This document shows, in pieces, positions 1 through 64,000 of a DNA stretch of 64,000 nt; position 1 is the stretch's first letter; every line of letters starts with the position of its first letter. The stretch lies in assembly GCA_949775045.1 (NCBI GenBank), contig OX459104.1, forward strand, positions 16,828,226-16,892,225, given 5' to 3'. The notes below the pieces were generated by a model. It worked only from the letters and a program-made list of their open reading frames with translations. It ran no database searches and was not told the origin of the DNA. Source of the stretch: Metridium senile (lineage: Eukaryota > Cnidaria > Anthozoa > Actiniaria > Metridiidae). A program made the translations under genes and the position numbers.

Positions 1-180
1 TTTTAAATTTCTATGTTTCGCCTTAATAGTCACGTGACCATTTTATGTCACCATTTTCACCACTAAACTATTGATCAGCCCAAATATGAATATTGATCCA
101 AATTTCAGCTTTGTACTCGGAAACACAAGCAAGAAATGATTTTTTTTTTAAATCCGAAAATCCCAGTCCTTAATTAACGT
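1..180 (-). mobile_element. Terminal fragment of a dispersed element
   Basis: On the minus strand this block reads as a diverged copy of 48230-48425. Both contain the stretch CTGGGATTTTCGGA, then an A/T-rich spacer, then AAGCTGAAATTTGG, then a GGTCA(C/T)GTGAC(C/T)ATTAAGG block. The two copies lie in opposite orientation 48 kb apart, so this is a dispersed repeat. No protein is encoded. The element continues beyond the left edge, so its family is not assigned. Confidence 0.6.
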
Positions 181-527
181 GCTTGAGGAGTCAAATCAAA
201 TCAAATCAATTTTATTTCACACATTTTACATGATATTTACATAATTAGTAGTATAAAAAAATTAGTTAAGGTGACTCATCAGTTATTATCGGCTCACTCG
301 GCTATGACAATTTTCTACTCGTAACATGTTCTGCTTTTAAGCTATTGCCATAAAAATTACACATCTTCTACAAAAACTATTCAAGAATAATGTGAAATAA
401 TTTGATTGCACTAGAAGTAAATAATTTTTGCGATATTTTAGTTAACGCAAGTTAGCTAGTTTGACTAAAATTCGATTATTCTGAAAATCTGTCCGTTTTA
501 TTTTTATGATTTTTTTTTAATCGTTTT

Positions 528-688
528 AGAAGTAATATTTCAAAAACGAGTACGAGTGTTTCATTAGGGTTTCTAAACACGATAAAACATTTGAAAGCAC
601 GAGGCCGTAGGCCGAGTGCTTTTATTGTTTTTGAGTGTTTGGAAACCCTAATGAAACACGAAGCACGAGCTTTTTGGAATTACTTCTC
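528..688. repeat. Hairpin-forming foldback repeat
   Basis: This is a near-perfect palindrome with ~70-bp arms around the centre GAGGCCGTAGGCCGAG. It sits at the left edge of the 531-1529 insertion. It resembles other hairpins in the window, at 7880-7980 and 28150-28185, which have ACGAGCC...GGCGAGT centres. Confidence 0.7.
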
Positions 689-1529
689 AGTCGAATAAAT
701 AATTCATTATGCAGGAATGTGGCTAGTTCTTTATAATATAATAGGTCACTCATTATGTTGCCTGGGATTATGAGAGTTCTTTTGAATTTCTCTCGTGCGG
801 AATTTATCGGATTTCGAAATACTGTAGGGTTTATAAGGAGTGTTACGGGGTTCTTACTTGAATTTGTTCAAAAAGACTTAGAAAATGTTCCTTTAAGCTC
901 AGTTGAGCAATATTTCAAATTGTACTCTAAATATTACTTGTATCTACCTACATAAGAATTTTTTTTTTCATTTTCTTTAGAGAATAATCCAAATTGTCAT
1001 TTAAATATAAGTTGTAACTTAAGTAGGGATCATTAAAGATGCGAATAAAGTTAATTTATGTGAGTACTTAACGGCAGTGTAATTTTTGATATAATATATA
1101 CAGAGTATTTGATGGCGTGGGAAATAAGACTATACTCTGCCAACCAAATCACCGATAGCTCAGCTGGTATGAAGAGGGAATTCAACTCCAAGGGTTGCAG
1201 GTTCGAGACTCGGACACGCCAATAAAAAAGGAAAAAAAATAATGTAAAAATAATATTAATGTAAATTAGGTAGAAAGGTCAGGTAAGTTAGATAAAAACA
1301 TAAGGGAACAAAGGATAGTAAGGTAAGTAGGTAACTAGGGAATACTAATTATTTTCAGATTTCCCACCACTATGTAGATTTAGAAATATTTTAATCACTA
1401 GTGATGAAAATATTTCAAACACCAGTCAACCTATAATCGTGTTTCATCAGGGTTTCAAACCCATGCACGTGGTACAAATGGTGTGCTCACATTGGTTGAT
1501 TAGCTCATGAATTATTAATGAGTTTGAGA
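531..1529. mobile_element. Composite insertion in the left arm of the foldback element
   Basis: The uninterrupted right arm shows TTTTAGAAG running straight into AATACAATAAAC. In the left arm these two pieces are separated by about 1 kb, with AGAAG on both sides, consistent with a short target-site duplication. The insert contains the hairpin at 528-688, a tRNA-derived SINE relic near 1150 and no convincing coding sequence. Confidence 0.6.
1149..1225 (+). mobile_element. tRNA-derived SINE head
   Basis: A good A box (TAGCTCAGCTGG) lies about 40 bp before a near-consensus B box (GGTTCGAGACT), followed by an A-rich tail from 1223. The acceptor stem does not pair and the anticodon arm is poor, so this is a Pol III-promoter SINE relic and not a working tRNA gene. 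Confidence 0.6.
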
Positions 1530-1757
1530 AGAATACAATAAACAACCAGACAAAGTTTCAGCAAAATTCACGGAGCCAAAGCACAGCTATATGAAGGTTA
1601 CTTAAATTCAATTCTAAAATCATCTTGAAATGTTGTTAAGTCAATACTCTTTAAATAAATAAGTTTTCAAGACGACTTTTAAGTATGAGTGTTGTGAGAT
1701 TCTAATATGCCATGCCGAATGCCAATCGCTTAGGCCAATGTAGAATATTTTTAAAGT

Positions 1758-2343
1758 AGCACTTGGACGAAAACGCTCGGATTTTGAAAAGTCCCAATAA
1801 ACGAATTTGTCTAGGTTAATATTACTCTAATGTGATTGCTTAAGAACTATGCATAAAAAATAGCTTAAAATTCACCTATTGCGGAGAAATAAGGCTTTGA
1901 AAACACGCCACTCAAACTCACGGCCAAATGAAATCTGACCTGCGGTAATTGCGTGACGCGTGACTTATGACGTCAAGTACTCCACGACTGATCTTCAAAT
2001 CCTGTGATTGTCTTGAAATAGAGAAAAAAAGTTCACCAAATCTTCTGACATTTCATAAACGTTCTTGATTATAATAATTCCGGCGCATATCCTTTGAAGC
2101 CACGAGTGTTGTTGTGAAACCATGGAGTAAATGACGTCATTCGTCACTCGACCCCATTCCTCTTGGTGTAATATTACTGATTACAAAAATACAATAGCAA
2201 ATCGCGATTTTATCGGTCTTCGCGTACGAATTTCTACAAAAATACTTTAGCAAGGCATTTTTGGGTTAGTATTTAGTCTTAAACAAGCAAAAAAATTCGT
2301 TTTTTGGGACTTTTCAAAATCCGGGCGTTTTCGTCCAAGTGCT
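1758..2343. mobile_element. MITE with ~41-bp terminal inverted repeats
   Basis: The ends are inverted copies beginning AGCACTTGGACGAAAACGC and differ at about one position over 41 bp. The uninserted arm of the foldback element (TTTTTAAGTTATG) shows the pre-insertion target. Flanking TTAAAG/TTTAAG suggest a 5-8 bp target duplication. There is no ORF, so it is non-autonomous. Confidence 0.75.
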
Positions 2344-3795
2344 CCTTTAAGTTATGTTAGGATAATAAAATGCTCAAATTCCTGCTCAAGTATAATCAGA
2401 CGCGTGTTTCCATCTTTTACCAAAACTACTCAATAGTTATCATTCACAATTCGTCTGCATGGCTTCCATGGTTCTACAAACATTTTACATCGAACTCCGT
2501 AGTTGTAAACGGCTTTAAATAAGAGAAATTTCTTTGGGCATTGTATAGTGTTCAGTTTCAAGCTCAATCTAAGCTGGGATGGTGATTGTGTTTACGAATG
2601 CAAAACTAGCATAGGTGTCAATTATCCCAAGAATTCACACCCTTGTTGGGGGCACATAAGTATAAACAAAAGAGGACAGCAAGGGGAGGGGTGGGGCGAA
2701 GGCGTTGTTATTGTTTTATTCCCAGGAGGAAGAAAAGTATGAAAAGATAACGAACGTTTTTTGCAAGCATTACTATACTTGTGTTCTTGAATTCGGGTGT
2801 GTAGAGACCTTTCTGTCTATAAGTGGAGTATCATGTTTAGATGTAGAACTGCTTAATCAGTTAATGAGCAAGTGAGCAACTCAATGACGCAAATCCAAGT
2901 TAAATTTTTCATTGCCTTGCGTTTATTTGTTTGTCAAGCACAGTAAACGTAGAGCCTGCAAAGTACATTTATAATAGAATGCATTCATGTAAATATTAAT
3001 ATGGAATTTGTTGTAGTTTCATAATTTGCTATTTCTTTGAAACAAGATATACAAATAGCCAGGTGTGATATACCAAAGTATAAAGTGAATTGCCTTTGTT
3101 ATTGTTCTTCTTTTTTCATTACAACAGGTTCTATATGTCCCAGCCCTTCATCAATACACCCTCATAATTTATATATATATAATTTACTGTTCCACTATTG
3201 TCAATTCATTTACCCGAACTTCATTTTGCCAGCATCATACGAACTTATTTTAAGGCAATTTTTTTCTCCTTCTTCCTACAAGTTTTTGCAGATTTCTTCA
3301 GCCGTATATTAATTAATAATAACAGCACAATCAAATACCAAGACCAAATGATGACAATTACGAAAGATATTCGTTATCTTTTCATACTTTTCTTCCTCCT
3401 GGGAATAAAACAATAACAACGCCTTCGCCCCACCCCTCCCCTTGCTGTCCTCTTTTGTTTATACTTATGTGCCCCCAACAAGGGTGTGAATTCTTGGAAT
3501 AATCGACACCTATGCTAGTTTTGCATTCGTAAACACAATCACCATCCCAGCTTAGATTGAGCTTGAAACTGTACACTATGCAATGCCCAAAGAAATTTCT
3601 CTTATTTAAAGCCGTTTACAACTACGGAGTTCGATGTAAAATGTTTATAGAACCATGGAAGCCATGCAGACGAATTGTGAATGATAACTATTGAGTAGTT
3701 TTGGAAAAAGATGGAAACACGCGTCTGATTATACTTGAGCAGGTATTTGAGCATTTTATTATCCTAACATAACTTAAAAATATTCTACATTGGCC

Positions 3796-4091
3796 TCATC
3801 CTCGGGAACCCAGGGGTATTCTTCTGTCGCTCGTTTCTCGCTTCCACAACATATACCCCTGGGAACGTAGTCTGTTGGAGCTTGTTCCTGAAGTCAAAAT
3901 TCAAACTTATTTAACGACTTTCTTTGAATGGTTATCTTGATTTTCATTGGTCGACCTAATAAGGTCGACCAATCAGGAAAGAGCTGAATTTTGACTTCCG
4001 GAACAAGCTCCAACAGACTACGTTCCCAGGGGTATATGTTGTGAAAGCGAGAAACGAGCGACAGAAGAATACCCCTGGGCTCCCGAGGATG
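3796..4091. mobile_element. MITE with ~105-bp inverted repeats and 8-bp TSD
   Basis: CATTGGCC occurs at 3788-3795 and 4092-4099 and only once in the uninserted mirror arm, giving a clear 8-bp target duplication. The ends begin CATCCTCGGGA and pair for about 105 bp. An 8-bp duplication and no ORF suggest a non-autonomous hAT-like element (inference). Confidence 0.8.
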
Positions 4092-4379
4092 CATTGGCCT
4101 AAGCGATTGGCATTCGGCATGGCATATTAGAATCTCACAACACTCATACTTAAAAGTCGTCTTGAAAACTTATTTATTTAAAGAGTATTGACTTAACAAC
4201 ATGTCAAGATGATTTTAGAATTGAATTTAAGTAACCTTCATATAGCTGTGCTTTGGCTCCGTGAATTTTGCTGAAACTTTGTCTGGTTGTTTATTGTATT
4301 CTTCTAAAACGATTAAAAAACAATCATAAAAATAAAACGGACAGATTTTCAGAATAATCGAATTTTAGTCAAACTAGCG

Positions 4380-6352
4380 CACTTGGTTTTTTATAATTGG
4401 TTTTATTTTATTATCATTAGATCGAAAAGTGGTTGCTTTGTACTCAATATCACTTTAAAAATTTAAAAAACATCGAAATCCATGCTATTTTGCGCCAAAA
4501 AGCGAGCGTATTTGCCAAGGTCAAATTCCAAGGTCATATGACATTCTGTATCTGTGACGTATGAAGAGGAACGATTGTCACACAACACTCGTGCGGATTT
4601 GAGGGAAAGTTTGTCATCGACACAGTTTTTTCAACAAAAAAGGATTTTAAAAACAATTTTATGGATAAACTATCAATGGATATTACTTTTCTGTAAGTAG
4701 AAAATTGTAATAAATGTAACTATGCTGTCATGAAGTTGTTGTCGTTTTAATTTTATGCGTTTTTCAGTCCTTTCAACAAATCTTCACAATTCGGTAGTCT
4801 TTTCAACAAAAACGTGCTCCAAATTACATTTTAGACCAACAATACCATTCGTTCAGGACTGTTTTGAAATGCTTATAATGCTGTACAAAGGTTAGACATA
4901 TCTGATATTGTGTGTCTTCTATATGATCAGTTTTAATAATGTATTTAAAATGCAATTGTTTTGAAACGGGTGAAAGAAACCTGAACCCAGCAGCTTATCG
5001 GCCGTGTTTGACGTTCTTGTACTTTTACTTTTCTTTTAAACTTCACTTAGCAGTCTCACAAGACAAACAGTGCACTGTATTTCTGTATGAAAATAACCTT
5101 ATTGTGTTTTTTTTCATGCTGAATAGAGATCATTTTCGTAAACTGTGTGATTTTCCGTAGCTTGCAGAGAAACCACTGAATTCGATGCGTGACAAATTCA
5201 TAATTTTTCGTCCGTTAACTGACATTTTACGTTTTGTACATTTATTTTGGTAAATTTGTGTTGTAAAAATACAAATCGATAAATTTCCTAAAACAAAAAG
5301 GGCAAAAAGGATTCAATTTGGCTAACCCTGTGGCGTTCTCGTTTAGAATCTTATACTTCGATTTAAACTCGCGCGCTGATTGGTTGAGAACGAAACCGGA
5401 TGCGAGGGTATTTAGCGTGGAATACCCTCTCATCCGGTTTCTGAATTCATCGGAAGGAGCAGCGAGCAGCGCGCGGACTCCGCGATTCATGCGATATTGA
5501 TTTCTCTCGTGAAATTCAACGTGGAATTCCCTCGTCCTCCAATGAATTTACCTATAGAATAGCCGTTTCTTGTTGGTTTGCCGCCGGTGTGAGCCGAGCT
5601 ATGAAAACTGCTATACTCAGTACTGCTCTTTTGACTTTTGTTTTTAGTTCACATCGGCTTGTTCGTAAATAATAAAGATAATAAGCAAATTAATAAAGAC
5701 AAAAAAATAATGTGAGAAATAACAATTCATATCACGCTAGTATATACGGCTAGATCAATCAAATGATATTAATGAAAAACTGCTTTTGACAAGTAAGTTT
5801 TCAAAAAAATAATGTAAAATGATCGATACGATGTGCTCAACGAACTATCTCAAAACAAGGTTATTAGAATAAAGAATTCTAAAAAAACCCAGTGCACTTT
5901 CTTTGGACTGAATCCCAATGATGTTTTGGTGGAACTATTGTCAACAAACTGTCTGATGAAGTGAAGTGTCTTGAACATAAACAACTATATCAGACAAATG
6001 AATTTTATCCATAATTAAACGTGAAAGAACTGTGTTTTTCGGTAATTTATACAAAGAAACACCATCTGCTCTTGTGCAGCTACAATTTTGGACAACACAT
6101 TGCATAGGCATTGAGCAGGTTTTCGTGATTTTATTAAAACTACAATGCCGTACAAACGATGCCGCTCCCGGCCGCGTGAAAGCGTTCCTCTTGCTACGTC
6201 ACAGCTAATTTGCATAATTTCTTGACTTGCGGCTTCCGGTGATGTATATTTTTCGATTTTTCCCGCACTTCGAAATAAATTTTGGTTATAAGACATTTGG
6301 ATTCGAAAATAAATCATTGAGAGCAATCGTTTTAAGCAAAGTTTAATTTTCG
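4380..6352. mobile_element. ~2-kb insertion containing a dispersed repeat also seen at 28.6-29.5 kb
   Basis: This block separates two right-arm pieces that are contiguous in the left arm. Positions 4560-5270 match 28600-29520 closely: same order, small indels, and both carry CACAACACTCGTGCGGA. A further palindromic stretch lies at 5340-5450. No supported coding sequence was seen. Confidence 0.65.
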
Positions 6353-6962
6353 TGATACTTGCACTTTAACTAAAATATCGCAAAAATTATTTACTTCTAG
6401 TGCAATCAAATTATTTCACATTATTCTTGAATAGTTTTTGTAGAAGATGTGTACTTTTTATGGCAATAGCTTAAAAGCAGAAAATGTTACGAGTAGAAAA
6501 TTGTCATAGCCGAGTGAGCCGATAATAACTGATGAGTCACCTTAAATAGGCTAAAGTATAAAGATAGTTTTAATGAGGTAGTGCCTTAAGACTAAATAAA
6601 CTGTTAAGTTATCGAGTTAGTCTTTAGTAATGGAGCTGGAGGATACACTGATCATCATCATCATCATGTTTTCCCTATTGGCGCGAGAATTTCCTTAGGG
6701 AAAGTTATTAGAGTCGCTGCTCCAATAAACTCTTAAAGTTCATTTTTTTCCATTATCATCCGCCTGGCCTGTTGTTTATCTACTCCCAGGATGTCTTCCA
6801 CTTTTTTCCACTCTTTATTCGTAGTTCGTTTGTCAAAAAGAATCTGCTTCTGCAGTGTATCATTTTCCATGCGGCAGACACTGCACCACAAGTTTCATGC
6901 TTTAAAATGATTCTACCGTGTATAAACAAACAAGATTATTTGTTTATTATTATTGCCTCTAG

Positions 6963-7786
6963 GCTGTATTTGGTAATAAAACTATCGGTGAAATAGAGAG
7001 GTTGTTCGCACCAGATCCAACAACACCACCAACAACAACAACAACAGAAGAACCAACGTCTCCTTCTGAGACCTGGAAATGGATTGTGATTGGTGTTTGC
7101 TGTGCTGTGTTTATCTTGATTGTCATCATTGTTATCATTGTTATTTGCATCCGGTAAGATTCCGAGAAACGAGCGACAGACTTGTTTGTCTGTTTGTATG
7201 TTTGCATTTGTGTTTCTACTTGTCTGTTTGTCTGTTTGTCTGTTTGTCTGTTTGTCTGTTTGTCTGTTTGTCTGTTTGTCTGTTTGTCTGTTTGTCTGTT
7301 TGTCTGTTTGTCTGTTTGTCTGTTTGTCTGTTTGTCTGTTTGTCTGTTTGTCTGTTTGTCTGTTTGTCTGTTTGTCTGTTTGTCTGTTTGTCTGTTTGTC
7401 TGTTTGTCTGTTTGTTTGTCTCTTTGTCTCTTTGTCTCTTTGTCTGTTTGTCTCTTTGTCTCTTTGTCTCTTTGTCTCTTTGTCTCTTTGTCTCTTTGTC
7501 TCTTTGTCTCTTTGTCTCTTTGTCTCTTTGTCTCTTTGTCTCTTTGTCTCTTTGTCTCTTTGTCTCTTTGTCTCTTTGTCTCTTTGTCTCTTTGTCTCTT
7601 TGTCTCTTTGTCTCTTTGTCTCTTTGTCTCTTTGTCTCTTTGTCTCTTATCAATCTTATTTTTATATCCAGCAAACAAAAGAATGACAAAAGAGCACGAA
7701 TCGCTGTCGGCGATCCAAACGAGGCCTACCATGATGACGAGATTGAGATGGAAAAGGTCAAAAGGGGCTACAACACTCAGATGTAA
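6963..7786 (+). CDS. 3' end of a single-pass membrane protein (two terminal exons)
   Basis: Exon 6963-7153 follows a TCTAG acceptor. It reads about 20 residues with an NKT sequon, then a Pro/Thr stalk of PTTPPTTTTTEEPTSPSE type, then a transmembrane helix WIVIGVCCAVFILIVIIVII, and ends at a CCG|GTAAGA donor in phase 2. Exon 7672-7786 follows a TCCAG acceptor, keeps the frame and adds a charged cytoplasmic tail ending KRGYNTQM and a TAA stop. The intron (7154-7671) is filled by an octamer repeat. A mucin-like stalk before one helix and a ~39-residue tail indicate a type I cell-surface protein. Upstream exons were not found and probably lie left of the window, beyond the transposon block at 1-6550. 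The family cannot be named from this piece. Confidence 0.75.
7182..7650 (+). repeat. Octamer repeat, TGTTTGTC then TCTCTTTG
   Basis: About 25 copies of TGTCTGTT fill 7216-7413. They switch abruptly to about 29 copies of TCTCTTTG up to 7650, with one TGTT unit interrupting near 7441. The array lies inside the last intron of the membrane-protein gene. Long frames of VCLS or DKETKRQR type on either strand come only from the repeat and are not genes. Confidence 0.95.
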
Positions 7787-9090
7787 CGACGGACATGTTT
7801 GTGTAATCTACTTTTACCATGCAAATGACCATAATTAGTATACGAAATCGCACAATTTTGAGTACAATTCATAATTAATAGATACGAGTGTTGTTTTCAA
7901 AGTTTTCAAAATTGGACGAGCCTTTTAGGCGAGTCCAATTTGATAACTTTCAAAACATCGCGAGTGTCTATTGAATACAAATTCTACGAGAAGATCGTGT
8001 GATTTTTTATTTATAATATACTGAAAAAACGCGGATCCGGAATCGAGTAATTTGGTACAGTATATTATAATCTGTAAAATAATATGCTAATACACAGAAT
8101 CGAAATATGGCATCCAATTTTAATAACTATTGTTCTTGACTGGCTAGTCTCACACACATGTGGAAACTCCATTTCGTTTTAACATAACAAGAGGCTAGCC
8201 AGTCAAGAACAATAGTTTTTGAAATTGAACGCCATATTTCGATTCGGACTAAGAGGTGTGGGAGTAGCTAATATTCTTTTATTTTATCTTGAGCGAAACG
8301 CCACTGAAAATGATCGATATAAGTGGTTTCGAGCATATTTTTAAATGCTTTCTTTGCCACTCATGTTTTATTCTGATTATTTAAAGCCGAAAGTGCTTAT
8401 CACTGAAGCATATAGCTACACGCAAACCTCATTAGTATGTTATTTCACACATATGCTCATTTGCATGTTAAAAGTTGGTTATAAGAAAACGTTCTATCGA
8501 AAGCACTAGAGACTAAAATAACGTTAATTTACAAGCTGAAATAAAATACTGCATAATAGTGACATGTCAGAAAAACGTCACAGTAAGCGCTTTTTTTTTA
8601 GTTGCAAATTTAAGAACTGCTCATCAAAATGATATGTTCCACGAGGCGTAGCTGATTGAATACATAATTCATGTTGACCCACCGATGATGTCATGTCAGA
8701 GTAAATAAGAAGACATACCACGAAATACAATACAATCGGAAATGTACTTTTTCTTACAACAAAATCTATACAAACTGTCTTTGCACAGGCACGCAACGCT
8801 CAGTTCTTATTTTTTCGATGACGTACGCGCAAATTCGCCAGCGTTAGAGACTAGTTTTTACTTCGCACTCGTTTACTCTTAGTTTTTGGCTTTTTCGGTC
8901 CATTATTTATGGTCAAATGGCAGCGCATACAGTGATGTTGTTCTGACTTGCTTATAAAGGCTTCTAGATATAATTTCAATATTTCTTAATATTAATTTAT
9001 AATTCAATTTTTATATATTTTATATTCGTCATATAAAAACGTTTTAATGTAGCGCGTCTCTTGTGCTGTAATTTTGCTTATTGTGGAATA
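7787..9090. other. Intergenic segment with two hairpin elements
   Basis: No gene was recognised. A palindrome at 7880-7980 centres on GGACGAGCCTTTTAGGCGAGTCC. A second inverted repeat at 8105-8260 has ~45-bp arms around TTGACTGGCTAG and looks like a MITE. The rest is AT-rich unique sequence. Confidence 0.6.
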
Positions 9091-9094
9091 CGCA

Positions 9095-9435
9095 CATATC
9101 GTCAGTCCAATGAAAACGCGCGTTATATTGCAATTGTATACAGCACATGATATAGACCAATGAAAACGCGCATTATAGTGCAATTTTATACAGAACGCTA
9201 TGTAGACCAATCAAATAACGCGTAATATTGCAATTTTATTTTGTCGAAGGACAAATAATAATATTGTAATTTTATACAGCACATGATATAAACCAAACGA
9301 ATAACGCGTTATATCGCAAGTTTATATATCACACATGACATATAGAACAATCAGAATGCGCGTTATAGCACGTGAATTGTGTAGCAAAGCACAAACAATA
9401 AAATATATTTGGCCAATCAAAGGCAGCGTTAAAAT
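9095..9435 (+). repeat. Degenerate ~62-bp tandem repeat
   Basis: About five diverged copies of a unit containing CCAATGAAAACGCGC, TTATA(T/G)TGCAA and TTTATACAGCACATGATATA. Nothing further was seen from 9436 to 10040 apart from short GATCGGGTGAGGTC-like repeats at 9640-9750. Confidence 0.7.
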
Positions 9436-10040
9436 AACAATCTTTTATTGTACTTTTTAACAAAAGCCACGCACATGAATGTATTGTGCTCACATTTGAA
9501 ATCAATAAAAATATTTACACGTTATATGAAGATTTCTTCTGGTTTCCATATCACTGAATAATCAAAACTTATCACGTAACCACTTGATTAAGTGAGATTT
9601 AGTGTGATTATATGGAAATTAACACTCCTGCAATCGGGTGAGGTCGGGTGAGATCGCTACGAAAGAAACCATGTTCTATTAGTGTGATCGGGCGAGGTCA
9701 TATGATTGATTGATTTTCACTCGGCTGCAATCGGGTGCGATCATTTGGAAACTTTTATACACCCGGGTATCGCTAATACAAATAACATTCTCACCCCCAA
9801 AAAAATTCAATACTCACAAAACAGTGTGTGTGATGAAGATCATCGCGAAAAAGTAATTGGCGTAAGCTGTTGTGGTGTCCCTGCCTTCGTATGAAGGAAA
9901 AAGCTCAGTAATAAAATAACATAAAAATAAATTAAGTAAGCCATTCAAGCCATTGAAATAATACGGCTAAAATCCCGTTGAAGTCTTGAAATGTTTATAG
10001 GGCTTCTATGATATGTAGCTCGCGCGGATCAGACCAATAT

Positions 10041-10296
10041 ACACCTAATTCAAAAAAGGTTGACGGGGCGAACGGCGATTGGCGATTGGTGATTGGCGAT
10101 TACACGACCGAAAGGAGCTATTGGTAATACGAATTCCTTCTTCCGTTCAGAGAAAACTTCGAGAAACCCATCTACGGTCATCGTTGAACGGTATTTGGGT
10201 AATATATAATTGAATAAGAAGAAATTAAATTCGTATTATCCACAGTCTCTTTCGCCGATCGCCGTTCGCCCCGTCAACCTTTTTTGAATAAGGTGT
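10041..10296. mobile_element. MITE with TATA/CACCTAATTCAAAA termini
   Basis: Inverted ends start ACACCTAATTCAAAAAAGG and pair for at least 36 bp with one or two mismatches. Outside both ends is TATA, the likely 2- or 4-bp target duplication. The inner part repeats GGCGATTGGCGATT and carries CACGACCGAAAGG, which is also found in the related elements at 45010-45300 and 61425-61692. There is no coding capacity. Confidence 0.8.
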
Positions 10297-11000
10297 ATAC
10301 AACTCCTGATCACAATACAGGTTGCCAAAGCGATTTAAAAATAAATAAAGTAGCCGAAACGTATGCAATTATTATTGGCTGGTTAATAAAAAAATATATT
10401 CAATTTAAAACAGCAATTTATTTCACTCACATCCTCCCTGTCAGGTTTAATTTTCAAATCGTGAAATCGTTCCCAGCCCTCAACGGTTATCTGTGCCGAC
10501 CATTGTCTTCACGGACAAAATGGCGACGTTCACAGTCGTTTTAATGAAAGTTTGGAGGACTCACGCCTCAGTTCTGTAAGCTGTCTCGAACAATTTGGTA
10601 TGGATTGATTGCCAAACAACCCTTCCTTAGCCATGTAGAAGGATTATTGGAAAGGAATTGTTTTTCGTGGATAAAAAGCTTCTCAAGTAGACTTCATTGG
10701 AAGTGAGGTGGTGCTCGTAGCGTCCAACCTTGTCATGTAATTAGCAAGGAGATGTACATTAGCTTACAGTTTCCCAAGTTTAGTCAAAGACATATTTATC
10801 AAAGTACAAAACAACCAACCATACAAGAAAGGTAACTTTTATTGATTGAGAATTTCTATTGAAAATACGTTGTTCAAAGTTCAATTATTTATGCTAGTTA
10901 GCTCTAGTTCTACGCTTGGGCTACCTGTGCAGGGTCTCTTTTGACTCTAGGTGAAAATCTGCTATGGGAGCTGAGGGAGGTAGGGGATGATTTTGTAGAG
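10297..11000 (+). mobile_element. Dispersed ~650-bp repeat, copy 1
   Basis: Collinear with 35470-36120 throughout. Shared blocks include CACAATACAGGTTGCC, TTATTATTGGCTGGTTAAT, CATAGCCATGTGGAAGGAT-like, GCGTCCAACCTTGTCAT and CGCTTGGGCTACCTGT. Both copies lack an intact frame, so this is an old non-coding element or a remnant of one. Confidence 0.75.
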
Positions 11001-12232
11001 TTCGATCCCAGCAAAGTTAATATAGGGGACTTGTGGATATAGAAGTCTGTGATACTTTATCATAGAAGATATCATTTTTAATAACTTATGTATACAACTG
11101 CAATTTGTATCAGCCGAGAACTTGTATATTATATTAATTAATAGGTTAATACTGTTTTGTAGAGCACAAACAGTATACACATGAAATAGAATCAAATTGC
11201 TACTGTGGATTTAAGCAAACACTATATCTATGAAATAAAATAAAATTACTACTGTGGAATAGAGTGCAAACACCTTATTCGTGAAATAGAATCAAATTGC
11301 TACTGTGGAATAGAGTGCAATTGCTACTGTGGAATAAAGCGCAAACACTTCTGTGGAATAGAGTGCAAACACCATATTTATGAAATAGAATCAAATTACT
11401 TCTGTGGAATAGAGTGCAAACACCATATTTATGAAATAGAATCAAATTACTACTGTGGAATAGAGTGTAAACACTATAACCATGAAATAGAATCAAATTA
11501 CTACTGTGGAATAGAGCGCAAACACTATATCCATGGAATAGAATCAAATTACTACTGTGGAATAGAGCGCAAACACTATATCCATGGAATAGAATCAAAT
11601 TAGTACTGTGGAATAGAGCGCAAACACTATATCCATGGAATAGAATCAAATTACTACTGTGGAATAGAGCGCAAACACTATATCCATGGAATAGAATAAA
11701 ATTACTACTGTGGAATAGAGCGCAAACACTATATCCATGAAATAGAATCAAATTACTACTGTGGAATAGAGTGCAAACACCTTATTCGTGAAATAGAATC
11801 AAATTGCTACTGTGGAATAGAGCACAAACACTATACACATGAAATAGAATCAAATTGCTACTGTGGAATAGAGCGCAAACACTATATCCATGAAATAGAA
11901 CTGATCAAATTGCTACTGTGGAATAGAGCGCAAACACTATATCCATGAAATAGAATCAAATTGCTACTGTGGAATGAGCCCAAACACTATATCCATGAAA
12001 TAGAATCAAATTGCTACTGTGGAATAGAGCGCAAACACTATATCCATGAAATAGAATCAAATTGCTACTGTGGAATAGAGCGCAAACACTATACCTATGA
12101 AATAGAACCAAATTGCTACTGTGGAATAGAGCGCAAACACTATATCCATGAAATATAATCAAATTGCTACTGTGGAATAGAGCACAAACACTATATCCAT
12201 GAAATAGAATCAAATTGCTTCTGTGGAATAAA

Positions 12233-12770
12233 GCTCATGGATTGCTCATATCCATAAAATAAAAATAATTTCTGTGTAAACGTTCTTTTTAGTGACTATT
12301 AATCTCTATCAAAGACAAGTAAAGTTGTAATGAGATATTATTTCCTTTTGTATTTGATGTTTCTGGTTGAGTGATATTGAATAAATATAAACTAATACTA
12401 TTAGTTAGTAAGTAAACTATTTGCTTTTATTTCATAGTTTTAGTGTTTTCGCTCTGTACCATTATTGTGACTTTAAGATCATTAATGTTTTCAAGAATAA
12501 AATACCATTTTTTTTCTTTATGTATAACGAATATGAAAACAGGAAGCATTAAGATATTTTCTAGTCTTCTCCGCAGCCTCAATGCATTCGATCTCGAAAT
12601 AACCTATCGCCTTGGGCAACCTTACAAAAATAGCAAGTTTTTGAAAGCATCAAAACTACACACATGTAGACGATTTTCGCAGTTGACAACAGTTTTAAAA
12701 CAAATTTACAAGAACATATTTGAATAAATGGTAAAAAAGTTATCGAAGTTAATGCGAACTGCTTATATAT
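12233..12770 (+). repeat. Spacer copy 1, left part (interrupted by the transposon)
   Basis: Matches 19423-19960 and 21768-22310. It contains a 64-codon frame starting MKTGSIKIFSSLLRS that is kept in all three spacers with one or two changes. Such recent copies say nothing about selection, so it is not called as a gene. The spacer continues at 17569-17850 after the transposon. Confidence 0.85.
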
Positions 12771-15700
12771 GGGTCATTCCACAGTATTCCTCCGTTGCGG
12801 AGACTACACTTCAGAGCAATTAAGTGATTGATATATTTCCATTCAACAAATAATACAAACTTATTGTGGTATTACACAATAGGTCTCCTCCAGGGCTTTC
12901 AAAAAATCTACACAACATTTATAAATCAAAAGCGGGAGGAGCTACATTGAGTTAAACATGAGCTGTTGCGGAAACTACAAAAAAAACCCTCTGTTTTGAT
13001 CAACAAAGTTCAGGTTCAAAACTCTCTGACTCTATGATCTTTTCAAAATTCTTTTTTTGCTTACATTGAATGCTAGTCTATCTAGTTTAAATATATGCCA
13101 AAATATTTGGCCTAAGTCCATTACATTGCCTGAAAATTATAGAAAATAAGAAGGTGGTACCGTTGCGGAGACTACGTTGCGGAGACTACAAAAAGTACTT
13201 TCTTGAAAACAAGGGAGAAAATGACAAATTAATCCTTAATAATGATTGAAACATCAAAATTTGATGAATTTAATCTATAAAACACCAATGAGAAGACCAT
13301 AATTACATGCTAATCCAAAGACCTCATATTCCGAATATGAACAATATTGTCACAATGTCAAACCAGGGTTTTGTACTGGTTTGATTCAATACGATATGCA
13401 CACCTGCATTTTGACATCAAATTGAATTATTTTGCAACAATTTGCACAATGAAATAGAAAAAATGAGCCCAAATAAAGCTCAACCATTCAAACATGTATT
13501 TCGTTCATAAATGATGCCATCAGTAAAGTATAAATACCAGAATGCTTTGATGCTAACAATTGTAACTTCTGTTTAGGGATTAAAAAGCTGAACAAATGTA
13601 CAAAGCATTTGGGAATGTGAAGTTGTAGAAAAGAGATTATGTCACAGTGATTATCAAACATCTGCTCAGTGTAATAAAGTTAGCGACCCTTTTTGACAAT
13701 GTAGGTCTTGAAAATGGCTTCAATTTCCTCTAGGTCATCAACTGTAAAAGGGCCATTTCCTGTTAACTTTATTGGACCATAGAAGATGCAGGTGATGTGT
13801 TTCTCTTCTAAGTCATCACTTTTTGGCCAATTGAATTTCTTGGCACCAGAGCTATGAAGAAATTTGAAACTTGTGAATTGGCCGCTGGTTTCAAGGGCTC
13901 TACCAATGTAAAACACATTTACATAGTCCACAGCATAATACATGCCAACTTCGATGTTTGGTGTAGTTGTGAGCAGAGTTTGCTTGTGGAGTTCAGCAAC
14001 CATGTGTTTTCTGAATTTTTGAATGTCAGGTTGACCTAACATGATATCATTCTCTACAAGACACCTTGCATATAAGCTGACAAATACCCCACAGTCAAAT
14101 GAATTACTTTGCTGGGGAATGTTACAAGCTTTATTTGCAACAAATGACCACTGACTAACATCAAGGCTGCTGTCCATCATTTGTAGTAGCCTCCACATTC
14201 TTTGTATAGCTGCTTGTGCAGTGGACTTCACAAAAGCACAAGCTAAGCTGTCAAGCACAGCCATCAACTTTTCTTGTGGAAATACTGCAAGAAGAAACCA
14301 ATGTTCGGTTTCAGCAGTGTTGCATGGTACAAGGATTATATCCTGTTGAAGCAAGGCCTTTTCAGAAAGGAGCTTCTTTGTGATAAATGTCTTAAATATT
14401 TCCCATGGAAATACAGTCACATCAGTCATGTTTCTATTGGCTTTCAAAAGCTCAAGATAACTATCAACCACAAAATTTGTGAGGTAGTTAAATTCTGCCT
14501 TAGCATAACCACCATTAAGAGAATCCAAGTCGCTTGGTGAGATAATTCCCTTCCCTTTCCATTTAACTTTCCCATCAAGTATGCCATTTACCATGTACAT
14601 TGTGTGCATAGGTAATGTAAAGTATTGAGAGATATTCTCAAACTTTAGGGTGAGGTGAGGTGGTAGACCCATTTCAATATTGACACTGTTGGATTTCTTT
14701 CTACCTTGTTTGGATGATTGTTGTGGCACTGACTTTGGATGTGTGGTAGCTTTGGCAACAAGAGTGTCGTTCTGCTCGCCATCTTTGATGAGAAACTGAG
14801 AATTCTTTGCTGTGATAAAACTTGAATCTGATAGTTTTGCAGCATAGTGGATAGTATGGGTTTTAGGAATGGGCTTGCACTCATCCCATCGTTCTTTCAG
14901 GTTATCAGATTCACCTTTCACATCTTCTTGTGACACATATAATATATTTATATTCTTGCTAACATTCTGTGCAGCCTGAAAGAAGTCATGTGGAGTGTTG
15001 ACGACTTCTGTACCTCTAAGGATTGAGCGCCACACAGCTCTTTTCACTTCAGCACCAACACCATCGCAAGGACCTTTGCCATGAGCTGTCTCAAAGAAGC
15101 TCCATGTTGCCTCACAGCCAAAATCTTCTTGATGGTATAGGATACAAGAAAGGTTGTAGCGGTTCTTAAATTGAGAGGAGGGACCATCACTCCAGTAGTT
15201 GACTTTCCTTACTTTTGTCACCTTTTTAATATCTTTAAGAATGGCTTTGTTGAATGCATACACACTGCCTTTGTCATGGGCCATTTCATCACTCACAACA
15301 GCATATGAATTATGCTGTAAGTCCCCTCTTTTGTCTTTATAGTAGACAACAGCTGGGAATATGGTTACTGAATCATTTGACCAGTGTGCTGCCATGATTT
15401 CCTGTTGGTACTTTATTTGGAAGTTTTCAGAAAAATCTTCTTGGATTATAATTTCCCCCTCAGGCAGGTTCTCTTTCAGGTATTTCAACTCATTGAATTG
15501 TCGCTTTACATTGTACACATGCCTGGCAAAAGGTTGTAGCTGAGCTTTGAGATCATCTTTGGCATCAGCAGCAGTGCACTCTACTCTCTCCTTCCTTGCT
15601 TTACCATCATCACCTATGTTCCACTGGAAGTAAAACATCGGAGTGTTGTCATCGCACTGAAAAAGCTTTTCAATCGGTTGATGGACTTGGCATTTTGAAC

Positions 15701-17568
15701 ACTCTCTATCTATACATTCTACATCCTCCATATTACATACAGTAGTAAGTAGCATGTCCTCTGGCGTTTTTGGGACTTCGGGAATTACAGCTTTCAGGCC
15801 ATCAAGCAGCAACTTGATATTTTCGTGGTATTTACATACACACACTTCTTGGTCACGAGGAGTAATAGGAAGGACATTTGGTGGTCTAAGGGATGCAAAT
15901 TTTGATAAGCTGACTTGGATACTTGGTATTTCTGCTTTGAAGATTTCGTATACTTCAGAGATGTTGTAGATAAGCAGCCTCTTTTGCTTGTGCTCTTTCC
16001 CTTCTTTTGATCTGACTGTAACAAAGTCTTTACGTCCAGGACACATTCTACTTATGTCATCCCTCATGTAAAACTCCTCAATTGATCTTGTATCTTTATC
16101 AGATATTGCATCAGATCGCTTCTTTCTTTTCTCAACTTCTGATTTTCTTTTCTTTACAAGTTGGTCACAAATCTCAAGAACTGACTTCCGCTTTCTTGGA
16201 GACATTTGCTGAACTACATTGGCAATCACATGGTGGGCTTTTGATGGACTTTTTGGCAAACTTTTATTTACTTTTCTCACAGCCTTTCCTAGACTCTGGG
16301 GACTTTTGAATGAACCTGCAGTGGTAGCATCTTTCTTTACTTGATTGTGATGAGCCTTATCTTTATTCTTCTTTGATGCTCTCCATTGCCTCTGTCTGAG
16401 GGTTTTCTTTTTCCTTATTCTGAGCTTTTCACTTTCTGCTAAAGTATGCTTCTTCTTCAAATATTCTCTCTTTTTCCTTTCCCTATCCTTTCTCTTGTAG
16501 ACTTCCAACTTCTCTTCATCTTCTTTAAGTTTTTCTCTAAAACGTTTGCTCCTTTGAGTACTACTTGAAGACATTGTAGATGTGCAATTTAGAAATAATT
16601 ACCCACAATCCCATGCGTTGAGATCTGTATAAACTGCACATGCCCAGAACCTTACCACAGGAAGCCCAAGTTTACTAATGGTATATTTATAATAACAATA
16701 AGTAATATAATGATATAATAACTTTATTTTTATATAATATTAATATAACTTTATTTCTATATATTAGCAATAATTATGAGGTTCAGAAGCACTTTACAAG
16801 ATTGAAAAAAAAAAAAGATTATAAAAAGAATTTACAAAAAAAAAATCACATTTTTTTTTTTTTTTAAATAACAATAAAAATAAATAAAAAAATATAAATA
16901 ATATAAATTAAAGTAAATAAAGTAATAATAATCTTATTCTATAATAAATCAAAATAAGTATTTTAATTTTAAATAAAGATGGGGAACTTTAAAGCACTTT
17001 TTAGAAGATTTCTTTCAAAAATGTAGTCTCCGCAACAAAATTGTAGTCTCCACAACAAAATTAAAAGTGATATAATTAGGAAACTAATAGAAAAAACTGA
17101 ATTCTTTGTACTGAATATGTTTTCCCTGGTTAAGAATTAGAACTTCTCAAAAACTTATACAAAAATTCTCATCAGGGAATATACAGGAGAAACTTTAAGG
17201 TCTAAAAACGTTGCGGAGACTACATCTCGCCAGTGGAACATAAATATTTTTTATAGTGTTGGCACACCCAACTTAGATCATGTATTTTTTGAAAGAGGCC
17301 AACTAGTAGGACAAGTCCAGGAAACTTTCAGAATTGTCTGGCTGTTTGTTTCATTTTAATCTGATAAAGTATTTGTAGTCTCCGCAACGGCTTTTTCATG
17401 ATTTTCGATAATCAGTTGCAATTTATTCTCAGATGCTGACACATAAATGATTTTTTTTTTCAAAAACGTTTACTTCAACTACCTGACACTATTCTAAGAC
17501 CAAATACACACAGTTTTGGGGAAATTTCAAAACCACATGAGAGGTAACCAAATACTGTGGAATGACCC
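12771..17568 (-). mobile_element. Intact DNA transposon encoding an RNase H/Ulp1 fusion transposase
   Basis: The element is 4798 bp. Terminal inverted repeats GGGTCATTCCACAGTATT are exact over 18 bp at 12771-12788 and 17551-17568. Two empty sites in the sister spacers (near 19955 and 22305: CTGCTTATATATATA...CATTAATATATAATAAAC) confirm the ends. The target is an AT repeat, so the duplication (2, 4 or 6 bp of ATATAT) cannot be fixed. Eight 14-bp GTTGCGGAGACTAC motifs lie near the ends: 12794, 12965, 13162, 13176, 17023(-), 17043(-), 17210 and 17375(-); two carry one change. The single gene lies on the minus strand. The superfamily is not assigned; KDZ/Zisupton-like elements also combine an RNase H-fold transposase with Ulp1 domains and are a possible comparison. 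Confidence 0.92.
13680..16574 (-). CDS. 964-aa transposase with RNase H-like core and Ulp1/SENP cysteine protease
   Basis: One uninterrupted frame from ATG 16574 to TAA 13680. Residues 1-160 are very basic with coiled-coil character, as expected for nuclear localisation or DNA contact. Residues 245-295 hold a likely zinc knuckle: C245, C247, H250, C280, C287, C292, C295. Residues 375-510 look like an RNase H-fold core, with acidic candidates D380 (IIIQEDFSEN), D463 (YWSDGPSSQFKNRY) and E495 or D504 (FFETAHGKGPCDGVG). Residues 740-845 carry the Ulp1 catalytic set: H758 (EHWF), D775 (VLDS), Q822 and C828 (SFDCGVF). Its place between matched inverted repeats with empty sites shows it is the element's own gene. 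The Ulp1 assignment is strong. The DDE residues are inferred from motif order. The intact frame suggests recent activity. Confidence 0.9.
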   Translation of the reverse strand: MSSSSTQRSKRFREKLKEDEEKLEVYKRKDRERKKREYLKKKHTLAESEKLRIRKKKTLRQRQWRASKKNKDKAHHNQVKKDATTAGSFKSPQSLGKAVRKVNKSLPKSPSKAHHVIANVVQQMSPRKRKSVLEICDQLVKKRKSEVEKRKKRSDAISDKDTRSIEEFYMRDDISRMCPGRKDFVTVRSKEGKEHKQKRLLIYNISEVYEIFKAEIPSIQVSLSKFASLRPPNVLPITPRDQEVCVCKYHENIKLLLDGLKAVIPEVPKTPEDMLLTTVCNMEDVECIDRECSKCQVHQPIEKLFQCDDNTPMFYFQWNIGDDGKARKERVECTAADAKDDLKAQLQPFARHVYNVKRQFNELKYLKENLPEGEIIIQEDFSENFQIKYQQEIMAAHWSNDSVTIFPAVVYYKDKRGDLQHNSYAVVSDEMAHDKGSVYAFNKAILKDIKKVTKVRKVNYWSDGPSSQFKNRYNLSCILYHQEDFGCEATWSFFETAHGKGPCDGVGAEVKRAVWRSILRGTEVVNTPHDFFQAAQNVSKNINILYVSQEDVKGESDNLKERWDECKPIPKTHTIHYAAKLSDSSFITAKNSQFLIKDGEQNDTLVAKATTHPKSVPQQSSKQGRKKSNSVNIEMGLPPHLTLKFENISQYFTLPMHTMYMVNGILDGKVKWKGKGIISPSDLDSLNGGYAKAEFNYLTNFVVDSYLELLKANRNMTDVTVFPWEIFKTFITKKLLSEKALLQQDIILVPCNTAETEHWFLLAVFPQEKLMAVLDSLACAFVKSTAQAAIQRMWRLLQMMDSSLDVSQWSFVANKACNIPQQSNSFDCGVFVSLYARCLVENDIMLGQPDIQKFRKHMVAELHKQTLLTTTPNIEVGMYYAVDYVNVFYIGRALETSGQFTSFKFLHSSGAKKFNWPKSDDLEEKHITCIFYGPIKLTGNGPFTVDDLEEIEAIFKTYIVKKGR

Positions 17569-17849
17569 ATATATATATAATTAATATATAATAAACATCA
17601 ATAAAGGACCAATATAAGGAATGTTATACAATATTTTGTGACAAACTTTACTCTCTTTATCTTGGCGCAAAAGCTTTCTTATTTTGACAACCGATGAAGA
17701 CTGTAGTACCAGTTGGAACTTCTTGATTAAAAGCAGTACAATCAGAGATAAAATATTTATATATAATTGAATAAATAATGTTGTTTTCTGTTCCTTCAAG
17801 CATGAAAAGCGAAAGCAAATAACATTATATTGCCAAATGTGGAATAGAG

Positions 17850-19422
17850 TGACAACATTATTTCCATGAAATAGAATCAACTTGATACTGTGGGATAGAG
17901 CACAAACACTATATCCATGAAATAGAATCAAATTGCTACTGTGGAATAGAGTGCAATTGCTACTGTGGAATAAAGCGCAAACACTATATCCATGAAATAG
18001 AATCAAATTAATACTGTGGAATAGAGCGCAAACACTATATCCATGGAATAGAATCAAATTACTTCTGTGGAATAGAGTGCAAACACCATATTTATGAAAT
18101 AGAATCAAATTACTACTGTGGAATAGAGTGTAAACACTATAACCATGAAATAGAATCAAATTACTACTGTGGACTAGAGCGCAAACACTATATCCATGGA
18201 ATAGAATCAAATTACTACTGTGGAATAGAGCGCAAACACTATATCCATGGAATAGAATCAAATTACTTCTGTGGAATAGAGTGCAAACACCATATTTATG
18301 AAATAGAATCAAATTACTACTGTGGAATAGAGTGTAATTGCTACTGTGGAATAAAGCGCAAACACTATATCCATGAAATAGAATCAAATTGCTACTGTGG
18401 AATAGAGTGCAATTGCTACTGTGGAATAAAGCGCAAACACTATATCCATGGAATAGAATCAAATTACTACTGTGGAATAGAGCGCAAACACTATATCCAT
18501 GGAATAGAATCAAATTACTACTGTGGAATAGAGTGCAAACACCTTATTCGTGAAAAAGAATCAAATTGCTACTGTGGAATAGAGTGCAATTGCTACTGTT
18601 GAATAAAGTGCAAACACTATATCCATGAAATATAATCAAATTACTACTGTGGAATAGAGCGCAAACACTATATCCATGGAATAGAATCAAATTACTTCTG
18701 TGGAATAGAGTGCAAACACCATATTTATGAAATAGAATCAAATTACTACTGTGGAATAGAGTGTAAACACTATAACCATGAAATAGAATCAAATTACTAC
18801 TGTGGAATAGAGCGCAAACACTATATCCATGGAATAGAATCAAATTACTACTGTGGAATAGAGCGCAAACACTATATCCATGGAATAGAATCAAATTACT
18901 ACTGTGGAATAGAGTGCAAACACCTTATTCGTGAAATAGAATCAAATTGCTACTGTGGAATAGAGCACAAACACTATATCCATGAAATAGAATCAAATTG
19001 CTACTGTGGAATAGAGCGCAAACACTATATCCATAAAATAGAATCAAATTGCTACTGTGGAATAGAGCGCAAACACTATATCCATGAAATAGAATCAAAT
19101 TGCTACTGTGGAATGAGCCCAAACACTATATCCATGAAATAGAATCAAATTGCTACTGTGGAATAGAGCGCAAACACTATATCCATGAAATAGAATCAAA
19201 TTGCTACTGTGGAATAGAGCGCAAACACTATACCTATGAAATAGAACCAAATTGCTACTGTGGAATAGAGCGCAAACACTATATCCATGAAATAGAATCA
19301 AATTGCTACTGTGGAATAGAGCACAAACACTATATCCATGAAATAGAATCAAATTGCTACTGTGGAATAGAGCACAAACACTATATCCATGAAAAAGAAT
19401 CAAATTGCTACTGTTGAATAAA
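17850..19422 (-). repeat. 51-bp tandem array, second block
   Basis: About 30 units with variants such as CTTATTCGTGAAATAG, CATATTTATGAAATAG and CTATATCCATGGAATAG. Short AGTGCAATTGCTACTGTGG insert units are scattered through it and shift the register. Similar order of variants in 11275-12220 points to segmental duplication of arrays rather than independent growth. Confidence 0.9.
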
Positions 19423-20240
19423 ACTCATGGATTGCTCATATCCATAAAATAAAAATAATTTCTGTGTAAACGTTCTTTTTAGTGACTATTAATCTCTATC
19501 AAAGACAAGTAAAGTTGTAATGAGATATTATTTCCTTTTGTATTTGATGTTTCTGGTTGAGTGATATTGAATAAATATAAACTAATACTATTAGTTAGTA
19601 AGTAAACTATTTGCTTTTATTTCATAGTTTTAGTGTTTTCGCTCTGTACCATTATTGTGACTTTAAGATCATTAATGTTTTCAAGAATAAAATACCATTT
19701 TTTTTTCTTTATGTATAACGAATATGAAAACAGGAAGCATTAAGATATTTTCTAGTCTTCTCCGCAGCCTCAATGCATTCGATCTCGAAATAACCTATCG
19801 CCTTGGGCAACCTTACAAAAATAGCACGTTTTTGAAAGCATCAAAACTACACACATGTAGACGATTTTCGCAGTTGACAACAGTTTTAAAACAAATTTAC
19901 AAGAACATATTTGAATAAATGGTAAAAAAGTTATCGAAGTTAATGCAAACTGCTTATATATATATATCATTAATATATAATAAACAGCAATAAAGGACCA
20001 ATATAAGGAATGTTATACGATATTTTGTGACAAACTTTACTGTCTTTATCTTGGCGCAAAAGCTTTCTTATTTTGACAACCGATGAAGACTGTAGTACCA
20101 GTTGGAACTTCTTGATTAAAAGCAGTACAATCAGAGATAAAATATTTATATATAATTGAATAAATAATGTTGTTTTCTGTTCCTTCATGCATGAAAAGCG
20201 AAAGCAAATAACATTATATTGCCAAATGTGGAATAGAGTG
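19423..20240 (+). repeat. Spacer copy 2 (empty transposon site)
   Basis: Contiguous 818-bp version of the spacer. It carries no transposon at the TATATA tract near 19955 and so serves as an internal control for the insertion. Confidence 0.88.
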
Positions 20241-21767
20241 CCAACATATTATATCCATGAAATAGAATCAAATTGTTACTGTGGAATAGAGCACAAACAC
20301 TATATCCATGAAATAGAATCAAATTACTACTGTGGAATAGAGCGCAAACACTATATCCATGGAATAGAATCAAATTACTACTGTGGAATAGAGCGCAAAC
20401 ACTATATCCATGGAATAGAATCAAATTACTACTGTGGAATAGAGCGCAAACACTATATCCATGGAATAGAATCAAATTACTACTGTGGAATAGAGCGCAA
20501 ACACTATATCCATGAAATAGAATCAAATTACTACTATGGAATAGAGTGCAAACACCTTATTCGTGAAATAGAATCAAATTGCTACTGTGGAATAGAGTGC
20601 AAACACTATATCTATGAAATAGAATAAAATTACTACTGTGGAATAGAGTGCAAACACCTTATTCGTGAAATAGAATCAAATTGCTACTGTGGAATAGAGT
20701 GCAAACACTATATCTATGAAATAGAATCAAATTACTACTGTGGAATAGAGTGCAAACACCTTATTCGTGAAATAGAATCAAATTGCTACTGTGGAATAGA
20801 GTGCAAACACTATATCCATGGAATAGAATCAAATTACTACTGTGGAATAGAGCGCAAACACTATATCCATGGAATAGAATCAAATTACTACTGTGGAATA
20901 GAGCGCAAACACTATATCCATGGAATAGAATCAAATTACTACTGTGGAATAGAGCGCAAACACTATATCCATGAAATAGAATCAAATTACTACTGTGGAA
21001 TAGAGTGCAAACACCTTATTCGTGAAATAGAATCAAATTGCTACTGTGGAATAGAGTGCAAACACTATATCTATGAAATAGAATAAAATTACTACTGTGG
21101 AATAGAGTGCAAACACCTTATTCGTGAAATAGAATCAAATTGCTACTGTGGAATAGAGTGCAAACACTATATCTATGAAATAGAATCAAATTACTACTGT
21201 GGAATAGAGTGCAAACACCTTATTCGTGAAATAGAATCAAATTGCTACTGTGGAATAGAGTGCAAACACTATATCTATGAAATAGAATCAAATTACTACT
21301 GTGGAATAGAGTGCAAACACCTTATTCGTGAAATAGAATCAAATTGCTACTGTGGAATAGAGCACAAACACTATACACATGAAATAGAATCAAATTGCTA
21401 CTGTGGAATAGAGCGCAAACACTATATCCATGAAATAGAATCAAATTGCTACTGTGGAATGAGCGCAAACACTATATCCATGAAATAGAATCAAATTGCT
21501 ACTGTGGAATAGAGCACAAACACTATATCCATGAAATAGAATCAAATTGCTACTGTGGAATAGAGCACAAACACTATATCCATGAAAAAGAATCAAATTG
21601 CTACTGTGGAATAGAGCGCAAACACTATATCCATGAAATAGAATCAAATTGCTACTGTGGAATAGAGCACAAACACTATATCCATGAAATAGAATCAAAT
21701 TGCTACTGTGGAATAGAGCACAAACACTATATCCATGAAAAAGAATCAAATTGCTACTGTTGAATAA
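20240..21767 (-). repeat. 51-bp tandem array, third block
   Basis: About 30 units. Within 20560-21340 a two-unit (~102-bp) pattern alternates CTTATTCGTGAAATAG and CTATATCTATGAAATAG types, a second level of periodicity above the 51-bp unit. Confidence 0.88.
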
Positions 21768-22585
21768 AACTCATGGATTGCTCATATCCATAAAATAAAA
21801 ATAATTTCTGTGTAAACGTTCTTTTTAGTGACTATTAATCTCTATCAAAGACAAGTAAAGTTGTAATGAGATATTATTTCCTTTTGTATTTGATGTTTCT
21901 GGTTGAGTGATATTGAATAAATATAAACTAATACTATTAGTTAGTAAGTAAACTATTTGCTTTTATTTCATAGTTTTAGTGTTTTCGCTCTTTACCATTA
22001 TTGTGACTTTAAGATCATTAATGTTTTCAAGAATAAAATACCATTTTTTTTTCTTTATGTATAACGAATATGAAAACAGGAAGCATTAAGATATTTTCTA
22101 GTCTTCTCCGCAGCCTCAATGCATTCGATCTCGAAATAACCTATCGCCTTGGGCAACCTTACAAAAATAGCACGTTTTTGAAAGCATCAAAACTACACAC
22201 ATGTAGACGATTTTCGCAGTTGACAACAGTTTTAAAACAAATTTACAAGAACATATTTGAATAAATGGTAAAAACGTTATCGAGGTTAATGCAAACTGCT
22301 TATATATATATCATTAATATATAATAAACATCAATAAAGGACCAATATAAGGAATGTTATACAATATTTTGTGACAAACTTTACTGTTTTTATCTTGGCG
22401 CAAAAATGTTCTTATTGTGGCAACCGATGAAGACTGTAGTACCAGTTGGAACTTCTTGATTAAAAACAGTACAATCAGAGATAAAATATTTAAATATAAT
22501 TGAATAAATAATGTTGTTTTCTGTTCCTTCAAGCATGAAAAGCGAAAGCAAATAACATTATATTGCCAAATGTGGAATAGAGTGC
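21768..22585 (+). repeat. Spacer copy 3 (empty transposon site)
   Basis: Contiguous spacer nearly identical to copy 2, again without the transposon near 22305. It is followed by a short, more diverged 51-bp tract to about 22870, which ends the satellite. Confidence 0.88.
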
Positions 22586-23089
22586 CAACATATTATATCC
22601 ATGAAATAGAATCAAATTGCTACTGTGGGATAGAGCACAAACACTATATCCATGAAATAGAATCAAATTGCTACTGTCGAATAGAGCACAAACAGCTATA
22701 TCGATGAAATAGAATAAAATTGCTACTATGGAATAGAGCACAAACACTATATCCATGCAATAGAGTCAAATTGCTACTGTGGGATAGAGCACAAACACTA
22801 TATCCATGCAATATAATCAATTAAATTGCCACTGTGAAATATAGAGCACAAATATTTTATCTATGAAATAAAATAAAATTGAATAAATATTGATGTTTTT
22901 CTGTTCCTTCATGCATAAAATTGCACGATCATGAATGTTAAGTGGGTACTTGTTACCATGGTGTAACAACGTCAAACTAGCGAACTGTGGACAAATTCCA
23001 GATTTCTAATTATGCTTCAACAAACAAAAGTTATAACTCACAATATTGGCTTGAAAGGAAGTCGTGTGAATCATATAAGCCAAGCTGCT

Positions 23090-26000
23090 ATGGCATTCTC
23101 GGCGAAATTCGCGTTTGTTATCAAACTAGCAATGTTCGTTTCCGTTCTTTCTATTCAAAATGGTGAGTTGTATTGCTTTATATATGATTATTTAATGATT
23201 TAAACGGTTTTCTTTGTTATCAGTAGTGCTTTATATCTCGTATTTCACTGCTTATTATGAAATCAAGTGCAATATCTGTATATTGCCCCCATTTGTCTTG
23301 AATACTTAGCACTTAAAGACTGGTCCTGAGGAAAGCAGTTAGTTCTTAACTGATTTCTCGAGGGGTCAGTCATACGAAGAAACAAATTTCTCTCCATTTG
23401 ACTAAAAACAAGAGCTTTCGATGGACTTTGACCTGATTACGCATTCTCGTTCCCAGAGCCCACGGTCAACCGTCCAGTGGATGGTTTCGCCCGAAGGGCT
23501 CTGGCTCAATCCAAAACCGGAAGTTTTCCTGATTGGCTGATTTTTTTAAAATAAGTACCGGAAGTTGAATCTCATCAAAGTCAACCGATTTGTGATTGGA
23601 TAAAAAAACTGGAAGGTAAAAAAAAAAAGACAAAATCGTTATATACTTACCTCCACCCTGACACCGCTCGAAAGTGCACAACTAATGTCTACGATGATCA
23701 CGGATAAATTTTCGACAACTTGATGAACTTTAAAAAATTATTTCTCGATGTAAAAATAAAATAAATAAACACAACTCAAACGGCTTTCGATAGATAATTT
23801 ATTTATCGGTTTAGTCGTTTTAGAGATATTATTTTTTTTTGTGATTTAGTGTTCAACGAAGTTGTGCATGCATCTTTCCTAAATATGCGGGTAAAAATTC
23901 GAACCGTTCAAAATCACACTAAAACGCACTTTTATTCAAACAATTTTAGTTCAAAATGTTCATTAACTATCAGAAAATATTATTATAGGATTTTTTTCAA
24001 ATCATTGGTAGTTTGATGTAGTTTTAGGTCGCATTTTCGAGACCATGTGCAAATTCTAACGGTAAATCAAAACGCGTTTGGGCTACCTGTGCTCTGTCGG
24101 CCATCTCTGTCGGAATCCTCTCACACATGCGCAGTAAAACCGGAAACAGAGAGTCCTGAAAACAGTTTGCGTTTGCAAAATGGCGCCGTTTAAGTAAAGT
24201 CGTCTCCATGGCTGTCTTGTGTTGGACTCCAAGACCTACCAAGGCAATTTTGGCAAGTTTTGACCTGTAAAAAAAGCAATCGGTGCAATATGCTACCAGT
24301 AGCTAGGGATGGTACTTGAGTGCTGAGCTTTGGTGTTAAAGGCTGCAGCATGTATCAGACAACACATACAATTCGTCATTAGCACAGTTTCTATCAAACT
24401 GAGAACGTTACAATTTTTTAAAGAGCAGCATATCCAAAGGGGACGAATTTCCAGCTAAAGGGCTTTAAAAGGCCGTGTTACGCGCTACGATGTAAGGTGC
24501 AACTTTTCTCGCGAAAAAAATGTATTGCAGGTTGCACGATCGTTTTTCACGTTTGACATCCCCTCGCGCGACTTGAATTTTTCCTTTTTTTTTGCTGCAC
24601 GAAAAGTAGAACCAACTGCAATAACTTTTGTAAAACTTTACGTGTTACATGGTCGTGCAACTTGTCTCTTGACACAATTAGAGCGCGCGAACCAATTTTA
24701 CGATGTTGCTGCTCAATGATTCAAATAAATAATTACGCATGCAACCTGCAACACTTTTTTCGCGAGACAAATTGCAACTGAAATGGTCGCGTGTGGCACG
24801 GGCTTTAAATATTCGCGCGAGATTTGCTCTAATCCACTGGAATACAACCGTTGTTTACTAGTTTCTAACTATAATTAAAATAACGACTCGGAAGGTAAAC
24901 ACAATAGAGGTGTTTTTCTTTCGCACCAAACAATGCATTCTTGCACGTCCATGTTATTTGAATAGATTTGGTATTTTCTGAAGTTGAAAATACTGGTATT
25001 TTGATGGCTTTTTGACCGAAATAAACGAAGCATTAATGGCCTTTTAAACAGCTAAGTGAAACAATTGATATATAATCGTTCCGGAAGACCAGGTGTTGAC
25101 AATGTTTCTTGTGTATGGAAATTTTGAACTTTTATTGTGAATAATTATTCAGACGATTACAAATGATGTATGGAAATAATCAGCAAAATTAAAAACTATT
25201 GATACTAATAAGCTATTTTGACCTAAGGAAAAAACATTAGTTTTGACTTTTATTCACTCCAAATTGTTTATGAAGAACAACTCCGTGTTTCTAAAACACC
25301 AGACCAATAAAACGATAAGCCGATTTAATTTTATTAAGCTTTCAGATAAGCCTTCCATACAAATCTCTCGATCAGCCGACCATTTTAAAAGCTACAAATG
25401 TATAAGTATTAATTAGATTATCCGCCATTTTGTCCCTGATTTCTGGTAATGTATAACTTGCCTGATGGATTTGTTTGTTTATAACAATACAGGTCCTGCT
25501 TGTTCACTGAACTGTACGAAACGTTTCTACATGACGTCACCATTGTTTATGGAAGGCAAATATGAAGAATTTGGAAGCTGCCATGAATATAACAACATAA
25601 CCTGTATTTACATGAAATTTACCCTGACAAAACGAACAGAAGCATTTCCGAGCTTAAAGGTAATAATTTTATTATTTTATTGATCATCATCAGTATCGTC
25701 GTTGTCGTCGTTATCATCATTGTCGTCATCGTCATTGTCGCCATTAATATTATCAAAATATCGTTATCATAATTTCAATATTTGTTTAAAGGTTCCTGCA
25801 TCTTTATTGAGCAAGGAAACAAGTTTTACCTATTTTTACCATGGGTGTAGATCACTATCAGATTGTGACACTGACACGCTCTGTCGAACATTGAATAGCA
25901 CCAACAATGGAACGCTTAAAACTTGTGAACGGAGTTGTTGCTCTGCTTTTTCGTGTAATGTTGGTGAAAGTGGTGAGTAGCCAGCCCAGCCTAGCCCAGC

Positions 26001-29000
26001 CCAGCCCAGCCCAGCCCAGCCCAGCCCAGCCCAGCCCAGCCCAGCCCAGCCCAGCCCAGCCCAGCCCAGCCCAGCCCAGCCCAGCCCAGCCCAGCCCAGC
26101 CCAGCCCAGCCCAGCCCAGCCCAGCCCAGCCCAGCCCAGCCCAGCCCAGCCCAGCCCAGCCCAGCCCAGCCCAGCCCAGCCCAGCCCAGCCCAGCCCAGC
26201 CCAGCCCAGCCCAGCCCAGCCCAGCCCAGCCCAGCCCAGCCCAGCCCAGCCCAGCCCAGCCCAGCCCAGCCCAGCCCAGCCCAGCCCAGCCCAGCCCAGC
26301 CCAGCCCAGCCCAGCCCAGCCCAGCCCAGCCCAGCCCAGCCCAGCCCAGCCCAGCCCAGCCCAGCCCAGCCCAGCCCAGCCCAGCCCAGCCCAGCCCAGC
26401 CCAGCCCAGCCCAGCCCAGCCCAGCCCAGCCCAGCCCAGCCCAGCCCAGCCCAGCCCAGCCCAGCCCAGCCCAGCCCAGCCCAGCCCAGCCCAGCCCAGC
26501 CCAGCCCAGCCCAGCCCAGCCCAGCCCAGCCCAGCCCAGCCCAGCCCAGCCCAGCCCAGCCCAGCCCAGCCCAGCCCAGCCCAGCCCAGCCCAGCCCAGC
26601 CCAGCCCAGCCCAGCCCAGCCCAGCCCAGCCCAGCCCAGCCCAGCCCAGCCCAGCCCAGCCCAGCCCAGCCCAGCCCAGCCCAGCCCAGCCCAGCCCAGC
26701 CCAGCCCAGCCCAGCCCAGCCCAGCCCAGCCCAGCCCAGCCCAGCCCAGCCCAGCCCAGCCCAGCCCAGCCCAGCCCAGCCCAGCCCAGCCCAGCCCAGC
26801 CCAGCCCAGCCCAGCCCAGCCCAGCCCAGCCCAGCCCAGCCCAGCCCAGCCCAGCCCAGCCCAGCCCAGCCCAGCCCAGCCCAGCCCAGCCCAGCCCAGC
26901 CCAGCCCAGCCCAGCCCAGCCCAGCCCAGCCCAGCCCAGCCCAGCCCAGCCCAGCCCAGCCCAGCCCAGCCCAGCCCAGCCCAGCCCAGCCCAGCCCAGC
27001 CCAGCCCAGCCCAGCCCAGCCCAGCCCAGCCCAGCCCAGCCCAGCCCAGCCCAGCCCAGCCCAGCCCAGCCCAGCCCAGCCCAGCCCAGCCCAGCCCAGC
27101 CCAGCCTAATGAAACTAATTAAACTTCTCTATTATTTTTTGTAGTGACTACCTGTTCTAAAGAGACACCTTGTCAAAACTTTGGAACATGTCAAAAAATT
27201 GTGAAGTCTACTTACTGTAAATGTGTCCCTGGATATTATGGTAAACTATGCGAAAAAAGTGAGCAATAATTTGGAGAAAAGAAATGGTTGTCTGCCATCT
27301 CAACTCTTTATATATATTTTGTAACTTTCAATTAAAATTTTATTTTAATGAGTTTTTGTCATCAATAATATCATAATATTAATACTAGTAATATCTCCCT
27401 ACTAAACTAAATACGGCATAAGGCTTTGGTGAACGAATAAACAAAACAAAAAATGCAGTAAAAGTACTGGTGAAGAGGCGAATGAAAATATTATTTTTAT
27501 TTTATTTTATGGGTAGTAGTTTTAATTTGAAGTAGATTACTTCTTGAACTTTTTAAACTCTCCTTTACTCATGCATATATATACTAGTTATACAATTGTT
27601 TCGAGTAGCATACCGTGGAATATACCACGAGTCAATTGTATTTTCTGGCATCGACATATTTCATGACTGATCCTTCCACCAACATTTTTACAAGAATCAA
27701 CATTTTCAAAAGGCAAAAAGAACGGTTTAATATCAATCCATACGTGTAGAACTTTCGGAGAAGATTGAAAATGTGATACCATTTACTTATCCACCACGGT
27801 AAATAAAGTGCCGAACGTTTGTTTGGCGCTACTACCGTCCAAAAATGCAAGTTTTCGTGATTTTTATAAAGCTCGAAGGGGGAAAGAGCGCCGACGTCTT
27901 TCAGTTGTGTTCACAAATTGAAAGGAAAGGTAAAATAAACACGTACAAAGGTAACAATTGGTTATAAAGCTTTATTTTAAGTTGTACTATTGAGTTCCGG
28001 TTAGGTAAATCCAAATTACCAAACTGTTAGTGCATTTATTTCATGTTTATATTTTCCTCGCATACATTCTCTTATGATTATTGTGGACATTCAAAATGGT
28101 GACAGCTGACGGGGCGCGGGCTCAATGGCCGGAATAGTTGGCGATGTATATACACATGCACGAGCCTTTAGGCGAGTATGTATGTAAAGAAAACACACAT
28201 GACGAGTGGGATATTCACGGTATGTCACGAGGAAACATTGTATAACTATTCTATCACATAATACAGAATAGACAAACCGCAATGCCATACATGTCTGATG
28301 GGAAGAGGCAGTTGAATACCGCCGAATATACATCGACTTTCAAGCATTCTGATTTGCTGTATTTTATATGATGGGGGACAAATAATTAGACACAACATCA
28401 ACAAAAGAACCATCGAATCGCTATCATTTCAAAAGCAATTTACCGTACGAACTTTCTAATAAATATCTGCACATCGTATATCAAAATGCACGGGCATTCC
28501 TAAGCAACTTTATGTTTTACAACACTTGTGTGAATTCTCGCGCGCTGATTGGTTGATTTACCGTGGTAAATAAGAGTACAGACAACGGTGATCACGTCAT
28601 CATGTCACACAACACTCGTGCGGAATTGAGTTTATGGATAAACTATCAATGGAAATTACTTTTTTGTAAGTAGCAAATTGTAATAAATGTAACTATGCTG
28701 TCATGGAGCTGTTGTCGTTTTAATTTTATGCGTTTTTTCAGTCTTTTCGACAAATCTTCACTTACAATCAATTCTGTAGTCTTTTCAACAAAAACGTGCT
28801 AAAATTACATTTTTGACGAGCAATACCATTCGTTCAAGACTGATTTAAAAAGCTTAGAATGTTGTTCAAAGGCTACAATCATGTGCTAAATACCTTGGGA
28901 CATTGCCCATTTTTTACATGTAAAAGTTTTGTATAAAATTTTCACGTTTCCCCCTCTCCCCCGTTTCAATGTTGAATTGTGGGAGTGTAAAACGCTTTTC

Positions 29001-31454
29001 ATTTGAAAGACCAATCAACACTGCTTAGGGGAGAGGGGGTTTGTACATGAAAGCGATGAATTTTGCATATATTTTTAAACTCAAACAAAAACGCCCATAA
29101 AAAAGTGACAATGTCCCAATAATTTTGCACATGATTGTAGCATATCAGGTATTGTGTAATCTTCTATATAATCAGTTTTAATGTATTTAAAATGCAATTT
29201 TTTTGAAAGGGTGAAACCTGAACCATGGATAATAAAAACAAGCTGCTTATCGGCCGTGTTTGACGTTCTTGTACTTTTAGTTTTCTAACTTCACTTAGCA
29301 GTCTCTCAAGACAAACAGTGCACTGTATTTCTGTATGAAAATAAGCTTATTTGTTTTTTCCGGCTGAAAAACTGATCATTTTCGTAAATTGTGTGATTTT
29401 CCGTAGCTTGAAGAGAAACCATTGAGTTCGATGCGTGACAAATTCGTTATTTTTCGTTCGTTAACTGACATTTTACTTTTTGTACATTTATTTTGGTTTG
29501 TGTTGTAAAAAACAAATCGAATGTGGTTTAGCGTTGTCTGTACTCTTATTGACAACGATATTCGTCATGACAGTGGTCAAAATTTGTTGCTGACTCACTC
29601 CGCTGCGCGTCGTGAGTCCACAACATTTTGACCACTGTCATGACGAATATCGTTGTCGATAAGAGTACAGACAACGCTAAACCACATTCGATTTGCTAAT
29701 TAGAACATTATCAGTTTATACAAACTCTAGCAGTATTTCACCGTCGTATATATTTCATGTCATATAAGTTGGTAACTAGCGACAAAAAGTTTAAATTTGC
29801 TTTAACAAAATCTCAATAATTATCTCACAAAATTCCTATTAGTTGCAGGCTGAGATGCTTACTGAAATAAATCACACGTACGCCATCTAACGTTTTCCTA
29901 CTTGAAAGTTTAGAAAATTGATCAACACTTTTTTAAACCAGCTATCACACATTTCTTTTAAGTTTGCGGCACCGACTGGTAACGCAAAGACGAATTTTGG
30001 CGCAACCCTGCATATAATTAAACGAGATTCCCACAATCGATAGATGTTTGTTAAACTAAATTCGATGGTTATTATAGATAGCCTGATCTAACATATATCT
30101 AAACGTCTAGCCAATATACATATGTGCACTGTAACTCTTGGTACTTAAACAGAATTGAATTGAATTGACATCTTCTTGAAATTGATGAAAATTTAACCAT
30201 TTTTGGTCAAACCGAAAGTAAAATCAACGTGATAATATGTGGGGCAAATGAACCGCGGACTTTGATATGAAGCATTAATATTACATCATCATCATCATTT
30301 CACCACCTTAATTATCATTATCAGTATCATCATCATCATCATGCACGGTGATCAATATTATATTTATCATTGTCATTTTATAATTCATTATCATAATAAT
30401 ACATCATCACGGCCATAATTATCATTGTTATCATCATCATCATAATCATTACAACCATCATCGTAACATATATTCATCGCCATCACCAATTATCATCGTC
30501 AGTAATTTTATTATGATCATCATAATTGGTTTTATGATGCATCATCATCATTATAAACACCACTTTTTTACAAAACATTCTGTCATTTATACATTCTAAT
30601 AATGATTCTCTTTCAGAATACACCGATCTGAGAATTTGTGGTAAATCTGTTTACATCGTAACACGTGTTGGTAACAAAACATATACAAGTTCCAGCCCAC
30701 TAAGAATAGTTTTGTGCAATGGGACATGTGTACATGGACACTATGCATACGAGTTTCATTCCTCCGGGATGAAATATAAAACTTTAGTTTCTGGTCACGA
30801 TTGTATGGACTCATCCCGATGTGACAACTTTATCGAATCTGTAAAACAACGGTTGGAGAAACGTCTCGTTACTAATGTTACTATGCTTGCATCTAATGCA
30901 CCTTGTTGTAGTGGTGATCTGTGCAATATTCGAAACGGAACAGGTAAGGAAATCTAAGAACGACCTTTCTCGCTTACATCAATGTTTTCCTAATACAATC
31001 CTTTTGGGAAATAGGCCATGCTCACTTAACTCAATGTTTTCCCAATGTAATCCTCTTGGGAGTTTTGTTCACTTGCCTCAATGTTTTTCCAATACAAGCA
31101 TTTATTTTGTGAAAATAACCATAATCACTTTTAATTGCCGTGCTTTAATTGTTTACTATTCTGCGATGATCATAATCACACACGTTATATTTTCTGTGTT
31201 GTTCTATTTGCTACTGTTCCTGTTTGTGGGTTCATTTAATATGTTGGATTTGCTCAAATTCTTTTTTCAGACACAAAAACGCAGATGTTTTATAATAATA
31301 TGCATTTGAATGTCATCCATTGTTCTAATTTATGTTCCGTTCCCAGATAAGTGTTTGCCAAATCCCTGTAAAAACTCTGGAACCTGTGTGCCAACAAGCA
31401 TTGGTTACACCTGTAAATGTCCAAAATTCCTTCATGGAAAACACTGCGAAAATG
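23090..31454 (+). CDS. Secreted or surface protein with alternating Ly6/three-finger and EGF domains (six exons, 3' incomplete)
   Basis: Exons 23090-23162, 25493-25659, 25792-25972, 27145-27258, 30617-30943 and 31347-31454 join in frame with GT/AG borders. Exon 1 is a signal peptide ([21 protein letters not shown]). Exons 2-3 (residues ~25-140) form a Cys-rich domain ending CCSAFSCN. Exon 4 is an EGF domain ([14 protein letters not shown]...[13 protein letters not shown]). Exon 5 is a second Cys-rich domain ending CCSGDLCN, the Ly6/uPAR three-finger signature. Exon 6 is a second EGF domain ([13 protein letters not shown]...[13 protein letters not shown]). Every intron except that between exons 2 and 3 is phase 1, which permits in-frame duplication of a Ly6-EGF unit. 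The frame stays open at the last donor, so further exons are expected; none could be identified. Ligand and function are unknown. Confidence 0.85.
23440..23690. other. Intron segment with a short hairpin
   Basis: CCAGAGCCC and GGGCTCTGG are inverted around 23454-23512 in the first intron of the Ly6-EGF gene. The pattern is typical of a decayed palindromic element. The rest of intron 1 (23163-25492) holds the MITE at 24470-24801 and otherwise only AT-rich unique sequence. Confidence 0.4.
24470..24801. mobile_element. hAT-like MITE with 8-bp TSD
   Basis: GCTTTAAA occurs at 24462-24469 and 24802-24809. The ends pair as inverted copies of a GGCC/GCCCGTG(T/C)(T/C)AC terminus, extending through CTCGCGAAAAAA and GCAGGTTGCA for about 65 bp. 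No transposase is present. It lies in intron 1 of the Ly6-EGF gene. Confidence 0.75.
25978..27106 (+). repeat. 1.1-kb CCAGC pentanucleotide microsatellite
   Basis: About 225 copies of CCAGC, essentially pure, with one CCTAG variant at each edge. It begins just after the donor of exon 3 of the Ly6-EGF gene and ends 38 bp before the acceptor of exon 4. The 400-residue PSPAQ frame is an artefact of the repeat. It is strongly G/C-skewed in AT-rich surroundings. Confidence 0.97.
28867..29143. mobile_element. mariner/Tc1-like MITE inside an older repeat
   Basis: Ends are inverted copies starting CTACAATCATGTGC and continuing to TTGGGACATTG. The block is absent from the sister copy near 4885, which reads directly through. 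Terminus style resembles Tc1/mariner non-autonomous elements (inference). No ORF. Confidence 0.65.
29519..29693. repeat. Long perfect-looking hairpin
   Basis: About 75-80 bp arms (AATCGAATGTGGTTTAGCG and its complement at the far end) surround a short GC-rich centre near 29600. It forms the right-hand end of the dispersed repeat copy and would make a stable cruciform or RNA hairpin. Confidence 0.8.
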
Positions 31455-31584
31455 GTAAGAAATCATCAACATCACCATCACCATCATCATCATCATTATT
31501 ATTAGAGGTAGTAGTATTTGAAGAAGTAGTATAGTATTATCATTTCCATCATTTTCATCATCATCATAATCACTACTACTATCT

Positions 31585-31800
31585 CAACGCTGTAGACCAG
31601 GTTCGAGTCCCGGCTCGGACATGGATTTTATGTGAGTGGAGGTTGTTTGATGTGTTTGTGTCTATAATACCACGATCGTGATTTTTCTCCTGGTTATCCT
31701 GTTTTTCTCCCTCGGCAAAAATCAACATGTGAGCAGCAATGTTTACTAAAATATTTAACGTAGAGGTAGTAAGTGTGAGTGTCCGATTAGTAAGGCACTT
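31585..31800 (+). mobile_element. SINE remnant with tRNA-like B box
   Basis: CAGGTTCGAGTCCCGGCTCGGAC is a consensus B box plus T-arm. It is followed by a body with TTTTTCTCCCTCGGCAAAAATC. The A box is missing, so the copy is 5'-truncated. The nearby 30944-31346 intron has no feature. Confidence 0.55.
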
Positions 31801-32182
31801 GTGTCTAGCTAATTACATTGACACGTTCAAAATGATTATTTTATATTTTTTAAACATCAGTTCCATATTTGTTGCCATAATCTTCGTCATCATGTAATAA
31901 TTATCATAATGATCACTATAATTTTCGTCACTATTATTATCATTATCATCATCACTATCACTATATTTGAGATACTACGCGCAATCTGATTGGCTGGCTA
32001 CTTTGATTATATCACATGGCTTAATCTAGGCCTGGCCACAATAGGGCAAATTATAATTAGATTGATGGCACACGATTTAGATTGGTCACACTTGGCATTT
32101 TGATCAATCACAAGATCTAAACTAGATCGGCCGGTTAATAATCACCGACGGGTAGTTTTGCTTTCAATTGCAAATTTAAATT

Positions 32183-32402
32183 GTCCCCTTCACAATTCTC
32201 TGTGCCATTTGAGAGGTAGACGGCCTTTGTATCGAAGCGAGACTTACGTTGAGCTTGCAATTATAGAATCATTTTAACTTCTTGTGGGACAATTATTCAC
32301 ATGTCTCTATCATTGCAAGCTTAATTTTCGTCTCGCCTCGATGCTAAGGCCCGGCTTCCTTTCAAGATGGCGCAGGGAACTGTGAAGGGGACTATTGGTA
32401 TA
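32183..32402. mobile_element. MITE with GTCCCCTTCACA termini
   Basis: Inverted ends of about 65 bp contain GTCCCCTTCACA, CATTTGAGAGG or CATCTTGAAAGG, and GTATCGAAGCGAGAC-like blocks. A single end of the same family appears at 61980-62030. No ORF. Confidence 0.75.
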
Positions 32403-32571
32403 GGAAGGAAATCAAAAATAAAGATATTTCACTGCAAAAACGGCCGCGAGTAGGTACAACTCAGTATATTGAGTAAATCGTTGCATTCAGGAGGACACTT
32501 TATAGTGAGTTAACCAAACTCATCATAAAGAGTAAACGTAAATATGGATGTACTATTGAGTAAAAAGTATT

Positions 32572-32684
<113 letters not shown>

Positions 32685-32778
32685 GTTGAGTCAATGTTGA
32701 GGAAAACCTGACTTTTACTCAAAAAAGCGTTAATTATATAACGCATTTCGAAAAATACTGTTTTGCAGTGCATTTCTT

Positions 32779-33432
32779 ATTAAGGACGTTCGCGGGAAAA
32801 AGCAAAGTAAATGTCAATTTGCTGAGACTTTGCCAGTTGATAAAACTAAATTAGACACATCGAATAAGCTAAAAAAAATTGGGGGTCACCGACCTTGTTT
32901 TCGAGCAAAATGGCCTCAAAGTCGGCAATTTCGGCATTTTTCGCAAGCTGTGTGACGAACTGTCTTGGTGGCAAAAACAAGAAAAAAATTAGTAAAAAAT
33001 GCCATTCATAATATAAGAGGGCCATGAAATGTTTTTGAAACTAATAACATTTCGAAATAAAGCGATTTTTTGACACAAAATGAGAAAATAAATACCTTTT
33101 TTGGAGAAATAGAACGTACGTCTCGAACAAAATGGCCGCTTTTTGTCGTTTTCGAGGGTGAAAAAAAATGTGAAAAAGCCGATTTTCTGTGTGATAAAAA
33201 AATGTCATTTTTTTCTAAAACTAAGCGAAGACTTATCTGCAGTAGTTATTTTGATTTATAAGATAAAAAATGGGGGTCACCGACCGTTTTTTTGAGTTAT
33301 TTAGCTTCAAACATCGAAAATCGGCACGCCTGCTTGTTTATCTTATAGAAGGGAAATCACCCAGGCGTTCCTCACCGCGCGTTTTCGTGCGTAGTAGGAT
33401 GCGCGCGAGCATTCCCCGCGAACGTCCTTAAT
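32779..33432. mobile_element. Non-autonomous TTAA-target DNA element
   Basis: The ends GGACGTTCGCGGG are inverted, and each is bordered on the outside by TTAA, as in piggyBac and Kolobok elements. The interior has a repeated GGGGGTCACCGACC block at about 32880 and 33272 and TTTTTTCTT-rich stretches. No transposase, so it depends on a relative in trans. Superfamily choice is inference from the TTAA border. Confidence 0.75.
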
Positions 33433-33789
33433 CAAAACATTTCTTCATCAGCTACTACCAATATCAAAACAAAGTACCTAAATCAAAACAGGGTAGTTTT
33501 GTTGACTGAGCAATACAATGTCAAAGTGCAATGTAAATCGTTCTTATTTGAAGGAGATTGAACTGAACCGAACTCAATGTGAAAGCAAAGGGTTTAGTTT
33601 AAATTAATTAAAAATGAGTTTGGCCTGAAACGAGCTATGTGTAAAATCAGCCAGAGACACGCTAAGTGAAAAAGCTCAAACATGTGTTATAAAAGCAATA
33701 TAAAATGTCCGCTTGTGTCTATATATACTGTGCTGTAGAGTACTCGAGAAGCCAGTATATAGACACACGCTCCGTTTTATATTCCTTGA

Positions 33790-33892
33790 AAAGAGTAAGG
33801 GTCTAGTGGTTAGTGGATTGGATTCAGGGCCCAATGGTCTCAATTCAATCCCCGGCCCAGACAATTACATTGTGCCTTGGGCATGCAAGATA
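33790..33892 (+). mobile_element. tRNA-like SINE fragment
   Basis: GGTCTAGTGGTTAGTGGATTGG resembles a tRNA A-box region. CTCAATTCAATCCCCGGCCC resembles a degenerate B box about 55 bp downstream. Probably a SINE head; the tail merges into the minisatellite that follows. Confidence 0.45.
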
Positions 33893-33899
33893 ATCAGGC

Positions 33900-34410
33900 A
33901 ATGTTGGCTCCCCCATTGCTGTCTATCTCGCTTCATTGCTGGCTTTCTCGCCCCATTGCTATCTCCCCCATTGCTATCTCCCACATTGCTGTCTATCTCG
34001 CCATATAGCTGTATCGCCCCATTGCTGTCTATCTAGCCCCATTAATGTCTATTTCGCCACATATTTTGCTGCCTATCTCGCCCCATTGCTGTCTATCTCG
34101 CCACATTGCTGTCTTCCCCATTGCTGTCTTCCCCATTGCTGTCTTCCCCATTGCTGTCTATCTCGCCCCATTGCTGTCTATCTCGCCCCATTGCTATCTC
34201 CCCAATTGCTGTCTATCTCCCCCATCGCTGTCTATCTCGCCCCATCGCTGTCTATCTCGCCCCATTGCTGTCTATCTCGCCCCATTGCTGTCTATCTCGC
34301 CACATTGCTGTCTTCGAATTCCCCATTGCTGTCTATCTCGCCCCATTGCTGTCTATCTCGCCCCATTGCTGTCTATCTCGCTCCATTGCTGTATCGCCCC
34401 ATTGCTATCT
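33900..34410 (+). repeat. 20-bp minisatellite
   Basis: About 24 copies of CCCCATTGCTGTCTATCTCG with shortened and substituted variants. Open frames across it (SISPHCCLSRPIAVYLAPL) are repeat artefacts. From 34410 to 35470 no further structure is clear except the possible signal exon at 34681. Confidence 0.9.
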
Positions 34411-34680
34411 ATCTATTTAAGCAATTTTAATTTTAAGACAGCTTTAAGTGCAACGCAAAGCAGTTTAAAATTCAGCTTTTCATACCGAGCACAAGCAAAA
34501 CTGGCGTAAAGGATACTTAAAGCTGTTGGTACAACTTTAAGCTAAATGGAAGTGCAGCGTAAAGTATAGCTTAAAGTTTACTTTACACATCGAGCAAAAA
34601 GCTAGTGTAAAGTTTATCGTGACTTAAACTTCTTACTGGATGGTCATCAGTTAATAGGCTTGATATTATCCGGCTTTGCT

Positions 34681-34733
34681 ATGAAGTTTTTACTATGGCT
34701 TGTCATACTGATTTGTGTTTACATTGCGAAAGG
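34681..34733 (+). other. Possible signal-peptide first exon
   Basis: ATG at 34681 reads MKFLLWLVILICVYIAKG, a good signal peptide by composition, then meets a weak donor (AAAG|GTTGTA). Unspliced it would stop after 29 codons. No partner exon was recognised, so this is only a candidate 5' end. Confidence 0.25.
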
Positions 34734-35469
34734 TTGTAACATATTAATAACGTCAGATGTTTGACTTGGATCAATACGAAAAAAAAAACAATTGTCATTC
34801 TTACAGACATGAATTTTTTATTTATTTTTTAATCTAAAAAAAAAAACTAAAAAGAAAAAATCCATCACAAAATAGCATACGAAAGCTGTATAGATACTGA
34901 AATGTTATAACTAAAAGCATTTGAGAACTGTGGTCACTGGTTGGTCTACCTGTGGATAATATAAAACTGGTCGGCGGTCACTCCATTCTGGCCGTTAATA
35001 TTTGAATCAAACAACGTTGCCGCAAGCGCGGAGTCAAGCGGATTCAAAGGTTCGTACCTTTTAGACTGCCTACAATCTTGGCAAAAACCAATTAGATACT
35101 ATACATTTACGGTTTTCTCTATATTGACCTTTAACTATACATTTTCGCTATAATCCTTCCCTCTTCCTCCATGCAATGTTGGTTTTCAGCTAACACGATT
35201 CCTTGGTGACTGCCAGGCCAACATTGTACTGTGTAGTGCAGGGGGAGGAGGCAGTGGTTTTAACAACAAATTAAAGCCCCAAAAGCACGCGCATTATGGA
35301 AAAGACGAGTGTCCCTTTTTAAGCAGTTGTCTCACTTAGTTTCTGCCAAAATTGTAGAATCTATCGAAATTAACATTAATACTTGACTAATTTTGTTCTT
35401 GGTTTTTATTTAGATCGAGCTCAACAAGGCGTATGTATCTTCGAATTCGACTGAAAATATATAACTCAC

Positions 35470-36120
35470 AATACAGGTTGCCCAAGCGATTTCAAGAACA
35501 AATATTATGTAGTTGAAACTTATGCACTTATTATTGGCTGGTTAATATGAAAATATATCTGAATTGAAATAGCAGGTCATTTCACCCCCATCCTCCCGGT
35601 CAGGTTTAATTTTGAAATCGTGAGATCTTTCCCAGTCAACGGTTAACTATGACAGCCATTATCTATACAGGAAAAATGGCGGATTTCGTAGTCGTTTTGT
35701 TGCAGGTTTTGGAGGGCTCACAGCTTAGTTACATGAGCTGGTTCGAAGAATTTGGTATGAATAAGAAACAACCAAACAACCCTGCCATAGCCATGTGGAA
35801 GGATGTTTGGAAAGGAATTGAAGTAGACTGAAATAGACTGGATTGGAATCGAGTTGGTGCCACAAGCGTCCAACCTTGTCATATTGTTAGAAAGGGGATG
35901 TACATTAGCTGGCACTTCCCAAGTTTGGTAAAATAACAATACAAGATCGAATCCATACAAAACAGGTAAACTTTATAAATTTTTCAGTATTTCTATTGAA
36001 AATACCGTGTTCGAAATTCAATTCTCATTACTGATTCTACGCTTGGGCTACCTGTACAGTGTCTTGTTTGACTCTAGGTGAAAATCTGCTGTGGGAGGGT
36101 GGTAGGGGATGATTCTTCTG
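35470..36120 (+). mobile_element. Dispersed ~650-bp repeat, copy 2
   Basis: Second copy of the repeat at 10297-11000, same orientation, diverged but collinear, ending shortly after GGGGATGATT. The 60-codon frame near 35649 is not shared with copy 1 and is not called. Confidence 0.75.
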
Positions 36121-36494
36121 AGTTTAATCCAAGTATTTGAGCCTCAGTGTGGGAATATTGTTACTTTTTCTAGTTTTCTTTTTTCTCAACTCTTTTTCTT
36201 TCATGAATATTTCTTCATTTTTAATTCAAGCATTTAATTCTTCATTCTTTCTTGAGCACCAGTTTTGCAACGTTACATAAATCGCATTATTATAGATTAT
36301 ACAGTGTGTTATAGGGATTTCGCACACTACCTATAAATCGTATCACACACGTGTCTGGTGTTGATATTTCTATTTATCACACGTGTCTATGTTTTCAACA
36401 TTTTGAAATAATTTCTTCTAAATATCAAGTTGAACACTCGAAGATAAATTTCATATCCCGCACGTCCATGTATTAATCTTCATTTACTGCGCAT

Positions 36495-36965
36495 GCTCGT
36501 AGAATGCGTAGTAATTGATTATAGCTGTGTACATTGACAGAACGTTGGGTTAAATTTTCCACTTTATTTTAATTAATTTTAATGATATACTTTTCGCTTT
36601 ATTTCAACATTTTTTAATGTATTTGAATACAATTTAATTTTAGCAATGTCACTAAAAGTATATGCGTATAGAACACGCAATAAGTGATTGGTTCTTGGAC
36701 GGGATTGACTACTTTTTCATCGTTATTTTATTACATTTCATGATATATTTTTCGCTTTATTTCAACTTATTTTAACGTGTTTGATTACAATCTAATAATG
36801 GGTATATATCACTCGATAAAGCTGCTTTTTATATATGCTCGTAGAACGTGCAATAAGAGATTGGCGTTTGAACGGGATTGATATTACAATTTCCTCTTTA
36901 TTTTAATGATATAATTTTCGCTTTATTGCAACTTCTTTTAATATATATGGCTAAAACTTGGTTAT
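36495..36965 (+). repeat. Three diverged ~160-bp tandem copies
   Basis: TTTTCGCTTTATTTCAAC recurs at about 36592, 36748 and 36914. Companion blocks CTCGTAGAA(T/C)G(C/T)G and AACGGGATTGA fall at the same spacing. Non-coding. Confidence 0.7.
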
Positions 36966-37299
36966 GTATCATAGTTGATATGGTTAATTAATGTGGTTCA
37001 ATAATAGTACCACGCTGAAGTTAGCAGCCTATTCAACATGAGTTCCAAAATGGCGTCGTTCGAGAGAGTTGTTTCTTATGTTAACCCTCTATAAATACGT
37101 CCTTAAAATGAGTTTACATTAAAAGGTTCTATGGTAATTGCACAACAAAAGCTTTCTGCTGCTCTATCAGCTGCTATAAATAAAGAATAAAAACAAAACG
37201 CAAATGATTAAAAGTAACCGGAATCGTCGCTGTCTCGAGGCGCCATTTTGGAGCTCTTCGTTTTGACAAACAATCCTTTGCGCGCTTCGATGCAAGATC

Positions 37300-37427
37300 A
37301 CCTGGTTCAGTCACAGTTACAACCGTCTTACATCATCAACACCAACAGCATAATGATAATTATCATCACGGTTACCATCACCATCATCATTATCATCATC
37401 GATCATCATCATCATCATCACCATCAC

Positions 37428-37491
<64 letters not shown>

Positions 37492-37845
37492 GTGATCATT
37501 ATCCTCACGCCTAAACCTTGCAACACTTATCCGATACATGTACTTCAGTCACAGTTACAACAACATCAACATCAACATCAACAACAACAACAACATAATA
37601 ATTATTAACATCATCATCATCATCATCATCATTATCATCATCACCATCATTACCATCCTAACGCCTAAACCTTGCAACCCTTATCCGATACATGTACTTC
37701 AGTCACAATTACAACAACATCAACAACAACAATAACATAATAATAATAATTATTAACATCATCATCATCACCATCATCATCATCATTATCATCGTCACCA
37801 TCATCATCATTATCGTCACCATCATCATTATTATCATTCTAACGC
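37300..37845 (-). repeat. Tandem duplications of the GPCR 3' coding end, separated by (ATC)n tracts
   Basis: Two further copies of the terminal ~16 codons of the upstream GPCR, stop included, lie at 37511-37550 (reads VVTVTEVHVSDKCCKV*) and 37665-37710 (reads VVIVTEVHVSDKGCKV*). The genuine end reads VVTVTDVHVSDKGCEV*. A fourth partial copy begins near 37307. They are separated by ATC/AAC trinucleotide runs. The copies are in the same orientation as the gene. Confidence 0.85.
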
Positions 37846-40800
37846 CTAAACCTCACAACCCTTATCCGATACATGTACATCAGTCACAGTTACAACCGTC
37901 TTGCAGCTTTTCGATATTTGATTGCTTGCAGTTGCCTGACTACTCCTACCACTACCACTACCACTTCCACTACCACTTTTCTTTCCTGAACGTTTACCTC
38001 TGATAAGATCACTATAAAGCTTTCTAGTGCGAGCAGTAAAAGCAAAAGCGATAGCGATGTAAAGACCCTGTAAGCTCTGCAGTATTACAAACATGTAGGA
38101 CAGGACGGGATAGCCAAACGATGCAGCGAAACCGAACACCCATGTGAAGCCCATTAGTGACGCGATGCGGACGTAGACTGCAAACCTGCGGCGACGTTCA
38201 GACTGGTCGATCATGACGTTGACTTGCCTTGAAGAGAAATGATGAAATTGGTAATGATGATGAAAATAATTATCATGATGCATGGGGATGATGATCAAAT
38301 AATGATATGATTCGTATCAAAGATATGCCTATTGTTCTGTTGCAATCTCAACAAAATCTTAAAAAAATAGAAAAAAATCTCGCGCGCTAATCAAAGTCTT
38401 TTGTTACTTCTCACCTACAATACCATATATGGTAATGGCATTGTTTTCATTTTAATCATTGCTATCACTGTCGTTATCATATTATTATTGTCATATTAAT
38501 AAACATCATCATCATAATAATTACTATCACAAATTAACCAGCTCACTATCACATACATCATCGTCACGACCACCACCATCATTATCACACAAATCATATA
38601 ATCATCATCATCATGCACCATCATCATTTAAGACCCATGGTCACTTCCCAGCATGCTTTGAGATTTGGATTTGGATTTGAGTGTTATTATTCAATCGCAG
38701 TCAGTCGTATTACAAGAAAACAAATAAAACAAAACGCTAAACGATTTAGTAAGAGCGTAAATACCCACTCACATCGTAAAATATATCAAAATGTCTGAAT
38801 GTGCGATTTTCATGGTCCACGAAATTCAGTCTTTAAAGCGGTGCATGCTGGTCAGTGACCATTAGTCTTTATAAACTATCTTTATTAGACACTACAATGT
38901 CAATACATATTTACCTTTGTGTGTCTCTGATAGCTTTTACCGTCATGGAAAACATGGCAATATTGAACACGGTGATCAGCGCGGCGGGCAGAAAGAAGAC
39001 GTACAAGTTGGCAAGAGGATCGCCAATCCAACAAATCCCACGTGATCCGTAACCTATGACTACTTTATTGACATTTGAAGTATCCACGGCAACGCAGATT
39101 GACACGAAAAGGAATACGGGAAGCCATCCAACTGCCATATGACGTACGAATTGCTTGCGGTGACGTTGTTTGGCGTCAGCCAATCGGCAATGATTAGATG
39201 TGAACGCCTTCCATGTACTGAACGCGATGATGGCCGTCCACACGAAAGACACTAGAAAGAAGTAGTGAAGAAACATAGCTGTTGCTTTACAAGTGATTGG
39301 TCTTCCTATCTGCCTGCTTCCAAAAGCCCACAGAGTTTGTCCAAGGAGAATGGAAACGCTGAGATTCATGAGGTTCAGTCCTGGAGGTGTTCGCAGCTCA
39401 CTGAACAATGAGTAAGTCACAAGAACAAAGATGAGAGATGTAATTGATATCAGCATACAAATGAAAGTCAATAAGACCAAGACTTCATTGCGTTTCTCTG
39501 ACAATTCACTAAATAGGTCTTTAGGGATGTTCTCGCAGATGAACAAGCTGCCATTTAACCAGGTGTACTGTGAGATATCGTACAATCTTCTTGAAACGTT
39601 TACGAATACAGTTCCATTTTCCAACACGACAAACTCTTCATCGTCCATCTGAACAAATGTCCCAGAACAGTTGGAAATTATTTCTTGGAAGTCACTTATA
39701 CTAATTGTGAAGTCGTCGCTCCAAGAGGGCTTTGTGACCAGAACTTCTCTGCACTTCTTGGTTGAATTGTCATACACTTTGCCTGCTTTGCATGCTGATC
39801 TTGCATTGAGGGAAGTAGCAGGCCCAACTTGGAGGAATACTGTGTTGATACTAGCAACGAATTTTAGTGGTGTATAGCAGGTATTGTTATGCACTAAAAA
39901 AAATAAGAAAATTCTAAGATAAGTGAAAGATGCTTTGAGGTTAAACTAGTGTTGACTGTGTTATACGTTATACCATGATCACCTCGGATTCTTTTGTCTT
40001 CCGATGGGTTTACAAACCCAAATTTTCCTCATTCATACAACATAAGGGAAATTTAGAAGACAAAGAAATCCTTCGTCTTTTACTAAATTTCCCTCTATTT
40101 AATTAATGCAAGGGTCCTCTAAATTTCCCTCATGTTGTATGCATGAGGAAACTGTAGGAGACTATCCCTCGTATAGGAGTGATCTTACACGCAATGGTCC
40201 CTCATTATAACAATCACCAAGACCATTCCTGGATCGCTTCGACCCAGTTGGAAATTCTTAAAAGAAAAGACCCTGTACTACACACAAGTCTATACTCTAA
40301 CACTTGTGGGAATGCCTATGCGCATGCATTGACTACATTGAAGTATAGTATGTCATGCGTGTTTATGCATGCAAACAAACTATAATGAATGCATGGTGGT
40401 ATAATTCGGCATTGTCTCCTTTAACAAATGCAACTATTTCTTAAAGTATGCCGAAAATCAACAGCTTTGTAAAAGTTTATAATTTCAGCTTCTATGAAAA
40501 CTAACATATATTTCCTTTACAGTACTGCGATGTTTAGCTATTTTTATAGAAATCGTACAATAACTTTAAAACGCGACAAGATATAAAAAAAGACAAGGTT
40601 TTAGAGATCAAACTGTGCTCTAAACGATGGCGTTAACAGTTTGTAAGTACAACAAAATCCGGTGTTCCTGCATGGAACTTCTTAAAAATAAGCGTTAAAA
40701 AATAAAAAAATACCAACTAAAAAAACGAGCCGTATTTCTTCAAAACAAATCAAATAGTTCATTTATTCATTTTTAAGAGAATGTATACAGCTTTTATAGG

Positions 40801-41291
40801 GATTACTTTAGCAATTAGCATATCATGCTATGAGGAGTTGATGAACATCGGTCGCGAAGGTCCCCTGATACCTTAAAGGTATAACAAACTACAAAGGCCA
40901 CTTTTAAGCACATACCTTTAGCTTGAATTATGTATAATCCGGTCGCATTCAAAGTAGTTGTGTTCATGGTTGGTTCTGTCGTGTTCACTTGTGGTATCGT
41001 GCTTTGGATTGACGCATTGTTCACTTTCAACAAAGTTATGTTAGACTTTAACACCAGTACTGATTTTTTCAAGTTCAAAACCGTTTTTTCCACTTTGAAT
41101 TTCGTCATATTTGCTTCCTTATCATCAGCTAACGATGTCTTGTTCACGTCCAATAAAGTTTTGTTGGCGTTAGACGCAATTCTTTGTTGTTCAAGGACAT
41201 TACGTTCAGAACTGCAGTCAATAATCAAGCATATAAAAAGCCAACAACGAAAAAAACTAAAATGTCGTTGTAAAAACATAACGGAAATCAT
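37846..41291 (-). CDS. Methuselah-like (secretin-type) seven-transmembrane receptor, 578 aa, three exons
   Basis: Exons 41291-40916, 39893-38915 and 38227-37846 join in phases 1 and 2 with canonical borders. Residues 1-28 are a signal peptide. 29-125 is an Asn-glycosylation-rich stalk with about eight NXT/S sites. 126-260 is a Cys-containing ectodomain (CREVLVTKPSW, WLNGSLFICEN). Seven helices follow at about 262-286, 297-318, 330-353, 377-396, 421-443, 467-488 and 493-515. Family marks are the TM3/ECL2 cysteines (ITCKAT; GICWIGD), and GFTWVFGF in TM6. No GAIN/GPS cleavage motif is visible, which favours Methuselah-like over classical adhesion GPCRs. The tail contains an SGSGSGSGSG linker and ends DVHVSDKGCEV. 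It should act at the plasma membrane through G proteins; the ligand is unknown. Confidence 0.9.
38228..38914 (-). other. Intron 2 of the GPCR gene
   Basis: AT-rich with scattered ATC-rich stretches (38500-38630); no further feature. The acceptor is CTTCAAG and the donor AG|GTAAAT. Confidence 0.7.
40020..40155. repeat. Hairpin element in GPCR intron 1
   Basis: CCTCATTCATACAACATAAGGG and CCCTCATGTTGTATGCATGAGG type blocks are inverted, with AAATTTCCCT inside; arms are about 35 bp. The remainder of intron 1 (39894-40915) is unremarkable AT-rich sequence. Confidence 0.6.
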
Positions 41292-41466
41292 GCCGTGGCT
41301 TTTTAGAGTATGAGGCTCATAATCTATTTCATCTGTTTTTCAAATTCTATTTATGCTATTTAGATCATGAATATTTATCAAACAGCCGGGGGGGACGTCT
41401 TGACTCAGAAATAAAACTTTCGTGTTTGCTTGCCATATGTTTTAAAGGTGAAAATCAACAATACGT

Positions 41467-41607
41467 TTTTGGATGTATATGGTTTCAACGGCGTTTTAAT
41501 TAAGCAAAAATGACCAAGCTGTGACCCTGAAGATGGCGGACAATTTGTCCGAAAGCTTGGTCGTTTTTGTTTAATTAAAACATAGTAGAAACCATATACA
41601 TCCAAAA
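41467..41607. mobile_element. Hairpin MITE upstream of the GPCR gene
   Basis: Arms of about 54 bp (TTGGATGTATATGGTTTC ... GAAACCATATACATCCAA) pair around a GATGGCGGACAATTTGTC loop. It lies 176 bp 5' of the GPCR start codon. Confidence 0.75.
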
Positions 41608-42057
41608 TGTCGATACCTACGTACCAAGAAACGATTGATTTAGTTTTTAAAGTGTTTCAAAACACTAAAAAATTAAACTAACAAAAATGGAAATTTAGGA
41701 TTTCTTTATTTCTTGGAATTTTTAAGGGGATCAAATAAAGTTTTGTGTACCTTATAATTGTCTATTACCCTTTTTAAGGAAAGATTTTGATGCATCATTT
41801 TGTATCTTACAACTCAAATGATAGTTTGTAACGTTTTATTTTTTGATGTGGAAGAAAAAAATAACACATAAAAGAATCTGTGGGATAAATTAAAAGCCTC
41901 AAGGCAAAAAAAAAATAACAATTAAAAGCAAGCATATCTATAACAAATCTCGTTCTTTTATTGTTTTTATTGTAACTCGGTGTAAGCTTAGCTAATGCAA
42001 ATACACGCAGAACTAAACCGAATCGAAAAAAAACATACATTACATTAAGTAGCCCTT

Positions 42058-42760
42058 TCACTCCGACGAAGGTCTAAAGCTCAAAACGTTTGAAAGTTAA
42101 GTTAACATTTTCTTACGGTGTTACAAATTTCATTCTATTACCTATCGTTTATATCAAACACCAACGCAGCCTATACTAGTTTACTCGCTAGTTTCCATTT
42201 AAATTACACTAATATGACTCAGTTGACGTATATATCGTACACGATCATTTCAATGATGTCAATTGTCTATAGCCAGCTGAGTCAAATCCGGACTTTTTCT
42301 CGGTTAAAATACAATTATAAGAATTAAATTTAAGATAATAAAAAGCGAAGATGTATCCGGCAAACATCAGTACGAACCGGACACCTTCATTCACGGTATA
42401 CGAGCTAAAAATATTAACCTGGAAAATTGTTATATTGAACAGCCGCTTATCTATTCATTTGGAAAAACTTGGCCAAGGTCAGCATCAATGGCATAAAAGT
42501 TCATTCGAGGCAACCAAATCTGACAGATCTGGTTCTTTTATGCGGGTTTATATTGTAACTTTTTAGCGGTTTCAACAAGCTTTCAACCGCGACATTTTTA
42601 ATAAAAATGGAAACTAGCGAGTAAACTAGTATAGACTGCATCGGTGTTTGATATAAACGATAGGTAATAGAATGAAATTTGTAACACCGTAATACATGTA
42701 ACTTAACATTACTGAGATTTCGACTCTAAGCCCTTGATCGGAGTCAGAAAGACTTCCAGT
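42058..42760. mobile_element. Inverted pair of short GACGAAGGGCTAAAGC elements
   Basis: 42058-42200 (+) and 42605-42760 (-) share CTCCGA(C/T)(G/C)AAGG, TTACGGTGTTACAAATTTC, ATTACCTATCGTTTATATC and CTAGTTTACTCGCTAGTTTCC. Between them is 400 bp of unique sequence. Other copies lie at 43963, 50340 and 55940. Downstream, 42760-43330 has no clear feature. Confidence 0.75.
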
Positions 42761-43329
42761 AACATTTAGCGGTATTTTTTTTTAAATTGCATAACTTCTG
42801 AAAATCACTTTTTATGCGGGTTTTTACTGTATTTTGTTGAGTTAAGAATCGACTGAGCAGGCCTTTTTAATTCATAACGGTTTTGCAGTATATTTAATTT
42901 AAGGAGTGTTTGTTTAAACTACGCGATGAGCTTTGAGACCCGAGCACTACCCCCTGTCGTGTGACTTCATTACTTGTATTGTGATTCGAAATAAAAGAAT
43001 AAAAATGTTCTTGATCACGCACATTAATGCTTTTTAAGTTTTGCGCCTTTTCATATGAAATTCAAAGTCCACTTCGGCTACTTGAACATTAGTTGAAGTG
43101 GCATGTGTGTTGACAAAATTGAATTGTCCTTTTTTGTGAGAGAAACATTCAATTTGTTCATGTAAAAACTATGTTTATATCAAAAACAAAAAGGATTATT
43201 GTGTCATTCAAATTGAGGTTTTAGATTGAGGTTTCCAAAACACAACCACTACCGGAGTATTAACAAACCTCTCCCCAGTGTGGTTATTATGTGAGGTTGC
43301 TGCACACACTATATCATTTCACTGATCAT

Positions 43330-43810
43330 TTGTGACCATCACTTGCTATCGGAACTGTTCTGCTCACTCCCTATCAATATATACGCTGTGTTTACAACCA
43401 TCACTCTCCGATCAGTGCTCTTCTGTGAGGTTCACTTCACACACACTACACTATACACTCAGTGTTTACAACCATCACTCTCCAATCAGTGCTCTTCTGT
43501 GAGGTTCACTCCACACACTACCACTATACACTAGTACTCAGTATTTACGATCATCACTCTCCAATCAGTGCTCTTCTGTGAGGTTTACTTCACACACACT
43601 ACCACTACACTCAGTATTTACAACCATCCCTCTACATCAGGGCTCTTATGCGTGGCTCACTTCACACACATATATTTCCACTACTTTCAGTCCTTTCAGT
43701 ATTTACATTCATCACTGCCCATCAGGGCTCTTCTGTGACGGGTTCACTGCACACACACATTTCCACTACTTTCAGGCATTCAGTATTTACAATCATCACT
43801 GCCCATTGAG
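43330..43810 (+). repeat. ~75-80-bp minisatellite, about six copies
   Basis: The repeating order is TTTACAACCATCACT, CCAATCAGTGCTCTTCTGTG, AGGTTCACTTCACACAC. Later copies are more diverged. Non-coding. Confidence 0.8.
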
Positions 43811-43962
43811 GCTCAACATTCAATACCTAAAAAAAAGAAAAAGATATAAACCAAAGACACAACTAAATAGAACTTCAATATCATATTTGAAAAACAATTT
43901 AAGCAGCTGAATGATGTAATAATTATGTAAAGAAAAGAGAAAAGAACAACTGTTGCTATTTT

Positions 43963-44292
43963 ACTCCGACGAAGGGCTAAAGCAAGCGCAAGCACAAACA
44001 TGTGAAAACGAGACGTGAATAAGCGCAAGCGCAAACAAACTATTCACTGGTGCCACGCGCAAGCACAAGCGCAAACGCAAGGAAAAAGGAAAATGTTTGA
44101 TATCTTGCGCTTGCGCTTGCGCTTGCGCTTGCGCTTGCGCTTGCGCTTGCGTTATCACTGCGTCAAACGGTTTTCACGACGAAATAAGGTCTCTTGCGCT
44201 TGCGCTTGTGTTTGCGCTTGTGCTTGCGTCGCTAGTGAAAACTAGGCTTAAGACATTAACATTGTTTACGGTGTTATAAATTTCATTATATA
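43963..44292. mobile_element. GACGAAGGGCTAAAGC element split by an AAGCGC hexamer expansion
   Basis: The usual element start (ACTCCGACGAAGGGCTAAAGC, 43962) and end (TTTACGGTGTTATAAATTTC, 44260) are separated by ~250 bp. That insert is built from GCAAGC/GCTTGC hexamers in inverted orientation, forming a large GC-rich stem. Frames such as QAQAQAQ or LRLRLRL are artefacts. Confidence 0.65.
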
Positions 44293-44444
44293 ACCTATAT
44301 CATAAAGAACAACTTCGAATGAAGCTCTCAGTGACTCATAAACACCGTAGCGTGCACTAACAAACAAATAAGTGAGATCACCAAGCCGACAAAGGCTGAG
44401 CTTAGGTCATTGTAATTCTAATTGTAACGTTGTTTAGTTAATTA

Positions 44445-44905
44445 GTTGAACAGTAGAATAAGGTCATGTTTTGAGGTGCTTGAGAATCATCTTATGTTTG
44501 GTAAATTGAGTTTATTCTCTTGGTGTTGCTCTTTGTTTAGGTCGATGATCTGATGATTGATGATTGAACAGTACAGTAGAAAGAGGTCATGTTTTGAGGT
44601 GCTTGAAAATCATCTTATGTTTGGTAAATTGAATTTAATCTCTTCGTGTTGCTCTTTGTTTAGGTCGATCTGATGATTGAACAGAACAGTAGAAAGAAGT
44701 CATGTTTAGAGGTGCTTGAAAATCATCTTATGTTTGGTAAATTGAATTTATTCTCTTGGTGTTGCTCTTTGTTTAGGTCGATCTGATGATTGATGATTGA
44801 ACAGTAGAATAAGGCCATGTTTAGAGGTGCTTGAAAATCATCTTATGTTTGGTAAATTGAATTTATGCTCTTCGTGTTGCTCTTCAGTTTGTTTATATAA
44901 GTCGA
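44445..44905 (+). repeat. ~115-bp tandem repeat, four copies
   Basis: Each copy contains GAGGTGCTTGA(A/G)AATCATC, TTATGTTTGGTAAATTGA and GTGTTGCTCTTTGTTTAGG. Copies are close to identical, so recent. Confidence 0.88.
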
Positions 44906-45009
44906 TCTTATGATTTTACAATCAAAAACACCTTGCTCAACAAAACTTGCAAATCAGGCTTCCCGGCTATTTGGCCATACGTATACCTTGCTTTAATAAA
45001 AAAAATACG

Positions 45010-45295
45010 CTTATTTTAAGAAGGGTTGATGGAGTGAACAGTGAATCGGTCGAACGGCGATTGCACGACCGAAAGGCATTGTGGTTACCCATACAACATA
45101 TCCTAGTGTTTTTTTTTCTGGATTGCTAATCACAGTTTCTTCAATGTTGAGCTTGTCTTTACTATATGGGGCTGGCGTTGTACAGTAAATTCGCTTTCTG
45201 TCATAAAAGATCCATAAATAATCAATATCCAAGACGCACAGTTCCCTTCGGTCGTGCGAATCACCATTCCCCGTTCACTTTTTGAAATAAGTGCA
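45010..45295. mobile_element. MITE of the CACGACCGAAAGG family
   Basis: The ends carry CACGACCGAAAGG / CCTTCGGTCGTGC and an AAAATAAG-like terminus. The interior CCATATAGTAAAGA-type block is shared with 61530-61560 in reverse relation. No coding capacity. Confidence 0.65.
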
Positions 45296-45364
45296 CCTAT
45301 TCCAATAAAGTTAGCCAACTAGAAGCTAGAAAGGTGAGATCGACAAGGATTATGGGTAGATACA

Positions 45365-48130
45365 TTTTATACAATACAATACAATACAATACAATATACT
45401 TTATTTTACGAGGGAAAAAAAACACGTATTAACACTATAAAGGTTATCTAACATACGGCCCTCTAAATAAATAAATAATTAAGCTAAATGTAATAACAAT
45501 ATGTATGAATTATACATTACTAATATTTTATGATAGATAAGTTTGTGATAGTTTGAGTTCAGATAATTAAGTTAAGATATAATGATAGTTAATGACACTA
45601 CTAGACTAAACAATAGGAACAAAAAACGTAAGACTACTATTAGACTAAAACAATAATTACTAAGAGATACAAGTTAAGGTAAAGATACGTACGGTGAAGC
45701 AAATAAAGATTAAGAAGAAATACAGTTACAACTCAAAAGAAACCTACAATTAAAGCAGAAACGTTCTTCCAGGTGGTCAATACAGTTAAGCTTAAGACGA
45801 AAGTATTTACGGATTCTAAGTTTAATTGCTGTTGTTCTAGAGGTTAAAGCATCGAGAGTAGATGCTTCTGACATAGCGAGTTGTTTGCAATCCGTTTCAA
45901 GTGCATTAAAAAGAGTAGAAGCACTGTAATGAAATGTTCGCTTGCCAAGGTCTGTGCGAGGGTAAGGCAATTTAAGATCGTGTAGACAAGCTCTAGTACG
46001 TGCATGCTGACGAGTGGCAGATAAGAATTTGAATTTAGTTTTGAAACAAGATGGAGCATTAGGGTTTAAAAGTATGTTAAAGAGAAGAAGAATCTTCCTT
46101 AGCTTAATGAGGTCAAAAACTGGAATCCATTTGAGTTTGGAGAAAAGAAAAACAGAAGGAGTAGAGAAGTCAGCGTTCAAGAGAATGCGAGCTGCTCGCT
46201 TTTGAAGATAGAGAATTCTTAACAAGAGGGTTTTGGAACAATTTCCCCAGGCAACAGAGCAATAAATAATAGTAGTATGAATGCAAGAATTATAAAAGAG
46301 AAGAGCACAGTCATGACTTAGGAAAGGCTTAATCCTACGCAGTAAGGCTAGCCTGCTAGAAATAATAGAACAAATATTGTCAATGTGGCAAGCCCAAGTG
46401 AGATGGCTGTCTAAAGTAACGCCGAGCATTTTGGCAAACTCAACCTGATCAATTTCTATATTGTTCAGGGTAACTGAAAGCGATTTGTCCTCAATGAACC
46501 TGGACTTTTGAGAAGATAAAATGAGCATAGATTTGGTCTTTGACGTGTTGACTGCCATTTTGTTTTGATCAGCCCATTCTGAAATATCATTAGCAACATG
46601 ATTGAGTTGGAGTTGAATGTCGTTGATAGAAGAACCAGTTGTTAGTATAGTGGTGTCATCGGCGAACATTGTAGAATTAGAGTGAGAAATTTTAGAAGGG
46701 AGATCATTAATAAATAAAAGAAAAAAGAGAGGTCCAAGAATGCTTCCCTGAGGAACACCAACTGTGACAGGAAGCGAATCAGATAATATACTCTTGAAGG
46801 AGGTACGTTGGCAACGACTACTAAGATAGGAAGTGAACCAATCCAATGCTGATAAAGAAGAACCATAAATCTTAAGTTTAAGAAGTAAAGTGCAGTGATC
46901 AACAAGGTCAAAGGCCTTCTTAAGGTCAATAAGAAGAAGACCATTTAAAAGTTTGTTATCCATATTAGTGAGAAGTTTGTCAGTGAGATCCGTAACAGCT
47001 AGCTCACACGAGCGAAATTTCCTAAATCCGAATTGATTGTCAGTAAGAAGATTGTGTTCGGTTAGGAAATCATAGAAAGATATATGGACGTGACGTTCGA
47101 GCACTTTAGAAATAATTGCAAGAACAGAGATTGGACGGAAGTTAGAGCAATCGAAAAGTGAACCAGCTTTAAACAAAGGAGAAACTTTGGCAATTTTCCA
47201 CAAATCAGGAAAAACACCAGAAGTGATACTGAGGTTATAGATCTTAGTGAGAATAGGAGAGATTGATGGCGCTGCTAATTTAAGAAAATGACCATTAAGT
47301 CCATCCAAACCAGCAGCCTTCCTAGAAGACAAGTGCTGAAGTGAATTAAGTACGAAAGATTCTGTAATAGCGGGAATAGTAAAAAAGGCATTAGGCGGGA
47401 GTTTAGAGTTAACGAAGTTAATAAGATAATCCCAGTTGGGATTTGAATTATCGTTAAGCTTAACAGAAGCCGTAATGTTCGCAAAATGAACATTAAATAG
47501 ATTAGCAATATCATAAGAATTAGTAATCTTCTTATCATCAACAATCAAGTAATTTGGCAAGTTACAGCACTTGGAGGGAGCAACATTGCGAATAATTTTC
47601 CAAAGGTTTTTAGGATTATCGAGGTTAGCGTTGATGGAATTACGATAGAAATCACGCTTAGTGTCTCTAATCAAGTGAACCACTCGATTTCGAGCATTTC
47701 TGTATTCGCGCCAACAAACAGCAGTATTAAAAGAAATGGCACGCTTATGTAAATTATTCCGATCCTTAATTGCAGTACTAATCTCACCAGAAAACCATTC
47801 AGGCTGATGAGGCCTTTTTACACGCCTTTTCTTGAAAGGTGCGTGGCGATCTAGTATATCATTAAATAGTACATACCAATGCTCGAGAACTTCATTAAGA
47901 TCTAATGAATCAATTGTATTCAAAGATAGATTATTCAAATCATTGAGAAAAAGATCAATAGAAAAATTCTTAAGCGAGCGATAAAAAATAGGTTTATGGC
48001 CGTAAGACTTAATAAAATAACCCCTAGTGAACCAAGTAACGAAAATAGGCAAATGATCGCTTAATGCAATCGGCAAAGTTCCAGATTTAAAAACATTGTC
48101 CTTATGAGAAACATAAATACAGGTCATTTA
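45365..48130 (-). mobile_element. 5'-truncated CR1/Jockey-type LINE
   Basis: The element runs on the minus strand. Its 3' end is a short (ATTGT)n tail at 45380-45405, as in CR1-like LINEs. Its 5' end is cut inside the endonuclease domain at about 48130, where the frame meets a stop. This is the usual outcome of incomplete target-primed reverse transcription. Confidence 0.88.
45710..48127 (-). CDS. LINE reverse transcriptase polyprotein, endonuclease mostly lost
   Basis: 805 codons without a stop. The N-terminus keeps only the last piece of an EEP endonuclease (SDHLPIFVTW at about 24-33). The reverse transcriptase domain lies at roughly 280-550, with KAAGLDG, the FRPISV region, DLKKAFDLVDH, VGVPQGSILGPLFFLLFINDLP and the catalytic MFADDTT. 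A thumb and Cys-rich C-terminus follow (CFNCRFLLSCNC near the end). The fitting complete protein would have an additional N-terminal endonuclease. An open frame over 2.4 kb suggests recent insertion, but the copy cannot be autonomous without its endonuclease. Confidence 0.92.
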   Translation of the reverse strand: MTCIYVSHKDNVFKSGTLPIALSDHLPIFVTWFTRGYFIKSYGHKPIFYRSLKNFSIDLFLNDLNNLSLNTIDSLDLNEVLEHWYVLFNDILDRHAPFKKRRVKRPHQPEWFSGEISTAIKDRNNLHKRAISFNTAVCWREYRNARNRVVHLIRDTKRDFYRNSINANLDNPKNLWKIIRNVAPSKCCNLPNYLIVDDKKITNSYDIANLFNVHFANITASVKLNDNSNPNWDYLINFVNSKLPPNAFFTIPAITESFVLNSLQHLSSRKAAGLDGLNGHFLKLAAPSISPILTKIYNLSITSGVFPDLWKIAKVSPLFKAGSLFDCSNFRPISVLAIISKVLERHVHISFYDFLTEHNLLTDNQFGFRKFRSCELAVTDLTDKLLTNMDNKLLNGLLLIDLKKAFDLVDHCTLLLKLKIYGSSLSALDWFTSYLSSRCQRTSFKSILSDSLPVTVGVPQGSILGPLFFLLFINDLPSKISHSNSTMFADDTTILTTGSSINDIQLQLNHVANDISEWADQNKMAVNTSKTKSMLILSSQKSRFIEDKSLSVTLNNIEIDQVEFAKMLGVTLDSHLTWACHIDNICSIISSRLALLRRIKPFLSHDCALLFYNSCIHTTIIYCSVAWGNCSKTLLLRILYLQKRAARILLNADFSTPSVFLFSKLKWIPVFDLIKLRKILLLFNILLNPNAPSCFKTKFKFLSATRQHARTRACLHDLKLPYPRTDLGKRTFHYSASTLFNALETDCKQLAMSEASTLDALTSRTTAIKLRIRKYFRLKLNCIDHLEERFCFNCRFLLSCNCISS

Positions 48131-48229
48131 CAGGTCTCGATGTACTTTAATAACAGTATTCAGTGATGATTCAAAATCCTTTACCTGTCACAGTTGCACC
48201 TTTTGTGAGCTTTCACAATTCTCAAGCAT

Positions 48230-48425
48230 GTTAAGGCCTGGGATTTTCGGAAATCTTTAAAAAATAATTTCTCATTCACTCTTTAATGCACAAAGCTGAA
48301 ATTTGGTTTTCTGTTCACAATTTGGTTCTTCAAAGATTTGGTGGTGATGTTGATGACGGAAAGTGGTCATGTGACCATTAAGGCTGAAAAATAGAAAATT
48401 AAAAATGGGCCGGTTAGAAACATTT
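48230..48425 (+). mobile_element. Second copy of the CTGGGATTTTCGGA terminus
   Basis: Mirror-orientation relative of positions 1-180. From 48430 to 49060 no gene was seen. A TATA|CACCTATTTCAAAAG terminus of the MITE family at 10041 begins at 48657, and a small palindrome (GTCGGGC...GCCCGAC) plus five TATC-type units lies at 48978-49065. Confidence 0.6.
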
Positions 48426-49387
48426 TCTTTAAAAGTAAAAACTATGTTAAAACATTGTATTCTCTCTCTCTCTCAATGCGCTTCATTTGTATTTCATTCA
48501 TTCTCTGATTTGGAGAAATCTTAATAATTGTTAATTTAAAGCTTAGCTTTGTGTCAAAAGGCTGAATTTGAGTGATATAAAGTATTTCCCATGACCCTCT
48601 GCTGTCTCAGATCAGCTTAATAGGGTTTGGGTGACTAACTTTACAAAAACAAGTTTATACACCTATTTCAAAAGCCGTTGTCGCAGCCAAAGCTACTGAA
48701 ACCTGCAAAGAATGTCGGTAATAAGAAAATCATTTGGGATTTGCACGATGTTATTTTTCAAGAAATATTTCTTTTATCATCATCTACTACGAGATCAAGA
48801 GAGCAAGCGGAAAACACTACTGTACGGACATGAAGGAACATTACGTACTCTCTGAGAAATGGAATTGAACATCTCTCAAACCCAAGATCAAGCAGAAAAC
48901 TTAAAACTTTCCTTTATATAAGGACGCCTTTTTATATTTATCAGTCTAGAGTAGTGGGCTATAGATGCTATATTATTAGTCGGGCGGTAGGCCATAGGCC
49001 TGGCCCGACTTTAGTTCTACCGTTTCGTCAATCTATGTATCTATGTATCTATGTATCTATGTATCTGTCACGTCGTGTATAGTCTCCCAAGATGCTTTGG
49101 GAACCTACCACAGGAAGCCCAAAGTCACATGGTCAATCATAACATCACATGCCCATGGTGCGATAGCTCACAACGAAGGAACATTTGCTAGGAGTGTTTG
49201 CAAATCTTTACAAATTATTTTTTGTTGAAGATATCGAAGGAATTACCTGCCAAGACGCTCAAACTACACAGTACACACAAATGCACACGCCGTCCGCGAT
49301 AGACCCACACTAAAATATGGCGACGAGCGTATATTTCCAAACGGGTTGTTTTGCGGACTATCTAGCAATACCAGCAATTATAGCAAA

Positions 49388-50203
49388 ATGTCTAACAAAG
49401 TCAAACCAGATCTCACTAGATTCTCACTAGATCATGTTGATCATAGCAAAATATTCACAAATAGCAAAACTGACACTGACAAAACGAACAATTCTACTGA
49501 AATGAAGTCCTCAGAAGATATGGAACAGAGCAGGGTACCATGCGAACACACAAAGGTCGAACTGACTGTGAAGACGTCCGCCATATTGCCAAAAAACAAC
49601 CTACAATATTATGTAAGTCATGAAGACAGAAATATAGCAAACTTATTTCTGCTATTAACTTCTTTTTTACTCCTTATAAGCTTATTGAGTGGTAATATTC
49701 TCGCGATTTCATTCAGCATGTTTATAGTGATCGCTATCTTGTTCGTGTGTGTAAGATTACAGCAGTCAATCAATGTGTTAACATCGTTAGAAAATGATTG
49801 TAATTTGTTTGAAAAAGCTGTACCATTATCTGCTGATGTAATTATAATTAATAAAAATTATATGTCAAAACATGAATGTCTAAGGTCTCGATATGTCCAG
49901 TTTCTTGTTTCTGACAGTGTAATAAACAAACCTAAAGCTATTCAACGTGATAGAGAACCAAGCAGAATCCCAATCAAACAACTTACACGTGTAATGAATA
50001 AAAGCAGAAATGTAAGGAAGGTGATTCGTACGTATCAGACGTATATTGCAAAGAATGTACCCATGTCATCTAGAATACATTGCTATGTCAATAAATGTGA
50101 TTTCAATCAATCCAGCTATTTCTACGCCCGACATCACCATCAGCATGATGGTCTAGTTTTATATGTTCTGCTATATATATTTTATTTAATTTTTAAGCTT
50201 TAA
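49388..50203 (+). CDS. Hypothetical 271-aa protein with a central membrane hairpin
   Basis: A single open frame with ATG 49388 and TAA 50201-50203; no family recognised. Residues 1-80 are polar with many Ser/Thr/Lys and one Cys. About 85-124 is a strongly hydrophobic pair of segments (NLFLLLTSFLLLISLL and ILAISFSMFIVIAILFVCV), consistent with a two-helix hairpin. 125-245 is basic (RVMNKSRNVRKVIRTYQTY). The C-terminus is a short hydrophobic LVLYVLLYIFYLIFKL, possibly a tail anchor. It has no introns or low-complexity repeats and is followed 50 bp later by a LINE-like tail, so it could be a retrocopy or part of a mobile element. Confidence 0.45.
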   Translation: MSNKVKPDLTRFSLDHVDHSKIFTNSKTDTDKTNNSTEMKSSEDMEQSRVPCEHTKVELTVKTSAILPKNNLQYYVSHEDRNIANLFLLLTSFLLLISLLSGNILAISFSMFIVIAILFVCVRLQQSINVLTSLENDCNLFEKAVPLSADVIIINKNYMSKHECLRSRYVQFLVSDSVINKPKAIQRDREPSRIPIKQLTRVMNKSRNVRKVIRTYQTYIAKNVPMSSRIHCYVNKCDFNQSSYFYARHHHQHDGLVLYVLLYIFYLIFKL

Positions 50204-50281
50204 TAGTTGTAAATAGCGCCCTTGGACTATTGGGAAATGAAGCTTTACAAATTTCTTATTATTATTATTATTATTATTATC
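50204..50281 (+). mobile_element. LINE-like 3' tail with (ATT)n
   Basis: TAAATAGCGCCCTTGGAC leads into AATTTC and then a run of ATT trinucleotides (50258-50280). This resembles the 3' end of L2/CR1-like elements, in which a GCGCCTTGGGA stem-loop precedes an (ATT)n tail. That comparison is from general knowledge. Confidence 0.5.
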
Positions 50282-50339
50282 AATTATAGACTCATGAACA
50301 CTTTTGTAAACAGACTAATCTTTAAATACAATTTAGCTA

Positions 50340-50426
50340 ATTTACTCCGATGAAGGGCTAAAGCTCGAAACGAAAGTAAAGTTAATTCAATATTTTTTAC
50401 GGTGTTACAAATTTCATTATATTACT
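50340..50426 (+). mobile_element. 87-bp retroelement insertion with 13-bp TSD
   Basis: TACAATTTAGCTA is found at 50327-50339 and 50427-50439. The body starts ATTTACTCCGATGAAGGGCTA, has GCTCGAAACG, and ends TTTCATTATATTAC. It matches 55940-56022, which has a different target duplication, proving independent insertion. Confidence 0.85.
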
Positions 50427-51099
50427 TACAATTTAGCTATGTGGTTCTTGTATGTTTTTTCGCTTTTGTATGTGTGCTAGCTGTTGCGCCTCCGAGTTAT
50501 TTCTATTAAAGATTAAAGAATGAAAGAAAAAGAAAAAGAACGGTGTTTGGGAAAATTTCACCGAAGGCTAACTGAGTGAGCACGAAAGTCAAAGAAAAAA
50601 ATTGAGGCAGAACTTCACAGAACTAACTAGAGAAAACTATGTCTATACAAAGACATGCAAGTTTCAAACTTAAAATATAAATTTGGAGCTCCGCGCGCAG
50701 TTAGGAGATACCTGATTTGTATATTATATTTTCTCCATTTGAAACTTCAAATAAAAACGGTCATAAAAATGTTACAAATGTCCCAGCTATTTTGATTTTA
50801 ATATATTTTAATCTCTCCATTATTAACTTCTAACAAAAGCGGTCATAAAAATTCTACAATGTCACAAGCATTTTGAATGTATAAACTAAAAAAATATAAA
50901 GTATAAACCGGGATCCCTGTGTTACCACATGCTCTCAACCATAACAAACCCCACTGTGATTGGCTGTTCACGTGAAATATATTCGAAGCACGTGGAGTTA
51001 ATGCTGTCAGATGGCCACGTGCTGTTGTAGTGTTCCAAATCAGCAGGTATTGCCGTGTAAATAAGCCTTCTATTATATTCATGCTGGCTAATACAAAAG

Positions 51100-51770
51100 C
51101 ACGTTCAAACACAGTTGAAGATAGAAAACAAAGTCAAGTTATCGTGAATATAATTGGAAAGAAAAGACGTTAAAATTTTCGTACAAACAGCAGAGAAGAC
51201 ACGACAGCAAAACAAAGTGAAACTTCAGCGAAAACAATCGATCAGAGCGGAACTGAGAATAGAAAAGGCAAGGTAAACATCGTGAGATTTCAGCCAAGAA
51301 CAAAAAGAATATAAAAGGACAGAAAATATCATTGAATTTCAGCCAAGAACGATCAAAAACAACAGAAAAACTTGCAAAGACCTGAGGTAAACATTGTGAA
51401 ATCTCATCGTAACGATTAGAAAAATACCGAGAAAATATATTGACATTTCAGCGACTAGCGATCACATCTAGCAACAGAAAATAAAAATACACAAATTTAA
51501 ATGATCGTGTAATCTCAATAAAGATATTAGAAAGACGCTAGAAATTCAAGGCAGAGAAGATCTGGAACCTACTATCTCAGCGAACTTCCCACGAAATTTG
51601 AAAAGAGAGACAAAAAATATCCTAAAATCTATAGAAGAACGTTCAAATAAAAAAGAGAACAGCGAAATAAGAATATTGTTTTAACTCCAGAGCGAAATAC
51701 CGAAGCGAAGACAACAAACTACTGGTTTCATTGGTAAGTAATAACCTTGTATAATAATAAAATTGGAAAT
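51100..51770 (+). other. Purine-rich stretch ending at a strong splice donor
   Basis: An A/G-rich segment with diverged repeats of GTAAACATYGTGA and TTTCAGCCAAGAAC, non-coding. It ends GTTTCATTG|GTAAGTAATAACC at 51735, a near-ideal 5' splice site. It may be a non-coding first exon, but no partner exon was found. Confidence 0.3.
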
Positions 51771-52320
51771 AGAAGTTGTGATACTTTATCATAGATCTAT
51801 GGAATAAGAGTTTTCACTGATAACTTATGCATAAAACTTTTATCAGAACATGTATATTAATAATTTTGTACATGTTTTGTAGAGCGTTAAAATTATCAGA
51901 CCATGAAATAGAATCAAATTGCTACTGTGGAATAAAGTGCAAACAATATATATCCATGAAATATAATCAAATTGCTACTGAGGAATAGAGTACAAACACT
52001 ATATATCCATGAAATATAATCAAATTGCTACTGTGGAATAGAGCGCAAATACCATATCCATGAAATAGAATCAAATTGCCACTGTGGAATAGAGCGCAAA
52101 TACCATATCCATGAAATAGAATCAAATTGCCACTGTGGAATAGAACGCAAACACTATATCCATGAAATAGAATCAAATTGCTACTGTGGAATAGTTCTTA
52201 TTTTGTAACTATTAGTAAGACAGGTTAAGTTGTATTGAGATATTGTTTCCTTCATATTTGATGCTGTTTACTGGTTGAGTAATATTGACTAAATATTTAG
52301 TAAATAAAAACTTCTAAACT
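51770..52320 (+). mobile_element. Second copy of the 51-bp-array element
   Basis: The left flank (GATACTTTATCATAG ... TGTTTTGTAGAGC) matches 11050-11165. Six 51-bp units follow at 51900-52190. The right flank matches the start of the satellite spacer (GACAAGTAAAGTTGTAATGAG region). Flank, array and flank therefore move or copy as one unit. Confidence 0.8.
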
Positions 52321-52889
52321 AATGTAAATATTTAAAGAACCTAAATAGAAGATTGACATAAATTTCAATTTAAAATTAATTTATCAAACCGATTAACCCC
52401 CAAAACACACCTATCTAGCTTGCTCATTAAAATAACTATGTTTTATTGTACTTAATTTAATAACTTTATGATTGGTAAGCTCATTCCAACGCTTTTGATA
52501 TTTTTAGTCAACATTTACGAAGATTTCTGTTTTCTGGGGGTTTTTTTTGGTTGCTTGGGCTTCCTGTGGTTTCTGCTTCAGCGCGCGCTTTTATGTAAAC
52601 CGGAAGTATTTTCACTTTGCCACATGTAGACGGCGCGTTTCAGCATGAATTAAAACACAGACAACTTCAAGCTAGTAGTGTCAATTTTCGACCAAGAAAG
52701 CTTATCTTGAAGGTAATTTACGGTGATAGATGAAGATATACAACCACGTAAACTTGCATGAAAAGACACCGTCAACTGAACTTCAAGCTTGTAGTGTCAA
52801 TGTTAAACCAAGCTAGCTCATATTGAAGGTAATTTAACGATTATAAAGCAACCAGTGAAACAAAATCAGTACTCTCATAATCAAAGTGT

Positions 52890-53250
52890 ATTAGTCAAAT
52901 AGGCACAAACGAAACAGTGAAATTAGAGACTACGAAAGTCTATTAGTCAGTAGTGCCTTCACACTACTAAGATGCATTATTCTAATATCTATTTCACTGG
53001 TTTAGTGCCTTCACTCTAAGTACTAAGGTGCATTAGGACCTATTAGTCTAATATGTATTTCACTGGTTTAGTACCTTCACTCTACTAAGGTGTATTAGTC
53101 TAATATCTATTTCACTGGTTTAGTGCCTTCACTCTACTAAGGTGTATTAGTCTAATATCTATTTCACTGGTTTAGTGCCTTCACTCTACTAAGGTGTATT
53201 AGTCTAATATCTATTTCACTGGTTTAGTGCCTCACTTTACTAATGTGTGT
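52890..53250 (+). repeat. 53-bp tandem array
   Basis: Five to six units containing TAGTGCCTTCACTCTACTAA, GGTGTATTAGTCTAATATCT and ATTTCACTGGTTT. The same modules occur at 63540-63690. 52320-52890 holds no gene. Confidence 0.88.
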
Positions 53251-53339
53251 ATTTATTTAGTATACATTCGGGTTTAACATATTAGACTATACTGACCTTA
53301 ATTGATATTCTCTAGCTCCATTGTGTGAAAATCCGACAA

Positions 53340-55290
53340 TGACATTTTACTTTGACTAATAAAATACAGTGTAATGGAAGGGAAAGGAAGACAGAATACT
53401 GAACAGTAGTGTAATTTCTGCAGAAAAATACAGTGAAATATAGTGTGTGAAAATGATTGGAAGACAGAATAGGGCACAGTAGTGTAATGTAGTGCAAAGT
53501 ATGGCAGAGTACGGTAGAACACAGTGTAATAAAAGGGAAGTAAAATAGAATAGGGTACAGTACGTAGTGTGTTGTAGTGCAAAGTATGACAGAGTACGGT
53601 AGAACACGGTGCAATAAAAGGGAAGTAAAACAGAATAGGGTACAGTAGTGTAATGTAGTGCGAAGTATGACAGAGTACGGTAGAACACGGTGTAATAAAA
53701 GGGAAGTAAAATAGAATAGGGTACAGTACGTAGTGTGTTGTAGTGCAAAGTATGACAGAGTACGGTAGAACACGGTGCAATAAAAGGGAAGTAAAACAGA
53801 ATAGGGTACAGTAGTGTAATGTAGTGCGAAGTATGACAGAGTACGGTAGAACACGGTGTAATAAAAGGGAAGTAAAATAGAATAGGGTACAGTACGTAGT
53901 GTGTTGTAGTGCAAAGTATGACAGAGTACGGTAGAACACGGTGTAATAAAAGGGAAGTAAAACAGAATAGGGTACAGTAGTGTATTGTAGTGCAAAGTAT
54001 GACAGAGTACGGTAGAACACGGTGTAATAAAAGGGAAGTAAAACAGAATAGGGTACAGTAGTGTATTGTAGTGCGAAGTATGACAGAGTACGGTAGAACA
54101 CGGTGTAATAAAAGGGAAGTAAAACAGAATAGGGTACAGTACGTAGTGTGTTGTAGTGCAAAGTATGGCAGAGTACGGTAGAACACGGTGTAATAAAAGG
54201 GAAGTAAAACAGAATAGGGTACAGTAGTGTATTGTAGTGCAAAGTATGACAGAGTACGGTAGAACACGGTGTAATAAAAGGGAAGTAAAACAGAATAGGG
54301 TACAGTAGTGTATTGTAGTGCAAAGTATGACAGAGTACGGTAGAACACGGTGTAATAAAAGGGAAGTAAAACAGAATAGGGTACAGTAGTGTATTGTAGT
54401 GCAAAGTATGGCAGAGTACGGTAGAACACGGTGTAATAAAAGGGAAGTAAAACAGAATAGGGTACAGTAGTGTATTGTAGTGCAAAGTATGACAGAGTAC
54501 GATAGAACACGGTGTAATAAAAGGGAAGTAAAACAGAATAGGGTACAGTAGTGTATTGTAGTGCAAAGTATGACAGAGTACGGTAGAACACGGTGTAATA
54601 AAAGGGAAGTAAAACAGAATAGGGTACAGTAGTGTATTGTAGTGCAAAGTATGACAGAGTACGGTAGAACACGGTGTAATAAAAGGGAAGTAAAACAGAA
54701 TAGGGTACAGTAGTGTATTGTAGTGCAAAGTATGGCAGAGTACGGTAGAACACGGTGTAATAAAAGGGAAGTAAAACAGAATAGGGTACAGTAGTGTAAT
54801 GTAGTGCAAAGTATGACAGAGTACGGTAGAACACGGTGTAATAAAAGGGAAGTAAAACAGAATAGGGTACAGTAGTGTATTGTAGTGCAAAGTATGACAG
54901 AGTACGATAGAACACGGTGTAATAAAAGGGAAGTAAAACAGAATAGGGTACAGTAGTGTATTGTAGTGCAAAGTATGACAGAGTACGGTAGAAAACGGTG
55001 TAATAAAAGGGAAGTAAAACAGAATAGGGTACAGTAGTGTATTGTAGTGCAAAGTATGACAGAGTACGGTAGAACACGGTGTAATAAAAGGGAAGTAAAA
55101 CAGAATAGGGTACAGTAGTGTAATTGTAGTGCAAAGTATGGCAGAGTACGGTAGAACACGGTGTAATAAAAGGGAAGTAAAACAGAATAGGGTACAATAG
55201 TGTATTGTAGTGCAAAGTATGACAGAGTACGGTAGAACACGGTGTAATAAAAGTGAAGGAAGACAAAATAGAGTACAGTAGTGTAATGCA
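53340..55290 (+). repeat. ~2-kb array of an 81-bp satellite
   Basis: About 23 units of GTAGTGCAAAGTATGACAGA, GTACGGTAGAACACGGTGTA, ATAAAAGGGAAGTAAAACAG, AATAGGGTACAGTAGTGTATT. Five units have a 4-bp longer ACGTAGTGTGTTG junction (85 bp), all among the leftmost eight. Since 81 is 27 codons, all three minus-strand frames stay open for over 630 codons. These are artefacts. Confidence 0.95.
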
Positions 55291-55384
55291 GTGTAATGCA
55301 GTGCAAAGTAAGGCACGACACGTAAGAATATACTTAGTTTAATGATTAGGGAAAGGAAGGGAAGGAAAAGAAGGTGCATAAAGG

Positions 55385-55740
55385 CTCAGTGTAAGGAGCA
55401 GTAAAAGAAGCAGGAACAAAGTGTGCCATGTGGAATAATAATAACACACTTGTACAAATGAAAAGATCTATTCAACCATAACAACTAAATCACGGATCAG
55501 CTCACAACAGAATCAATCTACAATTCACTGTAGTCACGGTACGCTATTTATAGATACACAGGAATCACATAGCATAAGGAACAGTAAAGGAAGCTGGAAT
55601 AAAGTAACCTGACACACTTGTACGAATGAAAGGATATACCCAACCATAACAACTAAATCACGGATCAGATCACAACAGACACACTCTACAATAGTCATCA
55701 CGATATTTATAGATAGACAGGAACCACATAGCATTATATT
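55385..55740 (+). repeat. Two tandem ~175-bp copies
   Basis: ACACTTGTAC(A/G)AATGAAA, CCATAACAACTAAATCACGG and TTTATAGATA(C/G)ACAGGAA recur at matched spacing. Non-coding. Confidence 0.8.
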
Positions 55741-55939
55741 TAGAAGTAACATTTAACACATTAATTTATTATATTATTTATTGTAACTAGCGAGTAAACT
55801 AGTAGCCTAGTATTCTTAAATTTAGTATTCTTATTATATATTGTATGAAATTGTAAATATTACGCAATTCAGTTATCAATTACTAGTGCAATGCAATTTT
55901 ATTAATAAACAGTATCTATCTATCTATCTACCTATTTAT

Positions 55940-56022
55940 CTACTCCGACGAAGGGCTAAAGCTCGAAACGTCAGTAAATTTAAGTCAACATTTTTTTAGG
56001 TGTTTTACAAATTTCATTATAT
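55940..56022 (+). mobile_element. 83-bp retroelement insertion with 11-bp TSD
   Basis: TACCTATTTAT flanks the body at 55929-55939 and 56023-56033. The body is the same CTCCGACGAAGGGCTAAAGC ... TACAAATTTCATTATAT sequence as at 50340. Confidence 0.8.
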
Positions 56023-56295
56023 TACCTATTTATTATATTATTTACACTCATTTGCAGATAAATACCTTGTCCTCAACATCATCAAGACATCACTGACTCA
56101 TGCATATAACATAAAACATATAACAAGAGCCAGCCCCAATCAACAACAAGAGATTGCTGAAAAATGTAATACCTGATACAAAAACCTCCAATGAACACTA
56201 TACATCGCAATAAAGAAATATGCAACTGCAATCTTGGCTGGTTATTGTCACGTGATAGATATCGTTAATCCTGATTGGCTAATCAATATTACGTG

Positions 56296-57034
56296 ATGAG
56301 CCTGTTCACCTTTGAATGGCTGATAACAATCATCCCTGTATCAATAGTGATCATCATTGGTATCATCTGTTTGGTGTGTTTCTGTACAAGAGCATGTAGA
56401 TGCAAGCAAACGAACACTCAAACTGCGCCAGAGAATACTGATGGTCCGATACATGACCCAGGGGTTTATAATGAATCGTTTACACCAAACCAAGCGGTGT
56501 TTACTATACCGGGGTCTGCGTTTATGCCGTATAGTACTGGTGAGTTTAGCTGCAACTTCTTCGATCCTTTAAACCTTCTAATTTATTTCTCGCAATATGC
56601 CGTTCTTGTCCTTCCTTCCTTCCTTCCTTCCTTCCTTCCTTCCTTCCTTCCTTCCTTCCTTCCTTCCTTCCTTCCTTCCTTCCTTCCTTCCTTCCTTCCT
56701 TCCCCTTTTCTTTCTTAATTACTTTAACGTAAAATGTTATATTTTCCCTGCAGGACTACCAATCAACTACGTCATATCAACCACACAAGTCGTCACCATT
56801 ACTTCCGAAACAGACGACGAAGCAGAAGAAGCAGAAGACGTCAATGCAAGTACTATAGAACGAACACGGCGTTCTGAAGGACGTCGATACGATGACGGCG
56901 TTACGCTAGCGGTTAACACACTCCCGTCAGGACCACCACGATATGGGTCGTTATACTTTTGCCCTCCACCTGATTACGAGGAGGCACTCGAGATAGCTGA
57001 TTTAGATGAAGAACAAGTAACTCACTATGTGTAA
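56296..57034 (+). CDS. Single-pass membrane protein with PPxY motif, 3' part (two exons)
   Basis: Exon to 56539 encodes a transmembrane helix (WLITIIPVSIVIIIGIICLV) followed by a Cys/basic juxtamembrane segment CFCTRACRCK. The donor is ACTG|GTGAGT (phase 1). Exon 56754-57034 follows a CTGCAG acceptor and continues in frame to TAA. The tail is acidic (ETDDEAEEAEDVN) and then has CPPPDYEEAL, a PPxY motif known to bind WW domains of NEDD4-family ligases. The architecture fits the Shisa/WBP1/VOPP1 type, in which a Cys-rich ectodomain lies in upstream exons. The 5' limit is uncertain: ATG 56296 could be the start, or an acceptor at 56299-56300 may join an unseen exon. The intron holds a (TTCC)n tract. 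Confidence 0.7.
56612..56705 (+). repeat. (TTCC)n microsatellite in intron
   Basis: About 23 pure TTCC units immediately upstream of the acceptor of the PPxY exon; it may act as an extended polypyrimidine tract. Confidence 0.95.
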
Positions 57035-57870
57035 CAACACGACACTCGCCTTCGACTCGGTATAGCTCATAGTTTGTCTTCCGTCCAATCGCTAGTAACT
57101 GCATGAGATAGCTGATTTAGACGAAGAACAAGTAACTCACTATGTATAAAAACCCAACACTCGCCTTTGACTCGGTATAGCTCATATTTTGTCTTCAGTC
57201 CAATCGCGTGGAAGTGTACAAGATAGCTGATAGATGACGAGCAAGACACTCATTGTGTATAGCAATAATAACATGTTTTGATATTTTACCATGTAGTTTT
57301 ACAACACTCGCCTTTGACTCGGTATGGCTCATATTTGTCTTCCGTCCAATCGCGAGGAAGTGTACAAGATAGCTGCTAGATGACGAGCAAGACACTCATT
57401 ATGTATAGCTAGCAATCGACATGTTTTGATATTTTAGCATGTAGTTTACGACACTCGTCTTCGACTCGGTAAAGCTCATATTTTGTCTTCTATTAAATCC
57501 ACTCGGTATGGCTCATAGTTTGTCTTCCGTCAAATTGCGAGGAACTTGAGATAGCCGATATAAGTCATGAACAAGTACTGCTTACTATAAAGCAAGATCA
57601 TATATTGCTACTTAGCATGTAGTTTAACTACACTCTCCTTCGACTCGGTATGGCTCATATTTTGTCTTCCGTTCCCTGAATTGCGAGGAACTGCTTGAGA
57701 TAGCTGATATAGGTGAAGAACAAGTAACTTACTATAAATTGAGATACTATATTGCTACTTAAGCATGTAGTTTAACTACACTCTCTTTGGATTCGATATG
57801 GCTCAATGCGCTTTTGTCTAAAGAACGATCGAGATTGCTGATCAAAATACACAATGTGTAGAACAAACTC
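57035..57870 (+). repeat. Tandem duplications of the PPxY gene's last codons plus 3' UTR
   Basis: The terminal coding block GAGATAGCTGATTTAGA starts at 56990 in the gene and recurs at about 57105, 57219, 57366, 57549, 57697 and 57831. Each copy is followed by ACACTCGCCTT(C/T)GACTCGGTA and TTTGTCTTCCGTCCAATC. The 57105 copy still reads EIADLDEEQVTHYV then stop; later copies are broken. Periods are 114-183 bp. Confidence 0.88.
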
Positions 57871-58124
57871 ACTATAATATTACTCTAAATACACTCGACT
57901 TAGCCTGAAGAACTGATGAAGAACTCGGAACTGGAGAATTACAAACATTGAACTTGAAGTCTATATGTGGCGGAGGCAGAATTCGCTGCAAAATGTATAT
58001 AGTTTTTAAAGAAGATAAAGAAAAAAACTAGAGAATCAAATATAGAAAGGTTTTATACTTAACAAAGTTGGTTTTATTAAATAAAATAACATTGTAATAT
58101 CAATTATTTGTTCTTGTTCATTTA

Positions 58125-58690
<566 letters not shown>

Positions 58691-58971
58691 ATATTACAAA
58701 CAATAATACATGCATAGAAACATACAACATTAAAATAGAGAAAATTCAGAGGAAACAAATACTATAAATGTTTAGACTTTGGTCATGTTGGTAGGGGGTA
58801 GTCTATTCGGCAAAGTTGTATTGGAAAATAATAGTATTGTTTTTATTCCCGTGGAGTTAGTTATTCAGTTGATTAACCTATCAGATGAATGTTGAATCCA
58901 GTGTCTTTCCTGCTTGGGTTGCCTGTGTATTCATAACGAACCCGCGCATCAGGGGTTTCGGTAGCCTGCGT

Positions 58972-59023
58972 GCAGCCGGTTTAATTATTACGGGTAATTA
59001 AACCGGCTGCACGCAGGCTAGGG
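58972..59023. repeat. Perfect 23-26-bp hairpin upstream of the astacin gene
   Basis: AGCCTGCGTGCAGCCGGTTT and its exact complement face each other around TTACGGG-type loop sequence, ending 157 bp before the astacin start codon. Whether it is a MITE or a regulatory structure cannot be told. Confidence 0.8.
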
Positions 59024-59179
59024 TTTCGGTTGACTGCGCAAAATAGCATTGCTTGGCGGGCTCCCTGTGGTGAGGTCTCAAAGGGGTCAGTCAAGCGGAT
59101 CAAATTATTCTCGGCGGTTATTCGAGCGGGTTACAAAAAAACAACGGTTTTGCACAGAGAAAAGTCACTCCAAATCAAC

Positions 59180-60762
59180 ATGCATCTCTCTGCTTTGATT
59201 GTGAGCGCTATTGTTGTCGTTTTAGAAGGGAAATCTCTACTTGGAGGTAAGTGTAAGATACTTAGCTTTCAATTGTTCGCTTGTTTTGCAGCCGTAGTTG
59301 ATCAGTTGATCAGTTGTATGAATTTGCTTGAGGCATTTTAGCAGCATTTAGTAAAGTATCTTGTTGTCACATTGTAAGTTGAAATAAAGCATACAATAAG
59401 TAAACAGAAGTTCTATTAATTATCAGTTGCTTGCTCTTTGCAAAGTTATATAATGTATAATGTGTGATTTTGTTCCTGTTGTTTGATTAACTATATATGT
59501 ATGGCGCACACTGCATACACACAGCTTACAACTAATAATGATGGGTTGGTATGTAATGTAAGGTAATGTGATGTGATGCATTGTAATGTAATGTAATGTA
59601 ATGTAACGTAATGTAATTTAATGTAATGTAATGTAATTTAATTTAATGTAATGTAATGTAATGTAATGTAATGTAATGTAATGTAATGTAATGTAATGTA
59701 ATGTAATGTAATGTAATGTAATGTAATGTGTGCTCATAACATCTAAATATTTCTTTTTTAATTTAATTCTCTATAATATAACAAAGCTAAAACTATTAAA
59801 ACCTTCCCAACTATACATTTAACATATATTTAACTATTATATTATAACAAATATACACCTAATTGCAAGAACGTTGTCCTGACTTTTGTAATGTAGTGAG
59901 AAAGGAATTAATTAAAAGACAAAAGAAGATCAATCAAGCTAAACTCTTTCTTTTGTTATTTCTTTCTTATTAAATTACTAATGTTCTTTTTTTCATGTGA
60001 CAACATTCTTGCAATTAGGTGTATATATACATACATGGAAATATGTTCACTTTATCCAACAATGTGTTGTCGGTTTGTGACATTTCGTGAACCCGCATTA
60101 CTTACATATTGACCACCAACCGTCACTATTGTCTTTTGGTTTACAAAAAGTAGAATTTCGTTCCGGTTCACTCTCGCAAACTCATGTTATCATCCATTCA
60201 TTTATTAAATAAATAAAGATTAAATAATTCAATAATTTATTGCCTCAGTAATAAATTAGAGTGCATTAAATCAAACCGTTGAATAATATTAAAGGCTGAT
60301 AAACTTAGTACACAGATTTAGTCACGCGTCACCAAAATTGTTAAAAGCCCGCCAAACTAACTGTCAAGCACCCTGCGAGCTCAGGTTGTTTTCTCTTACC
60401 TAGAACAACGACGTTCTAGGTAAGAGAAAGGAACCTTTGCTCGCAGGGTAACTGTCAATCAAATCAGCGGGGTTCCTCTAATCACGATCAACAAACATTT
60501 ACAAGAAAATAAGGCATCTTGTTGTTTCCCCCCGGAAATAACGAACAGTTTTCACGTGATTTCAAGTTTATGTGACGTCAACTAAAATAGTTATTAAAAT
60601 AGTTTGACTAAATGCACTCTAACTCATACATAAATTCATTTATTCATTCATTATCAATTGATCAATTTATTTATTCATATATTTATCAATTTATTTATTT
60701 ATTTATTCATTTATTTATTTATTTGTTTATTTATTTATTTATTCATTCATTCATTCATGCAT

Positions 60763-60829
<67 letters not shown>

Positions 60830-60878
60830 TCTATTTTTTTATTTGTTTATTTATTTATTTATTTGTTTATTTATTCAT

Positions 60879-60925
<47 letters not shown>

Positions 60926-61706
60926 TTTGTTTATTTATTTATTTATTTGTTTATTTATTTATTTATTTATTTATTTGTTTATTTGTTTATTTATTTATTT
61001 ATTTATTTTATTCTTACGTTCTGTATGACCTTATCAATCAATTTATCTATTAAAATGTGATGCACCTCCCTTCTGTAGACAGATTCCATTTCAATCACGT
61101 GATCTCCAAAAGAGGTGCAGTAAGGCGCATACGATTATTATGGCCAGAGGTAATTGGATACGACTACAAAGTTGTCAGTGTCAATATTCCATATACGGTA
61201 AAGAAAGGCTTTCTATGGTGGGGTGGCCTAGGTAAGTACATATACACCTATTCCAAAAATACTTGTGGTCACATATCATCCACTTCTAGTTGACCAAACC
61301 AATAAAACGACTACATGGACATTCAGCAATGAAGTATATACCGATTTCTTACAGCCTTACAGCATTACAGCCTTACACGACACCATGACATAGTGGCTAC
61401 GCATTCCCAGAATGCAGTAGCCACAAAAATGGTTGACGGAGTGAACGGTGATTGTACGACCGAAAGGAACTGTGGGTCTTAGATATTGATCATTTACGTA
61501 TCTTTGGTGACAGAAAACGAATTTACGACACAACGCCAGCCCCATATAGTAAAGAAGAGCTTAAAATTAATGAAATTGTGCTTAGCAATCCAGAAAACAC
61601 TATATAATGCGTTGTGTGCGCAACTACAATTCCTTTCGGTCGTGCAATCGCCGTTCATCGCATACTCTGTCAACCTTTTGTGAAATAAGAGTGAAATGAT
61701 TTGTGG

Positions 61707-61770
<64 letters not shown>

Positions 61771-63880
61771 TTTTTTTTTATTATTTTTTTTTTTATTATT
61801 ATTTTTTTTTTTGACATTCTGTTTTTTTAAAAGGTATTTTGCTTGTGAAGCGATTTTTTTTTCTTCTTTGCGTGTATTTCTTTCTTTCCTTTTACCTTCA
61901 ACGAATTTGTTTTACCCTCCCCACCCCATCACTTTTCTAATGGTCCGTCCCTTATTCATACAATAAGTGCAAATTAAAAAATGGCGGGGAGAACAGTGAA
62001 AGGGACAAATGCTATAGGTTGTGTTATAGCCGTTCGCTGGGGGTTACTTCGACAAACACTTTTTTTTAATTCAATCGAATGTGATAGAGCGCAAACACTT
62101 AATCCGTGAAATAAAATATATTTTTTACTGTCTTATAGTTATTATTTAATGACTATTAGTGACTATTTTAGACAAGTAAAGCTGTAATGAAGTATTGTCT
62201 CCTTTGTATTTGCCTTTTTTTAGACTGTTCTAGTTTTTTATACGCCAGCAAGAAATTTTCTTTCGCTTATAACTTTACTAGCTTTTATTAGCAAAACTTA
62301 ACAGATAATCAGATATACAGGGTACTAAGTACTGTAAATTCAAGTTTAAAAACAGATTTTGGGGTTGGATTTCACTCTTACTAGTGTCAATTCTCAAGTG
62401 CAATTGCTAATTAGTCAATTTCGTAATATATTCAACTGATGCATGGCGAGAATTATTACGCAAGATTACTGACTTTTTTTATTATTTGACACAGATTTCC
62501 CATTGAACTTTCAGTATATAGCTTTAAAATATAATTCACAAAGGGATAACATAGTTTCTTTAATAATATTAAAAACTTCTAAAATAACACTTTAAAAAAA
62601 GCGTTATTTAACACAAGGTTTTATTATCTTACATCGGACATTTACATATGACGTACAATAAACCTTAACTTACACAAACTGTTAATCTTTATTAAACATT
62701 AAACATTGTTCTAAGAGATTTGAGATTTGCTATTGAAAGACTCGAGACTTGTGCTATTAAGAGAGACTTGTGCTAGACTCGAGTCTTGTGCGAAAAGATT
62801 CGAGTCTTGTGCAAAAAGATTCGAGACTTGTGCGGAAAGACTTGATATTTGTGCGAAAAGACTTGTGCCAAAAGACTTTTGTGCGAAAAGAGCGGATACC
62901 GAAGAAGTCGAAGACTAATGGCGGGTTTTCTGCTTTATCGTACGATCGATCCTCCTTAGGTAAACAATCAACTTCTTTCGGGAAGAGAACCATGAACAAC
63001 GCTGTCATCATCCTACACTGAGCCATACATCTCTGTACGAAACCATTTTTCATGAAATTACAGTCAAAATGCGAAAGTGACATGCCGAAATCTCCGTGTA
63101 TACTAAAAGTAAACACACCAAAATCTTCAGAATTTCATCGTCTAATCAAATCCGCGCGGGCTTTTCACTGTTAGCGCATGTGTTAATCGATTCACCGCAT
63201 TAAAGGAAGTACATAGTGGGCTCACAGCTGGTAAAAAGCAGTACTGATACTAGATGACAGTGAGTCGAACAAAACTTAAAAGTGACATGGGTTTTTTATT
63301 GATCTAGTTCATAATAAACACACCAAATTAAAGCTAAAACATTGAAGATTAATAAACCGTGCGGGCATTTTAACTTTTTCAGTTTTAAATATAAGAAATC
63401 CAGGTTTAAAAACTACTTCACAGTCATTTTCTTGTAATTTGGGCGAGACCGGAAATGACTCGGAGATCATAGTCGGTAATTGGATACTGACTATTTCTTA
63501 ACACATATTTTGCCATATGAGAGTGAAGTCATTTAACCCGTGAAATAGATATTAGACTAATACACCTTAGCAGTCTCTAATTCCATTGTTTTCTTTTGTG
63601 TCTATTTGACTAGTACACCTTGACTATTTAATTTTGTTTCACGGGTTAAATGTCTTCGCTCTAGTAACAATTTTTATTTTATTTCGCGGATTTAAAAGTG
63701 TTTGCGCTCTAGGTCATTTCAAGACAGAGAGTAATTATAGGTTTACTCTTATTTTTTAAAAGGCAGCAGCGATGAAAGGAAGATTCGAGAAGCAATGTCA
63801 GTCATCGAGAAACACACGTGTATACGGTTTATACCAAGGAAGAAACAACGTGACTATATCGAATTCTACAAAGATAAACG
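59180..63880 (+). CDS. Astacin-family zinc metalloprotease, first three exons (continues past window)
   Basis: Exons 59180-59246, 61079-61231 and 63763-63880 join in frame. Exon 1 encodes a signal peptide (MHLSALIVSAIVVVLEGKS). The exon 1-2 junction recreates LLGD, matching the FxGD pro-segment motif whose Asp blocks the zinc in pro-astacins. Exon 2 continues KRGAVRRIRLLWPE, with basic sites for pro-peptide removal, and reaches IPYTV, the conserved mature N-terminal strand. Exon 3 reads IREAMSVIEKHTCIRFIPRKKQRDYIEFY, the astacin helix and Cys that precede the active site. The HExxHxxGFxHE zinc motif should lie on the next exon, outside the window. The pro-segment is very short. It is a secreted endopeptidase, possibly acting in development, matrix turnover or digestion; downstream domains are unknown. 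Confidence 0.88.
59560..59732 (+). repeat. (ATGTA)n pentanucleotide repeat
   Basis: About 33 AATGT units with minor variants in intron 1 of the astacin gene. Confidence 0.95.
59855..60022. mobile_element. Small MITE with TATA/CACCTAATTGCAAGAA termini
   Basis: 24-bp inverted ends (ACACCTAATTGCAAGAA(C/T)GTTGTC) are flanked by TATA on both sides, the same border as the element at 10041. 168 bp, no ORF, in astacin intron 1. Confidence 0.8.
60370..60452. repeat. Hairpin with CTTACCTAGAAC arms
   Basis: The outer blocks CCTGCGAGC/GCTCGCAGG and inner blocks CTCTTACCTAGAAC/GTTCTAGGTAAGAG are inverted around AACGAC. Likely a minimal foldback element in the astacin intron. Confidence 0.75.
60645..61010 (+). 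repeat. (TTTA)n tract
   Basis: About 85 TTTA units with scattered TTTG and TTCA variants, ending 69 bp before the acceptor of astacin exon 2. Confidence 0.95.
61245..61692. mobile_element. MITE of the CACGACCGAAAGG family in astacin intron 2
   Basis: Begins TATA|CACCTATTCCAAAAATAC. The inner inverted arms GGTTGAC(G/A)GAGT ... TACGACCGAAAGG and CCTTTCGGTCGTGCAATC lie at 61432-61680. Related to 10041-10296 and 45010-45295. Confidence 0.65.
61705..61805 (+). repeat. (ATT)n / poly-T tract
   Basis: About 20 ATT units followed by T-rich sequence; possibly the tail of an old LINE insertion. Confidence 0.9.
61980..62220 (+). mobile_element. Single-unit remnant of the 51-bp element, beside a GTGAAAGGGAC MITE end
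   Basis: 62086-62120 carries TAGAGCGCAAACACTTAATC and CGTGAAATAAAAT, one repeat unit. 62135-62215 matches the satellite spacer start (GACAAGTAAAGCTGTAATGA). 61981-62020 is one end of the MITE family at 32183. No gene. Confidence 0.6.
62735..62900 (+). repeat. ~24-bp degenerate tandem repeat
   Basis: About seven units of GACTTGTGCGAAAAGATTCGA type. The overlapping frames on both strands do not resemble known proteins. Confidence 0.75.
63525..63720. repeat. Inverted modules shared with the 51- and 53-bp families
   Basis: AGTGAAGTCATTTAACCCG at 63526 and its complement ending near 63660 face each other. Between them are AGACTAATACACCTTAG and CTATTTGACTAGTACACC, as in the 53-bp array. 63680-63712 is a minus-strand GAGCGCAAACACTTTTAAATC unit. 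Confidence 0.65.
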
Positions 63881-64000
63881 GTAATACTGTGGAACCTCGC
63901 CTTACGGCCACCCGCTTAATACGGCCACCCCGTTATTGCGGCCAGTTTTTCAAGTCCCTACGAAATGCATGCCCATACATTTTCTATGAAATTTACCCGC

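Follow-up and report, generated by a model that had tools for sequence, protein, structure and literature searches.

A DNA transposon of Metridium senile with a SENP-type protease fused to its transposase, and protease exchange among its relatives

In a 64,000-nucleotide stretch of Metridium senile DNA (the window), we identified a 4,798-bp transposon whose single open frame joins a transposase core to a SENP1/2-type protease domain. As a whole, and with a probability of roughly 0.6, we read it as a mobile DDD cut-and-paste transposon in which the accessory SENP module removes SUMO at the transposase-DNA complex. The pairing of a transposase with a protease is known from other transposons; with this transposase family, its interchangeable modules of SUMO- and ubiquitin-removing types and a recombinant that swapped such a module, the benefit of these enzymes to transposons becomes accessible to tests.

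Ends, insertion site and surroundings of the element

The element comprises an intact gene between matching TIRs, and its insertion site is present in unoccupied form nearby:

12771-17568: whole transposon, 4,798 bp
12771-12788 (+): left TIR, GGGTCATTCCACAGTATT, exact inverted match to 17551-17568; 3' end relative to the gene
17551-17568 (-): right TIR; 5' end relative to the gene
13680-16574 (-): transposase-SENP gene, single open frame of 964 codons without a break
19926-19995 (+): empty site 1 in a sister spacer, both element flanks contiguous
22270-22340 (+): empty site 2 in a sister spacer, both element flanks contiguous

The TIRs form an exact inverted repeat of 18 bp, or of 25 bp with the flanking TATATAT included. 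Without mismatch, GGGTCATTCCACAGTATT is found twice in the window, both times at an element end; with up to three mismatches there are four matches compared with 0.03 expected, the two extra ones lying in a 51-bp satellite. Of the three spacer copies lying between arrays of this satellite, one carries the element and two are empty. Aligned without gaps to the two empty copies, the 255-bp left flank shows 2 and 4 differences and the 292-bp right flank 13 and 18; the flanks are contiguous at ~19926-19995 and ~22270-22340. Exact 18-bp ends, two empty sites in sister spacers and an unbroken 964-codon frame, all described in the initial annotation, were thus borne out.

Because the insertion site is a (TA)n tract, the length of the TSD is not readable: flank matches of 2, 4, and 6 bp are equally compatible, and by a hand count the filled site exceeds one empty site by 4 nt and the other by 6 nt. 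The window protein is found in the protein database on six contigs (longest 4,790 bp), which hints at additional copies or assemblies. The element is an intact, probably recently mobile cut-and-paste DNA transposon. Rfam at gathering thresholds yielded no match in the window, and a tRNA search of the window detected none.

The satellite surrounding the insertion alternates with the insertion-bearing spacer, forms a separate block near 52 kb and is partly open in several frames:

11160-12234, 17955-19420, 20227-21766, 22571-22881, 51901-52194: 51-bp satellite arrays

The TIR shares the 11-base word ATTCCACAGTA with the 51-bp unit, and TIR-like stretches lie within the arrays, for example at 11963-11980 and 19102-19119. 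Only 1 in 20,000 shuffles of the unit reaches a shared word of that length, in a test run after the mismatch-tolerant TIR matches in the satellite were known. Possible explanations are that the satellite arose from element ends of this kind or that it is recognised by the transposase. Elsewhere in the window, 225 copies of CCAGC at 25981-27106 are open in several frames on both strands, and a piece of a secretin-family (7tm_2) receptor gene at 38911-39945 (-) has its nearest named relatives in the sea anemones Exaiptasia and Actinostola, which by itself would point to a sea anemone or a near relative as the probable host. An 805-aa open frame with a reverse transcriptase (RVT_1, 2.2e-29) at 45710-48127 (-) looks like a largely intact non-LTR retrotransposon.

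Subterminal motifs and a protease-less relative

With up to two mismatches, the motif GTTGCGGAGACTAC is found eight times in the window (six exact) compared with 0.14 expected, and all copies lie within the element, at most ~550 bp from its ends:

12794-12807 (+): copy 1, five bases inside the TIR
12965-12978 (+): copy 2, one mismatch
13162-13189 (+): copies 3 and 4, head to tail
17023-17056 (-): copies 5 and 6, copy 6 with one mismatch
17210-17223 (+): copy 7, opposite orientation
17375-17388 (-): copy 8

A complete protease-less relative of the element is present on L010 (JAAEPJ010000558.1), a 4,028-bp contig assigned to a bacterial MAG that is most likely animal DNA contaminating a prokaryote genome set. 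L010 contains a probable 12-bp TIR pair, GGGCAATTCCAT, at 206-217 and 3730-3741, chosen from a repeat list for its likeness to the window TIR. Shuffling the L010 flanks produced an exact 12-bp pair in 105 of 3000 cases, but in none of 3000 a pair that agreed, in addition, with the window TIR at ≥9 of 12 positions. No direct repeat was seen flanking these probable TIRs, their 4-bp flanks not matching. Near its ends, L010 harbors eight copies of a 13-bp motif, GTACGTCCAACAC (up to two mismatches; 0.03 expected). Judged by sequence, GTTGCGGAGACTAC and GTACGTCCAACAC look unrelated, whereas the TIRs of the two elements look alike, and in both elements the outermost motif copy at the gene-downstream end adjoins the TIR on its inside. 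The subterminal motifs resemble candidate transposase binding sites, from which we infer binding itself.

Transposase core and probable zinc-binding cluster

The protein begins with a basic region presumed to bind DNA, followed by a Cys/His cluster and the core:

16125-16574 (-): residues 1-150, Lys/Arg-rich N-terminal region, from composition and conservation
15690-15842 (-): residues 245-295, CxCx2H...C...C...Cx2C cluster, from conservation
15018-15455 (-): residues 374-519, RNase H/integrase fold with D380, D463, and D504
15063-15065 (-): D504 codon, proposed third catalytic acid; invariant, in the first turn of the last core helix of the predicted model

Conservation was counted in the 207 of 218 family proteins whose core covers >85% of the model. 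Each position of the Cys/His cluster is kept in 202 to 207 of the 207, and the cluster is a probable zinc-binding site. The predicted core model displays an RNase H fold with one Asp on strand 1, one after strand 4 and one on the last helix, in agreement with the fold initially proposed for residues 360-520. The catalytic core had been given as D380/D463/E495. Its first two acids stand, being D in 206/207 and 207/207 proteins, respectively (window protein included), but position 495 is E in only 28/207 and A in 166/207. E495 was therefore rejected as a catalytic residue, and with it one of the seven residues named earlier proved wrong; D504, in turn, is D in 207/207. No Pfam family matched the core above cut-off, and its sequence profile retrieved no solved structure up to E 1.

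SENP module and C-terminal domain

Two further domains follow the core:

13971-14630 (-): residues 649-868, SENP1/2-type protease domain (H758, D775, Q822, C828)
13740-13940 (-): residues 879-945, C-terminal beta-rich domain, common to protease-less relatives

The Peptidase_C48 profile matches the window protein with 54.4 bits (curated cut-off 20.7), and a predicted SENP fold is combined with the H-D-Q-C set, so that the Ulp1/SENP assignment of the initial annotation is upheld. The same applies to its catalytic set: H758 and D775 are each present in 29/29 aligned Ulp1-bearing proteins, window included, and Q822 and C828 each in the 28/28 that reach these positions, a count covering 29 of 34 Ulp1-bearing proteins (P0005, P0008, P0014, P0075, and P0167 left out). 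The module should be able to strip SUMO tags from proteins. It differs from SENP1 and SENP2 in its position between transposase core and C-terminal beta-rich domain and in a Tyr replacing the tunnel Trp.

A C-terminal model built from 84 proteins without detected protease matches the window protein at 1.5e-6. At E≤10 (worst 8e-4), it recovered 28 of the 39 proteins that bear a protease, the 11 unmatched ones including incomplete proteins, while a first model from six proteins had matched just 4 of 21 protease-bearing proteins, the window protein not among them. As the C-terminal domain also occurs in protease-less proteins, the protease sits between two parts shared by the family. The C-terminal domains of Ulp1 and OTU members look alike (YYAVDY..GR..KFLH..WP) and differ from those of protease-less members, as if the protease travelled with that domain. 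Searched alone by sequence against solved structures, the C-terminal domain gave three matches, none below E 1, and in a fold search with the C-terminal half the match list was filled by the SENP domain.

Distribution of the family and exchange of modules

Relatives of the window protein numbered 240 at E≤1e-3 and 778 in a profile search; the best 120 of each set were used, with 7,990 scored candidates each. Among the matches listed, most of them unnamed, all relatives with a named host come from animals, among them a stony coral, a starfish, sea cucumbers, molluscs, insects, bdelloid rotifers, a tunicate, and a fish. By these sequence matches, the transposase family was found to be spread across animals. 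Two protein-alignment scans detected no relatives in viral contigs, and among 44 pattern matches in bacterial and archaeal contigs the only relative was that on L010. Nine stretches matching a 16-base TIR pattern were left out of account. Two thrips proteins named ARL14 effector protein (P0079, P0114) share the transposase core, perhaps through another domain fusion or misannotation.

Ulp1, OTU, or no detected protease is found at the same place in these relatives. Classified with home-made models, the 218 proteins (217 plus the L010 translation) comprise 34 with Ulp1, 5 with OTU, 92 with neither though the C-terminus is present, and 87 incomplete or other. A core tree was computed from 78 proteins (29 Ulp1, 5 OTU, and 44 of 88 protease-less ones, i.e., every second one plus L010), leaving out 85 complete-core proteins that were incomplete or other elsewhere; one analysis also omitted the long branches P0077 and P0065. 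Ulp1 falls into two separate clades of 13 and 16 rows (SH-aLRT 99 and 100) and OTU into two distant parts. OTU requires three changes, and the tree as a whole five.

Core and C-terminal trees conflict for the 26 proteins containing both parts (26 of 29; P0002, P0014, and P0167 have an incomplete domain). Their cores show a clean 11/15 split (support 100/100), which the C-terminal tree rejects (p-AU 1.2e-5). The conflict is marked for P0016, whose core groups with P0021 (support 99/98) and whose C-terminal part is sister to that of the window protein (support 100/99). A core clade of P0016 and the window protein is rejected (p-AU 9e-88), the tested pair P0001+P0016 having been picked after the C-terminal tree was known. 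In sliding comparisons with the window protein, P0016 reaches 20-46% identity in segments up to residue 650 and 55-61% in those from 751; with P0021, the values are 52-74% for segments up to residue 650 and 35-45% for those from 601. P0016 represents 10 sequences on two contigs, the longest of 878 kb, and an assembly artefact is therefore unlikely. A natural recombinant, with exchange in the linker and a Ulp1 module grouping with that of the window protein, explains these sequence patterns. An ancestral Ulp1 followed by losses fails to account for P0016. We take the protease to be an accessory module that has been acquired, lost, and swapped in different lineages, both by exchange of Ulp1 for OTU and by passage of Ulp1 between clades.

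Proposed role of the protease

In the mechanism that we propose, the basic N-terminus and the Cys/His region would bind the eight subterminal motifs and the TIRs, and the DDD core would cut the ends and join these to AT-rich target DNA, as we infer from transposase families. The SENP module, tethered in the same chain, would be held at the transposase-DNA complex and remove SUMO there, most likely from the transposase itself and/or from host silencing or repair factors, which would keep the complex from degradation or silencing. Since the protease is gained, lost, and exchanged, it would modulate transposition or the survival of the element in its host rather than perform strand transfer. The alternation of Ulp1 and OTU suggests SUMO or ubiquitin removal as the common theme, perhaps stabilising the transposase or easing repair; a link of the protease to repair was proposed in passages of the Ginger paper (PMC2836005). 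Ulp1 and OTU on transposons have, according to that text, long been suggested to act in transposition (PMC2836005 and work cited therein), and in the accessible portions of the literature searched we met no test of such a role.

The module could instead act at a distance, away from the transposase complex, on the piRNA/SUMO silencing of the host. Excerpts of several studies report that worms and flies need SUMO for transcriptional silencing directed by piRNAs or Argonaute (PMC8131101, PMC8131105, PMC13195609); these excerpts deal with worms and flies and not with cnidarians. That the protease is fused to the transposase speaks for a local effect. Versions with OTU would target ubiquitin instead of SUMO. 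On balance, we consider distant action rather unlikely.

Gene capture by transposons is common, and the SENP module might be a captured host fragment, a passenger without a role in transposition, as the many relatives lacking it would allow. Retention of H, D, Q, and C in 29/29, 29/29, 28/28, and 28/28 aligned proteins across two separate clades, and movement of the module between lineages as a unit with the frame preserved, make this improbable. Even less credible is that Ulp1 processes a transposase polyprotein, as viral and Ulp-type proteases do with their precursors. Self-processing, raised in the initial annotation, would fit the position of the protease in cis between core and C-terminal domain and a Gly-Gly upstream of the catalytic His in the window protein. 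This Gly-Gly, however, is not conserved among aligned Ulp1-bearing proteins, Pfam detects no ubiquitin-like domain in the window protein, OTU replaces Ulp1 in 5 proteins, and 92/218 keep core and C-terminus without detected Ulp1 or OTU. We retain SUMO removal at the transposase-DNA complex as the preferred reading; the interpretation in the initial annotation, taken as a whole, holds in part.

Comparison with known transposons

In its predicted model, the core shares with retroviral integrase catalytic cores an RNase H fold in which two acids end strands 1 and 4 and a third is placed on the final helix. In contrast to these integrases, the window protein has an Asp as third acid, D504, which lies 41 residues downstream of D463 within an HGKGxxDG motif. 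Ulp1-bearing Mutator-like elements are reported from plants, hydra, and lancelet in a section of the Ginger paper (PMC2836005). They likewise carry Ulp1 on a transposon, but the core of the window protein and of 21 family members has no match to a MULE profile in Pfam; a distant relationship may nevertheless exist. Pfam also contains a KDZ transposase profile, which matched neither the window protein nor 21 family members.

Sola2-type elements are reported (PMC3627910) to have short TIRs and AT-rich 4-bp TSDs (ATAT, AAAT, ATTT). The likeness, drawn by description only, consists in short TIRs and a possible 4-bp AT-rich TSD. It is close to an even bet, though somewhat short of one, that the element is an undescribed member of a named Repbase superfamily, most likely Sola2, with an acquired SENP domain. 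The ATAT/ATAT flanks, the 4-nt excess of the filled site over one empty site, and the published Sola2 features (PMC3627910) fit this assignment; on the other hand, the (TA)n site is just as compatible with 2 or 6 bp as with 4 bp, and L010 lacks a matching 4-bp flank. In a bivalve survey, Sola was reported as confined to bivalves among the molluscs examined (PMC10294476), whereas the family of the window protein includes one protein from Lottia and one from Plakobranchus. The literature searched, with Repbase and most subscription papers outside its range, did not return this transposase family, which may already be catalogued, e.g., under Sola2; a text search with the TIR sequence gave no transposon paper by title among the 20 matches listed of 38.

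A close parallel in protein architecture is Ginger1. Its transposases carry a C-terminal Ulp1 or OTU, alternating among families, in animal hosts, and their core is Gypsy-integrase-like with H2C2, DDE, and GPY/F, as passages of the Ginger paper describe (PMC2836005). Fusion of Ulp1 or OTU to a transposase is thus not new in kind, having been published for Ginger1. The window family also has Ulp1 or OTU on the C-terminal side and animal hosts, but no integrase profile matches it: Pfam integrase families gave none at E≤1 in 21 members scanned and none at E≤10 in the window protein. A tentative wider reading is that of an undescribed animal-wide DDD family with a freely exchanged deconjugase cassette (SENP or OTU plus its own C-terminal subtype), convergent with Ginger1, a transposon of an unrelated superfamily, in bearing a deSUMOylase or a deubiquitinase at an equivalent position as a weapon against host SUMO/ubiquitin control. 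One and the same transposase core is combined with Ulp1, OTU, or no detected protease in different relatives, and a natural recombinant uncouples the module from its core; a controlled comparison of protease function is therefore possible. If the convergence with Ginger1 is true, it would suggest that SUMO/ubiquitin control generally hinders DNA transposons in animals.
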